Shown here: positions 1-64,000 of the stretch, one piece after another
Position numbering within the stretch: position 1 is the first letter of the stretch
Layout: each line of letters begins with the position of its first letter
Source of the DNA: Kofleriaceae bacterium
Lineage (GTDB): Bacteria; Myxococcota_A; Polyangia; Haliangiales; Haliangiaceae
DNA: 64,000 bases
Assembly (NCBI GenBank): GCA_025357755.1
Contig: JANXOP010000163.1
Location: 1 to 64,000 of the forward strand
Direction of reading: 5' to 3'
Notes under the pieces: model-generated
Told to the model about the DNA's origin: nothing
Database searches by the model: none
The model's input: only the letters and a program-made list of their open reading frames with translations
Made by a program: the position numbers and the translations under genes

Positions 1-119
1 GCCTGGATCGGGCGGATCGCCGCGGCGATCCCCTGCGCATGAAGCGCGAGCGCGGCTTGGGTCTCGTCGTCGAGCCAGCGCCGGCTGCGATCGGGGTGCA
101 AGAGCGTCGAGAGGATCAC
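1..119 (-). CDS. 5' part of an APE-cluster gene cut by the window edge (AMP-ligase position)
   Basis: An open frame starts at GTG 119 and runs 39 codons off the left edge without a stop. Its GTG overlaps the TGA of the upstream COG4648 gene in a GTGA junction, the same coupling used throughout this operon, which is the main reason to call it real. The visible residues (start MILSTLLHPDRSRRWL) contain no recognisable domain. In described aryl-polyene clusters the COG4648 membrane protein gene is commonly followed by an acyl/aryl-AMP ligase that loads the 4-hydroxybenzoate-type starter, so that function is inferred from position only. Confidence 0.6.
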   Translation of the reverse strand, partial: MILSTLLHPDRSRRWLDDETQAALALHAQGIAAAIRPIQ

Positions 120-733
120 CGGGAGCGAGCAGGAGGGAACAATTTGGCCAGGACCCAGTCAAGCGGATTCCTACCGTATTCCCGGAACCTGAGCTTCCGC
201 ACCACGTACTCGACCGCGAACAACGCGCCGACGAGCACGTAACTCGCGATGCCGACGTAGGCGGTCCAGATCTTCAGCGACGCCCATTCGGCGAGGACGA
301 GGCCGAAGGCGGCCAGGACGAGCAAATACACCCCCCATACGCGAGTCCACTGCCGGCAGTGTGCGAGCTCGCCCGGTCCGAGCTCCGGCTTGACCATGCG
401 CGCGAACGTCTCGATCATCGGTGTGGCCTTCAGCGAGCGCAGGAAAGCGAGGCCGAACGTGGCTTGGGTGGCAGAGGGCAAAATCATCAAGCACACGCTA
501 TTGTCGAGCACCCAGCCGAGCACGGCGAACACGAGCGCGATCAGCGGCAGGCGTAGCGCGACCGCGCGGTGCTGAGGCTCCGCGGCGAGCAGGATCGGAA
601 TCGTTCGTACGATGACCCAGCCGATCAGCGTGAGCGCCGCGACCCCGACATCGTGTCGCGACAGCGTCCAATACAGGACCCACGGCGAGGCGATCACGAA
701 CAGCGTCGCGATGACTCGGAGCGCGATCTTCAC
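116..733 (-). CDS. COG4648-type integral membrane protein of aryl-polyene cluster
   Basis: This 205-residue protein has at least four to five hydrophobic segments: the N-terminus (about 5-22), about 30-48, 60-85, 130-150 and 160-180. Size and pattern match the COG4648 predicted membrane proteins that accompany aryl-polyene and xanthomonadin-type clusters; their biochemical role is not established. The start is GTG 733, overlapping the TGA of the DUF3261 lipoprotein gene (GTGA), and the stop overlaps the next gene in the same way, so it is translated as part of the ACP-LolA-MMPL-DUF3261 operon. A longer in-frame extension upstream exists, but it reads as Arg-rich shadow sequence inside the neighbouring gene. 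Confidence 0.75.
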   Translation of the reverse strand: MKIALRVIATLFVIASPWVLYWTLSRHDVGVAALTLIGWVIVRTIPILLAAEPQHRAVALRLPLIALVFAVLGWVLDNSVCLMILPSATQATFGLAFLRSLKATPMIETFARMVKPELGPGELAHCRQWTRVWGVYLLVLAAFGLVLAEWASLKIWTAYVGIASYVLVGALFAVEYVVRKLRFREYGRNPLDWVLAKLFPPARSR

Positions 734-1359
734 AGCCGCTCGAACGGTTCGTTGACGATCTCGAGCGAGTAGTCGAACCACTCGTTCACGAGCTCGGCCG
801 TGCTCGGCTCGCAGTACACGCGGCCGCACCCTTCGCCGAGCGTGATCCGGATCGCGCCGTGCTGGCCCGTGCGCGTGAACACGACCGAGCGCAGGTTGCC
901 CGCGGTCCAGGTCTCGTCGACCGATTCGCCATCGAGCTCGCCGTGGTGCACGCCCTCGAAGCCCTCGGCCGGCGCAGGCAAGCGATCGAAGAACACGCGG
1001 TGGACATCGACGACGATGTTGCGCGGCGAGAACGCGACCGGCGGACCGGCGTACTGCTCGAAGTGGATGAGGCCGCCCTTCTGCGTGATCTTGAACGCCT
1101 TCACGTTCATCGGGCCGAACCCGAGGATCAGGAGCTCGGCACCCTGCTTCTGGACGACCGTGTCGAGCTCGGCGCTGACCGGTGTGCCCTCGGGCGACTT
1201 CGCGTGGACCGTGAGGGTCTGGCGTACGAAGAAGTCGTGCGGCAGCTGCGCCGGATCGCGGAGCGTGCCGGGATAGGCAGCGGGGGCGCTCGTCGAGATC
1301 TCGACCGGGCCAGGCGCGGCATGTCCGCATGCTGCGAGCAGGATCCACGCGTATCTCAT
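730..1359 (-). CDS. DUF3261-type outer-membrane lipoprotein of aryl-polyene cluster
   Basis: This 209-residue lipoprotein starts with MRYAWILLAACGHA, a short signal peptide with lipobox LAAC at the +1 cysteine. The rest is soluble and beta-rich, with motifs such as AELLILGFGPMNVKAF and a Cys pair in GCGRVYC. It fits the DUF3261 lipoproteins that sit beside the LolA-like and MMPL genes in aryl-polyene clusters, where they are thought to help place the pigment lipid in the outer membrane. ATG 1359 overlaps the MMPL stop (ATGA) and the stop overlaps the COG4648 start (GTGA). Confidence 0.75.
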   Translation of the reverse strand: MRYAWILLAACGHAAPGPVEISTSAPAAYPGTLRDPAQLPHDFFVRQTLTVHAKSPEGTPVSAELDTVVQKQGAELLILGFGPMNVKAFKITQKGGLIHFEQYAGPPVAFSPRNIVVDVHRVFFDRLPAPAEGFEGVHHGELDGESVDETWTAGNLRSVVFTRTGQHGAIRITLGEGCGRVYCEPSTAELVNEWFDYSLEIVNEPFERL

Positions 1360-3659
1360 GCGCGAGCTCCCAGGCGCGGGCCGGCGATCGAAGCCATGAC
1401 GAAACAGAACACGAGGCTGAACGTAACGCCAAGCGTTACCGTGACGCCGATCGCGGCGAGCCCCGGGCTGGCCGATAGGCCGAGCAGCCCGAACGACAGG
1501 ATCGTGGTGGCGGACGCGGTCAGGATGCTGACGAGCGTGCGGGCGTTCTCCTCGAGCGAGCTGGTCGTGTCGACGAAGAAGATCCCGAAATCGACGCCGA
1601 GCGACACCACGAGCAGGAGCGACATCACGTGGAGGATCGTCAGTGGTGTGGCGAGCATCACGAGCGTGGCGACCGTCGCGATGCAGGCGAGCACCGCCGG
1701 GAGCAGCGCGATCGCGACCTGGCGCACGCTGCGATAGCGCGCGAGCAGGAGCACGAAGATCGCGACAAGCCCGAGCAGCGACGCGACGACGGTGTGGATA
1801 CGCACGCCGCGAAACAGATCGACGATCGTCTCGCTCGGCACGACGATGCTCGCGCTCGGTACTATCGCGCGCAGGCGCGGGACATCCATCACGCCGACGA
1901 GAGGGATCAACGCGATCGGCGTCGTCTGCGACGGGATCCACGCGGTCAGGAGCGGTGCGAGCGGCGAGCGACGAACATCCGCGAGCCGCATGATCTTCGG
2001 AGGCGTCGCGAGCGCATCCCAGAACGGCTGGAACTGCTCGGGGACGAAGTCTTCGGCGGTCATCGCGGCGCGGATCCGCGGCTCGGCGGCCTTCGCGGAG
2101 GCGAAGCGGGCGGCTTGTTCGGCGCTGCTCGGGACCAGGCGCTCGAGCGGGGTGTACGTCACGAGGATGCCGGTCGTGCGTGCGTGTTCGAGCTCGGTCG
2201 CGGTGGTCGCGATCTTCGCGAGCAGGTCTTCGTCGGAGGTCCCGGTCACGACGGCGTAGGTCGTGGTTTCGGGCCCGAGCCGCGCGCGGACCGCATTGTT
2301 CTCGGTGACATGCGGGCCGCTATCGTCGACGAGCATGTTGACGTTGTCGGAGAACGCGGCGGCGCGCAGGCCCAGCACGGTCACCGCGACGGCGAGCAAG
2401 CCACCCGCGAGCTTCGCGCGCCGGCTCCAGTGGATGCTCGTCACGCGGATCAACAGCGCGAGCACCCAGCGATTCACCACGCCGAGCGTGCGCGGCGATT
2501 TGTACGTCTTCGGCATCCACAGCGGCACCATCCAGTACGTCGCCGCCATCGAAGCGACGATCGCGATCATCGAGAACACGGCCATCTGGCGCAGGCCGCC
2601 GAGGCCCGAGGCCGCGATCCCGACGAAGCCGATGATCGTGGTGACGGCACCGAGCACGAGGCTCGGCCCGACGTTCTTCATCGTCGTGCGCGCGGGCACG
2701 TCCGGCGTCAGCACGAAGTGCGCGTAGTAGTGCTCGACATAGTCCAGGCCGACACCGAGGAGCGAGGTCCCGAACGCGATCGTGATGCCGTGGATCTCGC
2801 CGAACCACGCCTCGCACGCGAGCACCGCGACCGCCGAGCCGAACAACATCGGCACGAAGCCGAGCAGGATCATCCGGATCGATCCGAACAGCACCAGGAA
2901 GATCGCGAGCATGCCGATCGTCGAGATGATGCCGATCCGGTTCACGTCCCCCTTGATCTGCGCCTCCGAGGCGATCGCGAACTGGGCGGTGCCCGAGGTC
3001 TGCATACGCACGGGCGCGTGGCTCGCGGTCCAGCCGTCGAGCAGCGCGCGGAACTTGATCTGCGCCACGCTCTCGAACGGCGATGACGTGGTCTCGACGA
3101 ACACGAATGCGTGCTGGTGATCGGCGGTCATCACCACGCCGTCCTCGTCGACGAGCGCGGTGCCGCGGCTCTGCTTCAACGCCTCGAGGGGCTCCCACAT
3201 GCCGCCGAGCGGATCGCGCGGTGCGGTCTGCCGGATCAGGACCCCGGCCGGGCTGCCGAGCTGATCGCGCAGGGCGGCGAGGCGCGCGTGGAGCTGCGCG
3301 TCGCTGTACGCGCTGCGCGGCAGGAACGTCGTCGCGGGCCACTCCTCGAGGAACGCGATCATCGCGGTGACATCGGCCTCGGTGAAGCCGCTGCGGACCG
3401 TCGCGACGTCGGCCTGCGCGCGCAGAAACTCGACGAGCTCGTGCGCGGAGCTCGGCAGCGCGGGCGCGCTCGAGAGATCGATCACCATCACGCGCGCGAG
3501 CTCGCTCTCCGCGAGCATCGCGGCAATCTGCGCGCTACGATTCGCACTGTCGTCGGGGAGGAACTCCGTGATCTTCGTCGTGAACTTGAAGTGCGGCGCG
3601 GCGATCGCGAAGCCGATCGCGGTCAGCGCGAGGACGACGAGCGTCGCGAGCTTGTTCAT
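1356..3659 (-). CDS. MMPL/RND-family lipid exporter of aryl-polyene cluster
   Basis: This 767-residue protein has the duplicated MMPL/RND layout. A first membrane helix (about 4-21) is followed by a periplasmic domain (about 22-230) and a bundle of helices (about 240-400). A further helix near 430, a second periplasmic domain and a final helix bundle (about 600-760) complete it. The length suits MMPL exporters of aryl-polyene clusters, which are proposed to move the finished arylpolyene lipid across the inner membrane. I chose ATG 3659 because it overlaps the LolA-like stop (ATGA) and gives a proper first helix; longer in-frame sequence upstream is Arg/Asp-rich shadow. The partners are the LolA-like carrier upstream and the DUF3261 lipoprotein downstream. 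Confidence 0.88.
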   Translation of the reverse strand: MNKLATLVVLALTAIGFAIAAPHFKFTTKITEFLPDDSANRSAQIAAMLAESELARVMVIDLSSAPALPSSAHELVEFLRAQADVATVRSGFTEADVTAMIAFLEEWPATTFLPRSAYSDAQLHARLAALRDQLGSPAGVLIRQTAPRDPLGGMWEPLEALKQSRGTALVDEDGVVMTADHQHAFVFVETTSSPFESVAQIKFRALLDGWTASHAPVRMQTSGTAQFAIASEAQIKGDVNRIGIISTIGMLAIFLVLFGSIRMILLGFVPMLFGSAVAVLACEAWFGEIHGITIAFGTSLLGVGLDYVEHYYAHFVLTPDVPARTTMKNVGPSLVLGAVTTIIGFVGIAASGLGGLRQMAVFSMIAIVASMAATYWMVPLWMPKTYKSPRTLGVVNRWVLALLIRVTSIHWSRRAKLAGGLLAVAVTVLGLRAAAFSDNVNMLVDDSGPHVTENNAVRARLGPETTTYAVVTGTSDEDLLAKIATTATELEHARTTGILVTYTPLERLVPSSAEQAARFASAKAAEPRIRAAMTAEDFVPEQFQPFWDALATPPKIMRLADVRRSPLAPLLTAWIPSQTTPIALIPLVGVMDVPRLRAIVPSASIVVPSETIVDLFRGVRIHTVVASLLGLVAIFVLLLARYRSVRQVAIALLPAVLACIATVATLVMLATPLTILHVMSLLLVVSLGVDFGIFFVDTTSSLEENARTLVSILTASATTILSFGLLGLSASPGLAAIGVTVTLGVTFSLVFCFVMASIAGPRLGARA

Positions 3660-4300
3660 TTCTCGAACGCGGTCGTGATCTCGGAATCGGGCACGTCGCC
3701 GTTCTTCTTGATCTCGGCGAGCTGGGTCTCGGTCGTATCGCCGCTCGCCTCGGTGATCTGGAGCGACACGAGCTCGCTCTTGTTGCCGACGACAGTCACC
3801 TGCTTGACGAGCTTCTTGAGCGAGTCCGCCTTCGGCGTGAGGGTCAGGGCCCACCAGTCCGCATCGCTGTACACGCCGAGCTCGAAGGCCGCCTCGAGCT
3901 CCTTGCGATCACCGCGCAAGAGCGTCGGGAACACCGTCGCGAATGCGCGCAGGTCCTTGCTCTTATCGAGCGGCACTTCTTCGGTGTGGCCCGCGCTCTT
4001 CATGCGCAGCGTCGTCGGCGTGAGCACGACTTGCTGCTTCTTCGGTGCGAGCGTCGTCCGCGAGATTCCCTTCGTCCGATCGAAGATGATCCTCCCGCTC
4101 GACCTGAGCGGCCGAGCGAGCAGGGCGACGTGCTTCTCCTCGGTGAACGTGCAGCTCATCCGGTCGAGCTTCACGTGCGCGAGCACCGGATCGGTCGCCG
4201 CGCCGTGCGCTGCCGTGCCGGTCATCAACTTCGCGGGCGGACCCGGCGCGGCAAGGGCGGGCACGCACGCGAGCACGAGTACGAGCGCGATCCGCTTCAT
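3656..4300 (-). CDS. LolA-like outer-membrane lipoprotein-carrier protein
   Basis: This 214-residue exported protein has signal peptide MKRIALVLVLACVPALAA. The body resembles LolA-like carriers of aryl-polyene clusters, with a Cys near residue 51 in the segment LDRMSCTFTEEKHVALLARPL, alternating beta-strands and the pattern RGDRKELEAAFELGVYSD. It would act in the periplasm as a shuttle for the lipid between the MMPL exporter and the DUF3261 outer-membrane lipoprotein, both encoded immediately downstream. Overlaps at both ends (ATGA) indicate translational coupling with the ACP gene and the exporter gene. Assignment rests on family resemblance and context. Confidence 0.78.
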   Translation of the reverse strand: MKRIALVLVLACVPALAAPGPPAKLMTGTAAHGAATDPVLAHVKLDRMSCTFTEEKHVALLARPLRSSGRIIFDRTKGISRTTLAPKKQQVVLTPTTLRMKSAGHTEEVPLDKSKDLRAFATVFPTLLRGDRKELEAAFELGVYSDADWWALTLTPKADSLKKLVKQVTVVGNKSELVSLQITEASGDTTETQLAEIKKNGDVPDSEITTAFEK

Positions 4301-4575
4301 GTGGTGCCGGTGCGCTGGACCCGGTTCGGGCCGTGCTCGTGGATCGAGGCCACCAGATCCGCGACGGTCTTGAGCTTGCGGATCCGAGCCTCGTCGAACT
4401 TGAGCCCCGTCTTCTCCTCGACGAGGACCGCGAGATCGATCGCATCGAGGCTATCGAGCTCGAGATCCTGGACCAGGCGCGCGCCGGGCTGCACCCGGTC
4501 CACGTCGAGCTGGAACAGCTCCTTCATCATGCCCTGCACCTCGTGCAGGACTTGTTCGTTCGACGGTGGCTCCAT
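4297..4575 (-). CDS. Acyl carrier protein (first of two in the cluster)
   Basis: This 92-residue acyl carrier protein has the phosphopantetheine-attachment motif DLELDSLDAIDL with the modified serine at about residue 42. It would carry the growing polyene chain as a thioester during ketosynthase/ketoreductase/dehydratase cycles. It is the first gene of the export half-operon, overlapping the LolA-like gene by ATGA. Upstream, TACAAT lies 10 bases before the ATG, and the methyltransferase starts divergently 42 bases away. Described aryl-polyene clusters also use two carrier proteins. Confidence 0.9.
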   Translation of the reverse strand: MEPPSNEQVLHEVQGMMKELFQLDVDRVQPGARLVQDLELDSLDAIDLAVLVEEKTGLKFDEARIRKLKTVADLVASIHEHGPNRVQRTGTT

Positions 4576-4585
4576 GTACGCTCGT

Positions 4586-4591
4586 ATTGTA
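4586..4591 (-). promoter_or_regulatory. -10 element TACAAT of the ACP/export operon
   Basis: TACAAT on the minus strand lies 10 bases before the ACP ATG, giving a predicted leader of only a few bases. No Shine-Dalgarno sequence fits in the gap. Confidence 0.5.
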
Positions 4592-4605
4592 GCGCTGAAC
4601 CGACG

Positions 4606-4611
4606 TAGAGT
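4606..4611 (+). promoter_or_regulatory. -10 element TAGAGT, leaderless start of methyltransferase
   Basis: TAGAGT is followed by six bases and GTG 4618, so transcription should begin at or next to the start codon. Confidence 0.55.
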
Positions 4612-4617
4612 CCCGAC

Positions 4618-5670
4618 GTGGCAGCCCGACGCCGGCGCGTTCCAGAGCAGTACCGTCAGGTGCACGCGCTCGCGTTCTCGCCGCTGTTTTTTCAGGCCGC
4701 GATGGCGGCGCGCAACATGGGCGTGCTCGCCGCGGTCCACGCCGCGAAGGACACCGGCCTCGTGCCCGCAGAGGTCGCTGCGCGAGCGAGCGTCACGCTC
4801 TACGCGGCGCGCGTGCTGCTCGAGGGCTGCCTCGCGATCCAGCTCGTCGCGCTCGAGGGCGGGCGCTACCGCCTCACGCCTGCTGGCGAGCTGTGGCTCT
4901 TCGACGAGATGACGAAGGTCAACGCAAACTTCGTCCAGGACATCTGCTACGCCGGCGCGCTCCACCTCGAGGAGAGCCTGCGCACCGGCTTGCCAGCCGG
5001 CCTCAAGGTCTTTGGCGAGTGGCCCACGATCTACGAGGGCCTCACGCAGCTGCCGCCCGCGGCACAGCAGAGCTGGTTCGACTTCGATCACTTCTACTCC
5101 GACGGCGCGTTCCCCATCGCGTTCCCGAAGGTGTTCGCGGCGCGACCCGAGCGCCTCCTCGACGTCGGCGGCAACACGGGCAAGTGGGCACTGCACTGCC
5201 TCGCCAACGATCCTGCCGTCGAGGTCACGGTCCTCGATCACCCGGGTCAGCTCGCACAGCTCCAGGCGAATGCGGTTGTCGCGGGGCTCACCGCGCATCT
5301 CCGCACGGTGCCGATGAACCTCCTCGATCACGCGCTCGCATTTCCGACCGGCTTCGACGTGGTGTGGATGAGCCAGTTCCTCGATTGCTTCGGCGAGCCC
5401 GACATCGCACAGCTGCTCCAGCGCGGGATCGCGGCGCTCGCCCCCGGTGGTCGGCTCTGCGTGATGGAAGCGTTCTGGGATCGCCAGCCCAACGATGTCG
5501 CCGAGCTCTGCCTCCAGGGCACGAGCCTCTACTTCTCGTGTATGGCCAACGGCACGAGCCGCATGTACCACTCGCAGGACTTTCTAGAGCTCATCGCCGG
5601 TGCCGGGCTGACCCTCGTCTCCGACGAGAAAATCGGCCTCAGCCACACGCTCCTGACCTGCGTGATCTAG
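4618..5670 (+). CDS. SAM-dependent methyltransferase (O-methyltransferase type) of aryl-polyene cluster
   Basis: This 350-residue protein has an N-terminal winged-helix dimerisation region (about 1-100), as in plant-type and polyketide O-methyltransferases. A Rossmann methyltransferase domain follows, with SAM motif I LLDVGGNTGKWA near residue 180, an acidic VTVLDHP strand end and the later GGRLCVMEAFWD segment. In aryl-polyene clusters a methyltransferase of this class methylates the aryl head group. It is the only plus-strand gene inside the cluster, divergent from the ACP operon and ending 7 bases before the convergent second ACP gene. GTG 4618 is supported by TAGAGT six bases upstream. 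Confidence 0.85.
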   Translation: MAARRRRVPEQYRQVHALAFSPLFFQAAMAARNMGVLAAVHAAKDTGLVPAEVAARASVTLYAARVLLEGCLAIQLVALEGGRYRLTPAGELWLFDEMTKVNANFVQDICYAGALHLEESLRTGLPAGLKVFGEWPTIYEGLTQLPPAAQQSWFDFDHFYSDGAFPIAFPKVFAARPERLLDVGGNTGKWALHCLANDPAVEVTVLDHPGQLAQLQANAVVAGLTAHLRTVPMNLLDHALAFPTGFDVVWMSQFLDCFGEPDIAQLLQRGIAALAPGGRLCVMEAFWDRQPNDVAELCLQGTSLYFSCMANGTSRMYHSQDFLELIAGAGLTLVSDEKIGLSHTLLTCVI

Positions 5671-5677
5671 CGGCTCG

Positions 5678-5956
5678 TTACTCGTCGTTGCGGACGCCGG
5701 CGGCTTGCTTGGCCTGGATAAACTCGGCGAGGTGGTTGACCGAACGGAACGCGTTGCGCGTCTCTTCGTCCTGGCTGACCTTGACGTCGTACTTGCGCGA
5801 GATCGCGGTAGCGAGCTCGAGCGCATCGATCGAATCGAGCGCGAGGCCTGCACCGAACAGCGCGTCGGTGTCGGAGATGGTCGTGGGATCGATATCCTCG
5901 AGCTGCAACGACTCGACGATCAGCTGCTTGAGCTCTTGGTGCAGGTTGCTACTCAC
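5678..5956 (-). CDS. Acyl carrier protein (second)
   Basis: This 92-residue acyl carrier protein has the attachment motif LALDSIDALEL with serine at about residue 42. It is the last gene of the biosynthetic half-operon, 12 bases after the acyltransferase stop, and starts at GTG 5956. It differs clearly from the first carrier protein, so the two probably serve different stages such as starter loading and chain extension; that split is inferred. It ends 7 bases from the convergent methyltransferase stop. Confidence 0.9.
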   Translation of the reverse strand: MSSNLHQELKQLIVESLQLEDIDPTTISDTDALFGAGLALDSIDALELATAISRKYDVKVSQDEETRNAFRSVNHLAEFIQAKQAAGVRNDE

Positions 5957-5968
5957 GGCGGATCCAGC

Positions 5969-6769
5969 TTAGCCCAACATCTCGCGGTACCGCTGCTCGA
6001 TCGCGCTGGAGAGTTCACGGCTCGGCAGGCCCATGGTCGCAGGATCGATCGTCCCGACCGGCTCGATCTTGAGGATCGCCATGTGGTCCGGGTGCTTCCA
6101 GATCGGGAGCCGCTTCGTGAGAGCTCGGGGTTCACATGTGAGCTTGATCAAGACGATCGGTACTTTCGTACGGATCGCGAGCTCGAACGCGCCGCGGTGG
6201 AAGGGATGGACGCCACCCTCACGTGGCGAGCGGGTTCCTTCAGGAAAGATCAGCACGTCGAAGCCACTGCGTAAGCGTTCTTCGCAGCCCTTGAGGACGT
6301 GGATGCCGAGAGGGATAAAGCCGGTCGCGCGGATCAAGCGGCGCAACAGGAAGTTATCCGCGAAGCCGGTTCGCGCGACCGCGACGACGTTCGGGAACAG
6401 CGAACAGATCGCGGTCGTGTCGCACAGCGAGGGATGATTGGCGATGAGGATGCGCGCGGTCGTCGCGGGCTCGCCGTGCGGGCGGATCGTGGCGTACGGA
6501 CTCGTGCAGTGGTACAGGCGCAGCGAACGCATCACGAAGTGAAACAGCTTGAACCCCGCGCGCACGGACCCGAGCGTGCGCCGGATGCGCTGGTCTCGCG
6601 TGCCGGGCCAGATCATCAGCAGCGGCAGCCAGAGCCAGCCGAGCAGCACCGCGACCGTCCAGAACGCGGCGAAGCAGAACCCGACACCGAGCGCGCGCAT
6701 GCCGCGATACGGCCAGTAGAGTGGTGCGGGCAGCCAGGCCTTGACCGGATAGAGCGGCGCGGCCGGCAT
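5969..6769 (-). CDS. PlsC-type lysophospholipid acyltransferase
   Basis: This 266-residue membrane-associated acyltransferase has a hydrophobic segment at about 29-54 and the catalytic HxxxxD motif in NHPSLCDT (H112, D117). The substrate-binding motif FPEGTRS lies near 175-181. It belongs to the PlsC family, which transfers acyl groups to glycerol or lipid acceptors. In aryl-polyene clusters such enzymes are thought to attach the polyene chain to a lipid or sugar anchor. ATG 6769 shares one base with the deacetylase stop (TGATG), and the second ACP gene follows. Longer upstream in-frame sequence lies inside the deacetylase gene and was rejected as start. Confidence 0.85.
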   Translation of the reverse strand: MPAAPLYPVKAWLPAPLYWPYRGMRALGVGFCFAAFWTVAVLLGWLWLPLLMIWPGTRDQRIRRTLGSVRAGFKLFHFVMRSLRLYHCTSPYATIRPHGEPATTARILIANHPSLCDTTAICSLFPNVVAVARTGFADNFLLRRLIRATGFIPLGIHVLKGCEERLRSGFDVLIFPEGTRSPREGGVHPFHRGAFELAIRTKVPIVLIKLTCEPRALTKRLPIWKHPDHMAILKIEPVGTIDPATMGLPSRELSSAIEQRYREMLG

Positions 6770-7551
6770 CAGCGCGGAGCTCCCGTCGGATCGAGTGCCA
6801 CGCAGCGCAGGCCCTGCGCGGCACACCGGTCGAGGATCGTCGCGAGGGCCGCGAGGGTCGGCTCGCGATCACTACCACCACCGAGGCCGGTGCCGTCGTG
6901 GAGCGTCACGATCGCGCCGGGCCCCAGGTGCGGCACGATCCGCGCGACGATCTTGTCGGCGGTCGTCCGGAGCGAATCGAGGCCACGCACCGACCACGTG
7001 ACGCAGGTCAGATCGCGCGTGCGCTTCCAGCCCGACGCGAAGCTCGGCGTGCGCAGCCCCTGCGGTGGGCGAAACAAGCGCGGTGACTCGGGCACGATGC
7101 CGGCGACCACCGCGATCGCCTCGGCGATCTCGCGTTCGACGTACGCGGCACGGGCGAAGTGAAACTTCAGCGTGTGGTGCTGCGTGTGCGTGCCGATGCT
7201 GTGGCCCTCGGCGTGGATCCGGCGCACCACGTCGGGGTGGCGGGCGGCCCGCTCGCCGAGGACGAAGAACGTCGCGCGTGCACCGCGTGCGGCGAGGAGT
7301 TCGAGCAGGCGCGGCGTCCACACCGGATCGGGGCCGTCGTCGAACGTGAGCGCGACGACCGGGCCGGTGAGGTGGTGGACGACCGGCGCGAAGAACTGCG
7401 CGCTCGGCCACGCGATCGCGTATGTGAAGAAGCCGATCGTGGTGACGAGGATCGCGATCACCGCCACCACCGCCAGCGGTCTCGGCAGCACCGCGAACGC
7501 AACCAGGATCGCGAGCAGCGCGACTCCCTTGATGGCGAACGCTCGCGCCAT
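6769..7551 (-). CDS. Polysaccharide deacetylase (NodB-homology, CE4) within the aryl-polyene operon
   Basis: This 260-residue protein has two N-terminal membrane helices (about 8-22 and 26-46) and a periplasm-facing NodB domain. Visible CE4 motifs are TFDDGPD (motif 1, D71/D72), THTQHH (motif 2, metal ligands H122/H126), a RPPQG motif near 165 and LHDG near the end. The family removes N- or O-acetyl groups from sugars using a divalent metal. The gene sits between a ketosynthase (1-base gap) and the PlsC acyltransferase (TGATG overlap), so it is co-expressed with pigment synthesis. A CE4 enzyme is unusual there; it may trim an acetylated amino-sugar in the lipid anchor (inference). Confidence 0.85.
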   Translation of the reverse strand: MARAFAIKGVALLAILVAFAVLPRPLAVVAVIAILVTTIGFFTYAIAWPSAQFFAPVVHHLTGPVVALTFDDGPDPVWTPRLLELLAARGARATFFVLGERAARHPDVVRRIHAEGHSIGTHTQHHTLKFHFARAAYVEREIAEAIAVVAGIVPESPRLFRPPQGLRTPSFASGWKRTRDLTCVTWSVRGLDSLRTTADKIVARIVPHLGPGAIVTLHDGTGLGGGSDREPTLAALATILDRCAAQGLRCVALDPTGAPR

Positions 7552-7552
7552 C

Positions 7553-8779
7553 TCAGATCTTCTGGATCACGAGGCTGGTGTTGATCCCACCGAACGCGAA
7601 CTTGTTGCAGATGATCCGCGTCAGCGGCTGGTCGCGCGCGGCACCCATCACGTAGTCGAGCGGCGCGCATTGTTCGGCGACCTGTTCGAGGTTGCGGGTC
7701 GGTGCGATCCAGCCTTCGCGCAGCATCGTGATCGCGAATGCGAGCTCGATCGCGCCACATGCCCCGAGGGTGTGACCCAGGTGACCCTTGAGCGAGCTCA
7801 CGGGGATGCGCTCGCCGAACACCGCGTGCATCGCCTGGCTCTCGGCGATATCGCCGACCGAGGTCGCGGTCGCATGCGCGTTGATGTAATCGATCGCGTC
7901 GGGCGCACACTGCGCGGACGCGAGCGCGAGCTCCATCGCACCGCGCATGCCATCGCGCGAGGGGTTCGTGACGTGCGTGCCGTCGCAGTTCGTGCCGTAG
8001 CCGATAATCTCGGCGTAGATCTTCTTGCCGCTTCGCTTCGCGCGCTCGTACTCCTCGAGCACGAGCGTGCCCGCGCCCTCGCCGACGACGAGCCCGTCGC
8101 GGCGCGCGTCGAACGGGCGGGGCGTGAGCTCCGGGGTCGCGTTGAACGCCTTGCTCGCGGCGTGGAGCATGTCGAACACGGCGACGTGGCTGAAGTGGAG
8201 CTCCTCGGCGCCGCCGCACACCATCACGTCCGTGATGCCCGCCAGGATCGCCTCGTAGCCGGTCCCGATCGCCTGGCTGCCACTCACGCAGGCCGCGGCG
8301 GTGCTGATCACGCGCCCGCGAATGCCGAAGTGGACGGCGAGGTTCGCCGCGGTCGTGTGGCTCATGAACTTCAGGTACGTCGTCGCGCTGACGCCGATGA
8401 AGTCGAGGTTCTGCTTGATCAGCTTGCCGACCCACTCCTCGTTCGCCGCCGACGAGCCGTGCGTGCTGCCGTAGGCGAGCCCGAGCGTGCCGCCCGCGAG
8501 CTCTCCGGCAGAGAGGCCGGCATCCTTGACCGCGAGCTCGGTCGCGACCGTCGCGAGCTTGGCGACGCGCCCCATCGTGCGCGCGGCCTTGTGTGGAATC
8601 TCGAGCTCGGGCGGCACGTGGACCGGCGCCGCGACGCGCGGGTTGAAGTGACCGAGCCGGTCCCACTCCGGCATCGCGACGACGCCCGTCTCGTTCGCTC
8701 GCAAGCGCGCGGAGGCGGCCTCGAGATCACAGCCGAGTGGGCTGACCATGCCGATGCCCGTGACGACGACGCGCTTCAT
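7553..8779 (-). CDS. Beta-ketoacyl-ACP synthase (FabF-like), complete catalytic triad
   Basis: This 408-residue thiolase-fold ketosynthase has catalytic Cys164 in AAACVSG, His302 in INAHATAT and His333 in KGHLGHTLGA, so it should be an active condensing enzyme. The usual HGTGT context around the first histidine reads HATAT, a small deviation. It condenses malonyl-ACP with the growing polyene. The start ATG 8779 overlaps the ketoreductase stop (ATGA); upstream in-frame sequence is ketoreductase shadow. It is one of two full-length ketosynthases in the cluster, as is usual for aryl-polyene systems. Confidence 0.93.
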   Translation of the reverse strand: MKRVVVTGIGMVSPLGCDLEAASARLRANETGVVAMPEWDRLGHFNPRVAAPVHVPPELEIPHKAARTMGRVAKLATVATELAVKDAGLSAGELAGGTLGLAYGSTHGSSAANEEWVGKLIKQNLDFIGVSATTYLKFMSHTTAANLAVHFGIRGRVISTAAACVSGSQAIGTGYEAILAGITDVMVCGGAEELHFSHVAVFDMLHAASKAFNATPELTPRPFDARRDGLVVGEGAGTLVLEEYERAKRSGKKIYAEIIGYGTNCDGTHVTNPSRDGMRGAMELALASAQCAPDAIDYINAHATATSVGDIAESQAMHAVFGERIPVSSLKGHLGHTLGACGAIELAFAITMLREGWIAPTRNLEQVAEQCAPLDYVMGAARDQPLTRIICNKFAFGGINTSLVIQKI

Positions 8780-9492
8780 AAGCCTCCCGAGACCGAGAGC
8801 ACCTGCCCGGTGATGTACGCGGATTTTTCGCTGACGATGAACGCGACGAGATCGGCGACCTCCTGGGCGGTCCCGATGCGCTTCATCGGGATGTGCTTGA
8901 GGATCTCCTCGACGGGCGCGCCCGCGATCATCTCGGTATCGATGAGGCCCGGTGCGATCGCATTGACCGTGATGCTGCGGCTCGCGAGCTCGAGCGCGAG
9001 CGCCTTGGTGGCGCCGATCAAGCCCGCCTTCGCGGCCGCGTAGTTGACCTGACCGCGATTGCCGATCACGCCGGCGATGCTCGAGATGTTGACGATCCGG
9101 CCCCACTTGCGGCGCACCATCGGCATGACGAGCGGCTGGGTGACGTGGAAGAACCCGTCGAGCGTCGTATCGACGACCCGGTGCCACGCGTCCGGCGTGA
9201 GGCCAGGGAACGGCGCATCGTGGCTCACGCCCGCGTTGTTGATCACGATGTGGATCGCGGTCTGCGCGAGCAGCGCCGCGATCGCTGCTGCACTCGCGGC
9301 CGGATCTTTGACATCGAACTGCGCGACCCACACCTGGGTGCCCGTCGCGCGGAGCTCCTCGGCCAGGGCATCGGCGGCGGCGCGCTGCTGCACGCACGTG
9401 AGCACCAGATCGTATTCGCCCGCGAGCGTGCGCGCGATCGCGGCGCCGATGCCGCGGCTCGCACCGGTGACGAGGGCAACCTTGCGCGTCAT
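8776..9492 (-). CDS. 3-oxoacyl-ACP reductase (FabG-like, SDR family)
   Basis: This 238-residue short-chain dehydrogenase has cofactor motif TGASRGIG (9-16), NNAG at 85-88 and catalytic Ser138, Tyr151 and Lys155 (ISS, YAAAK). It reduces the beta-keto group after each condensation. The length and the C-terminal ITGQVLSVSGG ending are typical of FabG. The start ATG 9492 overlaps the dehydratase stop and the stop overlaps the ketosynthase start, both ATGA. Confidence 0.93.
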   Translation of the reverse strand: MTRKVALVTGASRGIGAAIARTLAGEYDLVLTCVQQRAAADALAEELRATGTQVWVAQFDVKDPAASAAAIAALLAQTAIHIVINNAGVSHDAPFPGLTPDAWHRVVDTTLDGFFHVTQPLVMPMVRRKWGRIVNISSIAGVIGNRGQVNYAAAKAGLIGATKALALELASRSITVNAIAPGLIDTEMIAGAPVEEILKHIPMKRIGTAQEVADLVAFIVSEKSAYITGQVLSVSGGL

Positions 9493-9926
9493 GCGAGCTC
9501 CGTCAGTGCGCCGTCCATCACCGAGAGCTCGGCGGTAACGCACACGGTCTCGCCGCGCGTGACCGAGCCCGAGAACGTCGCCATCTGTTGACCTCCGAAG
9601 GTCTTTGTCGCGGTGATCGTGAGCACGTCACCGACCGTGAAGCGGTCGACCGCGAACGTGACCTCGCGACAGCCGAGCAGCAGCCCGACCTGCACCGGCC
9701 GCGCGCCGGTCGTCGCGGTCACGCCGGCGAGCACCGCGCACGCCTGCGCGATGAACTCGATCATCGCGCTCGGATGCACGATGCCATCACGCGCGAACAC
9801 GCAGGCAGGGCGGATCACGGCGCGGCACACGATCCGCTGGTCGACGATGACCTCGAGGATGTCCTCGATCAACAGCATCGGCGGGCGATGCGGGAGGTAC
9901 GAGGCGACCGGGCCGAGCTCCCTCAC
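9489..9926 (-). CDS. Hotdog-fold beta-hydroxyacyl-ACP dehydratase (ApeP/FabZ-like)
   Basis: This 145-residue hotdog protein has an N-terminal YLPHRPPMLLIEDI motif typical of FabZ/ApeP-like dehydratases (probable catalytic His near residue 13), then HPSAMIEFIAQACAV, corresponding to the central hotdog helix with its acidic residue. It removes water to form the trans double bonds of the conjugated chain. GTG 9926 overlaps the preceding stop (GTGA), and the stop overlaps the ketoreductase ATG. Confidence 0.85.
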   Translation of the reverse strand: MRELGPVASYLPHRPPMLLIEDILEVIVDQRIVCRAVIRPACVFARDGIVHPSAMIEFIAQACAVLAGVTATTGARPVQVGLLLGCREVTFAVDRFTVGDVLTITATKTFGGQQMATFSGSVTRGETVCVTAELSVMDGALTELA

Positions 9927-10612
9927 GCGAGCTCCAGCTGGAGGCCCGAGGCTGCGCTGATCCGACCGAGCGCCTGGACCCACGGCACGCCGCGCGTGAT
10001 CGCATCGACCGTGGTCGCGAGCGTTTGCACGATCCCGTCCGCGTGGCTGCTCGGGGTCATCGCGAGCCGCGTCGTGCCGCCCGCGCGCAAGAGGAACGCC
10101 GCCGCGACGCCGGTCGTCTCGGCGGGGCCGTGGAACACCGCGGGTACCGGCTCGTCAGCGATCACGAGCATCACGGTGCGCTGCTCGGCAGAGGCGAGCA
10201 GGACCGCCTCGAGCCAGCCAGCCGCGATCGCGTTGGTGCCGGTGATCGTGGTCGTGGGCTGCATGCTCTGCGCCGCGACCGAGTACACGCCCGAGGGCGA
10301 GTTGTGGACGCTCAGTGCGAAGGCCGCCGAGCTCACGAGTTGGTGGTCGCGGAAATCCGTGATCATCTTCTCGGCCGCCGCGATCTCGCCGTGCGTCGTC
10401 GCGAACACGCAGATCGGTTGGTCCGCGGCCAGCGCGCCGCACACCTCGAGCGTCATCTGCGTGACCAGGCTCGTGAACCGCCGGTTGCGACCGGTGACCA
10501 TCGGGAACGTCGGCACGGTGAACGCGCGCTCGATCCCGAGCAGGGCCTCGGCCGCCGAGGCGTGATGCGTCGAGAAGAAGCTCGCGCCGAGGATCGTCAC
10601 CGGGCCGATCAC
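9923..10612 (-). CDS. Short ketosynthase-like protein, chain-length-factor family
   Basis: This 229-residue protein is about half the size of a ketosynthase and matches the beta-ketoacyl-synthase chain-length-factor family common in aryl-polyene clusters (N-terminal ketosynthase-like fold). The position of the nucleophile reads SVHNSPSGVYS without a Cys, so it should not condense by itself. It probably pairs with the neighbouring full ketosynthase to set chain length. GTG 10612 overlaps the ketosynthase stop (GTGA), and the stop overlaps the dehydratase GTG. Confidence 0.85.
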   Translation of the reverse strand: MIGPVTILGASFFSTHHASAAEALLGIERAFTVPTFPMVTGRNRRFTSLVTQMTLEVCGALAADQPICVFATTHGEIAAAEKMITDFRDHQLVSSAAFALSVHNSPSGVYSVAAQSMQPTTTITGTNAIAAGWLEAVLLASAEQRTVMLVIADEPVPAVFHGPAETTGVAAAFLLRAGGTTRLAMTPSSHADGIVQTLATTVDAITRGVPWVQALGRISAASGLQLELA

Positions 10613-11739
10613 GCCGACACCACCACGCTCGCATTCGAGCCACCAAAGCCAAACGCGTTGATCAACACGTGCTCGAGCTTCATCGCGGTCCGCTCCGTCA
10701 CGAGGTGGACCGCGAGCGCTGCGTCGACCGGTTGCGCGCGCAGGCTCGGCGAGATTGCCTGGCGCTTGAGCGACTCGAGCGCGAGCACGAGCGCGGTCAG
10801 CCCCGCCGAGCCAAGCGTGTGACCGGTGAGGCTCTTGGTCGCGGTGACCGGCACCGCGCGCTCGAACACGCGGTTGATCGCGAGTGCCTCGGCCGCATCG
10901 TTGAGCTTGGTGCCCGTGCCGTGGGCGCTGACCATGCCGATCTGATCGGGCGAGAGGCCAGCGCGCTCGAGCGCCTGGCGCATCGCGAGCTGACCGCCGA
11001 GGCCCTCGGGATGCGGGCTCGTATGATGGAACGCATCGCTCGCCGCGCCGACCCCGGCGATCGTCGCGAACCCGTGAGCCTGCCCGCGCTCGATCAGGAT
11101 GAACGCCGATCCTTCCGCGAGCGTGATGCCCGCGCGCTGCGCCGAAAACGGTGCCGTCGGGGTCGGAGCGAGCAGGCCCAGGCTCTGAAACCCGAAGATC
11201 GTCGTCCGGCACAGCGAGTCCGCGCTGCCGACGACGGCTGCATCGGCGAGGCCCGCATCGATCAGCCGCAGCGCCGAGGCGAGCGCCTTGAAGCTCGACG
11301 AGCAGGCGGTCGAGACCGTGATCTGGATGCCGGTGATGCCGAGCAGCTTGGTGATCTGGGCGCTCGTCACATCGATGCCGTGGTTCGCGTAGCTGTACGC
11401 GGCCGTCGCGGGCATGTGCGCACTCGGCGCGAGCGCTCGCTCGGTCTCTTCGAGGCCACCGGTCGAGCTCGCGAACAGATACGCGACCCGATCCGCACCC
11501 CAGCGCGAGACCGCCGCGCGGACCGCGGGCTCGATCGCGCGGACCGCGGGCAGCGCGACGCCGGCGAGCCGTGTCGGTTCGGCGATCGGCATCACGCCGA
11601 GCGACGTCGTGAACGGAAACTCGGCGTACGCGCTCGCGGGCGAGAAGCCATCGCGGCCCGCGAACACGCGCTCGAGCGCGGCCTCACCTACCCCGAGGCA
11701 GTTCGCGATCGCAGCGCCGGTGACCGCGTAGTGCGTCAT
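10609..11739 (-). CDS. Beta-ketoacyl-ACP synthase (partner of the chain-length factor)
   Basis: This 376-residue ketosynthase has Cys146 in STACSSSFK, His273 in SAHGTGTKLND and His307 in SLTGHTLGSAG, so the catalytic triad is intact. It is shorter than FabF, as in the ApeO/ApeR-type enzymes of aryl-polyene clusters. It lies directly upstream of the chain-length-factor-like gene, to which it is coupled by GTGA, suggesting a heterodimer. ATG 11739 overlaps the halogenase-like stop (ATGA). Confidence 0.93.
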   Translation of the reverse strand: MTHYAVTGAAIANCLGVGEAALERVFAGRDGFSPASAYAEFPFTTSLGVMPIAEPTRLAGVALPAVRAIEPAVRAAVSRWGADRVAYLFASSTGGLEETERALAPSAHMPATAAYSYANHGIDVTSAQITKLLGITGIQITVSTACSSSFKALASALRLIDAGLADAAVVGSADSLCRTTIFGFQSLGLLAPTPTAPFSAQRAGITLAEGSAFILIERGQAHGFATIAGVGAASDAFHHTSPHPEGLGGQLAMRQALERAGLSPDQIGMVSAHGTGTKLNDAAEALAINRVFERAVPVTATKSLTGHTLGSAGLTALVLALESLKRQAISPSLRAQPVDAALAVHLVTERTAMKLEHVLINAFGFGGSNASVVVSA

Positions 11740-12995
11740 GCAACGCTCTCTGGCTCGACGCGGGTGACACTGCCATCACGACACATCGCAGCGAGCGCGC
11801 GGAGCCGACGGCTCGAGTGCTGACCGGTGTACGGGTTCGCGGCGTCCCACGCGTAGCCCGCGAGGACCGAGCAGATCATCGCGTGGATCTGCGGCTGCTT
11901 TGCGGGATAGAAGATCACGTCCTGCAGACTGCCGTCATACCAGCCTCGGACGAACGTGCGGAACGTCTCCACGCCGAACATCAGTGGCTCCGCGAATTCG
12001 CGCTGCCAGTCGACCGCGGTGCCCTGGAGCTGGCGATCGAGCACGCCGGCTGCGAGCTTTGCCGAGTGCAATGCGATCGTGACGCCCGACGAGAACACCG
12101 GATCGAGGAACTCGGCTGCATTGCCGAGCAGCGCGAAGCCCGGGCCGTGCAGGGTCTTGACGTTCGCCGCGTACCCGATCAGCTCGCCGACCGGGCGGAT
12201 CGTCTGCGCGCTCGCGACGAGCGCGTGCAGCTTCGGTTCGGCCGCGATCAGCTGCCAGTACTGTTCTTCGTCACTACCGGTCAGGGCCGCCATGTGCTCG
12301 CGCGTCGCGACGATGCCGAGCGAGCTCGTGCCATTCGGAAACGGGATCAACCACGACCACACATCGCGATGCGAGGGGTTGATACCGATCCGGATCTTCT
12401 GCCGATCGAACGTGCCAGCCGCGATCCCGTCGTGCACGTGACAGAACCGCGCCGCGCGGACGGGAAAGTCCGAAGGCTTTTCGAGCTCAAGCAGCCGCGC
12501 GAGGACGCGCCCGAACCCACTCGCGTCGAGGACGAACCTCGGGCGATGAGTCTCGAGCTCGCCGCTCTCGGTCTTCGCGGTCACGACCGGGGTCGCGCCG
12601 CTGACATCGATCGCGGTGATCTCGACGCCGTAGCGCACGCTCGCACCGAGCTTCTCGGCTTCGCGCGCGAGCAGCTGATCGAACTCGGCGCGCACGACCT
12701 GGAACGTGAAGCCGAGGCCAGGGCTGAACTTCGTCGCGAAGTTGAACTCGGAGCTGTCGTCGGCGGAGACGAACGTCGCACCGTTCTTGTACTGGAAGTT
12801 GCCGGCGATCACCGCGTCGAGGAGCCCGGCCTCCTGCAACAGCTGCGCGGTGTACGCGAGCAAGCTCTCGCCGATCGAGAAGCGTGGAAAGTGTTGACGT
12901 TCGAGCACCGAGACGCGATAGCCCCGGCGCGCGAGCAACACGGCCGCGACCGAACCCGACGGACCCGCACCGATGATGAGAACGTCGGGATCCAC
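11736..12995 (-). CDS. FAD-dependent enzyme with flavin-dependent halogenase signatures
   Basis: This 419-residue flavoprotein has dinucleotide motif GAGPSG (9-14) and FPRFSIGESLL (36-46). A candidate catalytic lysine, K70, lies in KNGATF, and the WxWxIP motif (W213, W215, I217, P218) follows. DASG is at 157-160 and FxxPxxSxG at 296-304 (FLDPVFSSG). WxWxIP and FxxPxxSxG are diagnostic of flavin-dependent halogenases and usually absent from related reductases. The natural reaction would be chlorination or bromination of an aromatic or enoyl carrier-bound intermediate, as reported for xanthomonadin-type pigments. A separate flavin reductase is needed but is not seen here. The start is GTG 12995, two bases after the lipoprotein stop. 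Confidence 0.85.
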   Translation of the reverse strand: MDPDVLIIGAGPSGSVAAVLLARRGYRVSVLERQHFPRFSIGESLLAYTAQLLQEAGLLDAVIAGNFQYKNGATFVSADDSSEFNFATKFSPGLGFTFQVVRAEFDQLLAREAEKLGASVRYGVEITAIDVSGATPVVTAKTESGELETHRPRFVLDASGFGRVLARLLELEKPSDFPVRAARFCHVHDGIAAGTFDRQKIRIGINPSHRDVWSWLIPFPNGTSSLGIVATREHMAALTGSDEEQYWQLIAAEPKLHALVASAQTIRPVGELIGYAANVKTLHGPGFALLGNAAEFLDPVFSSGVTIALHSAKLAAGVLDRQLQGTAVDWQREFAEPLMFGVETFRTFVRGWYDGSLQDVIFYPAKQPQIHAMICSVLAGYAWDAANPYTGQHSSRRLRALAAMCRDGSVTRVEPESVA

Positions 12996-12997
12996 GA

Positions 12998-13585
12998 CTA
13001 CCCGTTCGGCGGCGGCGGTTGCGGTAGCTCGTCGCCGATCAGCGCGTGACCGAAGGCGTCGTCGGTGACGAGCTGTTCGGCGACCTCGGCGAGCGCGTTC
13101 GAGAGCGCCTCGTTGAAGTTCTCCGCGCTATGCGTGCGGCCCCAGCGCTTGCTCGTCCCGGTGTAGACCTTCGACCACGCGGCCCCGCCGCGATGCACGA
13201 TCGCGCGCACGCTGACGGTACCCGCGAACGTGCCGCCCTCGACGACCTTGTACTCGAGCAACTCGGCCTCGAGCGAGGCGACCGGCGCCTCGCGCAATCG
13301 CGCGCCGCTCTGCATCAAGATCTCGCCGAGCTTGGCGCCGGCAAACGCCGCGACGTTATCGCGCGTGTGGACGACGGTGCTGTCGTCATCGTAGCCACCC
13401 ACCGCGGTCGGATCGGGGCGAACATCGCGCAGCACGAAGCTGAACGGAGCGGCCGCGAAGCCCTCTTGCACCATGCTGTTCGCCTTCGGCGAATCGGTCA
13501 CCCCGCGCCATGACAGCGCGAGCGTCGAAGGGGGTGCGCTGTGACACGCCGCCGTCACCACCAGAGCCAGACCGAGCAGTCGCAT
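12998..13585 (-). CDS. YajG-like outer-membrane lipoprotein heading the pigment operon
   Basis: The start MRLLGLALVVTAACHSA gives a signal peptide with lipobox TAAC, followed by about 180 residues that resemble YajG-type lipoproteins (C-terminal segment SKRWGRTHSAENFNEALSNA). It ends two bases before the halogenase-like GTG, so it is probably the first gene of the biosynthetic operon. Two in-frame starts are possible, 13597 and 13585. I prefer 13585 because TATGGC lies seven bases upstream, near the leaderless pattern of this genome, and because the signal peptide is then standard. Its role in pigment handling is unknown. Confidence 0.7.
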   Translation of the reverse strand: MRLLGLALVVTAACHSAPPSTLALSWRGVTDSPKANSMVQEGFAAAPFSFVLRDVRPDPTAVGGYDDDSTVVHTRDNVAAFAGAKLGEILMQSGARLREAPVASLEAELLEYKVVEGGTFAGTVSVRAIVHRGGAAWSKVYTGTSKRWGRTHSAENFNEALSNALAEVAEQLVTDDAFGHALIGDELPQPPPPNG

Positions 13586-13711
13586 GAGGCAAGCCATACC
13601 ATGACACCCCCGCGATTTCGCAGTCGAATCCGGTGCCGGCCGGATCCGCGTTCGACCCCGAGCGGCCCTCGCGTCAGCGGTCGTCCCGAGTGCCACGTGG
13701 TGCGGCGCAAA

Positions 13712-14056
13712 TCACGGTGCTGTGGGCGGCTGATCGGGTGCTGGCGTCGCCGCGGCCTCGGGTGCGCAGGCGTCCATTTCGGCCTGACAGCTCGCACGCA
13801 TGCAGTCTTCGTTCATGCAGAAGTTTCTCTGACCGCACGAGATCGCCGCGTTGTGTTGGGCCTGCGCGTCGGGCGTGCCGTGCGCGGTACACTCGTCGAG
13901 ACAGGCGGGCGCGGTGCAGGCCTTGTCACAGTCCTCGACGATCTGCTTGCACGTCCACGTGCCGCCGGTGTCCTTGACCTCGGGACGTTGCTGAGTCCCG
14001 GTGATGCTCGAGATGCACGCACCCAGAAGAACGACGCATGCCAGCGCTCGGCTCAT
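13712..14056 (-). CDS. Small Cys-rich lipoprotein, function unknown
   Basis: This 114-residue protein has signal peptide MSRALACVVLLGAC with lipobox LGAC. The mature part has ten or more cysteines in spaced pairs (CKQIVEDC, CTAPACLDEC, CGQRNFC, CMRASC), suggesting several disulphides or a metal site, and a Pro/Ala-rich tail. I recognise no family. TATGAT lies six bases before the ATG, consistent with leaderless transcription from its own promoter just after the LigD-type gene. Confidence 0.75.
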   Translation of the reverse strand: MSRALACVVLLGACISSITGTQQRPEVKDTGGTWTCKQIVEDCDKACTAPACLDECTAHGTPDAQAQHNAAISCGQRNFCMNEDCMRASCQAEMDACAPEAAATPAPDQPPTAP

Positions 14057-14062
14057 GCCGCG

Positions 14063-14068
14063 ATCATA
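14063..14068 (-). promoter_or_regulatory. -10 element TATGAT, leaderless start
   Basis: TATGAT is followed by six bases and ATG 14056 of the Cys-rich lipoprotein gene. Confidence 0.55.
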
Positions 14069-14074
14069 CGCGAG

Positions 14075-14983
14075 CTAGAGCTTGTTCAGCTTCGCGAGCG
14101 CCTTCTTCACGGAGGCGGGGTGCTTGCGAAAGCCGAACCAGGGATCGCCGGTCGCATCGCGGCGCGCCTGGAAATCGCGCAGGCGGATGCCGTTCGGCCG
14201 CAGCTCCGGATCGTCGATCTCGTTCCAGGTCAGCGGCGCCGAGATCGGTGCGCCGGGACGCGGCCGCAGCGAGTAGGGCGCGACGAACGTGGCACCCTCG
14301 ACATTGCGCCCGGTATCGAAGAACAGGCGGCCCTTGCGATCCTTCTTGTAGAACTCGGTGGTGACGAGCGCGGGGTAGCGATCGCAGATCCGCTTCGTGA
14401 TGCCGCTGACCAGCTCGCGAACTTCGTCGTAGGTCGATTTGCCATCGGTCGGCACGACGACGTGGAGGCCCTTCGATCCGGTGGTCTTCACGAACGCGGG
14501 CACGCGGATCTCGTCGAGTAGATCGTGCAGGACGCGCGCGACCTGGCGCACCATGTCGAAGCTCTGGTCGTCGGGCGGATCTAGATCGAACACGATCTCG
14601 TCGGGCTGATGCGGTGTGGCGGCGTGGCTCGTCCAGATGTGGAACGCGACGCCGCCCTGGTTCGCGAAGTAGACCAGCGCTGCCTGCGAGTTGCAGATCG
14701 GATACTCGACGACGGTCTTGGTGCCGAGCTCCGCGCGCTCGATCCACGCGGGATAGTGCTTCTGCGCGTGCTTCTGCATGAAGCCGCCACCGTCGATGCT
14801 CTTGGTGAACCGCTCCATCGAGAGCGCGCGATCACGCAGCTCGGGCACCATCAGATCGGCCACCGCCGCGTAGTAATCGATCACGTCGCGCTTCGTGATA
14901 CCGAGATCCGGAAACACGATGCGCTCGGTATTCGTGAGCGCGACCGTGACATCGCCGAACACCAGCTCGCCGGTCTTCGCCAT
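14075..14983 (-). CDS. LigD-type polymerase/primase domain protein (stand-alone)
   Basis: This 302-residue protein covers the archaeo-eukaryotic primase-like polymerase domain of LigD. The catalytic DxD is visible in FDLDPP (D133, D135), followed by TTGSKGLHVVVP (S170, H174) and a third acidic residue in FFDTGRN (D223). This domain fills and trims ends during Ku-dependent end joining. Here it is free of ligase and nuclease domains, and no Ku gene is in the window. ATG 14983 shares one base with the zinc-finger protein stop (TGATG), so the two are co-translated. Confidence 0.9.
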   Translation of the reverse strand: MAKTGELVFGDVTVALTNTERIVFPDLGITKRDVIDYYAAVADLMVPELRDRALSMERFTKSIDGGGFMQKHAQKHYPAWIERAELGTKTVVEYPICNSQAALVYFANQGGVAFHIWTSHAATPHQPDEIVFDLDPPDDQSFDMVRQVARVLHDLLDEIRVPAFVKTTGSKGLHVVVPTDGKSTYDEVRELVSGITKRICDRYPALVTTEFYKKDRKGRLFFDTGRNVEGATFVAPYSLRPRPGAPISAPLTWNEIDDPELRPNGIRLRDFQARRDATGDPWFGFRKHPASVKKALAKLNKL

Positions 14984-15309
14984 CAGTCCGCGGAGACCGA
15001 GGCCAGGGCGGTGAGCTCGCCTTGATCGAAGAACAAGCGTTCGCAGCCGTCGCACCAGTCGTATTCGACATCGCCCGCGCCGCGCAGCGCGATCATCTCG
15101 CGGTTGCACTCGTAGCAGTGGGCGGGGGTGGTGCGGCGCTGATGCGTCGCGACGATGCCGCCATCGATCACGTGCTCGAGCTGGAGTTGCTCGACGACCT
15201 CGGTCTCGCCTTTATCGAGGACGACTCCGCCACAGCCCCGGCAGCGATCGATCTCGACCTCTTGGACGACGGAGACCTTCATCTCGCTCGCGCAGGCGGG
15301 ACACTTCAT
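14983..15309 (-). CDS. Double zf-TFIIB zinc-ribbon protein
   Basis: This 108-residue protein has two zf-TFIIB-like ribbons: CPAC...CRGCGG (about 3-28) and CYEC...CDGC (about 65-90), each followed by the LDKGE or FDQGEL signature of the family. The role of these ribbons in bacteria is not defined. It is co-transcribed with the LigD-type polymerase through a TGATG junction. TACGAT lies six bases before its ATG, on the back of the divergent gene at 15357. Confidence 0.85.
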   Translation of the reverse strand: MKCPACASEMKVSVVQEVEIDRCRGCGGVVLDKGETEVVEQLQLEHVIDGGIVATHQRRTTPAHCYECNREMIALRGAGDVEYDWCDGCERLFFDQGELTALASVSAD

Positions 15310-15315
15310 GACCCG

Positions 15316-15321
15316 ATCGTA
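15316..15321 (-). promoter_or_regulatory. -10 element TACGAT, leaderless start of the zinc-ribbon/LigD operon
   Basis: TACGAT is followed by six bases and ATG 15309. Confidence 0.55.
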
Positions 15322-15356
15322 AGCGATCTGTCGCGGATCTTTGCTATCACCGAGGC

Positions 15357-15818
15357 ATGAAGAACCTCGTGATGGTCGTGGGAATCGCGGTGCTGGCGGT
15401 CGCGGGCTGGCGGTGGCATTCGTCGGCGGACGTCGCCCTGAAAGGTAGCCAGCTCGTCACCGACCGGCTGTGGATCGATCACCTCCCGAAAGATGCGCGC
15501 GAGAAGTTCGACGTGTTCGCGGTCGTGACCCGCGAGAAGCTCTGCTTCTTCGAGAACCGCTCGCGCTGGCAGATGGCGATGGATGTGTGCCGCTACCAGC
15601 TCGTCGGCGGCGAGCTCCGGACCGTGTTCCCGCAGACCGAGACGAACGAGATCTACAAGGTCGCGGCGGCGCCGTGCAGCACGAACGGGTTCGATTACTG
15701 CCTCGAGATGTCGGGCGGCACGCACGGCGCGAGGAAGTACTACTCGATGAAGAGCTGGGTGATCCGGACAGGTTCGCCCGGCCCGATCGACGCCCAGATC
15801 GATTCGATCACACCGTAA
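15357..15818 (+). CDS. Exported or membrane-anchored protein, unknown function
   Basis: This 153-residue protein has an N-terminal hydrophobic segment (about 4-18), which could be a signal or an anchor, and a soluble part with four cysteines (CFF, CRY, CSTNGFDYC). I recognise no family. It is divergent from the zinc-ribbon operon, with 47 bases between start codons, and TATCAC six bases upstream is a weak -10. It ends 20 bases before the patatin gene, so the two may share a transcript. Confidence 0.65.
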   Translation: MKNLVMVVGIAVLAVAGWRWHSSADVALKGSQLVTDRLWIDHLPKDAREKFDVFAVVTREKLCFFENRSRWQMAMDVCRYQLVGGELRTVFPQTETNEIYKVAAAPCSTNGFDYCLEMSGGTHGARKYYSMKSWVIRTGSPGPIDAQIDSITP

Positions 15819-15838
15819 GTCTGCTATTGGTTCCGCAG

Positions 15839-16600
15839 ATGGTAGTCCTCGGCGATTGGCTCGCGGCGCAGCCGTTCTCGCTCGCGATGTCGAGCGGCTT
15901 CTTCTCGTTCTACGCGCACACCGGCATGCTCGATTCGCTGACCGGACGTGGGCTCTGGCCGCAGCTCGTCGCGGGCTCGAGTGCCGGTGCGCTCGTCGGT
16001 GCGTGTTGGGCCGCGGGGCTCGAGATGCCGGCGCTCGCCGAGATCCTCGTCGCGATGCAGCGCCGCGATTTCTGGGATCCCGCGCTTGGCGCGGGCTTGC
16101 TCGCGGGCAAGAAGTTCGATCGCATGTTGCGCGACATGCTGCCGGTCGCGCAGGTCGAACGCGGCCGCGTGCCGGTGAAGATCAGCGTGTTCGACATCTC
16201 GACGCGGTCCACGCGCGTGATCTCGTCGGGCGATCTATCGCCGGCGATCCGTGCGTCGTGTGCGGTGCCGGGCCTGTTCCATCCGGTGTGGATCGATCAG
16301 CGTGCGTACTGGGACGGCGGTATCCTCGATCGCCCGGGCCTCGAAGGCGTGCCTGCCGGCGAGCGCGTGCTGTTCCACCACATCGCCTCGAAGTCTCCGT
16401 GGCGCCGCAAGGCGCTCGCGCTACCGCGCCGCCCGAACATGGTGACGCTCGTGATCGACGACCTGCCACGGTCGGGTCCGTTCAAGCTCGAGGCCGGGCG
16501 CCAGGCGCTCGAGCTCGCGCGGATCGCGACCGAGCGTGCGCTCGCGCAACCGATCGTCGACGACGTCGTGCGGATCTCGGCGCGCCAGAGCCCGGGTTAG
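15839..16600 (+). CDS. Patatin-like phospholipase
   Basis: This 253-residue protein has the patatin nucleophile motif GSSAG (46-50, Ser48) and the catalytic aspartate motif WDGG (Asp159). Patatins are lipid acyl hydrolases with a Ser-Asp dyad. The oxyanion-hole glycine stretch normally written GGGxxG reads SSGFFSFYAHTG here (about 18-29), a variant. ATG 15839 gives a protein that begins just before this motif; no clear ribosome site was seen. The stop overlaps the convergent pyrophosphorylase stop by three bases. Confidence 0.82.
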   Translation: MVVLGDWLAAQPFSLAMSSGFFSFYAHTGMLDSLTGRGLWPQLVAGSSAGALVGACWAAGLEMPALAEILVAMQRRDFWDPALGAGLLAGKKFDRMLRDMLPVAQVERGRVPVKISVFDISTRSTRVISSGDLSPAIRASCAVPGLFHPVWIDQRAYWDGGILDRPGLEGVPAGERVLFHHIASKSPWRRKALALPRRPNMVTLVIDDLPRSGPFKLEAGRQALELARIATERALAQPIVDDVVRISARQSPG

Positions 16601-17745
16601 ATCCCGCGTGCCCGGAGAAGTGCTTCGATCTCGGGCCGTCGCGCCTCGAGCTCTTCGGGATCCTTGACCGGCAAGAACCGCGCGCGCGGGACCTCGAGGA
16701 AGTGGCTCGGCACGAAGGCGGTGAGCTGGCCGACCAGCCGCTCGAACTGGATCACCGTCGCATTCTCGAGCTTCTTCTCGACCCGAAAGAACGTCAGCTC
16801 GAGGTCGTCGCGATCGATCGCCTCGGCATCGAACGCGAAGGTGTTCGTGTTGAACAGCGGCAGCGAGTCCTGATCGAAGAACTGCGGGAACCGGAACGAT
16901 TCGATGATCTGCGCGACCCCATCGACGCGCGCCGGCGCGCCACCGCGATCACCGGGCTCCTTGCGCACGACCTCGGCCGTGATCTTCGCACCGCTCGCGA
17001 GGTGCGCGCCGATCACGAGCGGATCGAGCGTGGCCGCGAGGTTGTCCACGTTCGACATGTACAGCAGCTGACCGCCGCGCGCTCGGAACGCTGCGAGCAC
17101 GCCCCCGAGCCGCAACGCCGTGACCAGATCGCCGTGCCCGGTCGCGTACGGCGAGGGCTTGCCGTCCTCGACATGGAGCTCGCCCTTCGAGGTGAGCCGC
17201 AACGACACCAGCTGCGGAAAGCACGTGACGCCTTCGAGCCCTTCGTCGACGATCTGCTTCTCGATCCGGTCGTGCGTCGCCGCGCTCGTCATCACGTAGA
17301 TCGGTGCGCGCGGCGCGACGCTGCGCACGTCCGCGACCTTGATCGCGAGGAACGATTTGCCGCCGGTGACCGGCACCGAGGCCTTCACCACACCACCGAA
17401 CCGCGTCGCCATGCCACCCGCGAGGATCACGACGCCGACCGAGCCACGCGCGATCGCTTGCTTGCCGCGCAGCACGAGCCGGTCGTATTCGATGGTGCCT
17501 GGCGGAGGTAGCGTGCTCGTATCGCTCGCGGCGAGCGCCGCGATCTCGCCCGCGATCACCGTCGATTCTTGGTTCGCGGCGCGCGCGGCAAAGGCGGCGA
17601 GCTGCGCCTCATCGAACCCGAACCGCTCGAGCTCCTTGCGCACCGCTGCGTCGATCTTGAACGGCGAGGGCGCCTTGGCCTTCTCGGGCGGCTTCGGGAG
17701 GTCGGCGACGGGCTGCTGATCCTCGGGGGGCGCGATCTCTGCCAT
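16597..17745 (-). CDS. UTP-sugar-1-phosphate uridylyltransferase (UDPGP family)
   Basis: This 382-residue nucleotidyltransferase has glycine-rich signature LAGGMATRFGG with the following K121. Other family features are SPYATGHGDL, a sugar-binding MSNVDN motif and NTNTFAFD. It belongs to the UDPGP/UDP-GlcNAc pyrophosphorylase family, forming a UDP-sugar from UTP and a sugar-1-phosphate; which sugar cannot be told. An N-terminal Pro/Lys-rich tail (about 1-30) precedes the enzyme. TAGGCT six bases before the ATG overlaps the TAG stop of the upstream kinase gene. Confidence 0.88.
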   Translation of the reverse strand: MAEIAPPEDQQPVADLPKPPEKAKAPSPFKIDAAVRKELERFGFDEAQLAAFAARAANQESTVIAGEIAALAASDTSTLPPPGTIEYDRLVLRGKQAIARGSVGVVILAGGMATRFGGVVKASVPVTGGKSFLAIKVADVRSVAPRAPIYVMTSAATHDRIEKQIVDEGLEGVTCFPQLVSLRLTSKGELHVEDGKPSPYATGHGDLVTALRLGGVLAAFRARGGQLLYMSNVDNLAATLDPLVIGAHLASGAKITAEVVRKEPGDRGGAPARVDGVAQIIESFRFPQFFDQDSLPLFNTNTFAFDAEAIDRDDLELTFFRVEKKLENATVIQFERLVGQLTAFVPSHFLEVPRARFLPVKDPEELEARRPEIEALLRARGI

Positions 17746-17751
17746 GCGGGC

Positions 17752-17757
17752 AGCCTA
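17752..17757 (-). promoter_or_regulatory. -10 element TAGGCT built on the upstream stop codon
   Basis: TAGGCT begins with the TAG stop of the sensor kinase gene and is followed by six bases and ATG 17745. Confidence 0.55.
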
Positions 17758-20085
17758 CTCGCGAAGCTGGTCCATGTCGTGGCGAGCCAGGCTCCCAGTG
17801 GTCCCCAGCGCTTCGTGAACCTTGCGGAGCAAGAGGTCCGGCGTGAACGGCTTCTGCAGGAAGAACGTACCCGCATCGAGCACACCGTGCTGGATGATCG
17901 CATCGGTGTACCCGGAGAGGTAGACCACCTTCATCGCGGGCCGCGTCAGCGCGAGCTCTTCGGCGAGCTTTCTACCGCTCATCCTCGGCATCACGACATC
18001 GGTCAGCAAGAGGTCGATCGCGGGTGCGTAGCTCTTCGCGATCAGGAACGCCTCGCCGGCATTCGACGACTCCAGCACCGTATAGCCGCTGCGACGAAGG
18101 ATCGAACATGCGACCGTCCTGACCTGCGCTTCGTCCTCGACGAGCAAGATCGTCTCGTGCCCACGCGCCGTGGTAGCTGCCGCTTCCACGAACGTGATGA
18201 TGGGCACCTGATTCGTGCGCGGGATGTAGATCGAAAACCTCGTGCCCTTGCCGAGCTCGCTGGCGACATCGACGTAGCCACTACTCTGCTCGACGATGCC
18301 AAACACCGTCGAGAGGCCAAGCCCGGTGCCCTTGCCGAGCATCTTGGTGGTGAAGAACGGCTCGAAGATCCGCGTGGCCGTCACGTCGTCCATCCCCGAA
18401 CCGGTATCGGTCACCGACATCACGACGTAGTCGCCCGGTGGAATGACCACGCGTGCCGTCACGCGTGCGGCCTCGAGCTGGACGTCGGCGATCCCGATCG
18501 TGAGCTCACCACCATCAGGCATCGCGTCACGCGCGTTGACCGTCAGGTTCATCACGACCTGCTCGATCTGGCCCGGATCGACGAGCACCTGGCCGTTGGT
18601 ATGCGTGGCGACGATCGTCAGCACCACGTCCTCGCCCAGCATGCGGCGCAGCATCAGCTCGAGCGGCAACACGATCTTCTGGAGCTCGATGACGCGCGGC
18701 TGGAGCACCTGCTGCCGGCTGAAGGCCAGCAACTGGCGGGTCAACCCGGCCGCCTGTTTGCCGGCTTGAACGATCTGCGCCATATCCTCGCGGAGGCGAT
18801 CCTCGGGCGGGAGGTCGCCGAGGGCGAGCTCGGCGTAGCTGAGGATCACGGACAAGAGGTTGTTGAAGTCGTGCGCGACGCCGCCGGCGAGGCGCCCGAC
18901 CGCCTCCATCTTCTGGCCCTGCCGCAATTGATTCTCGGCCTGATGCAGCTCGCTCTCGGCCTTCTGCCGCTTGGCGTCGGCATCGCGCTCCGCGGTGACA
19001 TCGCGGATCAGGGCGACCACGCCTTCGAACTGACCCTCGCGATCGAAGAGCGGATTCGCCTGGATCGAGGTCTGGACGTCCGTGCCATCGAGCCGACGAA
19101 GCGTGAAGTCGCTGCGATCGGAGACCCCGTGGCGGCGACTCGCCGTACGCTCCGCCGCGAGCGCGCGCATCGACGGATCGATGAACGCGAACACGGATCG
19201 ACCGATGGCCTCGGTGACCGTGCAGCCGAGCATCTCGGCCATCTTCGAGTTAACGAACGTGGTGATGTCGTTCGCGTCGTACAGCCAGATTCCGTCGGAG
19301 GTGTTCTCGACGATCCGGCGGTAGCGCAGCTCGCTCTCGAGCAGCGCGACGACCGCTTCGTGGCGCTCGGTGACATCCTGGATCGTGCCTCGCACCGTGG
19401 TGGGCGGCCCGACGCCGCGGCGATCCGCGACCATCTTCGCGCGGATCCAGCGAACGCGCCGATCGGGCCACAGCACGCGATACTCGAGCTCGATCGAATC
19501 ACCACCGGCGAGCATCTCGGGCAACGCGCGCTTCACCCGCGCCACATCTGCGGGGTGGATGCACGCGAGCAGCACGTCCTTGGTCATCGGCCCACCCACC
19601 GGTAAACCGAAGATCCGGTAGCACTCGTTCGACCAGCCGATCTGATCCGAATCGATGCCGGCCCACCAGCTACCGAGCTGTGCGATCGCCTGCGCCTCGT
19701 CGAGCGCATCGCGGCTCGAGCGCAGCTCGGTAGTCGCGCGGCTCAGCGCCTCCTCGGCCGCGACTCGCGCCGAGACATCGCGCAGCACCCAGAGGTGCTT
19801 GCCGGGCAGCACGTTCGGCTTGGCACCCATCTCGACCGTACGCCGGGTCCCATCGCGGAGCGTGAACACCGTCAGCCCATCTCGATCGAGCTGCGTGAAG
19901 GTCGCGAAGCTGCACTCGCGGAGCTCGGTCGACGTGAGGCCGAACAACACGCTCGCGGCAGGATTCGAATCGATGAATCGCCCGGTGTCGTCGGAGACGA
20001 GGAGCGCCGTCAAGAGACTGTCGAAGACCGCTCGCATGAGGTGCGAAGGCGCCTGGTCGATCTCGCCGATAGTGTCGCCAGCCAT
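17755..20085 (-). CDS. Hybrid sensor histidine kinase: three PAS domains, kinase, receiver
   Basis: This 776-residue soluble protein has PAS domains in three successive regions (about 15-120, 140-255 and 265-380). A coiled coil and a HisKA domain with [12 protein letters not shown] follow, the likely phosphorylated His being in AHDF. The HATPase has N-box [17 protein letters not shown] and [11 protein letters not shown]-terminal receiver carries Asp in LLTDVVMP and K in LQKPF. No transmembrane segment or DNA-binding output is present, so it senses a cytoplasmic signal. An alternative start at 20151 has TATATT five bases upstream; I prefer 20085 because residues before it look uncoded. No response-regulator gene is adjacent. 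Confidence 0.9.
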
Positions 20086-20197
20086 GCCGATCCCCGCGCT
20101 CTGATAACACGCGCATGTGGACGCAGGCGGAGAGACTCTCACGTCGAGCATGCGTAAATATACGTAGCCGAGCTGCGTGACTCGATTCGCGAACGCG

Positions 20198-21214
20198 CTA
20201 CGAGTGGCTGATGCCCGGTGGCGCCGCAGCGGTCGCAGGCGCGGGGAGCTCGGCGCTCGTGCTGCGCTGGATCACGCCCAGGCCGTCCTGGGGCGAAGGA
20301 AGCGCCAGGTACATCAAGCGCTTCACCTCGCGTCGTCCGCGCGTCACGGTATCGAGCACGAGCCCGACCGCCAGGCTGAGGAAGGCGAGCAGCATCATCG
20401 TCGACGACAGGATCGCGGTCGGGAACCGCGGCACCAGGCCGGTCTCGAAGTACGTGACGAACACCGGGATCGAGAGCCCGACCGCGAGGAGCGCGAGCAG
20501 CAGCGTCATCCAGGAGAAGAACGCGAGTGGCCGCTCGTTCTTGAACAGCGTCAGCATCACGCGCAGGATCCGCACGCCATCGCGATAGGTGTTGAGCTTG
20601 CTCTCCGAACCGGCGGGCCGTTCGAAGTAGTCGGTCTCGATCTCGGCGACCGGGAGGTTCAGCGTGAGCGCATGGACCGTGAGCTCGGTCTCGATCTCGA
20701 AGCCGGCGGACAGCGCGGGGAACGACTTCGCGTAACGCCGCGAGAACGCGCGATAGCCCGAGAGAATATCGGTGAAGCGCTGGCCGAACAGCCGCGCGAG
20801 GAAGCCCGTGAGCATGCGATTGCCGAGCACGTGACCGGGCCGATACGCCTCCTTGGCCTTGTGGATGCGCTTGCCGACGACCATGTCGAGGTTCTGGTCG
20901 ACGAGCATGTCGATCATCGTCCGGGCCGCGGTCGGATCGTACGTCGTGTCTCCGTCGGTCATCAGGTAGATGTCGGCATCGATGTCCGCGAACATCCGGC
21001 GCACGACGTTGCCCTTGCCCTGGAGATTTTCAGAGCGCACCACCGCACCCGCTTGCCGCGCGCGCTCGATCGTCTTGTCCTTCGAGTTGTTGTCGTAGAC
21101 GTAGATCGTCGCTTCGGGGAGCGCCGCCGCGAAGCCGCGGACGGTGTCGCCGATCGCGACCTCCTCGTTGTAACAAGGGATCAAGACCGCGATGCGAGGA
21201 CGACGCGACACCAT
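20198..21214 (-). CDS. Family 2 glycosyltransferase with C-terminal membrane helices
   Basis: This 338-residue GT-A enzyme starts with VLIPCYNEEVAIGDTV. The metal-binding DxD-type motif is TDGDTTY, and FTDILSGYRAFSRRY and ETDYFERPAGSESKLNTY follow. These are typical of bacterial dolichyl-phosphate-mannose-synthase-like (DPM1/GtrB) transferases that load a sugar on polyprenyl phosphate. Two C-terminal helices (about 230-255 and 265-290) anchor it. The tail is Pro/Ala-rich. TACGTT lies 12 bases before the ATG. Confidence 0.88.
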   Translation of the reverse strand: MVSRRPRIAVLIPCYNEEVAIGDTVRGFAAALPEATIYVYDNNSKDKTIERARQAGAVVRSENLQGKGNVVRRMFADIDADIYLMTDGDTTYDPTAARTMIDMLVDQNLDMVVGKRIHKAKEAYRPGHVLGNRMLTGFLARLFGQRFTDILSGYRAFSRRYAKSFPALSAGFEIETELTVHALTLNLPVAEIETDYFERPAGSESKLNTYRDGVRILRVMLTLFKNERPLAFFSWMTLLLALLAVGLSIPVFVTYFETGLVPRFPTAILSSTMMLLAFLSLAVGLVLDTVTRGRREVKRLMYLALPSPQDGLGVIQRSTSAELPAPATAAAPPGISHS

Positions 21215-21254
21215 GCGAGCGCGCCGAACGTAAGCCTTGTCTGGTGACTAGTGC

Positions 21255-21260
21255 TACGGT
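21255..21260 (+). promoter_or_regulatory. -10 element TACGGT, leaderless start of heparinase-like gene
   Basis: TACGGT is followed by seven bases and GTG 21268; it decides between GTG 21268 and an in-frame GTG at 21244. Confidence 0.55.
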
Positions 21261-21267
21261 TTCGAGC

Positions 21268-23523
21268 GTGAAGCTCGGCATTTCTATCGTGGTGCTGGGG
21301 CTTTGCACGCTCGCGAACGCCGCACCGCCCGAACCGACCGGTCCCCATCCGAGGATGATCCTCGACAAGGACCTGCGGGCGGCCTGGCGCACCCAGGCCA
21401 GCGCCGAGCACGGCCCGGTCATCGGCTCGATCAAGTTGTGCGCCCGCGCACGCGAGACCCACGAGTACGATCACGGTGTCTATCACGGATCGGAATGGGC
21501 CAAGGTGCTCCAGGGCTGCCTCGTGGCCTGGGCCGCGACCGACAACCAGGCTGACGCCGCGACCGCGATCAAGTTCTTCACCGCGCTGCTCGATGATCAC
21601 GACCTGATCGGCGATGGCAAAGGTGGCGACACCGCCGTGCGCCACGACGATGGCTACCCGATCCGCATGGTCGGTCCCTACACCGCGATCGCGTACGACT
21701 GGCTCCACGATCGGATGCCACCCGCGCTCCGCGATCGGACGCGCGCGCGGTGGAAGGCGTGGCTGGATTGGTGGCGCGTCAATGGCTATCGCCACGACGG
21801 GCCGGGCACGAACTATCACGCCGGCTATCTGGTCGCGGCGACCGCGATCACGATCGCGCAGGCGGGCGACGGCGAGAACAAGGAGCTGTGGCACGAGGTC
21901 GCCGACAAGATGTGGGGTAAGGACATGGCGGGCGCGTTCAGCGACGACGGTCTGCTCGCGGGCGGCGCGTGGCCCGAGGGTTGGCAGTACGGTCCGCTCT
22001 CGGTCGCCGAGATCGCGATCGGCGCACGCATGATGCGCGACGCGGGCGTGCCGGTGAGCACCGCGCGCTGGCTCGATCAGGTGCTGCGTGTCCACGTCTA
22101 CGGCCTCACGCCGAGCGACGGCGTGTTCGCGGGCGGCGATGCCGATGACGAAGAACACGGCTACATCAAGACCGGGGTGCTCACGCTCGATGCGATCGCG
22201 CTCGGCGATGCCTCCGACGACGATCGGCGCTGGGCGCGCGGCGAGCTCTCGCGCTTGCAGCTCGTCGATGTCGACTGGTTGCTCTACGATGCCCTCGCTG
22301 GTGTCGGCGACAAGCCGGTGCTGCCACCGCGCCAGCTGTGGCCGACCTGGTACGTCGCCAAGGCGGTGCGCACGGTGTTCGCGCGCACGAACTGGAGCCC
22401 CGATGCGATCTGGTTCGTCGCGCAGTGCGCGCCCGTGCTCGAGGTCGATCACCGGCAGGCCAATGCCGGCAACTTCGTGCTCAGCCGCGGCAAGGATGAC
22501 CTCATCATCGATCCGTCGCCGTATGGCTCGCAGTCGACGTTGACCAGCAACGCGCCAACGGTGCGCTCGCCGCAACTGCCGAAGGACTACCAGCCGAGCC
22601 AGGGCTTCTGGGGCGAGAAGACGGGCTTCGAGTGGGTCACGCAACGCGCGAGCGGGGTCGTCGCGGCGCGCTGCAACTACGCCGAGCAGTACAAGTTCCA
22701 GGATCGTCCGACCGATATCGACAGCGCCTCGCGCGACTTCGTCCTCGTCCCGAGCACCGATGGCAAGGATGCCGCGCTCGTCGTGATCGATCGCGCCGAG
22801 ACGGGTGGCGCCGATCGCGAGATGCACTTGCGATTTCGCACGCCAGGCAAGCTCGCGCTCGCGGGTGCGACGGCGAGTGCGACGATCGGCTCGAGCAAGC
22901 TCGCGATCACCGTGCTCGGTCAGTCCTCGGGCTCGCCGACGACCGCCGCGAACACGCTGAAGGATTGCTTCGCCGCGGGCACCGTGCGCGGTCAGTGCGA
23001 CGCCGCGCGCGTCCCTGTCACCGAGGATCGCATCGAGCTGGCCGGTCCTTCGCCGCGCGCGGTACACGTGATCTCCGCGACCGCGGGCGCACCGATCACC
23101 GCGACGGCGATCCAGGGCAGCGGTTGGACCGGTGTCCAGCTGAAGTTGCGCGATGCAACCGTGGTCTGGCCGACCAAGCAGGCCGACTTCACGTACACCG
23201 CACCGCCCGGCCTTCACGTCGTGCTCGATGCGGCCTCCGCGACCGGCAAGCCCGCCGGGAGCGCCTGCCTCGTCGACATCAAGCGTGGATCGCGAGCCCT
23301 CGTCCTCGCCCTCGATGCCCAGTGCACGGTGACGCAGGATGCGGAGGCGGTCTCGGCGTCGGTGACGCCCATCGCGGTCCAGCACCCTGTCGCACATACC
23401 CGATCGGCCAGGGGAGGCTGCTGTGGCACGCAGTCCGGGCCGGGGTCCCCTGCGCTGACCGGTGCCCTTGTCCTCGGGCTCTTGAAGTGGCCGCGTCGTC
23501 GGAGAATAGCGAAGAAGAGTTAA
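21268..23523 (+). CDS. Exported heparinase II/III-like (alginate-lyase-fold) protein with MYXO-CTERM-like tail
   Basis: This 751-residue exported protein has a signal peptide ending near CTLANAA. The N-terminal two-thirds is alpha-helical and resembles alpha/alpha-toroid polysaccharide lyases (motifs NYHAGYL, WPEGWQYGP, DDEEHGYIKTG). The C-terminal part looks like the beta-sandwich half of heparinase II/III proteins (HRQANAGNFVLSRGKD). The extreme C-terminus has a Cys-Cys motif, a hydrophobic stretch and a basic end (RGGCCGT..., LTGALVLGLL, KWPRRRR), matching the MYXO-CTERM sorting layout. Its substrate would be an acidic polysaccharide; this is inferred from fold resemblance only. Confidence 0.75.
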   Translation: MKLGISIVVLGLCTLANAAPPEPTGPHPRMILDKDLRAAWRTQASAEHGPVIGSIKLCARARETHEYDHGVYHGSEWAKVLQGCLVAWAATDNQADAATAIKFFTALLDDHDLIGDGKGGDTAVRHDDGYPIRMVGPYTAIAYDWLHDRMPPALRDRTRARWKAWLDWWRVNGYRHDGPGTNYHAGYLVAATAITIAQAGDGENKELWHEVADKMWGKDMAGAFSDDGLLAGGAWPEGWQYGPLSVAEIAIGARMMRDAGVPVSTARWLDQVLRVHVYGLTPSDGVFAGGDADDEEHGYIKTGVLTLDAIALGDASDDDRRWARGELSRLQLVDVDWLLYDALAGVGDKPVLPPRQLWPTWYVAKAVRTVFARTNWSPDAIWFVAQCAPVLEVDHRQANAGNFVLSRGKDDLIIDPSPYGSQSTLTSNAPTVRSPQLPKDYQPSQGFWGEKTGFEWVTQRASGVVAARCNYAEQYKFQDRPTDIDSASRDFVLVPSTDGKDAALVVIDRAETGGADREMHLRFRTPGKLALAGATASATIGSSKLAITVLGQSSGSPTTAANTLKDCFAAGTVRGQCDAARVPVTEDRIELAGPSPRAVHVISATAGAPITATAIQGSGWTGVQLKLRDATVVWPTKQADFTYTAPPGLHVVLDAASATGKPAGSACLVDIKRGSRALVLALDAQCTVTQDAEAVSASVTPIAVQHPVAHTRSARGGCCGTQSGPGSPALTGALVLGLLKWPRRRRIAKKS

Positions 23524-23528
23524 CAAGA

Positions 23529-23540
23529 CAGACTTGTCTG
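23529..23540. promoter_or_regulatory. Inverted repeat upstream of the RND efflux operon, possible operator
   Basis: The sequence CAGACttGTCTG is a five-base inverted repeat with a two-base centre, 50 bases before the RND start and six bases after the stop of the preceding gene. Its size suits a TetR/MarR-type site. No regulator gene is adjacent, so function is uncertain. Confidence 0.35.
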
Positions 23541-23590
23541 CCTAATCATCTTCTCAGTTCATAACTTCAGGGCAGACTGGGCCTGCAGTC

Positions 23591-26500
23591 ATGTGGATCG
23601 TCAAGATCGCCCTACGGCGCCCGTACACGTTCGTCGTCATGGCGATCCTGATCGCTCTTGGCGGCCTCTCGACCATCACCGGCCTCGGCGGAAAGAAGAT
23701 GCCTACCGATATCTTCCCGTCGATCGATATCCCCGTGATCTCCGTGATCTGGCAGTACGGTGGACTGCCTCCCGAGGACATGGAGAAGCGGATCACGAAC
23801 GGCTTCGAGCGCTTCCTGACCACGATCGTCAGCGACATCGATCACGTCGAATCGCAGACGCTCACCGGTAACTCGATCATCAAGATCTATCTGCAACCCG
23901 GCGCCGACGTGCCGCAGGCGATCGCGCAGACCACCGCGATCTCGCAGACCGCCATCCGCTCGATGCCACCCGGCGCGATCCCGCCGCTGATCCTGCGCTA
24001 CTCGGCGACGAGCGTGCCGATCATGATGCTCGCGCTCGAGACCGATACGCTGAGCGAGCAGCAGCTGTTCGATTACGGCATCAACTTCATCCGCGCCGAG
24101 ATCGCGACCATCCCGGGCGCGCAGATTCCGTATCCCTATGGCGGCAAGCAGCGCCAGATCATGGTCGATATCGATCCGGCACGCCTCCACGGCGCGGGCA
24201 TCTCGCCGCGCGATGTCAACACGGCGCTGTCGAACCAGAACGTGATCCTGCCCTCGGGGACCGCGAAGCTCGGCAACAACGAGTACCCCATCATCATGTC
24301 GTCGACGCCGGAGACGCTCGAGGAGATCGGCGGCCTGCCGATCAAGACCGTCGATGGCCGCACGCTCTACATCCGCGATGTCGCGAGCGTGCGCGACGGT
24401 GCATCGCCCCAGACCAACATGGTCCATGTCGCCGGCCGGCGCTCGGTGCTGATGCCGATCCTCAAGAACGGTGACGCCTCGACGCTCGATGTCACCGATG
24501 CCGTGAAGGAGACGATCCCGCGCGCGCTCGAGCGCTTGCCCAAAGAAGCGCGCGGCCACCTCTCGGTCAAGCTGCTGTTCGATCAGTCGTTGTTCGTTCG
24601 CAACTCGATCAGCAACGTGCTTCACGAGGGCCTGATTGCGGCCGGCCTCACGGCCCTGATGATCCTGATCTTCCTCGGCAGCTGGCGCTCGACGATCGTG
24701 GTCATCACGAGCATCCCGCTCGCGATCTTCTTCTCGATCCTCATGCTGCACGCGCTCGGTCAGACGCTCAACGTGATGACGCTCGGCGGCCTCGCGCTCG
24801 CGGTCGGCATCCTGGTCGACGATGCGACCGTCGAGATCGAGAACATCCATCGCAACATCGGCCACCACAAGCCCTTCGTGCGCGCGATCCTCGATGGCGC
24901 GCAGCAGATCGCGGTACCGGCATTCGTCTCGATGCTCTGCATCTGCATCGTGTTCTTGCCGATCTCGTTCCTCACCGGCGCGGCCAAGTCGCTGTTCGTG
25001 CCGCTCGGGCTCGCGGTCGTCTGCGCGATGGTGATGTCGTACATCCTGTCGCGCACGATCGTGCCGGTGATGATCCGGTTCCTGCTCGAGCAGGAAGCGA
25101 AGAATCATCACAACCCGAACAAGTTCATCAAGTGGTTCGACGCGGGCTTCGCGCGGCTCCGCACGCGCTACGGCCGCTTGCTCGCGTACTTCCTCGATCA
25201 CCGGTGGTTCCTGATCCTGACGTTCGGCGTGTTCGTCGTCGCGTCGCTGTCGCTGACCCCACTGCTCGGCAAGGACTTCTTCCCGAATGTCGATGCCGGC
25301 CTCATGAAGCTCCACGTTCGCGGGCCGCCGGGGATGCGCATCGAGGAGACCGAGAAGCGGCTGTTCGCGATCGAGCGGACGATCCGTCAGATCATCCCGG
25401 CGGACGAGCTCGATACGATGCTCGATATCGTCGGGCAGCCGTACTCCTCGATCAACCTCTCGCTCTCGGAGGGCGCCTTGATCTCGCCCGCCGATGCGCA
25501 GATCTACGTCGCGCTCACCAAGGATCACGCACCGACGGCCCAGTACGTCCGCGGCATCCGCGAGGCGCTCGCCAAGAACTACCCCGAAACCACGTTCTTC
25601 TTCCTCGCGCCGGACATCACGACCCAGGTGTTGAACTTCGGCCTCGCGGCCCCGATCGATGTCTCCGTCGTCGGTCCGATCGGTAGCGAGGACAAGACCT
25701 TGGAGTTCGCGACCACCATGATGGGGAAGATCCAGAAGGTCACGGGCACCGCCGATGTCCACCTCGCGCAGGTCAACAAGGTGCCGCAGATCAAGGTCTC
25801 CATCGATCGCACGATGGCGCAGCAAGCGGGCCTGACTCAGCGCGATGTCGCGAGCGATCTGCTGATCTCGCTGTCGTCGAGCGGTCAGGTCTCGCCGAGC
25901 TACTGGATCGACAAGCGCGGCGTGCAGTACCTCGTCGCGGTCCAGACGCCCCAGTACCAGATCGATACCGTCGACGCGATGCGCGCGACCCCGATCTCGA
26001 CGGCGAACGGCAAGCCGCAGACCTTCGGCAACCTCGCGACCGTCCAGCGCATCACCGGCGCCGCGAACATCACCCACCTCAACGTCGCTCGGACGTTCGA
26101 CATCCTCGCGAACGTCGACAACTCGGATCTCGGCTCGGTCGCGACCCAGGTCCGCGCGATCATGGCCGACATGATGAAGCACGCACCTCCAGGCGTGCGC
26201 GTCCAGCTCAAGGGCCAGGCCGAATCGATGGACACCTCGTTCGGTGGCCTCGAGAGCGGCCTCGTCGTCGCGATCCTCCTGGTCTACATGCTCCTCGTCG
26301 TCAACTTCCAGTCGTGGCTCGATCCGTTCATCATCTTGATGGCCCTGCCGGGCGCGCTCGCGGGCATCGTGTGGTTGCTGTTCCTGAGTGGCACCACGCT
26401 CTCGGTGCCCGCGCTGATCGGCGCGATCATGTGCGTCGGTGTCGCGACCGCGAACAGCGTGCTGGTCGTGTCGTTCGCGAACGAGCAGCGCAAGTTCGGG

Positions 26501-26752
26501 CGCGATGCGCGCCACGCCGCGCTCGCGGCCGGCATGACCCGGCTGCGTCCCGTGATGATGACCGCGCTCGCGATGATCTTCGGCATGCTGCCGATGGCGA
26601 CCGGCCTCGGTGAAGGCGGCGAGCAAAACGCCCCGCTCGGCCGCGCGGTGATCGGCGGCCTCGCGTTGGCGACGATCACGACCCTGTTCTTCGTTCCCGT
26701 CATGTACAGCTTGTTGCGCAAGACTCCGCCGCGCACCGAGGAAAACCTATGA
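23591..26752 (+). CDS. RND-family efflux transporter permease (AcrB/MdtB-like)
   Basis: This 1053-residue inner-membrane proton antiporter has the full RND layout. It comprises helix 1 (about 10-30), a first large periplasmic loop, helices near 335-500 and the TM4 signature GGLALAVGILVDDATVEIEN, with two adjacent acidic residues of the proton relay. A second periplasmic loop and a terminal helix bundle (about 880-1045) follow. Its length is normal. It pumps small molecules out with the membrane fusion protein encoded next (ATGA overlap); an outer-membrane TolC partner is not in the window. The gene order, permease before fusion protein, is less common. A possible operator lies upstream. Confidence 0.93.
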   Translation: MWIVKIALRRPYTFVVMAILIALGGLSTITGLGGKKMPTDIFPSIDIPVISVIWQYGGLPPEDMEKRITNGFERFLTTIVSDIDHVESQTLTGNSIIKIYLQPGADVPQAIAQTTAISQTAIRSMPPGAIPPLILRYSATSVPIMMLALETDTLSEQQLFDYGINFIRAEIATIPGAQIPYPYGGKQRQIMVDIDPARLHGAGISPRDVNTALSNQNVILPSGTAKLGNNEYPIIMSSTPETLEEIGGLPIKTVDGRTLYIRDVASVRDGASPQTNMVHVAGRRSVLMPILKNGDASTLDVTDAVKETIPRALERLPKEARGHLSVKLLFDQSLFVRNSISNVLHEGLIAAGLTALMILIFLGSWRSTIVVITSIPLAIFFSILMLHALGQTLNVMTLGGLALAVGILVDDATVEIENIHRNIGHHKPFVRAILDGAQQIAVPAFVSMLCICIVFLPISFLTGAAKSLFVPLGLAVVCAMVMSYILSRTIVPVMIRFLLEQEAKNHHNPNKFIKWFDAGFARLRTRYGRLLAYFLDHRWFLILTFGVFVVASLSLTPLLGKDFFPNVDAGLMKLHVRGPPGMRIEETEKRLFAIERTIRQIIPADELDTMLDIVGQPYSSINLSLSEGALISPADAQIYVALTKDHAPTAQYVRGIREALAKNYPETTFFFLAPDITTQVLNFGLAAPIDVSVVGPIGSEDKTLEFATTMMGKIQKVTGTADVHLAQVNKVPQIKVSIDRTMAQQAGLTQRDVASDLLISLSSSGQVSPSYWIDKRGVQYLVAVQTPQYQIDTVDAMRATPISTANGKPQTFGNLATVQRITGAANITHLNVARTFDILANVDNSDLGSVATQVRAIMADMMKHAPPGVRVQLKGQAESMDTSFGGLESGLVVAILLVYMLLVVNFQSWLDPFIILMALPGALAGIVWLLFLSGTTLSVPALIGAIMCVGVATANSVLVVSFANEQRKFGRDARHAALAAGMTRLRPVMMTALAMIFGMLPMATGLGEGGEQNAPLGRAVIGGLALATITTLFFVPVMYSLLRKTPPRTEENL

Positions 26753-28029
26753 GCGCGACAGAAACTCATCCCGACCGGCTCGATAACCAAGCGCAGGACA
26801 CGCCCGAGGATCTCGGCTTCGAGCTCCCGGCTGCCGGTAAGACCTCGAAGGTCGGCATCATCGTCGTGCTCGCGGTGCTCGCGGGCGGCGCGTTCGCGTT
26901 CCGCTTCCTGCGCAACCAGAGCGCGCATGCCGAGAGCATCACCCCGCACGCCGAGGCGATCGCGAAGGTCGATGTCGTCAAGCCGAATACGCTGACCAGC
27001 GCGAGCGCGCTCGCGTTGCCGGGCATCACGAAGGCGCTCGAGGAGACCAAGATCTATCCGCGCACCACGGGCTACGTGCGGAAGTGGTTCGTCGATATCG
27101 GCGACAAGGTCAAGGAAGGCCAGCTGCTCGCCGAGATCGACACGCCGGATCTCGATGCCCAGCTCGCCCAGGCGCGCGCCCAGCTCGCCTCCGCGAAGGC
27201 CGCCGTCAAGCAGGCGCAAGCGCAAAGCACGTACACCAAGCAGAACACCGCGCGCTATCAGAACCTCGCCGATCAGAAGCTGGTCTCGGGCAGCCAGCTC
27301 GAGCAGACCCAGGCGCAAGCCTCGACCGACGAAGCGACCGTCGTGGCGAACCAAGCGAACGTCACCGCAGCCGAGGCCAACGTGCGCCGGTTGAGCGATC
27401 TGCAAAACTTCTCGAAGGTCACCGCGCCGTTCGCTGGCACGATCACGTCGCGCACGATCGATCGCGGTGCCTTGCTCACCGACACCGGCACCACGCCGAT
27501 GTTCACGCTCGTTGCGGTCGATCCGATCCGCGTGTTCATCGATGTGCCGCAGACCGTCGCGCCGAGCATCCAGTACGGCACGCCCGCGACCGTCACGGTG
27601 CGCGAGTTCCCGGGCCGCAACTTCGTCGGGACGATCACGCGCTCGGCGGGCGCACTCGATCCGGATCTCCACACGATGTCGACCGAGGTCGACGTGCCGA
27701 ACCCCGACAACGCGCTCTTGCCCGGCATGTACGTCCAGGCCGCGCTGACGCTGCCGGTGCCGCACAAGGTGATCGAGATCCCTGCGACCGCGCTCTACAG
27801 CGATGCGCAGGGGATCCGGGTCAGCATCGTCGACGCCCAGAACAAGGTGAAGTTCGTCCCGATCACGATCGAGCGCGATACCGGTGCCACCCTGTGGGTC
27901 GCGACCGGGCTGACGGGCGACGAGAAGTTGATCAAGGTCGCGGTCGCGTCGTTCGTCGAGGGCGATCCGGTCGAGATCAACAAGGCGCCCGCGGGCTCGG
28001 CTTCTGGTTCGGCTGGCGACAAGAAGTAG
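26749..28029 (+). CDS. RND efflux periplasmic adaptor (membrane fusion protein)
   Basis: This 426-residue HlyD/AcrA-type adaptor has an N-terminal membrane anchor (about 35-52) without a lipobox. A biotinyl-lipoyl-like half-motif GYVRKWFVDIGDKVKEGQLLAEID is followed by an alpha-hairpin (about 135-215) rich in Ala and Gln, then the beta-barrel and membrane-proximal domains. It bridges the permease to an outer-membrane channel. ATG overlaps the permease stop (ATGA). The C-terminus is a short low-complexity Ala/Gly/Ser tail. Confidence 0.93.
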   Translation: MSATETHPDRLDNQAQDTPEDLGFELPAAGKTSKVGIIVVLAVLAGGAFAFRFLRNQSAHAESITPHAEAIAKVDVVKPNTLTSASALALPGITKALEETKIYPRTTGYVRKWFVDIGDKVKEGQLLAEIDTPDLDAQLAQARAQLASAKAAVKQAQAQSTYTKQNTARYQNLADQKLVSGSQLEQTQAQASTDEATVVANQANVTAAEANVRRLSDLQNFSKVTAPFAGTITSRTIDRGALLTDTGTTPMFTLVAVDPIRVFIDVPQTVAPSIQYGTPATVTVREFPGRNFVGTITRSAGALDPDLHTMSTEVDVPNPDNALLPGMYVQAALTLPVPHKVIEIPATALYSDAQGIRVSIVDAQNKVKFVPITIERDTGATLWVATGLTGDEKLIKVAVASFVEGDPVEINKAPAGSASGSAGDKK

Positions 28030-28035
28030 TACGCT
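28030..28035 (+). promoter_or_regulatory. -10 element TACGCT, leaderless start
   Basis: TACGCT immediately follows the adaptor stop codon and is followed by seven bases and ATG 28043. Confidence 0.55.
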
Positions 28036-28042
28036 CGCCCCC

Positions 28043-28648
28043 ATGGTGTCGTGGAGGTTGGCGCTGCTCGGAGCTCTCGCGAGCTGTCGCGCAGTCTTCG
28101 GGATCGACGATCCCGTGCCTCCACGCGATGCGACGGTGGTCGAGAATGCCGGGCTCCTCATGCATGTCGCGCCCGGCAAGACGCTGTGGATCACCGCGCA
28201 GAGCGTCGACGAGGCGTGGGCCGCGATCACGCCGTTCCTCGAGGCGGATACCAAGACCGCGGCGTGGTCGGGGGTGGATCCGACGATCGCGCTACTCGTC
28301 GCCGACGGCGTTCCGGATCCGACGCAGCCGTTCAGCGGCTGGTTCGAAGGCGCGCTCCTCGTCGATCAGCACTCGATGACCCTCGCGCTCTCGACCGACA
28401 GCTATGCGTTCATCGACTTCGCGCGCGACGGCGTTCACTTCACGCGCTTGACCGATGCCACCGCGACCCACAGCGGGATCCAGACCCTCACGAACCTGAC
28501 CTCCAATATCTGGTACCCGATCCGCATGGGCTGGACGCACACGTTCGGTGCTCCCCAGTTCGAGGTCCGCGGGTTCGATGCGAGCAATACCCCGATGAAC
28601 CTGGGCCCCGATCATCTGCGCTACATCTCGGGCGCGAGCTCCAAGTAG
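28043..28648 (+). CDS. Secreted lipoprotein with possible PA14-like domain
   Basis: This 201-residue protein has signal peptide MVSWRLALLGALASC with lipobox LASC and a following RAVFGIDD stretch. The region about 95-175 (PFSGWFEGALLV, TLALSTDSYAFIDF, WYPIRMGW) resembles PA14-type carbohydrate-binding beta-sandwiches, but the match is by eye. It follows the RND operon by 13 bases, yet it has its own leaderless-type promoter, so the link to efflux is weak. Confidence 0.65.
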   Translation: MVSWRLALLGALASCRAVFGIDDPVPPRDATVVENAGLLMHVAPGKTLWITAQSVDEAWAAITPFLEADTKTAAWSGVDPTIALLVADGVPDPTQPFSGWFEGALLVDQHSMTLALSTDSYAFIDFARDGVHFTRLTDATATHSGIQTLTNLTSNIWYPIRMGWTHTFGAPQFEVRGFDASNTPMNLGPDHLRYISGASSK

Positions 28649-28667
28649 GGTGTGGTAAGCCAAAGGC

Positions 28668-28886
28668 ATGTCACGTTTTCCTCGTGGATCACTGCCTCCG
28701 AGCAGCTTCCCGGCCGTGGCGACGATCGCTCCCCACGCCGTGACCAAGCCGGTGCCTGCGGCGGTCGAGCCGAGCACCGCGGTCGATCTCACCACCACGT
28801 GCCCCACCTGCATGATCGAGATGCAGCCCGAGCACGCGCACTACAAGTGCGGCAGCTGCGGCTACCGCGATTCTTCGAGCTTCTGA
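28668..28886 (+). CDS. Small zinc-ribbon protein
   Basis: This 72-residue protein has a Pro/Ala-rich N-terminal half and a C-terminal single zinc ribbon, CPTC...CGSCGYR. An AAAGG Shine-Dalgarno-like stretch precedes ATG 28668. The last 25 bases overlap the 3' end of the convergent symporter gene. Its function is unknown; the ribbon may bind nucleic acid or protein. Confidence 0.6.
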
Positions 28887-30130
28887 TCGAGCTCGGCGTG
28901 GAGCTTGGTCGTATCTAGATCGCGGCACCACCGCGCGACCACGAGCGTCGCGACGCCATTGCCGATCACGTTCGTGAGCGCGCGGGCCTCCGACATGAAC
29001 CGGTCGATGCCCACGATCAGGCGCACGCCCGTCGTCGGCAAGCCGCCGACCACGTCGATCGTCGCGGCGAGCGTGACGAACCCGCTGCCCGTCACGCCGG
29101 CCGCACCCTTCGAGGTCAACAGCGCCACGCCGAGCAGCTCGAGTTGCTTCGCGATCCCGAAATCGGTGTTCGTCGCCTGCCCGATGAACACCGCCGCCAT
29201 CGTCACGTAGATCGCCGTGCCGTCGAGGTTGAACGAGTAGCCCGCGGGCACCACGAGCCCGACCGTCTGATTTCCCGCGCCGAGCTTCTCGAGCTTCGCC
29301 ATCATCCGCGGCAGCACCGATTCCGAAGAGCTCGTACCGAGAACGATGAACAGCTCCTCGCGGATGTAGCGCACGAACTTGAAGATCGAGAACCCGTGCA
29401 CGCGCGCGATCGTTCCGAGCACGCCGAAGATGAACACCAGGCACGTCGCGTAGAAGCAGCCGAGCAACCACGCCAGGTTCGACAGCGACTGCAGGCCGAA
29501 CTGCCCGACCGTGAACGCCATCGCACCGAACGCGCCGATCGGCGCGAGCTGCATGATCATACCGATCACGCCGAAGATCACGTGGCCGACGCGATCGACC
29601 AGCTCGCCGACCGGCTTGCCGCGCTCGCCCATCGCCTGGAGCGCGAACCCGAACAACAGCGCGACGAGCAGGACCGGTAGCAGCTCGCCTCGTGCGAGGG
29701 CGCCGAAGAAGGTATCCGGAATGATCCCGAGCAAGAACTCGGTGGTGGTCTTGTGGCCACCCGCTGCCACCAGCTTGTCTGCCACCGCGCCCGGCAGATC
29801 GCCAGGGTGCGCGTTCATGCCGGCGCCCGGCTTCACGAGGTTCACGATCACGAGGCCGACGACGAGCGCGAGCGTGCTGACGACCTCGAAGTAGAGGATC
29901 GCGAGCCCGCCAGCCTTGCCGACGGCGCCCTTGCTCTTCATGTTCGTGATGCCGACCACGACGGTGCAGAAGATCAGTGGCGCGATCGTCATCTTCACGA
30001 GGTTGACGAAGGCATCGCCGATCGGCTTGAGCTGCACCGCCGTGTCGGGCACCAGGAGCCCGACTCCGACCCCGACGGCGATCGCGACCAGCACCCGAAA
30101 GTACAGAGTCGTATAGAACGGGCGCGTCAT
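28862..30130 (-). CDS. Dicarboxylate/amino-acid:cation symporter (DAACS family)
   Basis: This 422-residue inner-membrane transporter of the DctA/GltP family has about eight helices plus two re-entrant hairpins. Signature motifs are [14 protein letters not shown] (hairpin 1), the substrate/sodium site [18 protein letters not shown] (hairpin 2) and [11 protein letters not shown] (helix 8). It takes up C4-dicarboxylates or glutamate/aspartate with protons or sodium. The arginine that favours aspartate/glutamate is not clearly identifiable, so the substrate is left open. The ATG is 33 bases from the divergent GTG 30164. Confidence 0.92.
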
Positions 30131-30151
30131 GCCGCGCGCAGCTTCTCACGC

Positions 30152-30157
30152 TACGAT
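30152..30157 (+). promoter_or_regulatory. -10 element TACGAT, leaderless start
   Basis: TACGAT is followed by six bases and GTG 30164; it selects the GTG over the ATG three codons later. Confidence 0.5.
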
Positions 30158-30163
30158 CGAGGT

Positions 30164-30397
30164 GTGGAACGGATGTCCTCCAGTGGTCGCCGATGGGCGT
30201 TCCTCATCGGCGTGATCCTCGCCTTCGCGATCCCGAAGAAGGTCGATTGTGGGTATCCGGGCGCCGTCTGCACGCGCTTCGATGCCGGCAAGACCTGTGG
30301 CTACTACGAGCTCGAGCCGTGGGGGTTCTATCTCGTCGAGTACGTGATCGGCCGCAACGTCGGCTTCGCCTATAGCGCCGGCGACGACTGCCACTAG
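30164..30397 (+). CDS. Small membrane or exported protein, unknown
   Basis: This 77-residue protein has one hydrophobic segment (about 11-23) and five cysteines downstream (CGYPGAVC, CGYYE, a C-terminal DDCH). I recognise no family. It is divergent from the symporter. The start codon is supported only by the -10 spacing. The 265 bases after it (30398-30662) hold no convincing gene. Confidence 0.5.
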   Translation: MERMSSSGRRWAFLIGVILAFAIPKKVDCGYPGAVCTRFDAGKTCGYYELEPWGFYLVEYVIGRNVGFAYSAGDDCH

Positions 30398-30649
30398 GTG
30401 GATCGATCTTCCGTGGGCTCGCGCCGAAATTACGAGCGCAGGCGACGAGGCCAGTCGATCTACGCGCGCCCCACGTGGCGTGGCCGGTTGGGGTGCGAAC
30501 CGGAGATGGGATCCCGAGATTGCGAACATCGGCGACGCGGCCGAGCCACGAAGGGTACTCCGGATCCGAGGTCGAACGACCACGCTCGGAACGGACACGA
30601 GATCGCGAGCGTCGTCGATCGGCAGCTCGCGCCCCACGTCCTCGTGATC

Positions 30650-30655
30650 TACTCT
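30650..30655 (+). promoter_or_regulatory. -10 element TACTCT, leaderless start of uracil glycosylase
   Basis: TACTCT is followed by seven bases and GTG 30663. Confidence 0.55.
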
Positions 30656-30662
30656 CCTGCCA

Positions 30663-31217
30663 GTGCCGCGCCCGAAAGACGTCGTCGCGGAGAAGCCCGA
30701 GATCCTGTTCGTCGGGATCAATCCAGGCACGACCTCCGGCAAGACCGGCCACCACTTCGCGGGTCCGGCCAATCCCTTCTGGAAGTTGCTCCATGCGGCT
30801 GGGCTCACGCCGATCGAGCTCGAAGCCGCGCAAGACCAGCGGCTCCCGGAGTGGCACCTCGCGCTCGTGAACCTCGTACCTCGGCCGACGAAGCTCGCGA
30901 GCGAGCTCGCGCGCGCCGAGCTCCACGCGGGGCGCAAGGCGCTCGCCAAGAAGGTCGCCGTGATGCAGCCGCGGATCATCGCGCTCGTCGGCGTGACCCT
31001 CTACCCGATCGTGTTCGCGCGCGAGGACCGCAAGGCGCCGATGCCGGTGCTGCCGCCCGGGCCGGGAGCCAAGCCGCAGCTGTTCGGCGGGGCGCACGTG
31101 TTCGTCGTGCCGAACCCGAGTGGGTTGAACGCGAGCTTCCCGACCTTCGAGGCCAAGCTGCCGTGGTTCGTCGCGTTGTGCGCGTACCGCGACGCGCTTG
31201 TCAGCCCCCAGCGGTAG
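30663..31217 (+). CDS. mug: Mismatch-specific uracil/thymine DNA glycosylase (MUG/TDG family)
   Basis: This 184-residue enzyme has the family-2 uracil glycosylase motif GINPG (18-22, catalytic Asn20) and motif 2 VPNPSGLNAS near residue 147-156. The family removes uracil or thymine opposite guanine to start base-excision repair, acting on DNA in the cytoplasm. Its size is usual. GTG 30663 is supported by TACTCT seven bases upstream; no ribosome site is seen. The stop codon TAG forms part of the next gene's -10 hexamer. Confidence 0.9.
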   Translation: MPRPKDVVAEKPEILFVGINPGTTSGKTGHHFAGPANPFWKLLHAAGLTPIELEAAQDQRLPEWHLALVNLVPRPTKLASELARAELHAGRKALAKKVAVMQPRIIALVGVTLYPIVFAREDRKAPMPVLPPGPGAKPQLFGGAHVFVVPNPSGLNASFPTFEAKLPWFVALCAYRDALVSPQR

Positions 31218-31220
31218 GCT
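31215..31220 (+). promoter_or_regulatory. -10 element TAGGCT built on the uracil-glycosylase stop
   Basis: TAGGCT starts with the TAG stop at 31215 and is followed by seven bases and ATG 31228. Confidence 0.55.
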
Positions 31221-31227
31221 TTCCAGG

Positions 31228-31479
31228 ATGGCTGCCAGCGAGAATCCGCGCCTCCCGCACGTGGGGGATGAGATCTTGGTTAGCTGCGATTCGCTCGTCG
31301 AAGTCGCATCGCCGAACCCCGGAATGCCACCTACGTGGCGCTATCTCGCCGCAGGCTCGCGTGGACGGCTGATCGGCTGGCGGGAGCGTCCGGACGAAGC
31401 GCGCGCCGTGGTCGATGTCGCGGGTGCGGAGAAGCGGTTGGTCGTCTTCGTGCGCGAAGCGTCGGTCGATCGCATCTAG
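31228..31479 (+). CDS. Small conserved-looking protein, unknown
   Basis: This 83-residue soluble protein has no signal or helix. Its pattern, with alternating strands such as GDEILVSCDSLVEV and GRLIGWRERPDEARAVVDV, suggests a small beta-barrel. I recognise no family. ATG 31228 is chosen because of the TAGGCT hexamer seven bases upstream; an in-frame ATG at 31198 lies inside the glycosylase gene. Confidence 0.55.
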   Translation: MAASENPRLPHVGDEILVSCDSLVEVASPNPGMPPTWRYLAAGSRGRLIGWRERPDEARAVVDVAGAEKRLVVFVREASVDRI

Positions 31480-31527
31480 TTCTCGATCTAGGCGCGCGGA
31501 AGTCACCCAACCGACACACGGAGTGGT

Positions 31528-31533
31528 TACCGT
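31528..31533 (+). promoter_or_regulatory. -10 element TACCGT, leaderless start of the VWA/solute-binding operon
   Basis: TACCGT is followed by six bases and ATG 31540. Confidence 0.55.
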
Positions 31534-31539
31534 TGCCTC

Positions 31540-33225
31540 ATGCGTTTGGCATGTGGTGTGGTGTTGCTGGCGGCTCTGGCCGCTTGTGGCAAGGCTGAGG
31601 ACAAGAGCAAGCCCGGCGTGCAAGTCGCGCCCGAGCAAGCGCGGCCCGAGGATGGCCCGCACGTGACCCTGCGGTTCGCGTATTCGAGCGAGAAGAAGGC
31701 GTGGTTGGATCAAGCGCTCCCGCAATTCGCGGCGACGCATCCGAAGCTGGCGAACGGCAAGGCGATCGTCATCGAGGCGAAGTCGTACGGCTCGGGTGAG
31801 GCGTCGGCCGCGATCCTCGCGGGATCGTTCCACGCGAACGTGTACTCGCCTGCGTCGGCCGCGTATCTCGCTCTGTTGAACGATCAGTGGCGAGCCAGCC
31901 ACGCCGGCAAGGTGCTCGCCGCGACGAGCGAGCCGCTCGTGCTGTCGCCGATCGTGATCGCGATGTGGAAGCCGATGGCCGAGGCGCTCGGCTGGCCGAC
32001 CAAGGACATCGGCTGGACGGACATCATCAAGGTGTCGAAAGATCCCAAGGGTTGGGCGACGCTCCATCATCCCGAGTGGGGTTTGTTCAAGCTCGGTCAC
32101 ACCCATCCCGAATTCTCCAACTCGGGCCTGCTCGCGGTGCTCGCCGAGGCGTTCGCGGGTGCGGGCAAGACGCGCGGCCTCACCGTCGAAGATGTGAGGG
32201 CACCGAAGACCAGCGCGTATGTCCACTCGATCGAGGATGCGATCGTCCACTACGGCAAGTCGACGGGCCTCTTCACCGAGCAGATGCTCGATCACGGGCC
32301 GGGCTACATGTCGGCCGCGATCACGTACGAGAACCTCGTGATCGAGTCGTATGCTCATCCGGGTCGCGCACCCTTCCCGCTCGTCGCGATCTATCCGGTC
32401 GAGGGTACGTTCTGGTCGGATCATCCGTTCGCGGTGCTCGATAACGAGTTCACGGGGGCCGACGAGAAGGCCGCGGCGGCGCAGTTGCTCGCGTTCTTGA
32501 AGGCGCGGCCGCAGCAAGAAACCGCTCGCGCGCTCGGGTTTCGCCCCGCCGATCCGAAGCTCGAGATCACGGCGCCGCTCGATCTCGCGCACGGCGTCGA
32601 TCCCAAGCAGCCGCAGACCTTGCTCGAGGTTCCGCCCGTCGAGGTGCTGACCGCGCTGCTCGCGGTCTGGCGCGAGCAGAAGAAGGCCGCGGACGTGATG
32701 ATCGTGTTCGATCGCTCGGGCAGCATGACCGGCGATCCGCTCGCGCAAGCCAAGGAAGGTGCGCGCGCGTTCGTCACCGGCCTCGACGATCGTGACTCGC
32801 TCTCGATCATGTTCTTCTCGAGCGACGTCGGCACGCCGGCCGAGCCACTGCCGCTCAAGCAAGCGCGCGCGAAGCTGCTCGAGCAGATCGATGGCGTGTT
32901 CGCCAACGGTGGCACCGCGCTCTACGATGCGGTCGATCTGGCCTACAAGGTCATGATCGCGCGAGCGAAGAGGACGCCGGGCCAGATCCACGCGATCGTC
33001 GTGATGACCGACGGCAAGGACGAAGATTCCAAGATGCAGCTCGAGACCTTGAACGCCAAGTTTAACCCCGAGAATGCGCCGGTGAAGATCTTCACCATCG
33101 CGTACGGTGACAGCGCCGACCCGACCGTGCTGCAATCGATCGCGAGCGCGGCGCAGGGTACGAGCGTCAAGGGGACCGCGGCGACCATCGTCGAGGTCTA
33201 TCGCGATCTGTCTGCGTTCTTCTGA
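31540..33225 (+). CDS. Lipoprotein fusing a solute-binding domain to a VWA domain
   Basis: This 561-residue lipoprotein has signal peptide MRLACGVVLLAALAAC and lipobox LAAC. Residues about 45-350 resemble type-2 extracellular solute-binding proteins (FAYSSEKKAWLD, YSPASAAYLAL, FWSDHPFAVL). Residues about 375-560 are a VWA domain with an intact MIDAS motif DRSGS, a downstream Thr in NGGTALYDA and Asp in MTDGKDE. Such proteins bind a ligand and, through the metal site, a protein partner at the cell surface. It heads a three-gene operon with a coiled-coil membrane protein (TGATG junction) and a paralogous binding protein. No ABC permease or ATPase is present. Confidence 0.88.
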   Translation: MRLACGVVLLAALAACGKAEDKSKPGVQVAPEQARPEDGPHVTLRFAYSSEKKAWLDQALPQFAATHPKLANGKAIVIEAKSYGSGEASAAILAGSFHANVYSPASAAYLALLNDQWRASHAGKVLAATSEPLVLSPIVIAMWKPMAEALGWPTKDIGWTDIIKVSKDPKGWATLHHPEWGLFKLGHTHPEFSNSGLLAVLAEAFAGAGKTRGLTVEDVRAPKTSAYVHSIEDAIVHYGKSTGLFTEQMLDHGPGYMSAAITYENLVIESYAHPGRAPFPLVAIYPVEGTFWSDHPFAVLDNEFTGADEKAAAAQLLAFLKARPQQETARALGFRPADPKLEITAPLDLAHGVDPKQPQTLLEVPPVEVLTALLAVWREQKKAADVMIVFDRSGSMTGDPLAQAKEGARAFVTGLDDRDSLSIMFFSSDVGTPAEPLPLKQARAKLLEQIDGVFANGGTALYDAVDLAYKVMIARAKRTPGQIHAIVVMTDGKDEDSKMQLETLNAKFNPENAPVKIFTIAYGDSADPTVLQSIASAAQGTSVKGTAATIVEVYRDLSAFF

Positions 33226-34040
33226 TGCCGAGCACCCCTGTCGAAAAACCTGATCTCAAGCCCCGCCTGGGTAAGGTGGTCGCGCGCGCCTCGACGAGCC
33301 CGATCAACCTCGGCGTCGGGGCAGCTGCGGCGACGCTCGCGATCGGGCTGGGCTCGCTCCCGCTCGCGGCGCTCGGCGTACTCGCGTACGGCGCGATGGT
33401 CGCGTACGACTCGTTCAACCCGACGTTCTGGAAAAAGGTCTACGAGCCCAAGCCGCGAGAGCGCTTGAAGCTGCCGGATGCCAAGACGATCGAGGATCCG
33501 GGCACGCGGTCGGCGATCGTCCAGATCATCGCGACGAAGGCCGAGCTCGAGCGCGTGCTCGAGCAGACGCCGGCCGATGTCCTGGCGTCGCTGTCGACGA
33601 CGCTCGCCTCGCTCGTGCAGCTCGAGAATCAAGCGACGATGCTCGCGCGTCAGGCCGAGGACATCTCCCACCACCTCAACACGGTGAATGAAGATGCCTT
33701 GCGCGCGGATGCCCAGGTGCTCGCGACACGAGCGCAGACGACGAAGGATGCGACGGCGCGCGCGGGCTTCGAAGAAGCAAAGTCCGCGCGCGAAGAAGAG
33801 CTCCGCACGATCAGCGAGCTGCGCGGGGCCAAGGATCGGATCGATGCAAACTTGATGCATCTGGTCGCGGTGCTCGGGGGGCTACCGACCAAGGTCGTGC
33901 ACATGCGTGCGCTCGATCGCGAAGCGGCAGACAGGTTCGGCGGTGACGTCAACGCGGAGCTCGAGGCGATCGCCGACGAGCTCAAGACGTCCGAAGAAGT
34001 GATGAAGTCGATCGGCGAGATCGGGGAGACCACCAAATGA
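33225..34040 (+). CDS. Membrane protein with long coiled coil, unknown
   Basis: This 271-residue protein has a hydrophobic region at about 28-62 that can form one or two helices. A long charged helical region (about 85-265) rich in Glu, Ala, Arg and Leu in heptad-like order follows. It is coupled to both neighbours: ATG 33225 overlaps the VWA protein stop, and its stop overlaps the next ATG (ATGA). Layout and operon context recall coiled-coil proteins such as XpaC/TelA found with VWA proteins elsewhere, but sequence similarity was not established. Confidence 0.75.
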   Translation: MPSTPVEKPDLKPRLGKVVARASTSPINLGVGAAAATLAIGLGSLPLAALGVLAYGAMVAYDSFNPTFWKKVYEPKPRERLKLPDAKTIEDPGTRSAIVQIIATKAELERVLEQTPADVLASLSTTLASLVQLENQATMLARQAEDISHHLNTVNEDALRADAQVLATRAQTTKDATARAGFEEAKSAREEELRTISELRGAKDRIDANLMHLVAVLGGLPTKVVHMRALDREAADRFGGDVNAELEAIADELKTSEEVMKSIGEIGETTK

Positions 34041-35230
34041 AACCAACGCTCAAGCTAGTGATCATCGGCGCGTTCGTCGCGGCAGCACTGATCATCGTGC
34101 TGGTCGCGAAGGGCGGCAACAAGCCGCCGTCGGGCCCGGCCACCGGCACGTCGGGGCAGGGGAGTGCGACCAAGGTCGAGCCCACGGGCACGGCAATCCA
34201 GGTCCTGTACTCCACGGAAAAAAAGGAGTGGATCGAGGCCGCGACCCAGGACTTCAAGAAGGTCCATCCCGAGATCAAGGTCGAGCTCGTCGGCAAGGGT
34301 TCGATCGAAGCCGCGTCCGGCATCCTCGAAGGTACGTACACGCCGACGATCTGGAGCCCGGCCGACACGATGGCGATGAACCTCCTGGTCTCGGACTGGC
34401 AGACCAAGACCCACACCAACGTGATCGCAGCGTCGGGTGAGGACGCGCCGCAAGCGCTGCTCCTCACGCCGCTCGTGTTCGTGTGCTGGGAAGATCGCGC
34501 GCAGGCGCTGCTCAAGGCGAGCAATGGCGCGATCTCGTGGAAGGCGATCTCGAAGGCCGTGTCGTCGCCGCAGGGCTGGCCGGCGATCGGTGGGCAGGCC
34601 AAGTGGGGCTTCGTCAAGCTCGGGCACACCGACCCGACCAAATCGAACTCGGGCCTCGAAGCCATCTACCTCATGGGGCTCGAGTTCACTGGCAAGCCGA
34701 AGCTCGTGATCGAGGATCTCCTCGATGCGAAGCTGCAGGAGTTCGTCAAGGGCATCGAGAAGGGCGTCTCGAAGTTCGAATCCTCGACGGGCACGTTCAT
34801 GACCGACATGGTCCGGTTCGGGCCCTCGAAGTACGACATCGCGGTGGTCTACGAGTCGCTCGCGATCAGCGAGATCGGGAACGCCGCGGGGCGCTGGGGC
34901 AAGCTCCGCGTCTACTACCCGGCGACGACGATCTGGAGCGATCATCCGGTCGCGTTGCTGCAGGGCGCGTGGGTCACGCCGGAGCAGAAGGTCGCGGCGC
35001 GCCAGTTCATCGCGTTCTTGCGCAGCAAGCCCGAGCAGCAGCGCGCGCTCGAGTTCGGCTTCCGCCCGGCAGATACGTCGATTCCGATCGTCTCGAGCGA
35101 CGCGCAGAATCCGTTCACCCGGCTCGCGGCGGATGGCATCACGGTCGACGTGCCGACCGCGGCGGACCCGCCGGATGGCGTGGTCGTCCGCAACGTGATG
35201 ATGATGTGGCAGCGGGTGGTGCAGCCGTAG
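34037..35230 (+). CDS. Membrane-anchored solute-binding protein, paralogue of 31540
   Basis: This 397-residue protein has an uncleaved-looking N-terminal anchor (about 7-24), a Gly/Ser/Pro linker and a solute-binding domain. Clear matches to the first gene of the operon are YSTEKKEWIEA versus YSSEKKAWLDQ, WSPADTM versus YSPASAA, GFVKLGHTDPTKSNSGL versus GLFKLGHTHPEFSNSGL, and LEFGFRPAD versus LGFRPAD. It therefore arose by duplication without the VWA part. Being membrane-tethered beside a VWA-bearing lipoprotein, it may face the same ligand from the inner membrane (inference). Confidence 0.88.
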   Translation: MKPTLKLVIIGAFVAAALIIVLVAKGGNKPPSGPATGTSGQGSATKVEPTGTAIQVLYSTEKKEWIEAATQDFKKVHPEIKVELVGKGSIEAASGILEGTYTPTIWSPADTMAMNLLVSDWQTKTHTNVIAASGEDAPQALLLTPLVFVCWEDRAQALLKASNGAISWKAISKAVSSPQGWPAIGGQAKWGFVKLGHTDPTKSNSGLEAIYLMGLEFTGKPKLVIEDLLDAKLQEFVKGIEKGVSKFESSTGTFMTDMVRFGPSKYDIAVVYESLAISEIGNAAGRWGKLRVYYPATTIWSDHPVALLQGAWVTPEQKVAARQFIAFLRSKPEQQRALEFGFRPADTSIPIVSSDAQNPFTRLAADGITVDVPTAADPPDGVVVRNVMMMWQRVVQP

Positions 35231-35231
35231 C

Positions 35232-35999
35232 TCAGTGACCAGGACGCGGCGCGTTCGCCCAGTCCTCGACCACTTCGTCGGCGCCGCAGCGGGCGGTGTA
35301 CTGCTCGCCGAACTCGCGCGCCTCGGAGCTGAGGCCATCGAGCACCATCAGCCGCACCAGATCGTGCGCGGCAAACGGGATGCATCGATCGCCGAGCTCG
35401 CTGCGTAGAAACGCGATCCGCGACTTGCGCGCGCTCGACACCGCGTGGAGCTCGCGGCGCATCACTTCGTGCTGGGTCGGCTTGCTGACCGGCAGCGTCC
35501 CGACGAACCACGCGCCCAGCGACATCGCGAGCGCGATCACGACGCCTCCGATCACGAGCTGGTGGTGGTGCTTCTTGTTGCCGATCGGCAGATGCGTGAG
35601 CCCGGCCGTGCGCTGCGCGATGCCGCGCCAATCGGCACCCGGCACGGCGAGCTTGAGCTCGGCGACCGCGCGCTTCGCTTCATCGATCGCGATCGGATCG
35701 ACCCGCACCGCTTCGCTGTCGGTCGCGGCGCGCTTCACGTGCGGGCGCATCTCGTCGTACGCGATCGTGTTCGCACCGCGCTTGGCGAGCTCGCGACGCG
35801 CGCGATCGAGGTGACGCCAGATCTCCGGATACGTATCGTGAACCTCGTGCACCGCGCGCCAACGATCGGTGGCGGGAGTCGCGGTCACGGTCACCCGAGC
35901 CGCGGCGCGGTCGCAATTGTCGACCAGTGCTTCACCGATCAGGATCGCGCCGACTGCGCGGTCGTGTTCGTCGAGTGACTGCGCACGGTCGCGGTACAT
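35232..35999 (-). CDS. Single-span membrane protein, unknown
   Basis: This 255-residue protein has a helical soluble N-terminal part (about 1-135) and one membrane helix (about 147-165, VIGGVVIALAMSLGAWFVG). A C-terminal extracytoplasmic part with two cysteines (about 210 and 240) follows. I recognise no domain. It is convergent with the solute-binding operon (one base between stops) and divergent from the M48 peptidase gene. A longer in-frame start near 36104 is possible but runs through the peptidase gene's promoter. Confidence 0.65.
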   Translation of the reverse strand: MYRDRAQSLDEHDRAVGAILIGEALVDNCDRAAARVTVTATPATDRWRAVHEVHDTYPEIWRHLDRARRELAKRGANTIAYDEMRPHVKRAATDSEAVRVDPIAIDEAKRAVAELKLAVPGADWRGIAQRTAGLTHLPIGNKKHHHQLVIGGVVIALAMSLGAWFVGTLPVSKPTQHEVMRRELHAVSSARKSRIAFLRSELGDRCIPFAAHDLVRLMVLDGLSSEAREFGEQYTARCGADEVVEDWANAPRPGH

Positions 36000-36039
36000 G
36001 TCTTCCAGTGTTTCGGATGATCGGCACCATGGCAAGCCG

Positions 36040-36045
36040 TAAGAT
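36040..36045 (+). promoter_or_regulatory. -10 element TAAGAT, leaderless start of M48 peptidase
   Basis: TAAGAT is followed by seven bases and ATG 36053, deciding among three in-frame ATGs. Confidence 0.6.
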
Positions 36046-36052
36046 GAGCGCC

Positions 36053-36910
36053 ATGACGGACGAGGCCACGGGCGACGGCAAGAGGAAGCGCAAGCTCCGG
36101 ACACTCGGCAAGCTCGACGTCGAGACGTTCCGCCACCCCAGCGACGCCAAGGCCACCGATGCGTTGAAGAAAATCCCGGGGCTCGACAAGGTCCTGGCCA
36201 AGATCCTCGAGTACGGCCTCGAACGGCTCTACTACGTCGATAACACCGCCTCGAACCTCCGGGTCACGCCAAAGATGTTTCCGCGGCTCTACAAGAGCCT
36301 GACCTGGGCGACCAAGATCCTGGATGTCCCCGAGCCCGAGATGTACGTGAAGCTCGACCCGGTCCCGAATGCGTGGACCTACGGGCACACCAAGCCGTTC
36401 ATCACGCTGACGTCCGCGCTGATCGACGTGATGAGCGACGAGGAGCTGTTCTTCATCATCGGCCACGAGGTCGGGCACATCAAGGCGGGGCACGTGCTCT
36501 ACGGCACGATGGCTCGCAACATCGCGGCGATCGTCGCGATGCTCGGCCAGGCGACACTCGGCATCGGCGCGTGGGTCGGTCAGGGACTCGTGATCGGGTT
36601 GATGGAGTGGTACCGCTGCGCGGAGCTCACTTCGGATCGCGCGGCGCTGCTGTGCGTGCAGGACCTCGAGCCCGCGCGCGATACGTTCATGAAGCTCGCG
36701 GGGGGCACGACGCGGCTCGCCGCCGAGATGGATCGCGGCGAGTTCCTGCGCCAGGTCCAGGAGTATCAAGAGGTCGATCGCTCGACGCTTGACAAGGCGT
36801 ACAAGGTGCTACTCACGATCGAGCGCACGCACCCGTTCGCGATGCAGCGCGCGAAGGAGCTCGAGCTCTGGTTCGAGTCCGGCTACCAAGACCTGATGCC
36901 GCGCGATTGA
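36053..36910 (+). CDS. M48-family zinc metallopeptidase
   Basis: This 285-residue protein has zinc-binding HEVGH (138-142) and a downstream E-x3-D motif AELTSD (E191 third ligand, D195), as in HtpX/Ste24-type M48 peptidases. Hydrophobic stretches lie near 150-185, but the large membrane segments of HtpX are missing, so it resembles the shorter cytosolic or peripheral M48 proteins of myxobacteria. A basic N-terminus precedes it. The substrate is unknown. The start was chosen by the TAAGAT hexamer seven bases upstream. Confidence 0.88.
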   Translation: MTDEATGDGKRKRKLRTLGKLDVETFRHPSDAKATDALKKIPGLDKVLAKILEYGLERLYYVDNTASNLRVTPKMFPRLYKSLTWATKILDVPEPEMYVKLDPVPNAWTYGHTKPFITLTSALIDVMSDEELFFIIGHEVGHIKAGHVLYGTMARNIAAIVAMLGQATLGIGAWVGQGLVIGLMEWYRCAELTSDRAALLCVQDLEPARDTFMKLAGGTTRLAAEMDRGEFLRQVQEYQEVDRSTLDKAYKVLLTIERTHPFAMQRAKELELWFESGYQDLMPRD

Positions 36911-36994
36911 ATACTCCGGGACGCGAGGCGTTCGATCGCTCGCCAGTCGAGTCGGCTACTTGGCGCTGGCACGAGCAGTGCTCTTCCTGGCTGC

Positions 36995-37192
36995 ATGCGT
37001 AGCCATCCACTCCTGACCATCCCCGCGTCCTTCCTCGTCGACGTCACCGGCGGTTGCCACAAGGGCTGCCAGCCGGCGGCACAGCAGCAGCAGCAGCCTT
37101 CACAGCGCCACGCCGAGGTGACCGTCGGTACCGGCCAGGTCGGCGGCCAGCTGATCCAGCAAGCGCTCGGCGGCGCAGCGCCGACCGCGTAG
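36995..37192 (+). CDS. Double-glycine leader peptide P3 (LVDVTGG leader, Cys/Gln-rich core)
   Basis: This 65-residue predicted secreted peptide has a 20-residue leader ending in LVDVTGG (Leu -7, Val -4, Gly -2, Gly -1). That is the standard recognition pattern for C39-peptidase ABC exporters, and it is the same LxxVTGG seen at 43390 and 45821. The predicted core starts CHKGC, has a run of five Gln, then HAEVTVGTGQVGG and an Ala-rich end. Third codon positions are almost all G or C, as in real genes here. No -10 or ribosome site is obvious at ATG 36995. It is convergent with an exported beta-barrel-like protein gene. Confidence 0.6.
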   Translation: MRSHPLLTIPASFLVDVTGGCHKGCQPAAQQQQQPSQRHAEVTVGTGQVGGQLIQQALGGAAPTA

Positions 37193-37205
37193 CGCCTCCC
37201 GTGGT

Positions 37206-37907
37206 TCAGGGAGAGAACACGAGCGGCGTGCGGAACGTGAGGCCCGCACCGGCGTGGAACATGCCGACATCCGCGACGGTGTCGCGCGCACCGGCTTCGA
37301 TATACACGCCGATCGCGTACGCGCCGAGGAACACGCCGCGCGGTTCGATGCCGACGCCGCTCACGAAGAGCTCTGCACTCAAGCGACCGGTCACGCCGAA
37401 CCCATCCTTGGTCTCGCCGAACGCGCTGCTCTGCAGATACTCTCCGCGACCCGCGGCCCACACGCGCGCGAAGTCACCTCGCACGAGCGTGTGCCCGACT
37501 TCGAGATACGCGCCGCCCATCGAGACGCCGGTACCAGTCGTCATCGACGGATCGTTCGGCGCCGACATGAATGCGCCGAACAAGCCGATGCCGACGTCGG
37601 TATCGGTGGGCTTGGGCGACAGCGACGCCCAGTGCACTCCGATCGCGATGCCGACGCCGGGCGCGTAGCCGTGCGTCGTGTTGATCCCGGTCTCACCGAT
37701 ATCGATCTTGAGCGGCAGCATCACGCGCGGGCCAGGCCGCCGGCGATAACCGACTCCGCTAGCGGGTGCGCCGCCTTCGGCGCGATGATCGCGAACCTCG
37801 GGGGCCGCGGGCGCGTCGTTGCTGCGGTGATCGCGAACTTCACCTTCGGCGAAGGCAGGAGCGGCCACAGCCGCGAGAGCGAGAGCGACATAAGCAATGC
37901 GAGTCAT
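37206..37907 (-). CDS. Exported protein, probable small outer-membrane beta-barrel
   Basis: This 233-residue protein has a signal peptide ending APAFA. A short linker with two EVRDHR repeats (about 23-44) follows, then alternating Gly/aromatic-rich strands (GVGIAIGVHW, GVSMGGAYLEVGH, GVFLGAYAIGVYIEAG), ending in a Phe-containing strand as outer-membrane barrels often do. It is convergent with the double-glycine peptide gene P3, leaving 13 bases between stops. No family was recognised. Confidence 0.65.
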   Translation of the reverse strand: MTRIAYVALALAAVAAPAFAEGEVRDHRSNDAPAAPEVRDHRAEGGAPASGVGYRRRPGPRVMLPLKIDIGETGINTTHGYAPGVGIAIGVHWASLSPKPTDTDVGIGLFGAFMSAPNDPSMTTGTGVSMGGAYLEVGHTLVRGDFARVWAAGRGEYLQSSAFGETKDGFGVTGRLSAELFVSGVGIEPRGVFLGAYAIGVYIEAGARDTVADVGMFHAGAGLTFRTPLVFSP

Positions 37908-38012
37908 AGGTGAGCTGGCCTATTCCACCAAGCGTGCCACCGCGAACTCCGCGCAATTGCTGGCGCCCCAGCCCGACCCGATCGTGAACGCCGGTTGATG
38001 GCGTGCCGAAAC

Positions 38013-38705
38013 CTAGGTGCTGCGGGTCGACCACCAGCGCTGCCACGCGGCGGCGTCGGTGCCGAAATCGCGACCGCGTGCGAACGAGCGCAGCGATTCG
38101 ACCGCGTTGCTGCGGACGTATTCATCGCTGTCGGCGAGCGCCGCGATCAGCGCGGGCACGGCGGCGGCGGGGTCTTGGTGCTGTAACAAGATCGCCGCGC
38201 TCCGCCGATCGAGGTCCTGGCCGTGCGCGACGAGATCCGTGAATAGCGAGGCCGCCTGGGGCGAGGCCACCACGCCGAACCCGTTCATCGCGGCGACGCG
38301 AACCTTCTCGGGCAGCGCGTGATCGGTGATCCGCGCGGCCATGTCCTGCGCCGAGACCTGGCCATCGCGATAGAGCTCGCCGAGTCCGATCGTCGCGACG
38401 ATCGCCGTGCCGAGATCGCTATCGTGCGACGCCGCGAGCAGCGTCGCGGGATCCTTGGCATCGCTCGCGACGAGCTCGCGCATCGCCGCGATCCGGACCT
38501 TCGGATCGCGATCCTGTAGATCGCGCGCGAGCCCCGGCGCGACGGCGGGTCGGGTGAGCGCGGGCGTGCGCACCACGGGGATCGTGCGCGGTGCTTCGGC
38601 TGGCGCCGTCGCGATCACCGGGGCGGCCTTTGTCGCGTGCCCGAGCCACACGCCGGTCGCGACGAGTGCGCCGGCTGCCACCGCGAGGAGCGCGAGCTGC
38701 TTCAC
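38013..38705 (-). CDS. HEAT-repeat protein with N-terminal anchor
   Basis: This 230-residue protein has an N-terminal hydrophobic anchor (about 2-20). It then has helical HEAT-like repeats: DRDPKVRIAAMRELV, PEKVRVAAMNGFGVV and DSDEYVRSNAVESLRSF. Such scaffolds bind proteins. It is the last gene of the operon 40416-38013, coupled by a GTGA junction to the repeat protein upstream. Confidence 0.75.
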   Translation of the reverse strand: MKQLALLAVAAGALVATGVWLGHATKAAPVIATAPAEAPRTIPVVRTPALTRPAVAPGLARDLQDRDPKVRIAAMRELVASDAKDPATLLAASHDSDLGTAIVATIGLGELYRDGQVSAQDMAARITDHALPEKVRVAAMNGFGVVASPQAASLFTDLVAHGQDLDRRSAAILLQHQDPAAAVPALIAALADSDEYVRSNAVESLRSFARGRDFGTDAAAWQRWWSTRST

Positions 38706-40204
38706 TCGATGCTCACGCAGCAGCGCCCGTACGACGAGGTCGACGTCGCGCGCGATGCCTCTGGCGATTCGGCGGTCGTCGAGGTGACGTAGAGCGCCGT
38801 GCCGACGGCATCCTGATCGCCGATCCAGTCCAGGAACAGGGTGTCGGTCGTCGGTGCGGCCGAGGCCAGGATCGCGCGGACCTCGGGCGAGCTGCACAGA
38901 TGGGCGCCGAGCGTCGCGCAGCGATTCGAGGCGCCGGTGAACGTGAGGCCCGCGGTGTCGGAGGCCTCGGTGCAGAACGCGGCGCCGACCTTGACGTAGC
39001 CGGTCGGGCAGCCTCGATTCGTGACGCGCTGGCCGTTCATGTTGAGCGTGCCCGACAGCGTGCCGCCGGTGAGCATCAGGTAGCGACCGTCGGTGTACGC
39101 GGTGTCGAGTCCGACCGTGTCAGCCTGGACCACGATGCCGACGCCCGCACCGACATTCATCGTCGCCGCGCCACTCGTCGCTCCGCCGCTGAGGCCCGTG
39201 CCCGCGACGACGCTCGTGATCGTACCGCCCGAGTTCGTATCGAGATCCGGCGAGCACGTCCAGGTCGTGCCGCTCCACTTGAGCAGCTCGCCCGCACCAC
39301 ACGTCGTCGGCAAGGACAGCATCACGTTGCCGGTCGTGCCGCCACCGATCAGGCCAGGGCCGGCGGTGACCCCCGTGATCGTGCCGCCGGAGTTCGTGTC
39401 GACATCGCTCGCGCAGCCCCACGTCGAGCCGGTCCACTTCAACATCTGGCCGGTCGCACACGTGTTGACGAGCGACAGCGTCACCGCGCCCGTCGTGCCG
39501 CCGCCCATCAGGCCGCTGCCCGCGAGGACCGAGGTGATATCGCCCGAATCGTTGTCGGCGCCGCACGCCCAGCCCGCGCCGTTGAACTTCAAGATCTGCC
39601 CCGTCGCGCAGCTCATCAAGCCGAGCGTCGCGTCGCCCGCGGTCGCGCCGCCGACGAGGCCACTCGAGGCGATCACCGCGGTGATATCGCCGGTCGCCGC
39701 GCTATCGGCTTCGCACACGATCGCGCCGTTCGTGATGTTCTGGATGTGCTGACCGTTGTTGCAGCTGCCGGTGATCTTGGGCTGGAGCTGATCCGCGGTC
39801 ATGCCGCCGACCGCATCGGCATTCGCCGCGGCGGTCGAGCGCACCGCGTAGGGCACGCTATCGAGCGCGATCCGCGGCGCCATCGTCGCGCCATCGACCG
39901 TGATCTCGAGGAAGCGATCCGTGCCGTCGAACACGTGCCCGTCGAGCGGCGTGGTCTCCCCGAGCTCGACGAAGACGAGGCCATCATCGGCGATCGTCAC
40001 CGAGTGGGTCTCGGTCCAGACCGAGTGACCTGCATCCTGCGCATCGAACAGCGTGAACAACACGTCGTGCGTGCCGGTCTTGGCTTCGGCGCTCTTGTCA
40101 TCGACCAGGCGCGCGGTGAACGCGACGGTGCCGGGCACGTCGGTCGCGTGCGCGGTCGTGACGAGCGCGAGCACGATCGCGACGGCGAAGGCGACGCGGT
40201 TCAC
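38702..40204 (-). CDS. Exported repeat protein, tail-fibre/collagen-like
   Basis: This 500-residue protein has a signal peptide ending TTAHA. An N-terminal beta-domain (about 20-120, including ALDSVPYAVRSTAA, common in myxobacterial and planctomycete surface proteins) is followed by about 3.5 tandem repeats of roughly 50 residues. Each repeat runs G-x-I-T-x-V-x-A-G-x-G-L-x-G-G, then CATGQxLKWxGxxWxC. A terminal domain with six or more cysteines (GCPTGYVKVG, LGAHLCSSPEV, GRCCVSIE) completes it. It probably forms an extracellular trimeric or lectin-like surface structure. GTG 40204 overlaps the upstream lipoprotein stop; the longer in-frame region before it is shadow. Confidence 0.78.
   Translation of the reverse strand: MNRVAFAVAIVLALVTTAHATDVPGTVAFTARLVDDKSAEAKTGTHDVLFTLFDAQDAGHSVWTETHSVTIADDGLVFVELGETTPLDGHVFDGTDRFLEITVDGATMAPRIALDSVPYAVRSTAAANADAVGGMTADQLQPKITGSCNNGQHIQNITNGAIVCEADSAATGDITAVIASSGLVGGATAGDATLGLMSCATGQILKFNGAGWACGADNDSGDITSVLAGSGLMGGGTTGAVTLSLVNTCATGQMLKWTGSTWGCASDVDTNSGGTITGVTAGPGLIGGGTTGNVMLSLPTTCGAGELLKWSGTTWTCSPDLDTNSGGTITSVVAGTGLSGGATSGAATMNVGAGVGIVVQADTVGLDTAYTDGRYLMLTGGTLSGTLNMNGQRVTNRGCPTGYVKVGAAFCTEASDTAGLTFTGASNRCATLGAHLCSSPEVRAILASAAPTTDTLFLDWIGDQDAVGTALYVTSTTAESPEASRATSTSSYGRCCVSIE
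39152..39691 (-). repeat. Tandem coding repeat, about 3.5 units of 49-54 codons
   Basis: Successive units begin GDITAV, GDITSV, TITGVT and TITSVV and share a Cys-x6-LKWxGxxWxC segment. They diverge at the DNA level, so this is an old protein repeat rather than a fresh satellite. Confidence 0.7.
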
Positions 40205-40416
40205 GGGATCACCGGCGAAGCCGACTTCATGACGAGGCCCGTGGTCTTGGTCGGCTTCTGCGAGAACGTGTGACCGATCGAGACGTCCATCCGCATGCCT
40301 CCACCCTTCACGCTGCCCGCGCCACTCACCACCTCGTGCGAGGCGCGGACGGATCCATCCTCTTTTTTCGCGGTCGCGCATCCAGCACACACGATCACCA
40401 CCAACAGAAGCTTCAT
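40201..40416 (-). CDS. Small lipoprotein
   Basis: This 71-residue protein has signal peptide MKLLLVVIVCAGC (lipobox CAGC) and a short Gly/Lys/Ser-rich mature part. I recognise no family. It precedes the repeat protein with a GTGA overlap. TAGTGT, ten bases upstream of the ATG, includes the TAG stop of the gene before it. Confidence 0.65.
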   Translation of the reverse strand: MKLLLVVIVCAGCATAKKEDGSVRASHEVVSGAGSVKGGGMRMDVSIGHTFSQKPTKTTGLVMKSASPVIP

Positions 40417-40429
40417 AGTGGCGCGGACA

Positions 40430-41047
40430 CTACTCGAAACTCCCCGTCCCTGCGAGATCGAGTGCGAGGTCCGAGATCCGGACCAGGGAGGCCCAGCTCC
40501 ACAGCTCACCGGCACCATGCAGCTCGAGTGCGGCGTCGATCGCGCTGCCAGATCCAGTCAGTTCCACATCCATTGAAATTGTCGGCAGATGCTGGACGCC
40601 GAGCGGGGTCGAACCACCGCCGATCGTGATCGACCAGGCGAGGTCGAGATCGAGCGCCAGCGTCGCCGTCGCCTCGTCCGCGGTCGTCCACGTAGGCGCC
40701 GCGCTCGAGGCTCTGGCGAGCGTGACCCGGACGCCAGTCAGGCTCGCCGGCTGGGCGAAGACCGCGGCAGGGAGCTCGACCGGATCGAGCGAGACCCCGA
40801 ATGCGTCGACGACGAGGGTGTCGCCGACCAACGACGCGACCAGGGCGCCGGTCGAGATCGTGATGCTGGCACCCCCGCCCACCCAGCTGTCGCCGGTGGC
40901 CCGGTGTTCGGCATCGAGCGAGCCCGTGCCGGTGATCGCGAACCGGAGCGGGCTCGCCGAGAGCCGGTCGTGGATCGAGAGCGGCGGGTCGGGAGGGACG
41001 GCGACGGCGCAGCCCAGGGTCGAGATCAGCAGGAGCACTCGCATCAT
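40430..41047 (-). CDS. Lipoprotein, unknown beta-rich family
   Basis: This 205-residue protein has signal peptide MMRVLLLISTLGC with lipobox TLGC. The mature part is Ala/Ser/Thr/Gly-rich with repeated short strands (SITISTGALVASLVGDTLVVDAFG). No family was recognised. Two adjacent ATGs (41047, 41044) are possible starts. It sits 13 bases upstream of the small lipoprotein and may be co-transcribed. The 128 bases before it hold nothing I can assign. Confidence 0.65.
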   Translation of the reverse strand: MMRVLLLISTLGCAVAVPPDPPLSIHDRLSASPLRFAITGTGSLDAEHRATGDSWVGGGASITISTGALVASLVGDTLVVDAFGVSLDPVELPAAVFAQPASLTGVRVTLARASSAAPTWTTADEATATLALDLDLAWSITIGGGSTPLGVQHLPTISMDVELTGSGSAIDAALELHGAGELWSWASLVRISDLALDLAGTGSFE

Positions 41048-41175
41048 GCGTCGCGCATCAGCACTGATCGTGCCCACGCCGCGTCTACGCTGCGCGCGAT
41101 CGAGTGCGCCATGTCCGCACGATGCTGGCTAACCGGACAGCCGGTACCTAGCTTCGGCTCCGGTCGCCCGCTCGG

Positions 41176-42246
41176 CTAGCGCGCTTCGAACGCGACCGAC
41201 CACAGAAAATCGGTCGGGATGTGACCCGCGAAGTACGGGTCGTCGCTCTTCAAGCGTGTACGCGTCACCGGCAGATAATCCGCGGCACCGACGACCGCGC
41301 GCTGGTGACAGGTCACGCAGTTCGACTGCAAGCCATCCGGAAACCGCGCCTCGAGCCACGGGTTGAAGCACGGCGTGCCCGCCGAGTAGGTCACGTCCAT
41401 CAGGTAGTTCGCGGCGGCCCCGTGCAACTCCGGCTTGCCCGCGGCGAACCGGCCTTCGGTCGGCGCGTCGTGCCACCAGTAGGTCTGCCACGTCCAATCG
41501 GGAATCTCTTTCGTGGAGACGTGCGCCGCGACGAGCGCGACGTGATCACCCGCGACGAGCGAGGGATCGTGGGTCGCCCGGCGCGCGCTCTCGAGATCCT
41601 CCGCGACGAGATCGCGCACGAGGAACGCCGACAGCGGACGGACCTTCGCGCTGAACGCGTGGCCACCGAGCGTGACGTCCGCGAGCTCGCCGTCGGGGAT
41701 CACGGTGCGATCCGGATCGACCGCGATCGCGCGCTGCCACGTCCGATCGGGATTGCCGTCGGCATCGGGCTGCGCGGGCTCGCCATCCCAGATCGGCATC
41801 GCGGTCAGCCCGTGCGCGTGGACCGCGTACCACGTGAGCTTCACCGCGGTGGCGTCGGTCGGGAAGGCGGGGAGCTCGGCGAGCGTGTCGAGCACCTCGC
41901 GCTCGGCGAGGTGCTGGACCCTGACGTGGCGCGCGGCATGTGGATCGAACAGCACGTCGAACATCACCGGCAGGGTCTCGGCCTCGATCGCGTCGCCGTT
42001 GCGAAACGGGCGCGGTGTCCGGAATTTCGGGCGCGCGACGGGCTTTGCCGCGAACATCTGTTCGGTCGCGGGCCAGTGCTCCCACGCGAGGTGCTCGCCG
42101 CCCGCGAGGTGTTGCCACAGCTCCCAGCCATGAGCGCGCATCGCCACGAGATCGCCGCGATCACGATCACCGAGCAACGCCTCCTGAAGCGTCGTCGGAG
42201 CGGGTGTACACGCACTCACGCAGATCGCGAGCGATACGAAGCGCAT
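41176..42246 (-). CDS. Lipoprotein with a single c-type heme motif
   Basis: This 356-residue protein has signal peptide MRFVSLAICVSAC (lipobox VSAC). Near the C-terminus it has one covalent-heme motif CVTCH in SNCVTCHQRAV, with a possible distal Met not obvious. The body contains many Trp and His residues. Such proteins act as periplasmic or surface electron carriers or peroxidase-like enzymes, but the family is not recognised. TATAGT lies nine bases before the ATG and is shared as a palindromic ACTATA box with the divergent acetyltransferase gene. Confidence 0.7.
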   Translation of the reverse strand: MRFVSLAICVSACTPAPTTLQEALLGDRDRGDLVAMRAHGWELWQHLAGGEHLAWEHWPATEQMFAAKPVARPKFRTPRPFRNGDAIEAETLPVMFDVLFDPHAARHVRVQHLAEREVLDTLAELPAFPTDATAVKLTWYAVHAHGLTAMPIWDGEPAQPDADGNPDRTWQRAIAVDPDRTVIPDGELADVTLGGHAFSAKVRPLSAFLVRDLVAEDLESARRATHDPSLVAGDHVALVAAHVSTKEIPDWTWQTYWWHDAPTEGRFAAGKPELHGAAANYLMDVTYSAGTPCFNPWLEARFPDGLQSNCVTCHQRAVVGAADYLPVTRTRLKSDDPYFAGHIPTDFLWSVAFEAR

Positions 42247-42255
42247 TTCGATGAC

Positions 42256-42261
42256 ACTATA
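42256..42261. promoter_or_regulatory. Shared divergent -10 region ACTATA/TATAGT
   Basis: The minus strand reads TATAGT nine bases before ATG 42246. The plus strand reads TATACG from 42258, five bases before ATG 42269. The two start codons are only 22 bases apart. Confidence 0.45.
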
Positions 42262-42268
42262 CGGCGTG

Positions 42269-42940
42269 ATGCGATTCTTCACCGCCGATTATGTCGAGCG
42301 CGCGATCTTGCGCGACGGCTCGACGGCGTTGATCCGGCTCGTCGCGCCTGACGACAAGCAGCTGTTGCGTCACGAGTTCGAGCGCTGGTCGCCCGCGTCG
42401 CGCTACGCCCGGTTCCTCGCACCGAAGCAAGCGCTGACCGAGGACGAGCTCGAGTACTTGTGCGTGCTCGATCAAGAGACCCACTTCGCGATCTGCGCGG
42501 TCGCCGAGAGCGGTGACGGCACGGGAGAGCCGGTCGGTCTCGGCATCGCCCGGTTCATCCGCCTGCCCACGATCCCACTCGAACCGGTCACCGCCGAGGC
42601 CGCCATTGGGGTCGCCGATGCCGCGCATCGCAAGGGCTTGGGGCAGCTGCTGCTGATGCGGCTGTGCGCCGCGGCGGCCGAGCGCGAGATCGAGCGGTTT
42701 CGTTGCGAGGTGCTGGTCGAGAACATCTCGATGCAGGAGCTCATCAAGGTGATCGCGCCCGCGTCCACGACCACCACGCGCCACGGCGTGCTGACGATCG
42801 ACTTCGCGATCGAAGCGATCGCACCCGACGCGCCACTCACGCATCCCGTCCGGGAGAACGCGCTCAATCGGTTCTTCCGCGCCGCTGCCGAGAACACCGT
42901 GGAGTGGACCGACGCGGTGCGAAAGTTCTGGCGACGCTAG
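42269..42940 (+). CDS. GNAT-family N-acetyltransferase
   Basis: This 223-residue protein has a GNAT domain. The acetyl-CoA pyrophosphate loop appears as HRKGLGQLL (R-x-x-G-x-G/A), preceded by a strand EAAIGVADA. The C-terminal third is unusual for GNATs and has no recognised domain. The substrate is unknown. The start could be ATG 42251 or 42269; I prefer the latter because the promoter with the divergent gene falls between them. Stops overlap the convergent OsmC gene by four bases. Confidence 0.78.
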   Translation: MRFFTADYVERAILRDGSTALIRLVAPDDKQLLRHEFERWSPASRYARFLAPKQALTEDELEYLCVLDQETHFAICAVAESGDGTGEPVGLGIARFIRLPTIPLEPVTAEAAIGVADAAHRKGLGQLLLMRLCAAAAEREIERFRCEVLVENISMQELIKVIAPASTTTTRHGVLTIDFAIEAIAPDAPLTHPVRENALNRFFRAAAENTVEWTDAVRKFWRR

Positions 42941-43377
42941 AGCAGCTTCGCGGTCATCGTGATCGGCGTCGCGGCGAGTGCCTTCGAGACCGGGCAGTTC
43001 TTCTTCGCCGTCTCCGCGAGCTCCTGGAACTTCGCCGCATCGGCGCCCGGCACGGTACCCGTGACCTCGAGATGGATCGCGGTGACAGCCCAACCCGCAT
43101 CCTGCTTGTCCATCGACACGGTCGCGGTGGTCTCGAGCGTGGTCGGCTCGAGGTTCGCGCCGGTGAGCTGGAACGCGAGCGCCATCGTGAAGCACGACGC
43201 ATGCGCCGCGCCGATCAGCTCCTCGGGGTTCGTCCCGGCCTTGCCGTCCTCGGCAACGAAGCGACTGTTCACGCTGTAGGGCAGGTCTTTGAGCGCGCCC
43301 GAGAGCGTCGAGATCGTGCCGTTGCCTTTGGGACCATTGCCGTGCCAGACGGCGTTTCCGGTTCGTTTGAGCGTCAT
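42937..43377 (-). CDS. OsmC-family peroxiredoxin
   Basis: This 146-residue protein has the two family cysteines in AAHASCFTMAL (about residue 62) and NCPVSKAL (about residue 128), plus the conserved Arg in the N-terminal SRFVAEDG. OsmC proteins reduce organic hydroperoxides and hypochlorite using lipoylated partners. It lies downstream of the double-glycine peptide P1 in the same direction, with its own strong TATAAC box six bases before the ATG. Confidence 0.93.
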   Translation of the reverse strand: MTLKRTGNAVWHGNGPKGNGTISTLSGALKDLPYSVNSRFVAEDGKAGTNPEELIGAAHASCFTMALAFQLTGANLEPTTLETTATVSMDKQDAGWAVTAIHLEVTGTVPGADAAKFQELAETAKKNCPVSKALAATPITMTAKLL

Positions 43378-43383
43378 GCCGCC

Positions 43384-43389
43384 GTTATA
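43384..43389 (-). promoter_or_regulatory. -10 element TATAAC of the OsmC gene
   Basis: TATAAC directly follows the stop of peptide P1 and is followed by six bases and ATG 43377. Confidence 0.5.
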
Positions 43390-43695
43390 TCAGCTGACGC
43401 GCGTCCAACCATTCGGCGTGACCTGGCCAACCGGCGTCTCGGCAGCCGGCGGTGCAGACGATCCATGATTCATCATCATCATCATCATCATCGGCATCAT
43501 GTCGGACATCCCGCCGCTGCTCTGCTGGCTCGTCGCGAGGCCTTGGATCGATGACAACAGCGACGTCAACGCGGCCTCGATCGTCGAGCTCGAATCGGTG
43601 GCTGCGCTCGTCACCCCGCCGGTGACGGAGCCGAGCTCGGCGGCATCGATCGTTGGCAGTTCGGGCGTCACGGAATCATGGGGGAGCTTGGACAT
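43390..43695 (-). CDS. Double-glycine leader peptide P1 (LGSVTGG leader, Met-run core)
   Basis: This 101-residue predicted secreted peptide has a 27-residue leader ending ELGSVTGG, with Glu -8, Leu -7, Val -4 and GlyGly at -2/-1, the classic C39-exporter signal. The core has a Ser/Thr-rich start, an amphipathic segment IEAALTSLLSSIQGL and a Gln/Ser linker. A Met-rich run (MSDMMP followed by seven Met and NHG) and the tail TPNGWTRVS complete it. The segment before the Met run resembles that of P2. A GAGG ribosome site lies nine bases before the ATG. A mature product of about 74 residues is expected; no exporter gene is nearby. Confidence 0.7.
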   Translation of the reverse strand: MSKLPHDSVTPELPTIDAAELGSVTGGVTSAATDSSSTIEAALTSLLSSIQGLATSQQSSGGMSDMMPMMMMMMMNHGSSAPPAAETPVGQVTPNGWTRVS

Positions 43696-43704
43696 CTGCG
43701 TGGA

Positions 43705-43708
43705 CCTC
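43705..43708 (-). promoter_or_regulatory. Ribosome-binding site GAGG of peptide P1
   Basis: GAGG is nine bases before ATG 43695, in contrast to the leaderless starts around it. Confidence 0.45.
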
Positions 43709-43848
43709 GGTGGTGGTGGTGATTCCTGTGGAGAGCAGTCCGCGTGCCATGGGTGACACCTCGTGGATCCAAGGGCTTGCGCGAATCGCTCACCCCTCGT
43801 CCCCGACTGAAGCCCCCACCTCGTCTACCGCGGGAGACACGCGAGGCG

Positions 43849-43854
43849 TAGAGT
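43849..43854 (+). promoter_or_regulatory. -10 element TAGAGT, leaderless start of PAS kinase
   Basis: TAGAGT is followed by seven bases and GTG 43862. Confidence 0.55.
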
Positions 43855-43861
43855 CTTCCAG

Positions 43862-45298
43862 GTGGTGGGCGACGCTGGGTATCGAGCGATGTTCGAGGTG
43901 AACACCGCGATCAAGCTCTTAATCGATCCGGAGTCCGGTGCGATCGTCGACGCGAATCCCGCGGCGGCCGCGTTCTACGGCTGGCCCGTCGATCAGCTGC
44001 GCGGGATGCCAATCTCGCAGCTCAATCAGCTGGCGAGCGACGAGCTTCGCCACCAGCTCCATCAAGCCGCGACGACGACCGCGGCGCCGGCGCTGCACTT
44101 CAAGCATCGCCTCGCGGATGGATCGGTGCGCGATGTCGAGGTCCACAGTGGCCCGATCGTGCTCGAGGGTCGCACGCTGCTGTTCTCGATCATCCACGAC
44201 ATCAGCGAGCGCATCGTGCTCGAAGAGAGGCTGCGGCGCACCCAGCGCCTCGATGCGATCGGGCGACTCGCCGCTGGCGTCGCGCACGACTTCAACAACT
44301 TGCTCGCGGTCTCGCTCGCCTCGGTCGAGCTCGCCGAACGCAAGCTCGGCCCCGATCATCCCGCGCTCGTCCACCTCGACGATGTCAAGCGCACGGTGCG
44401 GCACGGCGCCGAGCTCACGCAACAGATGCTCGTGTTCGCTCGTCAAGGCGACCTCGAGCCGACCCGCGTCGAGATTCGCACCTTGATCGCGCAGACCGCG
44501 GAGCTGTTGCGCTCGGTGCTCGGCGACAAGATCTCGGTCACGACAGAGCTGGCCCCGACGCTGCCGGCGGTACGCATCGATCCGGGCAAGCTCGAGCTCG
44601 CCTTCATCAACATCGCGCTCAACGCGCGCGACGCGATGGCGAAGGGTGGGCGATTCACGATCTACGCGAAGCTCGTCGACGACGGTAGGATCTGCATCAC
44701 GCTCGAAGACACCGGCTGCGGCATGGATTCGCGGACCCGGACGCGCGCGTTCGAGCCGTTCTTCACGACCAAGAACCTCGCGGGCAATTCCGGGCTCGGT
44801 CTCGCGGCGGTGTACGGCCTGATCAAGCAATCCGGTGGCGACGTCACGCTCGAGAGCACGGTCGGGGTGGGCACGCTCGTCCACATCACGCTGCCGCCGC
44901 ACGAGCGCTTCACGCCGGTCTCGATGACCGTACCGTCAGCGCCGCGCGTGATCATGCTCGTCGACGATCGCGACGACGTGCGCCGTGCGCTGGCGATGGC
45001 GCTCGAGGATGCCGGCTTGATCGTGCACACCGCGGGGAGTGCCGTGGAAGCGATCGCTGCGCTCGTCGAGCTGCGCGGTTCCCTCGATGCGGTGATCTCG
45101 GATGTCGCGATGCCGGAGCGCTCCGGTGTCGAGCTCGCCGGAGATATCCGGACGCGCTGGCCCGGGCTCCCGGTGATCTTGATGTCGGGCCATCGCTACG
45201 CACCGACGACCGCGGCGATCTCGGGCTGGCTCGCGAAGCCGTTCTCGATCGAGGAGGTGCTCGTGATGCTCGAGCGCGTCAGCCGCAAGCAGCGTTAG
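43862..45298 (+). CDS. Hybrid sensor kinase: PAS, histidine kinase, receiver
   Basis: This 478-residue soluble protein has one PAS domain (about 8-120) and HisKA with [12 protein letters not shown] (phospho-His near 140). The HATPase follows with NIALNARDAM, DTGCGMD and GNSGLGLA, then a receiver with Asp in VISDVAMPE and the conserved Lys in LAKPFS. The layout matches the kinase at 17755 minus two PAS domains. It has no DNA-binding output, so a separate regulator must receive the signal. It is divergent from peptide P1 with 166 bases between, making it a candidate regulator of that peptide (inference). Confidence 0.9.
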   Translation: MVGDAGYRAMFEVNTAIKLLIDPESGAIVDANPAAAAFYGWPVDQLRGMPISQLNQLASDELRHQLHQAATTTAAPALHFKHRLADGSVRDVEVHSGPIVLEGRTLLFSIIHDISERIVLEERLRRTQRLDAIGRLAAGVAHDFNNLLAVSLASVELAERKLGPDHPALVHLDDVKRTVRHGAELTQQMLVFARQGDLEPTRVEIRTLIAQTAELLRSVLGDKISVTTELAPTLPAVRIDPGKLELAFINIALNARDAMAKGGRFTIYAKLVDDGRICITLEDTGCGMDSRTRTRAFEPFFTTKNLAGNSGLGLAAVYGLIKQSGGDVTLESTVGVGTLVHITLPPHERFTPVSMTVPSAPRVIMLVDDRDDVRRALAMALEDAGLIVHTAGSAVEAIAALVELRGSLDAVISDVAMPERSGVELAGDIRTRWPGLPVILMSGHRYAPTTAAISGWLAKPFSIEEVLVMLERVSRKQR

Positions 45299-45314
45299 CC
45301 CGCGTTAGCCAGCG

Positions 45315-45785
45315 CTACACATCGACGTCGAAGCTCTGCCCGGCCGCGCCGGGCGTGGGCGGTGGCGGCGGACCCTTGCGCAGCTGCTGGAAGGTCTCCT
45401 CGAGATCTTGGGTCTCGACCTCGACCGTGAGGCCGGCGAGCGCTGACGCGGGCAGCTTCAGCGCTCCGGCGAGTGCGCGCAGGTAGTCGTCCTCGGAGAA
45501 ATCGATCTCCTCGTCCGCCTCGATCACCGCGCTGACCAGGAACAGCAGCTTCTTGCGATCGTCTTCGCTGTCGCCCGCGAACTCCGCCGCGACCTTGTTC
45601 AGATCGAACGTCTTCGGATCGAAGCCCGCGATCTCGACCTCGACTTCGGTCGGAAGCTCGCTGCAGAGGTCCTCGAGGAGCGCGCGCACTTCGTCGCGCT
45701 CTTTGTCGTGGAGCTCGTTGTCCGCGTACGCCGCGCCGAGGAGGAGTTGCGTGAGCGGGAGGATTCGATCCACGTCGATCGCCAT
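45315..45785 (-). CDS. TerB-like protein
   Basis: This 156-residue soluble helical protein has the TerB/DjlA-type pattern: YADNELHDKERDEVRALL near the N-terminus and a second copy SAVIEADEEIDFSEDDYLRAL. These resemble the acidic metal-binding turns of the tellurite-resistance TerB fold. A Pro-rich C-terminal tail follows. Function is unclear in most bacteria. Two in-frame ATGs exist (45791, 45785). TAAGAT overlaps the bases just before the first and lies six bases before the second, so I chose 45785. Confidence 0.78.
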   Translation of the reverse strand: MAIDVDRILPLTQLLLGAAYADNELHDKERDEVRALLEDLCSELPTEVEVEIAGFDPKTFDLNKVAAEFAGDSEDDRKKLLFLVSAVIEADEEIDFSEDDYLRALAGALKLPASALAGLTVEVETQDLEETFQQLRKGPPPPPTPGAAGQSFDVDV

Positions 45786-45791
45786 CGCCAT

Positions 45792-45797
45792 ATCTTA
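45792..45797 (-). promoter_or_regulatory. -10 element TAAGAT, leaderless start of TerB-like gene
   Basis: TAAGAT is followed by six bases and ATG 45785, favouring the second of two in-frame ATGs. Confidence 0.55.
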
Positions 45798-45820
45798 GAC
45801 TCCTCGCGCCACCGGAAGGG

Positions 45821-46156
45821 CTACCAGCGGCCGCGAAACGAGAAGCCGCCGTGGCCACCGCCACCGCCGTTGTAGTTCACCGTGACTTCGCTGCGGTTGC
45901 GCATCGCCATCGCCATCCCGAACATCAGCATGTTCGAGCCGCTGAACAGGCCGTTGTTGTTGCGATGGCTGAGGTCCTTGATCGAACCGGCGATGCTGTT
46001 GAGCGAGGTCTGCAGGCCGTCGCTGATGCCCGAAGAGCTCGAGCTGGTGCCGCTGGTCGGGCCGATCGGGCCAAGCGTGGGCGAGCTCGAGGTCGAGGTC
46101 GAGGTGACGGTGCCGCCGGTGACAGTTTCGAGGTCGAGGATCGAGATGTCTTGCAT
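45821..46156 (-). CDS. Double-glycine leader peptide P2 (LETVTGG leader, Met/Gly-rich core)
   Basis: This 111-residue predicted secreted peptide has a short 15-residue leader, MQDISILDLETVTGG, with Leu -7, Val -4 and GlyGly -2/-1. The core is Ser/Thr-rich, then ISDGLQTSLNSIAGSIKDL, related to the equivalent segment of P1. An Asn-rich linker, a hydrophobic Met-rich segment MLMFGMAMAM, EVTVNY and a Gly/His/Arg-rich tail ending FRGRW follow. A canonical AAGGAG ribosome site lies nine bases before the ATG. It is divergent from a small outer-membrane-type protein gene and follows the TerB-like region. Confidence 0.72.
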   Translation of the reverse strand: MQDISILDLETVTGGTVTSTSTSSSPTLGPIGPTSGTSSSSSGISDGLQTSLNSIAGSIKDLSHRNNNGLFSGSNMLMFGMAMAMRNRSEVTVNYNGGGGGHGGFSFRGRW

Positions 46157-46165
46157 GGGTGGTTG

Positions 46166-46171
46166 CTCCTT
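46166..46171 (-). promoter_or_regulatory. Ribosome-binding site AAGGAG of peptide P2
   Basis: AAGGAG with nine-base spacing to ATG 46156 is one of the few perfect Shine-Dalgarno sequences noticed in the window. Confidence 0.65.
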
Positions 46172-46314
46172 GGGAACTCCCTAGAGCAGGCCTCGTGCCA
46201 GCCCGCTTCGGGCCGTATGTCCGCGAGATCCTCGACGATCGCCGATCGGCGTCGATCGGGAACTGCTGCCCCGAAGGTGACATCCCGAATACTCGAGGAT
46301 ACGCTGGCCGCGAC

Positions 46315-46902
46315 ATGCGACTCCTCGATGTGACGTTACCCGTGGCGGTCGGCCTGATGAGCGTGATGGGTGGTGCGGCGCATGCCGAGACGTTCGGCGA
46401 GGTCCAGGCAGGCATCGCGAATCCGATCGGCAATAGTGACTGGACGAACCTGGTCTCCACGAGCTTCAAGCTCGCGGGCCGGCTCGGGTTCACGGTTCCG
46501 CAAGGCATCGGCGCCGCGCTCCAGCTCGACTGGACGCCGATCAACATCAACGGCAATACGTTTCCGGGTGTCGACGTCTCGGCGTACCGGATCCGGCTGC
46601 TCCCGAACTTCGTCTATCACCATCCGATCGCGCCGAAGGTCAGCCTCAGCGCGCGCGTCGGGGTCGGCATCGACTACGTCCACGAGTCGGTCACCGCCCT
46701 CAACACGACCTCGACCACGAGCGATACCGCGTTCGCGTTCGAGCTCGGTGGCGGCCTCTGGTACGACCTGGGCTCGGCCGAGATCGGTGGCGAGCTCGCA
46801 CTCCCGATCAGCTCGCACTCCGACAAGAACGGCGCGCACTACTCGAGCTACGACATCGACATCCTGATCGGTCTGCGCTTCACGGCTGACCGCGGGCGCT
46901 AG
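46315..46902 (+). CDS. Exported outer-membrane beta-barrel-like protein
   Basis: This 195-residue protein has a signal peptide ending GGAAHA. Alternating amphipathic strands with Gly and aromatic residues follow (FGEVQAGIANPIG, LSARVGVGIDYVHES, ELGGGLWYDLG), ending in DILIGLRFTAD. This is the layout of small OmpW/OmpA-type barrels. TACGCT lies nine bases before ATG 46315. It is divergent from double-glycine peptide P2, and its stop overlaps the convergent class V aminotransferase gene. Confidence 0.75.
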   Translation: MRLLDVTLPVAVGLMSVMGGAAHAETFGEVQAGIANPIGNSDWTNLVSTSFKLAGRLGFTVPQGIGAALQLDWTPININGNTFPGVDVSAYRIRLLPNFVYHHPIAPKVSLSARVGVGIDYVHESVTALNTTSTTSDTAFAFELGGGLWYDLGSAEIGGELALPISSHSDKNGAHYSSYDIDILIGLRFTADRGR

Positions 46903-48638
46903 CGCCAGCTGCGCAGCGTCGTCGGCGCATCGCCGCGAATCTCCGCGAGCACCTCGCTCGGGAGTGGGAACCAGCGCAGCTCTTCGAAGTCCGCCGTCCG
47001 GACCGGATCGACGAGCTCGAGGGTCTGGAACTCGACCGTCGCCGCCGCGATGATCGCGTTCGCTTCTTCGATGTAGCCGGGCAGCGCCCACTCCGGCTCG
47101 GTCGCGTGGCGCGATCGATACTCCATCTTGCCGGTGCGATACGAGACCTCGCCGAGGCGGAGCACGTCGCTCGGGTTGTGCGCACGGTGGCGCCACTCAC
47201 CGGTGTCGGGATTGAAGTTGTAGTGCGGTAAGAGCCGCCACCCTTCGTTCGCGATCAGATGGATCGCGTCGAGCAGGAACTGGAACTGGGTCTCCGAGAG
47301 GAAGTAGTTGAAGTTGACGCGGACCCACCCGGGCTTGATGCCCTCGCAGCCGCGCACGATCTCGCGTTCGAACTCCTTACTGCGATCGAGATCGATGCCG
47401 AGCAAGCGGTGACCGTACGGCCCCGCGCAGCCGCAACCCCCCCGAGATTGGATGCCGAACAGATCGTTGAGCAGCGCGACGACGAAGTTGTGATGCAGGT
47501 AAGCGTGCTTGTGCTTGATGATGAACGACACGATCGAGAGCCGCCACGCTCCCTGGTTGCCGAGGATCTGGATGTTGGGGTTCGCCGCCCACGATCCGAT
47601 CGCGCGCTGGATGAAATCGACCTCGCGCTCGCGGATCGCCTCGGCGCCGACCGCGTCTTTCAACTGGAACACGAGGCCCGCGCGAATCGATTCGATGATC
47701 GCTGGCGTGCCGCCCTCCTCGCGCATCACCGGATCGGTGACATAGCGATGGCCCTCGGTGTTGACGTACGCGACCGTGCCGCCACCTGGCGAGCCCGGCA
47801 CCGTGTTCGTACACAGCGGGCGCTTCACGACCAGGACGCCGGGCGTCTGCGGGCCGCCGATGAACTTGTGCGGCGAGATGAACACGGCGTCCTTGTAGCT
47901 GTCGTCTGGACCATTCATCTCGATCTGGACGTACGGGCCCGCCGCGGCGTAGTCCCAGAACGAGAGCGCACCGTGCTCGTGCAACAGCTTCGAGATCGCG
48001 CGCGTATCGCTCGCGATACCGGTGACGTTCGACGCCGCCGAGAAGCTGCTGAACTTGAGCGGTCGTGCCGCGTAGCGCACGAGCTCCTTGGTCAGGTGCG
48101 CGAAATCGACGTGGCCGTCGGCGTCTTCCTGGATCACGACGACGTCCGCGATCGATTCGCGCCACGGCAGCTCGTTCGAGTGATGCTCGAAGGGGCCGAT
48201 GAACACGACGGGGCGCTGCTCGATGGGGATCACCTTGTCGAGCGAGAACCGGGCATCGAGATCCGCCGGGATCCGGAGGTTCATCACGTCGATCAGCTTG
48301 TTGATCGCGCCGGTCGCGCCCGAGCCGCAGAAGATCACGAGGTCGTCGGGCCCGCCGCCGACCGCGCGATGGATGATCGCGCGCGCGTCGTCGCGAAAGG
48401 CGGTGGTCTGCCGACCCGTGCCGCTCGTCTCCGTGTGCGTGTTCGCGTAGAGCGGCATCACCTCGGCGCGGATGAAGTCCTCGATGAACGTGATCGATCG
48501 ACCCGAGGCGGTGTAGTCCGCATACGTCACGCGGCGCGTGCCATACGGGCCCTCGAGCGCCTGGTCATCGCCGATGATCGCGCCGCGGATGGTTTCGATC
48601 AGACGTGCGCTCGCGGGATGCATGGTCGCCATCATCAT
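46899..48638 (-). CDS. Class V aminotransferase-fold, cysteine-desulfurase-like enzyme (long form)
   Basis: This 579-residue PLP enzyme has the lysine in FISPHKFIGG and cofactor contacts in FCGSGATGAINKL. The motif RGGCGCAGP lines up with the RxGxxCAxP active-site loop of SufS-type cysteine desulfurases, so the persulfide-forming Cys is present. It is longer than SufS (about 400 residues), with an extra C-terminal region after about 440 (YNFNPDTGEWRHRAHNP). No SUF genes are near. The start is uncertain: 48638, 48635, 48632 and 48623 are all in-frame ATGs, and 48755 is also possible. Confidence 0.82.
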   Translation of the reverse strand: MMMATMHPASARLIETIRGAIIGDDQALEGPYGTRRVTYADYTASGRSITFIEDFIRAEVMPLYANTHTETSGTGRQTTAFRDDARAIIHRAVGGGPDDLVIFCGSGATGAINKLIDVMNLRIPADLDARFSLDKVIPIEQRPVVFIGPFEHHSNELPWRESIADVVVIQEDADGHVDFAHLTKELVRYAARPLKFSSFSAASNVTGIASDTRAISKLLHEHGALSFWDYAAAGPYVQIEMNGPDDSYKDAVFISPHKFIGGPQTPGVLVVKRPLCTNTVPGSPGGGTVAYVNTEGHRYVTDPVMREEGGTPAIIESIRAGLVFQLKDAVGAEAIREREVDFIQRAIGSWAANPNIQILGNQGAWRLSIVSFIIKHKHAYLHHNFVVALLNDLFGIQSRGGCGCAGPYGHRLLGIDLDRSKEFEREIVRGCEGIKPGWVRVNFNYFLSETQFQFLLDAIHLIANEGWRLLPHYNFNPDTGEWRHRAHNPSDVLRLGEVSYRTGKMEYRSRHATEPEWALPGYIEEANAIIAAATVEFQTLELVDPVRTADFEELRWFPLPSEVLAEIRGDAPTTLRSWR

Positions 48639-48802
48639 GCCGTGCTCGCCGTCGGTCTTCGAGCATCGAGACGGGCGATCCTCGCGACGCTGTGCGTCGC
48701 AACTGCACAGTTCGCGCATACGGAGCCCCGATGACGATCGCCGGAACATAGTCATGCGGCTTCGCCGCCTCTGGGGCGGTGAGGCTCGCCCGGCGGCGCC
48801 CG

Positions 48803-48822
48803 CGCTTCGGCCGTGCCGAGCG
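48803..48822 (-). terminator. Hairpin just after the quinone oxidoreductase stop, possible terminator
   Basis: The arms CGCTTCGGC and GCCGAGCG pair over eight bases with one bulged T and a CGT loop, two bases beyond the stop codon of the gene at 48825. No T-run follows, so it could be a terminator of weak type or an RNA-stabilising stem. The surrounding 186-base gap holds a second small stem (48756-48768) and no gene. Confidence 0.3.
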
Positions 48823-48824
48823 GC

Positions 48825-49784
48825 CTAGCAGGTCAACACGATCTTGCCGAAGCCCTGATTGCTCGCCATGTGCTCGTGCGCCTTGCCGGCCTCGGCGAGC
48901 GGGAACACGCGATCGATCACGGGCTTGATCGTGCCGCGTGCGAGGAGCGGCACGACCTGGTCTTCGAACACGCGCATCGCCGCGATCTTCTCCTCGAGCG
49001 GGCGCGCGCGCAGCATCGTACCGGTGACCTGCACGCGCTTGCGCAAGATCGCGCCGATGTCGGTCTCGGTCTTGCCGCCCGCGAGCAGGCCCACGATCAC
49101 GATCCGGCCCTTGAGCTGGATACAGCGCAGATCCTCGGCGAAGTAGTCGCCACCGATCAGCTCGAGGATCACGGCTGGTGCCGGAATCTTGTCGGCAAAC
49201 TTGGCGTTCTCGGCGACGACGCCGACATCGAGGCCGAGCGCCTTGCAGCGGGCGATCTTGTCGGCGGTTCGTGCGGTGCCCACCACGGTGCAGCCGAGCG
49301 CGCGACCGAGCTGGATCGCGGCGGTCCCGACGCCGCTGCCGCAGCCGTTCACGAGCATCACTTCGCCGGTACGCAGGTTCGCCTGCATCATCGCGTCGTA
49401 CGCGGTGATGAAGGCCTCCGGAACCGCGGCCGCGTCCTCGAACGAGACGCCATCCGGAATCTTCGCGAGCGCGCGCTCGTGCGAGGTCACGGCCTCGGCG
49501 TAGCCGCCACCGCCGACCAGCCCGAACACCCGGTCACCGACCTTCCAGCGCTGGACGTCGGGGCCGAGCGCTTCGACCTCGCCGGAGATCTCGAGCCCCG
49601 GGATGTCGGGTGGGGCATCGAAGGGTGCCGGATAAGCACCCATCCGCTGTAGCAAATCCGCTCGATTGATCGCGGTGGCGCGGATCCGCACGCGGACCTC
49701 GCCGCGCGACGGTTCGGGACTCTGTTTCTCGACGAGAACTAGTGTGTCCGGACCGCCTGGCTTCGTGATCGAGATAGCTCGCAT
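48825..49784 (-). CDS. NAD(P)H quinone oxidoreductase (PIG3-type, MDR family)
   Basis: This 319-residue zinc-free medium-chain dehydrogenase starts MRAISITKPGGPDTL. It has the GroES-like domain (ATAINRADLLQRMGAYP, IPGLEISGEV, GDRVFGLV), the nucleotide-binding loop VNGCGSGVGTAAIQL and the terminal EHMASNQGFGKIVL typical of TP53I3/PIG3-like quinone oxidoreductases. It reduces quinones with NADPH. The ATG is 26 bases from the divergent lipoprotein ATG. Confidence 0.92.
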   Translation of the reverse strand: MRAISITKPGGPDTLVLVEKQSPEPSRGEVRVRIRATAINRADLLQRMGAYPAPFDAPPDIPGLEISGEVEALGPDVQRWKVGDRVFGLVGGGGYAEAVTSHERALAKIPDGVSFEDAAAVPEAFITAYDAMMQANLRTGEVMLVNGCGSGVGTAAIQLGRALGCTVVGTARTADKIARCKALGLDVGVVAENAKFADKIPAPAVILELIGGDYFAEDLRCIQLKGRIVIVGLLAGGKTETDIGAILRKRVQVTGTMLRARPLEEKIAAMRVFEDQVVPLLARGTIKPVIDRVFPLAEAGKAHEHMASNQGFGKIVLTC

Positions 49785-49797
49785 GATTTTGCGGGTG

Positions 49798-49803
49798 TAG
49801 CAT
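49798..49803 (+). promoter_or_regulatory. -10 element TAGCAT, leaderless start
   Basis: TAGCAT is followed by seven bases and ATG 49811, favouring this ATG over an in-frame TTG at 49805. Confidence 0.6.
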
Positions 49804-49810
49804 TTTGAAT

Positions 49811-50284
49811 ATGCGGACCGTGGCGCTGCTGCTGTTTATCGCGGCTTGCGGAGGTGAAACGCCGATGTTCGGTGGTGTCGGGCATCCCAACAATGGAGCG
49901 GTCGCGGGAGGTGCGGCTGCGGCCGCCGCCGCGCTGACGCTCGCCGATCCGCACGCCGCAGATCGCAAGCCCGAACAGAAGCAAGAAGAAGAGAAGCGAC
50001 CGGTCAAGGTGAAGGAAGAAGTGCCCGCGAGCGTCTTCGATCGGATCGATGGCTCTGCCGCGAAGACGGGAAGTGGCACCGAAGTGCCGCGCCCGCACGC
50101 GAAGCCCGCGACGCCGCCACCCGTCGCCGCAGGCTCGGGCGCCTCGCCCCCGACAAGCACGACCACGACCTCCACGACATCCGCCACAACCACCACCACA
50201 TCTCCGAAGGGCAAGTTGCCGTTGCTGCCATCACCGCACGACGCGATCGATCCGGGCCACGCAGACATGAACTCCGCGCCCTAG
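49811..50284 (+). CDS. Low-complexity lipoprotein
   Basis: This 157-residue protein has signal peptide MRTVALLLFIAAC with lipobox IAAC. The mature chain is an Ala/Gly run, a Lys/Glu-rich middle (about 55-75), and a Thr/Ser/Pro-rich end including long Thr stretches (about 115-135). It looks like a surface spacer rather than a folded domain. Divergent from the quinone oxidoreductase, it has no recognised family. Confidence 0.7.
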   Translation: MRTVALLLFIAACGGETPMFGGVGHPNNGAVAGGAAAAAAALTLADPHAADRKPEQKQEEEKRPVKVKEEVPASVFDRIDGSAAKTGSGTEVPRPHAKPATPPPVAAGSGASPPTSTTTTSTTSATTTTTSPKGKLPLLPSPHDAIDPGHADMNSAP

Positions 50285-50348
50285 CGCTCCCATTCGCTAG
50301 CCCGGTGTTGTCGCGAGGATGTTCGGGGTGCGGCGAGTGCGCTCGCGG

Positions 50349-53300
50349 TCAGAACGTGAGGCGAAATCCAACCTGCGCGGACGTCGGCGCGTAGCGCGAC
50401 GTGGTGTTGCCAAAGTTCGGGTTGCGACCGATCGGCTTGCTGCTCTCGTTGCCCTTCGAATCGATCTCCTTGACCCAGATCAGATCGGAGTACGAACCGC
50501 CCGAGACCGGGTTCGCGTTCTGCTGTTCGCCGCCAACCCCACCGGCGGTCAGCTTGTAGTAAGGCGCGTAGGTGTCGTCGACGTTGAACGCGGACTGGTT
50601 GTTGTAGACGTTGAACACGTCGATGTAGACCTCGGCCGAGGTGGTCTTCGACAGCGCGCGCTTGTACGCGAGATGCAGATCGACCGCGTGCTCGAAATCG
50701 GTCCGCCCGAGCTGCCCGCGCGGTAGCAAGAACGATTCGTTCGCGCCGTACAGGTAGTGACCGCCGAGCGCATTCTCCGGGATGCCGGAGATCACGCGAA
50801 CGCGCGTGCCGAGCGTGAACGCGCTCTTGTCGTTCAACCGGTAGGTGTAGTAGCCGTCGAGCTTGAGCGAGTGTGGGCGATCTTGCGGCAGGGCACCGCG
50901 GCGATTCGCGAGCAGCTCGACGAGATCGTACTGCGACGAGATGTTCGGATCGATCTGACCGTTGTCGTACGAGACGCTGCCGGGGTAGTTCCCGTTCGCG
51001 CGCGAGTAGGTATACGAGGCTTGCATGTAGAGCCCGGGTGCGAACTTGCGCGACAGCGATAGCTCGATCGCGTCGTAGTCGCGGACCGGCTTGTCGAACG
51101 AACGAATGCCCTTGTAGAGATCGAGCTGGTGTTGCAGCCGCGCCTTCTCGGAGGCGTCGGCGGTGGTCGCGACCTGTTGCGAGAGCTTCGTCTCCTCCGA
51201 CGAGCTCCACTCGCCGGGGTTCGCGATGATGTACGTGTTCGCACCGTCGGTGGAGACGTCCTCGATCACGCGGCCGAGCCGGCGATGCTGGAACGTGATC
51301 CCGACCACGATGTTCGGGATCACGGCGAGCTCGACGCCCGCCATGATCTCGTCGAGATACTCCGCCTGGATGCCGGGGGCGACGAGCACGCCCGAGCTGC
51401 CGAGCAGCTGCTCCTGATCGGGGCTCTTGTTCGTCAGGCAGCCCTTGCCGTTCTGCGCGCCGAGCATCGGATCGATCACGCCGCACGCATTTTTTCGCGT
51501 GAAGGTCTGGAGGTCGCTGACCTCGCCGCCGAACGAGCGATCGTTGATGTCCATCGGGATCGATTCGTAGAACCGGCCCCAGGCGCCGTAGATCTTCGCG
51601 CGACCCTCGTTCGTCGGGTCCCACGTGATGCCGAGCCGCGGTGCGAAGTTGCCCGTGAGGTTCATCGCGTTCGTGCCGACCGCATTGCCGGTCAACGGAT
51701 CCGTGGTGCCGCGCAGGTTCTCCGCATAGCGCAGCGCCTGTTGCTCGTAGCGCACGCCGACGTTGAGCGTGAGGCTCTTGATCGGTTGCCACGAATCGCG
51801 CAGGTAGGCTGCCCAGTTCAGGGTCTGCCCGGCGACCTGGGTGCCTGGATCACCGACGTTGCCGCCGAGATAAGCGCACTGAAAGCTCGTCGAGCCACCC
51901 ATCGTGACCCCGCCGCCGGCGCCGTTGTCCGGCGTCTTGCACTTCTGATCGAAGCGCGGATCGGTATTGCCAGCGCCCGCGAGCTGGACCCAGCGCGTGA
52001 CCTGCACGATGCCCGCATTGAGATCGTTGACCAGCGCGGCGCCGCCCGAGTAGAGGCGCGCGATGCTCTTCGAATCATCCTCGAAATCGACGCCGGCCTT
52101 GAGCTCGTGGGTGCCGGCGAGCTTGCCGCGCTGGATCACGCTGAGCTTCGCGCCGCGGCGCTGCTCGAGATCGTGCTGCAACGCGCCCGGGCCGCCCGTC
52201 GCATACGACGTGATCGGGCAGTTCGTGATCTGCGGGTACGCATCGCTCGAGCCCCCATCATGGCAGCCGCTGTTCGTGGTCGCGCTCTCGCCGCCGAGCC
52301 CGGCGAGCTGCGCGAGGTTGCCATCCTGGAGCAGCTGCGAGGGCTCGGCGTTCAGGGTCGGATCGATCGAGCTCGCGTTCAGCGTCGAGCGATGCCACGA
52401 CAGCACGGCCTCGATCTCGGTCTTGCCTTCATCGAACTTCGAGGTCCAGCGCGCGGCGGTATCGGTCGTGAGCCCGGAGGATTTGCGACCGGTGCTCGCG
52501 AGCCCGAGCAGGCCGGGCGTCTCGGTCGAGGACGGCTGAGCGATCAGCGAGAGCTGCGCCTGGTGCCCGGTGAACGGCGCACCGCTGAGCTTCGCGAGGA
52601 CCGAGGTCGATTTCGTCGTCGCGCTGCGAACCTCTTTGTCGAGCGTATCGGTGATGTAGAAGCCGGTTTTCGGATCGAGATCTGGGCTCGCGTCCGCGAG
52701 CTCCGGCGAGCACACGCTCGAGCCCGCCTTGCGACAATCGGTCTGGCGCTTCGTCGTCCGCGTGTAGTCGGTCGAGTCGAGCTGCGGTGCGATACCGAGG
52801 TACCACCACAGGTGCTTCTCGATGATCGGTCCGCCCATCTCGACGCCGACGTTCAAGAGGTACGCCTTGTCTGCGGTGAGATCGATCGACGAGTTGTTGA
52901 TCGGCGTGGTCTGCGCCTTCGCGGCGAGAAAGCCCGGCTGGTAGATGCCGAAGATCGAGCCGCGAAACTGGTCGGTACCGTTGCGGGTCACGATGTTGAC
53001 GATGCCGCCGGTCGCGCGCCCGTACTCCGCGTTGTAGCCGCCGGTGACGACCTCGAGATCCTCGATGAACTCGTTGAGGATCGGCGTGCCGATGTTGCCG
53101 TACGTCAGGCCGGTGATGTCGATACCGTCGACGATGTACCGGTTCTCGAGCGACGATGCGCCGGAGAACGCCGGTCCCACGCCATCGTTCTGCGAGCCGC
53201 CGATGCCACCGAGCGTCGACTCCATCGTCGGGCTCGGGTGCGGCACGCCTTCGAGCTCCGCGCGACCGATGTGGTATTTGTGCGCCGTCGAGGGAATCTC

Positions 53301-53645
53301 GATCGGTGGGGGCGTGCCGTGGATCTCGATCGCCTCGCCGATCTTGATCGCTTGGTCCAGGCGCGTGTTGCTGTCGACCTGGACGACGACGCCCTTGCGC
53401 GTGACACTCGTCGTCGCGAGCTCGAACACCACGGTGTACGTGCCAGGCGGCAGCTGGGTCGCGTTGTACGAGCCATCGGGCTCGCTGATCACGGTCTGTC
53501 CCGCGACGGTGACCGAGACCCCGGGCATCGGGTCGCTCGTATTCGCATCGGTCACGGTGCCGCTGATCGCACCCGTCGTGATGCCTTGTGCCGAGGCCAG
53601 GCCGAGCCAACCAAGAACTACGAGTAGGACGATCGCGAAGCGCAT
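50349..53645 (-). CDS. Oar-like TonB-dependent receptor with carboxypeptidase-regulatory domain
   Basis: This 1098-residue outer-membrane protein has a signal peptide ending LASAQ. An N-terminal carboxypeptidase-regulatory-like beta-sandwich (about 25-105, GAISGTVTDANTSDPMPGVSV, PPGTYTVVFE) is followed by a TonB plug (about 130-240, IVDGIDITGLTYG, EVVTGGYNAEYGRATGGIVNIVTRNG). A large beta-barrel ends in VGFRLTF with terminal Phe. The layout matches Oar/CirA-like receptors common in myxobacteria and Bacteroidetes, which import or secrete large substrates with TonB energy. TATCGA lies six bases before the ATG. No TonB/ExbBD genes are in the window. Confidence 0.93.
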   Translation of the reverse strand: MRFAIVLLVVLGWLGLASAQGITTGAISGTVTDANTSDPMPGVSVTVAGQTVISEPDGSYNATQLPPGTYTVVFELATTSVTRKGVVVQVDSNTRLDQAIKIGEAIEIHGTPPPIEIPSTAHKYHIGRAELEGVPHPSPTMESTLGGIGGSQNDGVGPAFSGASSLENRYIVDGIDITGLTYGNIGTPILNEFIEDLEVVTGGYNAEYGRATGGIVNIVTRNGTDQFRGSIFGIYQPGFLAAKAQTTPINNSSIDLTADKAYLLNVGVEMGGPIIEKHLWWYLGIAPQLDSTDYTRTTKRQTDCRKAGSSVCSPELADASPDLDPKTGFYITDTLDKEVRSATTKSTSVLAKLSGAPFTGHQAQLSLIAQPSSTETPGLLGLASTGRKSSGLTTDTAARWTSKFDEGKTEIEAVLSWHRSTLNASSIDPTLNAEPSQLLQDGNLAQLAGLGGESATTNSGCHDGGSSDAYPQITNCPITSYATGGPGALQHDLEQRRGAKLSVIQRGKLAGTHELKAGVDFEDDSKSIARLYSGGAALVNDLNAGIVQVTRWVQLAGAGNTDPRFDQKCKTPDNGAGGGVTMGGSTSFQCAYLGGNVGDPGTQVAGQTLNWAAYLRDSWQPIKSLTLNVGVRYEQQALRYAENLRGTTDPLTGNAVGTNAMNLTGNFAPRLGITWDPTNEGRAKIYGAWGRFYESIPMDINDRSFGGEVSDLQTFTRKNACGVIDPMLGAQNGKGCLTNKSPDQEQLLGSSGVLVAPGIQAEYLDEIMAGVELAVIPNIVVGITFQHRRLGRVIEDVSTDGANTYIIANPGEWSSSEETKLSQQVATTADASEKARLQHQLDLYKGIRSFDKPVRDYDAIELSLSRKFAPGLYMQASYTYSRANGNYPGSVSYDNGQIDPNISSQYDLVELLANRRGALPQDRPHSLKLDGYYTYRLNDKSAFTLGTRVRVISGIPENALGGHYLYGANESFLLPRGQLGRTDFEHAVDLHLAYKRALSKTTSAEVYIDVFNVYNNQSAFNVDDTYAPYYKLTAGGVGGEQQNANPVSGGSYSDLIWVKEIDSKGNESSKPIGRNPNFGNTTSRYAPTSAQVGFRLTF

Positions 53646-53758
53646 CCCTCATCGATACAGATCGCGGTACGGCGCTGATACACCACGCCGATCACGCGCG
53701 GTCACACGGTGCGTGCGACACGCGCGAAGGTGTCGCAGTATGGTGCGTGTCGCGCGTG

Positions 53759-54424
53759 ATGACCGATCGCCTCGCTACGCTGGCCGCAGATATCACCGCA
53801 TGTCGCAAGTGCGTGCGCCTCGTCCGCTGTCGCGAGGCTGCTGCGGCGGCTCCGCCGAAGCGATTTCTCGACGACGTGTACTGGCGGCGCGCGGTGCCAG
53901 GGTTCGGTGATCGCGACGCGAGGTTGCTCGTCGTCGGCCTCGCGCCTGCGGCACACGGTGCGAACCGGACCGGGCGGATGTTCACAGGGGATCGCAGTGG
54001 CGACTGGCTGTATGCGGCGCTGTACCGCGCGGGGCTCGCGAACCAGCCGACCTCGAAGCACGCGGGCGATGGGCTCGAGCTGCGCGGCGCCTACATCACG
54101 AACATGGTCCGCTGCGCACCGCCAGCGAACAAACCCACCCCGAGAGAACGCGATCGCTGCCAGCCGTTCTTTTCGCGCGAGCTCGCGCTCCTGCCGAGGC
54201 TGCGCGTGATCGTCGCGCTCGGCGGCTTCGCGTGGGACGGCGTACTGCGCGGGCTCGCGGCGCACGTGGCCACGCCTCGGCCGAAGTTCGGGCATGGCGC
54301 ACACACGAGGATCGGGCCGTACCAGGTGTTCGCGAGCTATCACGTCAGCCAGCAGAACACCTTCACCGGTCGGCTGACCGAGCCGATGCTCGATGCGGTG
54401 TTCACGGCCGCGCTCGCGGTGTAG
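53759..54424 (+). CDS. Family 5 uracil-DNA glycosylase (UDGb type, iron-sulfur)
   Basis: This 221-residue enzyme has four cysteines placed for a 4Fe-4S cluster (about 15, 18, 119, 134). Motif A is GLAPAAHGANRTGRMFTGD, characteristic of UDGb, which lacks the usual polar catalytic residue, and the Asp after FTG is kept. Motif B reads SYHVSQQNTFTGRLT, with Val where Pro is common. UDGb removes uracil and deaminated purines. The start is uncertain among ATG 53759 and GTGs at 53756 and 53747; TATGGT lies at 53739-53744. Confidence 0.9.
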   Translation: MTDRLATLAADITACRKCVRLVRCREAAAAAPPKRFLDDVYWRRAVPGFGDRDARLLVVGLAPAAHGANRTGRMFTGDRSGDWLYAALYRAGLANQPTSKHAGDGLELRGAYITNMVRCAPPANKPTPRERDRCQPFFSRELALLPRLRVIVALGGFAWDGVLRGLAAHVATPRPKFGHGAHTRIGPYQVFASYHVSQQNTFTGRLTEPMLDAVFTAALAV

Positions 54425-54475
54425 GTAAGTGCGGTTCCCTAGATCCAACGCACCACTCGCGCGTTTGGTCTGCCC

Positions 54476-56491
54476 ATGATCCGAGGCAAGACCGTCAAAC
54501 TGCTCGAGCTGTTGGTGATCGCGGCGTTCGTCCTGGGGCTCCGCCAGCTCGTCGATGCGGATCCTCTCGGTGGCATCGAGGGCAATATCGCGAGCCAGAC
54601 CGGCACCGCGATCAGCGGCGCGACGGTCACGATCCGAGGTACCGCCAAGACCTGTGGCTCGCGCACCGTGACCACGGATGGCTCGGGCCACTACGCAGTC
54701 ACTGGCTTGCCTGCCTGCACGTATGCGGTCACCGCCGCGGCAGCCGGCTTCATCGTGGCGGGCAGCCAGGTCACCATCGCCGCGGGGGGGACGGCCTCGC
54801 TCTCGCTCGCGCTCGTGAAGATCGGCGGCGACGCCAAGGTAGCCAAGCCGGGGCCGAAGCAGCAGTTGCAAGATAAGGCAGCTGACGAGCCCCGCCGAAA
54901 GACCCCGATGGAGATGCCGGCGCCCGCGACGGTGACGACGCCGATGATGCATGGCGCGCCGCCGCCGCCGGTCATGCCGTCGCCTTCCCACAGCTACCGC
55001 GCACCGATGTCGCGCATCGCGCCATCGAAGACCTCCAATGCGACGCAACCGATCGAGCTCCAGGACAACGCTCACAACACCGAGCAGTACGCGCTGATCG
55101 ACGAGAACCCATTCATGGCGGTGCATGCGCATCCGCTCTCGACGTTCTCGGCGGATGTCGATACCGCGTCGTACGCGCTCGTGCGCCAGGCGCTCAAGTC
55201 CAACACGATGCCAAACAAGGATGCGGTCCGGCTCGAGGAGCTGATCAACTACTTCCACTACGATCTCCCGCCCGCGCCGAAGGGCCAGCCGTTCTCGATC
55301 ACCACCGAGGTCGGCGCGAGCCCGTTCAACACGCACTACCAGATCGTGCGCATCGGCCTGCAGGCGCCTGCGATCGATGACGCGAAGGTGCCGCCGCGCA
55401 ACCTCACGTTCTTGATCGACGTGTCGGGCTCGATGTTCGCGGCCAACAAGCTGCCGCTGCTCAAGCGCGCGCTGCTCCTCCTCGTCGATCAGCTCCGCCC
55501 CGAGGACAAGGTCGCGATGGTGGTCTACGCCGGCAACTCCGGGCTCGTCTTGCCGCCGACCAAGGGCATGGACAAGGCGACGATCCGCAACGCGCTCACC
55601 GCGCTCGAAGCAGGTGGTTCGACGAACGGCGCCGCGGGCATCCAGCTCGCGTACGACACCGCGCAGAAGAGCTTCGTCAAGGGCGGCATCAACCGGGTGA
55701 TCCTGTGCACCGACGGTGACTTCAACGTCGGCACCACGAGCGAAGGCGACCTCACGCGCCTGATCGAGGGCGAGCGCGAGAAGGGCGTGTTCCTCACCGT
55801 GCTCGGCTTCGGCATGGGCAACCTCAAGGACGCGACGATGGAGAAGCTCGCGGATCGCGGCAATGGCAACTACGCGTACATCGATTCGATCGAGGAGGCG
55901 CGCAAGGTGCTCGTCAAGCAAGCGGGCGCCACGCTCGTCACCGTCGCGAAGGACGTCAAGCTCCAGGTCGAGTTCAACCCGACCCAGGTCGCGGGCTATC
56001 GCCTAATCGGTTACGAGAAGCGCTTGCTCCACGACGAGGACTTCAACGACGACAAGAAGGACGCGGGCGACATCGGCGCGGGTCACTCGGTCACCGCGCT
56101 CTACGAGGTGATTCCCGCGGGCCAGGAAGTTCCGGGCGCCAAGGTCGATGGCCTGAAGTACCAGACCGCACCGGCTGGCAACGGCACCGCGAGTGCCGAG
56201 ATGATGACGGTCAAGATTCGCTACAAGGAGCCCGACGGCAAGATCTCGAAGTTGCTCTCGCAGCCGGTGCAGGCGCAGACCACCGAGCTCGCGAAGACCT
56301 CGAACGATTTTCGCTGGGCGGTCGCGGTCGCGGGCTACGGCATGATGCTGCGCGAGTCGAAGCACCGCGGCAATATCAACTGGAAGCTGGTGCTCGAGCT
56401 CGCGCAAGGTGCGCTCGGCAACGACGCCGAGGGCTACCGCAAGGAGCTCGTCCAGCTCGCGAAGACCGCCGCTGGCCTCGCGCGATCGTGA
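54476..56491 (+). CDS. YfbK-like VWA protein with N-terminal carboxypeptidase-regulatory domain
   Basis: This 671-residue protein has an N-terminal hydrophobic anchor (about 8-25) and a carboxypeptidase-regulatory-like sandwich (about 30-115). A Pro/Met-rich linker (about 125-190) and the YfbK N-terminal region with FSADVDTASYALVR follow. The VWA domain has MIDAS DVSGSM (near 310), and the C-terminal DUF3520-type domain contains FRWAVAVAGYGMMLR. Proteins of this family are envelope-exposed and of unknown function. It follows the uracil glycosylase gene by 51 bases and has no recognisable partner gene. Confidence 0.88.
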   Translation: MIRGKTVKLLELLVIAAFVLGLRQLVDADPLGGIEGNIASQTGTAISGATVTIRGTAKTCGSRTVTTDGSGHYAVTGLPACTYAVTAAAAGFIVAGSQVTIAAGGTASLSLALVKIGGDAKVAKPGPKQQLQDKAADEPRRKTPMEMPAPATVTTPMMHGAPPPPVMPSPSHSYRAPMSRIAPSKTSNATQPIELQDNAHNTEQYALIDENPFMAVHAHPLSTFSADVDTASYALVRQALKSNTMPNKDAVRLEELINYFHYDLPPAPKGQPFSITTEVGASPFNTHYQIVRIGLQAPAIDDAKVPPRNLTFLIDVSGSMFAANKLPLLKRALLLLVDQLRPEDKVAMVVYAGNSGLVLPPTKGMDKATIRNALTALEAGGSTNGAAGIQLAYDTAQKSFVKGGINRVILCTDGDFNVGTTSEGDLTRLIEGEREKGVFLTVLGFGMGNLKDATMEKLADRGNGNYAYIDSIEEARKVLVKQAGATLVTVAKDVKLQVEFNPTQVAGYRLIGYEKRLLHDEDFNDDKKDAGDIGAGHSVTALYEVIPAGQEVPGAKVDGLKYQTAPAGNGTASAEMMTVKIRYKEPDGKISKLLSQPVQAQTTELAKTSNDFRWAVAVAGYGMMLRESKHRGNINWKLVLELAQGALGNDAEGYRKELVQLAKTAAGLARS

Positions 56492-56506
56492 CGTCGCCAG
56501 GGCCGG

Positions 56507-56941
56507 TCAGAGGTTCGGACCGAACAGACAGACCGAGATCCGATCGGCCGTGTCCTTACACGCCGCGAGCGTGTAGCGCGCCTTACCTGGCCGGTACGGC
56601 CGCTCGATCGTGATGTGCGAATCGTCGATCGCGTGCCACGATCCGCGCACGACGAGGTCGGCGCCAAGCGTGTGCTCGGTGACCAGCAACACGCCATCGG
56701 CTGCGAACTTCACGTCGGCTGACTCCCAGGTCGAGCGTGCTTTTTCAGGGTTGAGGTAGTGCCACGTGTCCTCGAGCAGGATCGGGAGCAGCAGCTGCTG
56801 CTTCGGCGCAGGGGGTGACCGGCGCTGCGGCGAGACCGGCGCGCGAGCGGGTGCAGCGGCGCGGGCTCGCGCGACCGGGGGCGGCGCCGCCTCGGCAGCC
56901 GCGGTGGCCGTGAGCGCGAGCAGGATCGGTAGGGACCTCAT
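56507..56941 (-). CDS. Exported protein with Ala/Pro-rich linker, unknown
   Basis: This 144-residue protein has a signal peptide ending TAAAEAA and an Ala/Pro/Arg low-complexity linker (about 20-50). A compact domain with two cysteines (ACKDTADRISVC) near the end completes it. I recognise no family. ATG 56941 is favoured because the signal peptide begins there; a longer in-frame ATG at 56995 lies in the acyltransferase gene. It is probably the second gene of the 58259-56507 unit, with 16 bases between. Confidence 0.65.
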   Translation of the reverse strand: MRSLPILLALTATAAAEAAPPPVARARAAAPARAPVSPQRRSPPAPKQQLLLPILLEDTWHYLNPEKARSTWESADVKFAADGVLLVTEHTLGADLVVRGSWHAIDDSHITIERPYRPGKARYTLAACKDTADRISVCLFGPNL

Positions 56942-56957
56942 CCCGGGGACGACACCT

Positions 56958-58259
56958 CTACGGGGTCGCGGTCGCATCAAATCGTGATCGAGCATCGTCG
57001 ATCGCGGTCCGCGCGACGATCCGTAGTTTCGCGAGGTTCGACAGCGCCGCGGGAGTCGCCTCGTGGCTCGGGGTGCGGCCCCAGTAGGCGTCGAGCCATC
57101 TGAGCGCCGCGAAGGGCGAGGCGATCGCTATCACCGCGGCACCGACATTGAACGGTGGTGGCAGCACGGCGAACGACAACCCGACGAGCCCGGCGGCCCA
57201 CAACGGGTAGACCACGAGCGCGGTGCCGAGCTTGATCGTCGAGACCGCATCGGCGTCGTAGCGCTTCGCGACCATGCGCGGGATGAAGTACGGAATCGCG
57301 TAGAGCACGAAGCCCGGGACCGCGAGCGGTGCGAGCAGCGCGCGCTTGCCCCAGCGCGACAGCGGCTTGGCGACCGCCGCCCGTGCGGTCGCGAGCTGCG
57401 CATCGCCGAGCCCGTACTTCGCGAGCTCGGCGTAGTACGCGTCGACCTTGGCCGCGACGTGCGCGATCACCTCGGGTCCGAGCTCGCGCAGCGTCTTGTT
57501 CGCGAGCCCGACCTGGCGACCGATCGTGTTCCAGCCGGCGAGCGAGGCATCGCCCGCATCGTTCGCGAGCATCTCGGCGACGCGTGCGATCAGCCGGCGT
57601 TCCTCGTGCGAGCCACCTTCGACGAGCAGCTCGCGGAGGTCTTCGTCCATCTGCTCGGTGATCCGCGCGATGCGCTCTTCGCCGAGGCCGCCGACCTCGG
57701 AGAGCGTGCGGACCGGCCCCCACAGGACGAGACAGCGCGAGCGAAAATCATCGCGACGGTCGAACTCGAGGGCGACCGCCTGGAAGGTCTGCGCCGCGCC
57801 CTTGCGACCCTCGGCCGCGACGAGCATGCGCGCGGCGCCGGTGCGCAAGGGTGCGAGCTGCGGCTCGCTGTGGCTCGTGCCTTCAGGAAAGATCAGGATG
57901 TTACCGCCGCCTGCGAGGTGACCGGCGATCTTGTCGAACGCAGCGTCGTTCTCACCGGCGCTCTTGTTCGGCGTGTCTTGCTTGCGAACGATCGGCACCG
58001 CGCCCGCGCGATCGAGCAGCCAGCGAAGGCCGGGAACCTCCCACAGCGTCGATTTCGCGATCGGCGAGATCTCGCAATCCGTATCGGTGAGCACGAGGAT
58101 CGGATCGATCAGCGCGTTGTGGTGATTCGAGACAAACACGCGCCCGCGGGTGTCGGTACCGGGCGGGATACCGATCCGCTCGATGCCGCGGAAGTACAAC
58201 CGCATGACCTTCCGAAACGTCGAGATCAGTGCGCTCCGCACCGACAGTCCCTCAGCCAT
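56958..58259 (-). CDS. Glycerol-3-phosphate acyltransferase-like membrane protein
   Basis: This 433-residue protein has a PlsC-like acyltransferase domain: NHHNALID (HxxxxD, about 44-51) and IFPEGTSHSE (about 130). A C-terminal region carries two to three membrane segments (about 295-320, 345-385). The C-terminal half resembles eukaryotic-like GPAT/DHAPAT-type proteins found in myxobacteria. It would acylate glycerol-3-phosphate or a related lipid. The start ATG 58259 is taken after an upstream stretch that looks uncoded. Confidence 0.85.
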   Translation of the reverse strand: MAEGLSVRSALISTFRKVMRLYFRGIERIGIPPGTDTRGRVFVSNHHNALIDPILVLTDTDCEISPIAKSTLWEVPGLRWLLDRAGAVPIVRKQDTPNKSAGENDAAFDKIAGHLAGGGNILIFPEGTSHSEPQLAPLRTGAARMLVAAEGRKGAAQTFQAVALEFDRRDDFRSRCLVLWGPVRTLSEVGGLGEERIARITEQMDEDLRELLVEGGSHEERRLIARVAEMLANDAGDASLAGWNTIGRQVGLANKTLRELGPEVIAHVAAKVDAYYAELAKYGLGDAQLATARAAVAKPLSRWGKRALLAPLAVPGFVLYAIPYFIPRMVAKRYDADAVSTIKLGTALVVYPLWAAGLVGLSFAVLPPPFNVGAAVIAIASPFAALRWLDAYWGRTPSHEATPAALSNLAKLRIVARTAIDDARSRFDATATP

Positions 58260-58321
58260 CTCTCGACGATGACACGTCTCACGAGTTGAGGGGGACGCGG
58301 AAGACATGCGAACGTCGAGCG

Positions 58322-59182
58322 GTGAAGGGCGACCCGCGCGAGGCGACCGCAGAGCTGCGCTGCGTCGCGCCCCTGGTCGTCCTCGGCCCCGAGGGCCGGC
58401 AGCTGCTCGGGCCCTGTCTGTTGATCACGAATGGCATGCAGACGATCGCGGCGGCGAGCTCCGAGGTGCTGCGCAAGGCCGGCGAACCGCTCGCGATCCT
58501 CACGCGCCTGGACGGCTCGACGCACCTCCCGGTCAAGGCCTGGCAGCTCGCGGGTCACTCCGCGCTCGGCATCATCGAGCTCGGCGAGGGCGTCCAGTTC
58601 AGTCCGGAGGTTCATCCGCTGCACCTGTCGCTGCTGAGTGCGGCGGTCGAGACGCGCGGCGCCCCCTCGGCGCTGATCACGATCCGCCCCGCAGGCAGCG
58701 GGTTCGTGCGCGAGGTGATCGGCGTCCGCATCGATGTCGACGATGGTGGCGGGATGAGCGACGAGCAGGTGAGGCTGGTCTCGCCAATCGATCCGGTCGA
58801 GTCCGGGACGCTCGTCGATGGCTCGCCGCTGTTCGCGTGGATGCCTCCCGATCCGGTGCTCGGTCGAACGAGTGAAGTGATCGCGGTCGCGATCGGCGTG
58901 GTGGCGCGCGCGCGGACGGCGCCGGCAACCAGCAACGCGATCGCGGAGCTCGTCGGTCTCGAGGATGCGGGCCGTGCGTTGCCCTGGGGCGAGACCACGC
59001 CCGCACCGAGCAACGACCTCGGTCAGGTCGCCGGGCGAGATCGCGGTCGACTCGACCTCGCCGATCCTGCTCGCGGAGTCCGCGAAGAAAGCGTAGTCAC
59101 CGAGCCGCGGCCGGCCAGCATTCGATCGCGAGATGGGTGCGTCGAGATCGGTGATCGGCGACACTCGATGCGTCATGGCTGA
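58322..59182 (+). CDS. Conserved-looking soluble protein, unknown
   Basis: This 286-residue protein has repeated short strands (APLVVLGPEGRQLLGPCLLITNG, LITIRPAGSGFVREVIGVRIDVDDGG). That pattern, with LFAWMPPDPVLGR, might be a protease-like or regulatory beta-barrel domain, but no catalytic triad was identified. The last 70 residues are Arg/Asp-rich and less gene-like. GTG 58322 is the likely start (uncertain). The stop overlaps the next ATG by eight bases (59175-59182), so the genes are probably coupled. Confidence 0.55.
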   Translation: MKGDPREATAELRCVAPLVVLGPEGRQLLGPCLLITNGMQTIAAASSEVLRKAGEPLAILTRLDGSTHLPVKAWQLAGHSALGIIELGEGVQFSPEVHPLHLSLLSAAVETRGAPSALITIRPAGSGFVREVIGVRIDVDDGGGMSDEQVRLVSPIDPVESGTLVDGSPLFAWMPPDPVLGRTSEVIAVAIGVVARARTAPATSNAIAELVGLEDAGRALPWGETTPAPSNDLGQVAGRDRGRLDLADPARGVREESVVTEPRPASIRSRDGCVEIGDRRHSMRHG

Positions 59183-60449
59183 TGTCGTCGGCGCCCGCGT
59201 CAAGTGTCCCGAGTGCGGTGCGAACAGTGACGCGATCGGCGACGTGCTGAAGTGCAGCTATTGCGGTACGACCTCTCGCGTCCAGCGTCGCACGCAGTTC
59301 GGCTTGAAGGTCCCGCTGCCGCCGCGCCCGCCGGAAGCACCGCAACGCGTGGCGGTCCAGGTCAACAACCGCGGTTGGGCCGTATTCCTCGCCGCGCTCG
59401 CGATCTTCATGGCCTTGTCCGTCTCGTCGTTCGTGATGCTCCGCGGAGGCGTGCAGCCCGGAAAGGCGCGGGCGGTGCGGGCGGTGGCAACCCCGGCGGC
59501 CCCCGCAGCGCCACGGCTCGATTGGATCTCGGCGCGACCGCTGGTCACCGATCTCGACGACGATGGCATCGCCGATGCGGTCGGCATTCAACGCGACGCG
59601 ACCGCCGACCAGATGTTCATGGTCGCGATCTCGGGTGCGGGCGGCAACGTGCTGTGGCGGACCGCTTCGCTCGGCACCTTCGAAGCGGTCTATCGCAAGG
59701 AGCTCGTGCTCGCGGGTGGCGTGCTCCTCGTTGGCGATCGCGATCGTGATCAAACGCTCGGCGCCTTCGCGGTCGCGACCGGTAAGCCGCTCTTCACGGC
59801 GACGTTCAGCGAAGTCGTCGACGAGGTGTGCGCGGCCAAGGCGACCACCGTGAAGGTGGTCACGAAGGACAAGGTCCAGGCGCTGCTCGATCTCGGCAGC
59901 GGACAGGTGACTCCGCTCGAGGCAAAGGGTCGCGTGGTCTGCGCGGCACTGCCGTCGAGCAACGCTGCGCGGGGCGAGCACCTGGACTTCACGATGAGGC
60001 ACGCGCGCGAGCTCCCGGGCATGACCCACGACTCGCTGTTCGGTCACGAGGCACCGTGGATCGTGACCGGCGTCAAGAATCCGGGCTCGCGGCTGCCGAT
60101 GCTCGCGGCGCTCGACGACAAGGACAAGGTGTTGTGGACGACGGTGGTGCCGCTTCGCGACCCGATGAGCGCGAAGTTCGAGGAGCCAGCAGCGACGGAT
60201 GTCGAGGGCGATCTCGTCGCGACGGTGTATGACCGCAACGAGCACGAACCCGCAGTGCTGACCGCCTTCGAGCGCAAGACGGGCGTTCGCAAGTTCGAAA
60301 CACCGCTGCGCCGTCGCGCATCGATGTTCGTGACCGTGAACGATGTCGTGATCGGTAAGAAGATCATCTACGTCACGATCAACGCAGCGATCCAAGCATT
60401 CGATCGCGACACTGGTGTGTTGAAGTGGGTGATCGGCGAGACTCGTTGA
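59175..60449 (+). CDS. Zinc-ribbon, membrane-anchored beta-propeller protein
   Basis: This 424-residue protein starts with a zinc ribbon CPEC...CSYCG (about 11-30), then a Pro-rich linker and one membrane helix (about 68-90). Residues about 110-424 show repeated units of the type DLDDDGIADAVGI, GVLLVGDRD and AFDRDTGVLKW, as in PQQ/FG-GAP-like beta-propellers. The ribbon would face the cytoplasm and the propeller the periplasm. ExoIII follows after three bases, so they share a transcript. Confidence 0.75.
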   Translation: MADVVGARVKCPECGANSDAIGDVLKCSYCGTTSRVQRRTQFGLKVPLPPRPPEAPQRVAVQVNNRGWAVFLAALAIFMALSVSSFVMLRGGVQPGKARAVRAVATPAAPAAPRLDWISARPLVTDLDDDGIADAVGIQRDATADQMFMVAISGAGGNVLWRTASLGTFEAVYRKELVLAGGVLLVGDRDRDQTLGAFAVATGKPLFTATFSEVVDEVCAAKATTVKVVTKDKVQALLDLGSGQVTPLEAKGRVVCAALPSSNAARGEHLDFTMRHARELPGMTHDSLFGHEAPWIVTGVKNPGSRLPMLAALDDKDKVLWTTVVPLRDPMSAKFEEPAATDVEGDLVATVYDRNEHEPAVLTAFERKTGVRKFETPLRRRASMFVTVNDVVIGKKIIYVTINAAIQAFDRDTGVLKWVIGETR

Positions 60450-60452
60450 GTC

Positions 60453-61202
60453 GTGAAGATCGCCACCTGGAACGTCAACGGCATTCGCGCGCGCGCCTCG
60501 CAGCTCGTCCACTGGATCGATGCCGAGGAGCCCGACGTGATCTGTCTGCAAGAGATCAAGGCCACGCCCGCGCAGATTCCGGAGATGGTCTCGACCATCG
60601 CTGGCTATCACACGTACTGGCACGGCGGTGGCGGTTACTCGGGCGTCGCGCTGTTGATGCGCGAGAAGGTGTTCGCGAAGCCCCCGGTGTTCACCCATCC
60701 CGCGTTCGACCTCGAGCATCGGTTGGTCGTCACGGAGATCGAGGGCGTGGTCTACGGCTCGCTGTACGCGCCGAATGGCGGCAAGGACTACGGCGTGAAG
60801 CTACGGTTCCTCACCGCGATGGAGGCGTGGGCCGGCGAGCTCGCCGCAGCAAACAAGCGGCTCGTGCTGTGCGGCGACTACAACGTCGCGAGGAAGCCCA
60901 TCGACGTTCACCCGACGCTGCGCAAGGAGATGATCGGCCAGTCGAACGAGGAGCGCGACCTGATCGATGCGTTCTTCGCGCACGGGTTGGTGGATGTCGG
61001 CCGCTACGTCGATCCAGATAACGACCGGCTCTTCACGTGGTGGGCACCGTGGCGGAACCTGCGCCAGCGCAATATCGGCTGGCGGTTGGACTACGTGGCG
61101 GCGCACCACTCGCTCGTCGATCAAAGCTGCGCGTGCAAGGTGTCTCGAGATGTCGGCGCGAGCGACCACGGACCCGTAATCGCGCATATCCTCGATCCGT
61201 GA
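60453..61202 (+). CDS. xthA: Exodeoxyribonuclease III
   Basis: This 249-residue AP endonuclease of the ExoIII family has N-terminal MKIATWNVNGIRAR and the metal-binding Glu in LQEIK. It also has Tyr in SLYAPNGG, GDYNVA, the RLDY segment and the terminal SDHGPV. It nicks DNA at abasic sites and degrades 3' ends in base-excision repair. Start GTG 60453 is three bases after the preceding stop; its own stop overlaps the next GTG (GTGA). Two uracil glycosylases elsewhere in the window feed the same pathway. Confidence 0.94.
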   Translation: MKIATWNVNGIRARASQLVHWIDAEEPDVICLQEIKATPAQIPEMVSTIAGYHTYWHGGGGYSGVALLMREKVFAKPPVFTHPAFDLEHRLVVTEIEGVVYGSLYAPNGGKDYGVKLRFLTAMEAWAGELAAANKRLVLCGDYNVARKPIDVHPTLRKEMIGQSNEERDLIDAFFAHGLVDVGRYVDPDNDRLFTWWAPWRNLRQRNIGWRLDYVAAHHSLVDQSCACKVSRDVGASDHGPVIAHILDP

Positions 61203-62149
61203 AACAGATCCTGATCGCGGTGGCGTTGCTCGGCTGCGCCACCAAGAAGCATGACGAGCCCGCACCTATGCCGGTCGTGACCGTCGATCTGGCGGCGACC
61301 TTCCAGGCGTGCTGGACGGCGTGGAGCGACGGCAAGATGACCCTGCTCGCCGCCTGCTACGCGAACAGCGCGGTCAGCGAATCGCCGGGCGCAGGGTTCC
61401 CTCCCGCGACCCAGGTGAGCGCGATCCTCGATGCGGTGAAGGGCCTGCGTGCGGCGTTTCCCGATCTCGAGGGCGAGCCGCAGCTCGTGCTCGTCAACGC
61501 GAGCAAGGTCGCGGCGGTCGTGCGGCTGAGCGGCACCCACGTCGACAAGAAGCAGCCGATCGGCCTCGTCGGAGGCGTCCTCGATAACTTCGATGCGAAT
61601 GGCAAGATCACTCACGAGTCGGACTACTTCGATTCGCTCACGATCCAGGGCCAGCTCGATCCGCAACCATCGCACCTCGTGCGCGCGTGGAACGCGACGA
61701 CCTCGCTCGTGAAGCAGACGATCGTGGCCAAGCACGATGCCGCCGAGCAGGCGAACGTCGCGCTCGTGAAGCAGATGACCGAGGCGTTCGACAAGCACGA
61801 TCTGGCTAGCTTCGGCAGCTTCATCGCGGACGACGGCACGTGGTCGGATGCGTCCGAGCGCTCCGATTGGACCAAGGCGCAGCTGCTGCTCGATCGCGCG
61901 ATCGGGATCAAGGGCTTTCCGGACGCCGCGATCCGGATCCTCGATACGTGGGGTGCGGGGGACTTCGTGGTCGAGGTCGGCGAGCTGACCGGCACCCACG
62001 ACGGGCCGATCGAAGGGATTCCTGCACCGACGCACAAGAAGATCAACGTGCCGTTCTTCGCGATCCATCAAGTGCTCGCGGGCAAGGTCGCGCACACCTG
62101 GGCGTTCCAGCAGGCGAGCGCGTTCGTGACCCAGCTCGGGCTCAAGTAA
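61199..62149 (+). CDS. Lipoprotein with two SnoaL-like domains
   Basis: This 316-residue protein has signal peptide MKQILIAVALLGC with lipobox LLGC. Two tandem NTF2/SnoaL-like domains follow (about 30-150 and 180-310), recognisable by FQACWTAWSDGKMTLLAACYA and MTEAFDKHDLASFGSFIADDGTW starts and GTHVDKK/GTHDGPI strand turns. They bind small ligands or act as ester cyclase-like folds; no catalytic His/Asp pair was confirmed. It is coupled to xthA by GTGA. The stop overlaps the convergent deacetylase by eight bases. Confidence 0.78.
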   Translation: MKQILIAVALLGCATKKHDEPAPMPVVTVDLAATFQACWTAWSDGKMTLLAACYANSAVSESPGAGFPPATQVSAILDAVKGLRAAFPDLEGEPQLVLVNASKVAAVVRLSGTHVDKKQPIGLVGGVLDNFDANGKITHESDYFDSLTIQGQLDPQPSHLVRAWNATTSLVKQTIVAKHDAAEQANVALVKQMTEAFDKHDLASFGSFIADDGTWSDASERSDWTKAQLLLDRAIGIKGFPDAAIRILDTWGAGDFVVEVGELTGTHDGPIEGIPAPTHKKINVPFFAIHQVLAGKVAHTWAFQQASAFVTQLGLK

Positions 62150-62867
62150 GCGCGTCGCTGACCGTCACGAGCTCGTAGCCACGCGCACGCAGCTCGGGGA
62201 CGAGGATCTTCACCGCCGCGATCGTGCCGGTGTGATCGCGACCGCCGTCGTGCATCAGGATGATGCTGCCGTTGCGCGATCGATCGACGACGCGACGCGC
62301 GACCTCGAGCGGCGGCAGGTCCTTCCAGTCGTAGCTGTTGACGTCCCACAGCACCGTCTTCTTATCGGCACGATCGAACGCGCGCACGTTCGAAGGCGAG
62401 CGCCCACCCCAGGGCGGGCGCACGAGTTTCGGCACGATGCCGGTCGCCGCTGCGATCGCGGCATCGGCCGCGGCGAGCTCGCGCGCGACGCTCTGCTTGC
62501 TCGCGAGCGGGAGATAGCGATGGGTGTGCGTGTGATTGCCGAGCTCGTGACCCTCGCGAACCATGCGCGCGCACAGCTCGGGGTGCGCCTCGGCTTGCTT
62601 GCCGACCACGAAGAACGTCCCCGGTACGCCGAGCTCGCCGAGGGCATCGAGCAGGGCCGGCGTGCGCGCGCCGTCCGGACCGTCGTCGAACGTGAGTGCT
62701 ACGACGCGACGATCGCGGTCGCCGTGCGACGCGGTATTCATGGCCCAGTCGACGGGCCCTTCGAAGCCACCGTAGCAAAAAAGATACGCGAGTCCGACGG
62801 AAGCGGCCGAGGCGAGCGGTGCGATGAGGAGCGGCAGCAACATGCTCGCAGGGAGTGCGAGCGGCAT
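62142..62867 (-). CDS. Polysaccharide deacetylase (NodB-homology, CE4)
   Basis: This 241-residue protein has an N-terminal hydrophobic segment (about 8-32). NodB motifs are TFDDGPD (near 58-64), the NHTHTHRY metal motif, RPPWGGRS and LMHDGG. It deacetylates peptidoglycan or another polysaccharide in the periplasm using a metal. It is a relative of the CE4 gene at 6769 but differs in sequence and context, so it is probably the housekeeping one. Confidence 0.9.
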   Translation of the reverse strand: MPLALPASMLLPLLIAPLASAASVGLAYLFCYGGFEGPVDWAMNTASHGDRDRRVVALTFDDGPDGARTPALLDALGELGVPGTFFVVGKQAEAHPELCARMVREGHELGNHTHTHRYLPLASKQSVARELAAADAAIAAATGIVPKLVRPPWGGRSPSNVRAFDRADKKTVLWDVNSYDWKDLPPLEVARRVVDRSRNGSIILMHDGGRDHTGTIAAVKILVPELRARGYELVTVSDALT

Positions 62868-62923
62868 GCCGGGCGTGGATTCGCGGAGTTACCGCGAAGT
62901 GCCAGTTCTCCAACGGTGAACAG

Positions 62924-63289
62924 CTACCGCGCTGCCAGCAGCGTCACGACGAGCGCGGCAACCCCTGGCACCGCCTGGACGAACAGGATCGTCCGCGACG
63001 CGGTCGCGGCGCCGTAGAGGCCGGCGACGATCACGCAGCCGAGGAAGAACAGCTTGAGGGAATAACCGAACGGCTCGCCTGCGGTGAGCGACCACACGAG
63101 GCCCGCGGCGAGGAAGCCGTTGTAGAGACCCTGGTTCGCCGCGAGCGACTTCATCGCGATCATGTCGGCGAGCGGGCGCTTGAAGGTCTTCGCGCCGTAC
63201 GGCGTCGCCCACAGGAACATCTCGAGCACGAGGAAGTAGACGTGCAGGAACGCGACGAGGCCGACCAACACATTCGAGACAGTGCCCAT
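62924..63289 (-). CDS. DUF1304 membrane protein
   Basis: This 121-residue protein has four predicted helices (about 5-25, 55-70, 75-95, 100-118) and matches the DUF1304 pattern (HVYFLVLEMFLW, NQGLYNGFLAAGL). Its function is not known. TAGGCT lies five bases before ATG 63289 and includes the TAG stop of the acetyltransferase gene. Confidence 0.9.
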   Translation of the reverse strand: MGTVSNVLVGLVAFLHVYFLVLEMFLWATPYGAKTFKRPLADMIAMKSLAANQGLYNGFLAAGLVWSLTAGEPFGYSLKLFFLGCVIVAGLYGAATASRTILFVQAVPGVAALVVTLLAAR

Positions 63290-63294
63290 GCGCC

Positions 63295-63300
63295 AGCCTA
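63295..63300 (-). promoter_or_regulatory. -10 element TAGGCT built on the acetyltransferase stop
   Basis: TAGGCT starts with the TAG stop of the gene at 63298 and is followed by five bases and ATG 63289. Confidence 0.45.
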
Positions 63301-63873
63301 TCGCAAAGCGAGCGTGATCTGCGCGAGCGCGCCACCCGCAACGCGCTCGAAGCCCGCGCGATCGATCGAGAGCACTAGATCGCCGGGCTCGTCGGCGTAG
63401 CTCCGCGCGACCGGGCTGTCGTCGAGCACGTAGCCGAGCTTGTCGAACACCCGGCGCGAGGCCGTGTTGTGCGGCACGATCGAAGCGTAGATGTGATGGA
63501 GCCCGAGGATCTGAAAGCCGAACGCGTGGATCATCGTCGCGACCTTGGTGCCGAGGCCTTTGCCCTGCGCACTAGGCGCGCCGATCATGAACGCGAACTC
63601 GGCGGTGCCGTCGTGGATCCCGCGCAGGTCACCGTCGCCCGCAAACTCGCCGGCCTGGAACAGCAGGAACGAGCGCGTACCTTCGTCGGCCGCCTCTTCC
63701 CACATCTCGACGATGTCCTCGGGATCGATCTCTTCGGTGTGGCCCATCAGCTCCGCGTTGCGCGGCTCGTTGTAGCCGTGCGCGAGTGCATCGGCATGCA
63801 CGGCGACTTCTTCGAGCGATGGCTCGTACGCGGCAAGTTGCCCCTCGCTGTTCCAGTCGATGCGGTAGCCCAC
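63298..63873 (-). CDS. GNAT-family N-acetyltransferase (RimJ/RimL-like)
   Basis: This 191-residue protein has an acetyl-CoA loop SAQGKGLGTKV (Q-x-x-G-x-G), a preceding EFAFMIG strand and the later NTASRRVFDKLGYV, typical of RimJ/RimL acetyltransferases. GTG 63873 is the start; TACGCT lies nine bases upstream. The next gene starts divergently 31 bases away. The substrate is unknown. Confidence 0.87.
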   Translation of the reverse strand: MGYRIDWNSEGQLAAYEPSLEEVAVHADALAHGYNEPRNAELMGHTEEIDPEDIVEMWEEAADEGTRSFLLFQAGEFAGDGDLRGIHDGTAEFAFMIGAPSAQGKGLGTKVATMIHAFGFQILGLHHIYASIVPHNTASRRVFDKLGYVLDDSPVARSYADEPGDLVLSIDRAGFERVAGGALAQITLALR

Positions 63874-63891
63874 GGTTGCGAGAGCGTAGCG

Positions 63892-63897
63892 TAGTCT
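63892..63897 (+). promoter_or_regulatory. -10 element TAGTCT, leaderless start of the right-edge gene
   Basis: TAGTCT is followed by seven bases and ATG 63905. Confidence 0.5.
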
Positions 63898-63904
63898 CGC
63901 GGCT

Positions 63905-64000
63905 ATGGCCGAACCGTGGGATCGAATCGAGGCGGAGACACGTGGCGCATTTCACGGCGAGGGCAACTTCCCGCTGCGCGCGTATTCGGAGTACATGCCG
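63905..64000 (+). CDS. 5' end of an unknown gene cut by the right edge
   Basis: An open frame of 32 codons starts at ATG 63905 (MAEPWDRIEAETRGAFHGE) and runs off the window. It is supported by a TAGTCT hexamer seven bases upstream and high G/C at third codon positions. Too little is present to name a family. Confidence 0.55.
   Translation, partial: MAEPWDRIEAETRGAFHGEGNFPLRAYSEYMP

Follow-up and report, generated by a model that had tools for sequence, protein, structure and literature searches.

Three short genes, here called A, B and C, lie in a 64,000-nucleotide stretch of a Kofleriaceae genome (the window). We consider it probable that they encode precursors of small secreted proteins, belonging to a sigma-54 regulon and exported by a C39 transporter, as a mixture most likely directed at the envelopes of other cells, whether neighbours or prey. 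A lytic role taken alone is a more tentative suggestion, which we infer, as we do the involvement of an activator. The feature common to A, B and C is a predicted sigma-54 type promoter, which the original prediction for this DNA did not contain, and this one promoter type seems to activate the three genes jointly with export parts and a wall-cutting enzyme.

Leaders and cores of the precursors

The reading frames, lengths and leader ends predicted for A, B and C were all recovered from the DNA (Table 1). Each leader carries leucine at −7, a branched residue at −4 and glycines at −2 and −1, and the three genes are confirmed as encoding double-glycine precursors.

Table 1. Positions of the precursors, leaders, predicted promoters and neighbouring genes in the window.
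Feature	Position	Strand	Basis or remark
A, 65-aa double-glycine precursor	36995-37192	+	core begins CHKGC
A leader, 20 aa, ending LVDVTGG	36995-37054	+	sequence
Predicted sigma-54 type promoter of A, TGGCACGAGCAGTGCT	36967-36982	+	score 14.15 of 15.2
B, 101-aa double-glycine precursor	43390-43695	-	helix and Met-rich core
B leader, 27 aa, ending LGSVTGG	43615-43695	-	sequence
Predicted sigma-54 type promoter of B, TGGCACGCGGACTGCT	43734-43749	-	score 15.2 of 15.2; 54 nt before ATG
C, 111-aa double-glycine precursor of B's family	45821-46156	-	homologues and family profile
C leader, 15 aa, ending LETVTGG	46112-46156	-	sequence
Predicted sigma-54 type promoter of C, TGGCACGAGGCCTGCT	46185-46200	-	score 15.2 of 15.2; 44 nt before ATG
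OsmC-like protein (downstream of B, gap 12 nt)	42937-43377	-	Pfam OsmC 73.1 bits
Sensor kinase-response regulator protein, divergent from B	43862-45298		166 nt from B
TerB-like protein (downstream of C, gap 29 nt)	45315-45791	-	Pfam TerB 38.1 bits
Outer-membrane beta-barrel protein, divergent from C	46315-46902	+	Pfam OMP_b-brl 30.0 bits

The original prediction had argued against chance from three motif copies sharing an extra VT. The motif taken alone is weak evidence, and VT is not a family signature. The DNA pattern [L/F]xxVTGG is only mildly enriched (37 matches in the 8.6-Mb genome versus 25 for a reversed control), and 19 of the 30 matches examined fall within long frames or lack a start nearby. 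A fourth VTGG match in the window (53038-53057, minus strand), which reads LEVVTGGYNAEYGR, falls inside a long receptor-like frame and was rejected as a leader. Threonine at −3 occurs in just 30 of the 62 members of the B/C family described below; leucine at −7 occurs in 61 and valine at −4 in 59, in a set whose candidate filter required a hydrophobic residue at −7 and a limited range of residues at −4. Moreover, in Nannocystis and Enhygromyxa VTGG also ends the leaders of quite unlike precursors encoded next to C39 transporters; these precursors we take to be graspetide-like. The double-glycine position itself is conserved in homologues, as had been anticipated. Graspetide-like precursors of TIGR04497 likewise have leaders ending in L..VTGG; B lacks their TTLALGEE-type repeats and was rejected as a member at 13.9 bits against a cut-off of 32. 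Among 19 family members, two matched TIGR04497 at E ≤0.1, the best at 0.0016.

The cores had been described as unrelated, yet those of B and C are homologous. Scored on the core alone, with a profile whose training excluded every member from their own genome, B reached 50.5 and C 51.9 bits, A reached 0.8 and the best of 900 shuffles 7.7. The proposal of one peptide family for all three genes thus survives for B and C and fails for A. Sequence searches returned homologues of B with E down to 3.7e-12 and of C at 2.8e-9 and 3.7e-9; against the family profile, in which each is itself one row, B and C gave E 1.6e-23 and 2.6e-13. A profile search across 30 genomes of the GTDB family found 60 matches in 11 of them, and five members occur in the genome that carries the window. 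In a wider draw of 282 genomes from the phylum, scored at up to 18 candidates per genome so that weak members may escape, matches occurred only in that genome and in G019.

The family core consists of a helix followed by a Met-rich stretch; an AF2 model of B places helices at 35-59 and 66-76 with low confidence (pLDDT 64.6, pTM 0.26). Across the 62 members, the mature parts have a mean length of 71 aa and carry long tails of low complexity, 22 end in tryptophan, and Ser/Gly-rich linkers are present in the family. None of A, B and C exceeded a curated Pfam or NCBIfam cut-off, and 19 family members gave only weak matches there: bacteriocin_sig (E 0.031) and cyan_ocin_like (E 0.017) in one member each, and GET2 in two (best E 0.00068). 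Rfam gave no match at gathering scores within the window, and among open-licence papers we saw none on the B/C family or on a link between sigma-54 and double-glycine peptides in Myxococcota.

A has no sequence homologue beyond itself in 36 genomes (best other E 0.0148). Peptides with cysteine after the double glycine occupy syntenic positions in G015 and G008 and have the promoter type of A; by these features A is a type separate from B and C, with two syntenic counterparts.

Homology, synteny and promoters are stronger evidence than the motif. That the genes are chance reading frames carrying a chance VTGG is extremely improbable: the mild enrichment of the motif alone would allow it, whereas the homologous cores, the syntenic relatives, the ribosome-binding-type sequences at 47 of 60 family genes (background 10%) and the promoters exactly at all three genes speak against it. 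For B and C this reading is already refuted.

Sigma-54 type promoters

The promoter motif emerged from open k-mer counts. The predicted sites stand immediately before A, B and C, with a GG (−24) and a GC (−12) at a constant distance from each other, and they are the only three sites in the window that score at least 13. The first base of the A promoter lies 28 nt from the ATG, a leaderless-type spacing. Of 61 family genes, 40 have a −24/−12 promoter scoring at least 12 in front of them; this number includes B and C but not A, which is no family member. It may be compared with a mean of 1.29 and a maximum of 5 in 100 shuffles. Of the 21 genes without a site, 13 stand directly behind another member. 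A candidate activator site, GTNACCC on either strand, occurs above 16 of the 40 promoters and in 7.3% of random 180-nt windows.

The same promoter type precedes export genes and other double-glycine leader proteins. Because such sites also stand before many lipoprotein-like and other genes, the predicted co-regulation is broad. Among the leader proteins is an SLT-type transglycosylase (Pfam 24.1 bits, cut-off 21.3), whose relatives occur in 4 of 28 genomes, all within the 7 of 28 that have the main exporter type. Promoter-like sites precede it in the window's own genome, G012 and G015. Since position −4 of the hydrolase leaders is mostly A, S or P and not V, their export by the same peptidase-containing transporter (PCAT) is less sure, and their presence in only 4 of 28 genomes indicates that they are not an obligate partner.

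Sigma-54 promoters of the form TGGCACG-N4-TTGCW have been described for natural-product genes of Myxococcus xanthus, in the available text of that study (PMC7910581). The loci in that case make polyketides and non-ribosomal peptides, and most of the promoters are intragenic, whereas the Kofleriaceae sites lie just upstream of genes for ribosomal double-glycine peptides.

The exporter and its locus

It had been proposed that the window holds no C39 exporter and that the transporter is encoded elsewhere. Both points are borne out: the two C39 matches of the genome lie on other contigs, and one of them, on contig C98, is a C39-ABC transporter. Its locus encodes C39-ABC, HlyD and OEP (TolC-type) domains, together with a lipoprotein-like gene, an outer-membrane barrel and further family peptides. 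Residues Q37, C43, H116 and D132, to which we assign catalytic roles in the C39 domain, are invariant across five transporters. The genome thus holds both the leader pattern of C39 substrates and an exporter with a conserved active site. In the same genome, contig C153, with peptides and NrdR, shares an end-to-end overlap of 16 bases with C98, where the stretch from the barrel to the PCAT lies, and in six genomes the peptide array and the main-type transporter lie 6.2-7.7 kb apart on one contig. One transporter frame, in G015, contains an in-frame TAG. The barrel protein of the locus was modelled with pLDDT 63.1, ten C-terminal strands and an unplaced N-terminal domain; the strands resemble OpcA, OmpT and similar small barrels of the outer membrane, and a PDB sequence search gave nothing useful.

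The main exporter type was found in 9 of 30 genomes, all nine of which carry the family, compared with 2 of the 21 genomes without it (P 3.8e-6, an optimistic value because relatedness is ignored and the genomes are related). The two exceptions, G001 and G004, are drafts of 73 and 88% completeness in which the main type was not detected; in G004 neither C39 type was recognised. A second C39 type shares about 46% identity with the main one. It was set aside as the cognate exporter because, G001 excepted, genomes that carry only this second type have no family members. From the family, leader, promoter, exporter and linkage, all read from sequence, we infer that A, B and C are cut and exported, very probably by one dedicated secretion machine.

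Neighbouring genes and synteny

The surroundings of B and C recur in G012 and G014, where a TerB-like gene is linked to a C-type gene, a barrel gene is arranged with C in the same way (158 nt between starts in the window) and an OsmC gene lies near a B-like gene. At other loci, the sensor kinase-response regulator protein that lies 166 nt from B has only generic 27-29% matches, of which one is some 1 kb away from the G012 array. The presence of this kinase speaks for the idea that the peptides, once released by the PCAT, serve as developmental or kin-recognition signals that such kinases sense. Also in keeping with it, genes of Myxococcus that are induced in growth transition and development are reported to be under sigma-54 control (PMC7910581). 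However, the generic kinase matches, the length and low-complexity tails of the mature parts and the many paralogues in each genome make this reading very unlikely.

At the thresholds used, a scan of 11 areas in nine loci gave no immunity-like candidate next to any of A, B and C. When a ribosome-binding sequence was required, a condition that misses leaderless genes, the only candidate was antisense (L089). Without that condition, a homologous one-helix protein (95-151 aa, its only hydrophobic stretch at the C-terminus) was found in three of eight arrays (L088, L090 and L091), those of contig C153, G014 and G015, each with a promoter-like site 28-33 nt before the ATG. It is a candidate immunity or accessory protein. 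Apart from the L089 antisense candidate, the other five arrays had none at the thresholds used.

Discussion

According to the reading that we prefer, an activator would open the −24/−12 promoters of A, B and C, and the precursors would be made with a double-glycine leader that the C39 domain of the C98 PCAT recognises and cuts after GG. The mature peptides would then exit through the HlyD/TolC tunnel encoded beside the PCAT. Helical, Met-rich peptides may disturb membranes while hydrolases may cut the wall of neighbouring or prey cells; the promoter type common to the export-locus genes and the leader proteins, including the transglycosylase, makes envelopes the most likely target of the mixture. 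A fuller version, in which a sigma-54-switched attack system uses one C39 type I machine to release a dispersed set of helical or Met-rich peptides, Cys-type peptides and double-glycine leader wall hydrolases on starvation or a prey signal, so as jointly to open other bacteria, with self-protection by the producer envelope or the one-helix protein of some arrays, is conceivable and somewhat unlikely.

Among the closest described systems is EbfG1-4/PteB of Synechococcus elongatus, in which several small cotranscribed double-glycine proteins need a C39 peptidase transporter for secretion (PMC4997328, PMC9981879). As far as the available text of these papers goes, both sets of peptides lack a known domain in the mature part, and EbfG proteins act in biofilm. 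By analogy, the Kofleriaceae peptides could be paralogous surface or matrix proteins that assemble after C39 export, anchored or nucleated by the barrel and lipoprotein of the locus. Beyond the EbfG precedent as given in that text (PMC4997328, PMC9981879), arrays of two to four paralogues that lie close to a C39 exporter and to genes for an outer-membrane barrel and a lipoprotein-like protein would suit such proteins, as would orphan loci kept syntenic across species, the Ser/Gly-rich linkers and the frequent C-terminal tryptophan. This clustering near the transporter holds for the main arrays, A, B and C being orphans. The sigma-54 type promoters, the locus barrel and lipoprotein-like gene, the dispersed orphans and the leader hydrolases with the same promoter type differ from EbfG as described there. 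No sequence link to EbfG is claimed, and co-regulated hydrolases suit attack or wall remodelling better. We regard a matrix role as doubtful, although it is the strongest alternative.

Class II microcins of the MccV type share the double-glycine leader, the C39-ABC transporter (PCAT), the HlyD-type adaptor (MFP) and the TolC-type channel (OMF), according to the part of the source consulted (PMC10233263), and all four were found here. Bacteriocins of this kind would kill close relatives while small inner-membrane immunity proteins guard the producer, a part that the one-helix protein of three arrays could play. Against this, no such gene was found at the thresholds used with A, B and C or, the antisense candidate aside, in the other five arrays; the orphan loci are syntenic between species and not cassette-like; and many dispersed paralogues exist per exporter locus. 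We regard such bacteriocins as distinctly unlikely. The Nap peptides of Neisseria also combine small double-glycine peptides, a C39 peptidase, an outer-membrane export channel and a link to lysis. However, in the available text they are mature at 16-36 aa, cause autolysis and lie on a horizontally acquired island with a putative immunity gene (PMC11798529).

An exported mixture directed at envelopes remains our preferred reading of A, B and C. Whereas double-glycine peptides are usually looked for next to their transporter, many of the substrates described here are scattered, and the promoter signature finds them along with double-glycine leader wall hydrolases. If confirmed, these results would provide, for Kofleriaceae, a list of candidate secreted effectors and a single machine as a deletion target, and would allow a direct test of what C39 type I secretion is used for in such bacteria. 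The promoter-plus-leader rule could also be applied to other Myxococcota.

Results

Re-reading of the sequence bore out the positions, lengths and leaders originally predicted for the three double-glycine (GG) precursors A, B and C, which lie in the initial 64 kb of contig C165 of a draft genome (8.6 Mb, 450 contigs, 89.9% complete). By itself, the LxxVTGG motif proves little about leader peptides: as a DNA pattern it has 37 matches genome-wide against 25 in a reversed control, and 19 of the 30 matches examined lie within long frames or have no nearby start. A fourth LxxVTGG in the window is a decoy in leader searches and falls within a long receptor-like frame, which we take to be TonB-plug-like.

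Coordinates of the peptides and associated features
Feature	Location	Strand	Remarks
A	window 36995-37192	+	65 aa
B	window 43390-43695	-	101 aa
C	window 45821-46156	-	111 aa
Neighbour of A	window 35232-36263	-	
Oxidoreductase	window 48825-49784		
Fourth LxxVTGG	window 53038-53057	-	LEVVTGGYNAEYGR
One-helix small protein, own genome	L088 (G000:C153) 846-1133	+	promoter-like site 28-33 nt before ATG
One-helix small protein, G014/G015 arrays	L090 4264-4557	-	promoter-like site 28-33 nt before ATG
One-helix small protein, G014/G015 arrays	L091 10806-11261	+	promoter-like site 28-33 nt before ATG
Gly/Met-rich GG-leader peptide	L088 (G000:C153) 1751-2071	+	106 aa, LQHVIGG
Microcin-like GG peptide	L003 (G000:C55) about 1287-1553	-	88 aa, DLDLVTGG, Gly-rich core
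Second C39-ABC type	L085 (G012:C121) 14682-18682		46% identical

B and C each have relatives in the genus and the GTDB family, and 62 distinct family members were collected. The cores had been described as unrelated, but those of B and C are homologous: a profile of the cores of 45 members from other genomes, with the leaders left out, gave 50.5 bits for B and 51.9 bits for C compared with 7.7 for the best of 900 shuffled cores, an independence that applies to the scoring and not to the gathering, in which B and C were among the seeds. Judged by these sequences, B and C are members of one family. Its common plan consists of a leader of approximately 21 residues (mean charge -1.4), a Ser/Gly/Arg linker, an LxxSIxxL-type helix and a Met-rich stretch, with at least four Met within some 10 residues in 44 of the 62 members; many members have a tail after this stretch, and 22 of 62 carry a C-terminal W. 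The best amphipathic 18-mer (mean z 1.22) is only moderately over shuffles, and AF2 gave two helices of low confidence for the core of B. Of 30 genomes in the GTDB family, 11 contain matches to the family profile, 60 in total; in a draw from the phylum, 2 of 282 genomes do. The Gly/Met-rich peptide behind the main array of the own genome does not match this profile (E-value 2.7).

The exporter was expected to be encoded elsewhere, and a C39-peptidase ABC transporter is indeed present on contig C98, the only one in the own genome; in addition, C399 has a C39 frame of 216 aa that stands alone. From Pfam matches, either of the own copies or of those in G002, contig C98 also includes genes for HlyD-type adaptors, a TolC-type protein, a lipoprotein-like protein (Recep_L in the G002 copy, 21.2 bits, just below the 21.8 cut-off) and an outer-membrane barrel, the last also identified from a predicted model. 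Contig C98 ends within the barrel gene, the apparent last codons of which open C153, followed there by genes for three family peptides, one more peptide with a GG leader, and an NrdR-like protein (Pfam). The two contig ends share 16 identical overlapping bases, and six other genomes have the array and the transporter on a single contig, 6.2-7.7 kb apart. Residues Q37, C43, H116 and D132 are invariant across five transporters; in G015 the transporter frame contains a single in-frame TAG, and in G014 it is truncated where the contig ends. This main exporter type (70-83% identical) occurs in 9 of 30 genomes, and the family is present in all nine and in two of the 21 others (G001 and G004), with P = 3.8e-6 under an assumption of independent genomes that does not hold.

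In G012, a second C39-ABC type, which has a GAF-HlyD adaptor, is encoded 2.8 kb away from a B-like gene. At C39 loci of Nannocystis and Enhygromyxa (L164, L165, L166, L169), varied GG precursors ending L..VTGG adjoin the transporters; some have TTLALGEE-type repeats and are presumably graspetide-like.

In counts of 7-mers upstream of family genes, TGGCACG occurs 18 times versus 0.55 expected. In the sigma-54 promoter consensus, TGGCACG-N4-TTGCW (PMC7910581), this 7-mer makes up the -24 half. With the GG/GC spacing fixed (maximum score 15.2), 40 of 61 members score 12 or more and 37 score 13 or more; shuffles average 1.29 and 0.15, and among real random windows the proportions are 3.9% and 1.85%. 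Position directly behind another member is found for 13 of 21 site-less genes versus 4 of 40 with a site. The whole window has 37 sites at 11 or more, 12 at 12 or more and three at 13 or more, and these three are exactly those of A (28 nt), B (54 nt) and C (44 nt). Seven main export loci were examined, and six of them (L086, L087, L089, L091, L094 and L097; not L096) have a site of at least 13.4 ahead of one of the export-locus genes, in many cases at 26-30 nt from its ATG. A GTNACCC element upstream of 16 of 40 family promoters (7.3% of random windows) is a candidate activator site. Genome-wide, a looser pattern gave 47 sites (L284-L333), below the reversed control (138); for 17 of the 47, the distance to the ATG is exactly 28-29 nt, which suggests that these sigma-54 transcripts are leaderless, many of them coming from genes for secreted or lipoprotein-like proteins. 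The microcin-like peptide gene at L003 has no strong sigma-54 site (best 10.7).

Peptide A has no sequence homologue among 36 genomes. Its neighbour has homologues 38-49% identical in G015 and G008, and beside these lie a 91-aa peptide (leader ending LLLVSGG, then CGGHRRCCC) and a 69-aa peptide (LETVAGG, then CKSC), with sigma-54 type promoters at 29 and 31 nt, respectively. From this arrangement, we take A to be a real gene of a second type with Cys after GG.

In the own genome, G012 and G014, C stands between a TerB-like gene and a divergently oriented gene for an outer-membrane barrel; OsmC adjoins B in the first and lies near a B-like gene in the other two. Other orphan members have different neighbours, each kept in 2-4 genomes. 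Between genomes, some neighbours (TerB, OsmC and the oxidoreductase) are 64-79% identical, the barrel neighbour of C only 36-49%.

Discussion

Further GG-leader proteins stand behind sigma-54 type promoters in the own genome. L309 (C182) is an SLT transglycosylase (Pfam, 24.1 bits over a 21.3 cut-off); read by eye, L301 appears M15-peptidase-like and L303 3D-like, and neither had a match in Pfam or the PDB. With L340 (C91), the own genome has two SLT-transglycosylase-like proteins with GG leaders (sites 14.45 for L309 and 11.45 for L340). Among 28 genomes, SLT relatives occur in four and L301 relatives in two, all within the seven that have the main exporter. Each of the hydrolases read (SLT: two in the own genome, G012, G015; L301 type: own genome, G008) combines a GG leader with a promoter-like site, the scores being 11.45-14.45. 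At -4, three of them have A and the others S, V or P, once each, which may make them poorer substrates for C39. These GG-leader hydrolases favour attack or wall remodelling, and we tentatively rank a lytic role of the exported peptides first. A matrix or surface role, like that of the EbfG proteins of Synechococcus, is favoured by the barrel and lipoprotein of the export locus and ranks closely behind it.

The surroundings of eight arrays and of A, B and C were scanned for small membrane proteins. When a ribosome-binding sequence was demanded, only an antisense candidate emerged; when it was not, homologous proteins of 95-151 aa turned up in three arrays, each with one hydrophobic stretch at the C-terminus and no Pfam match, whereas the scan gave no such neighbour for A, B or C. 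This protein could be an immunity protein or an export accessory, and its presence makes a microcin-like role conceivable, though less likely. The evidence for sigma-54-controlled export through this C39 system is far stronger than that for any of these roles.
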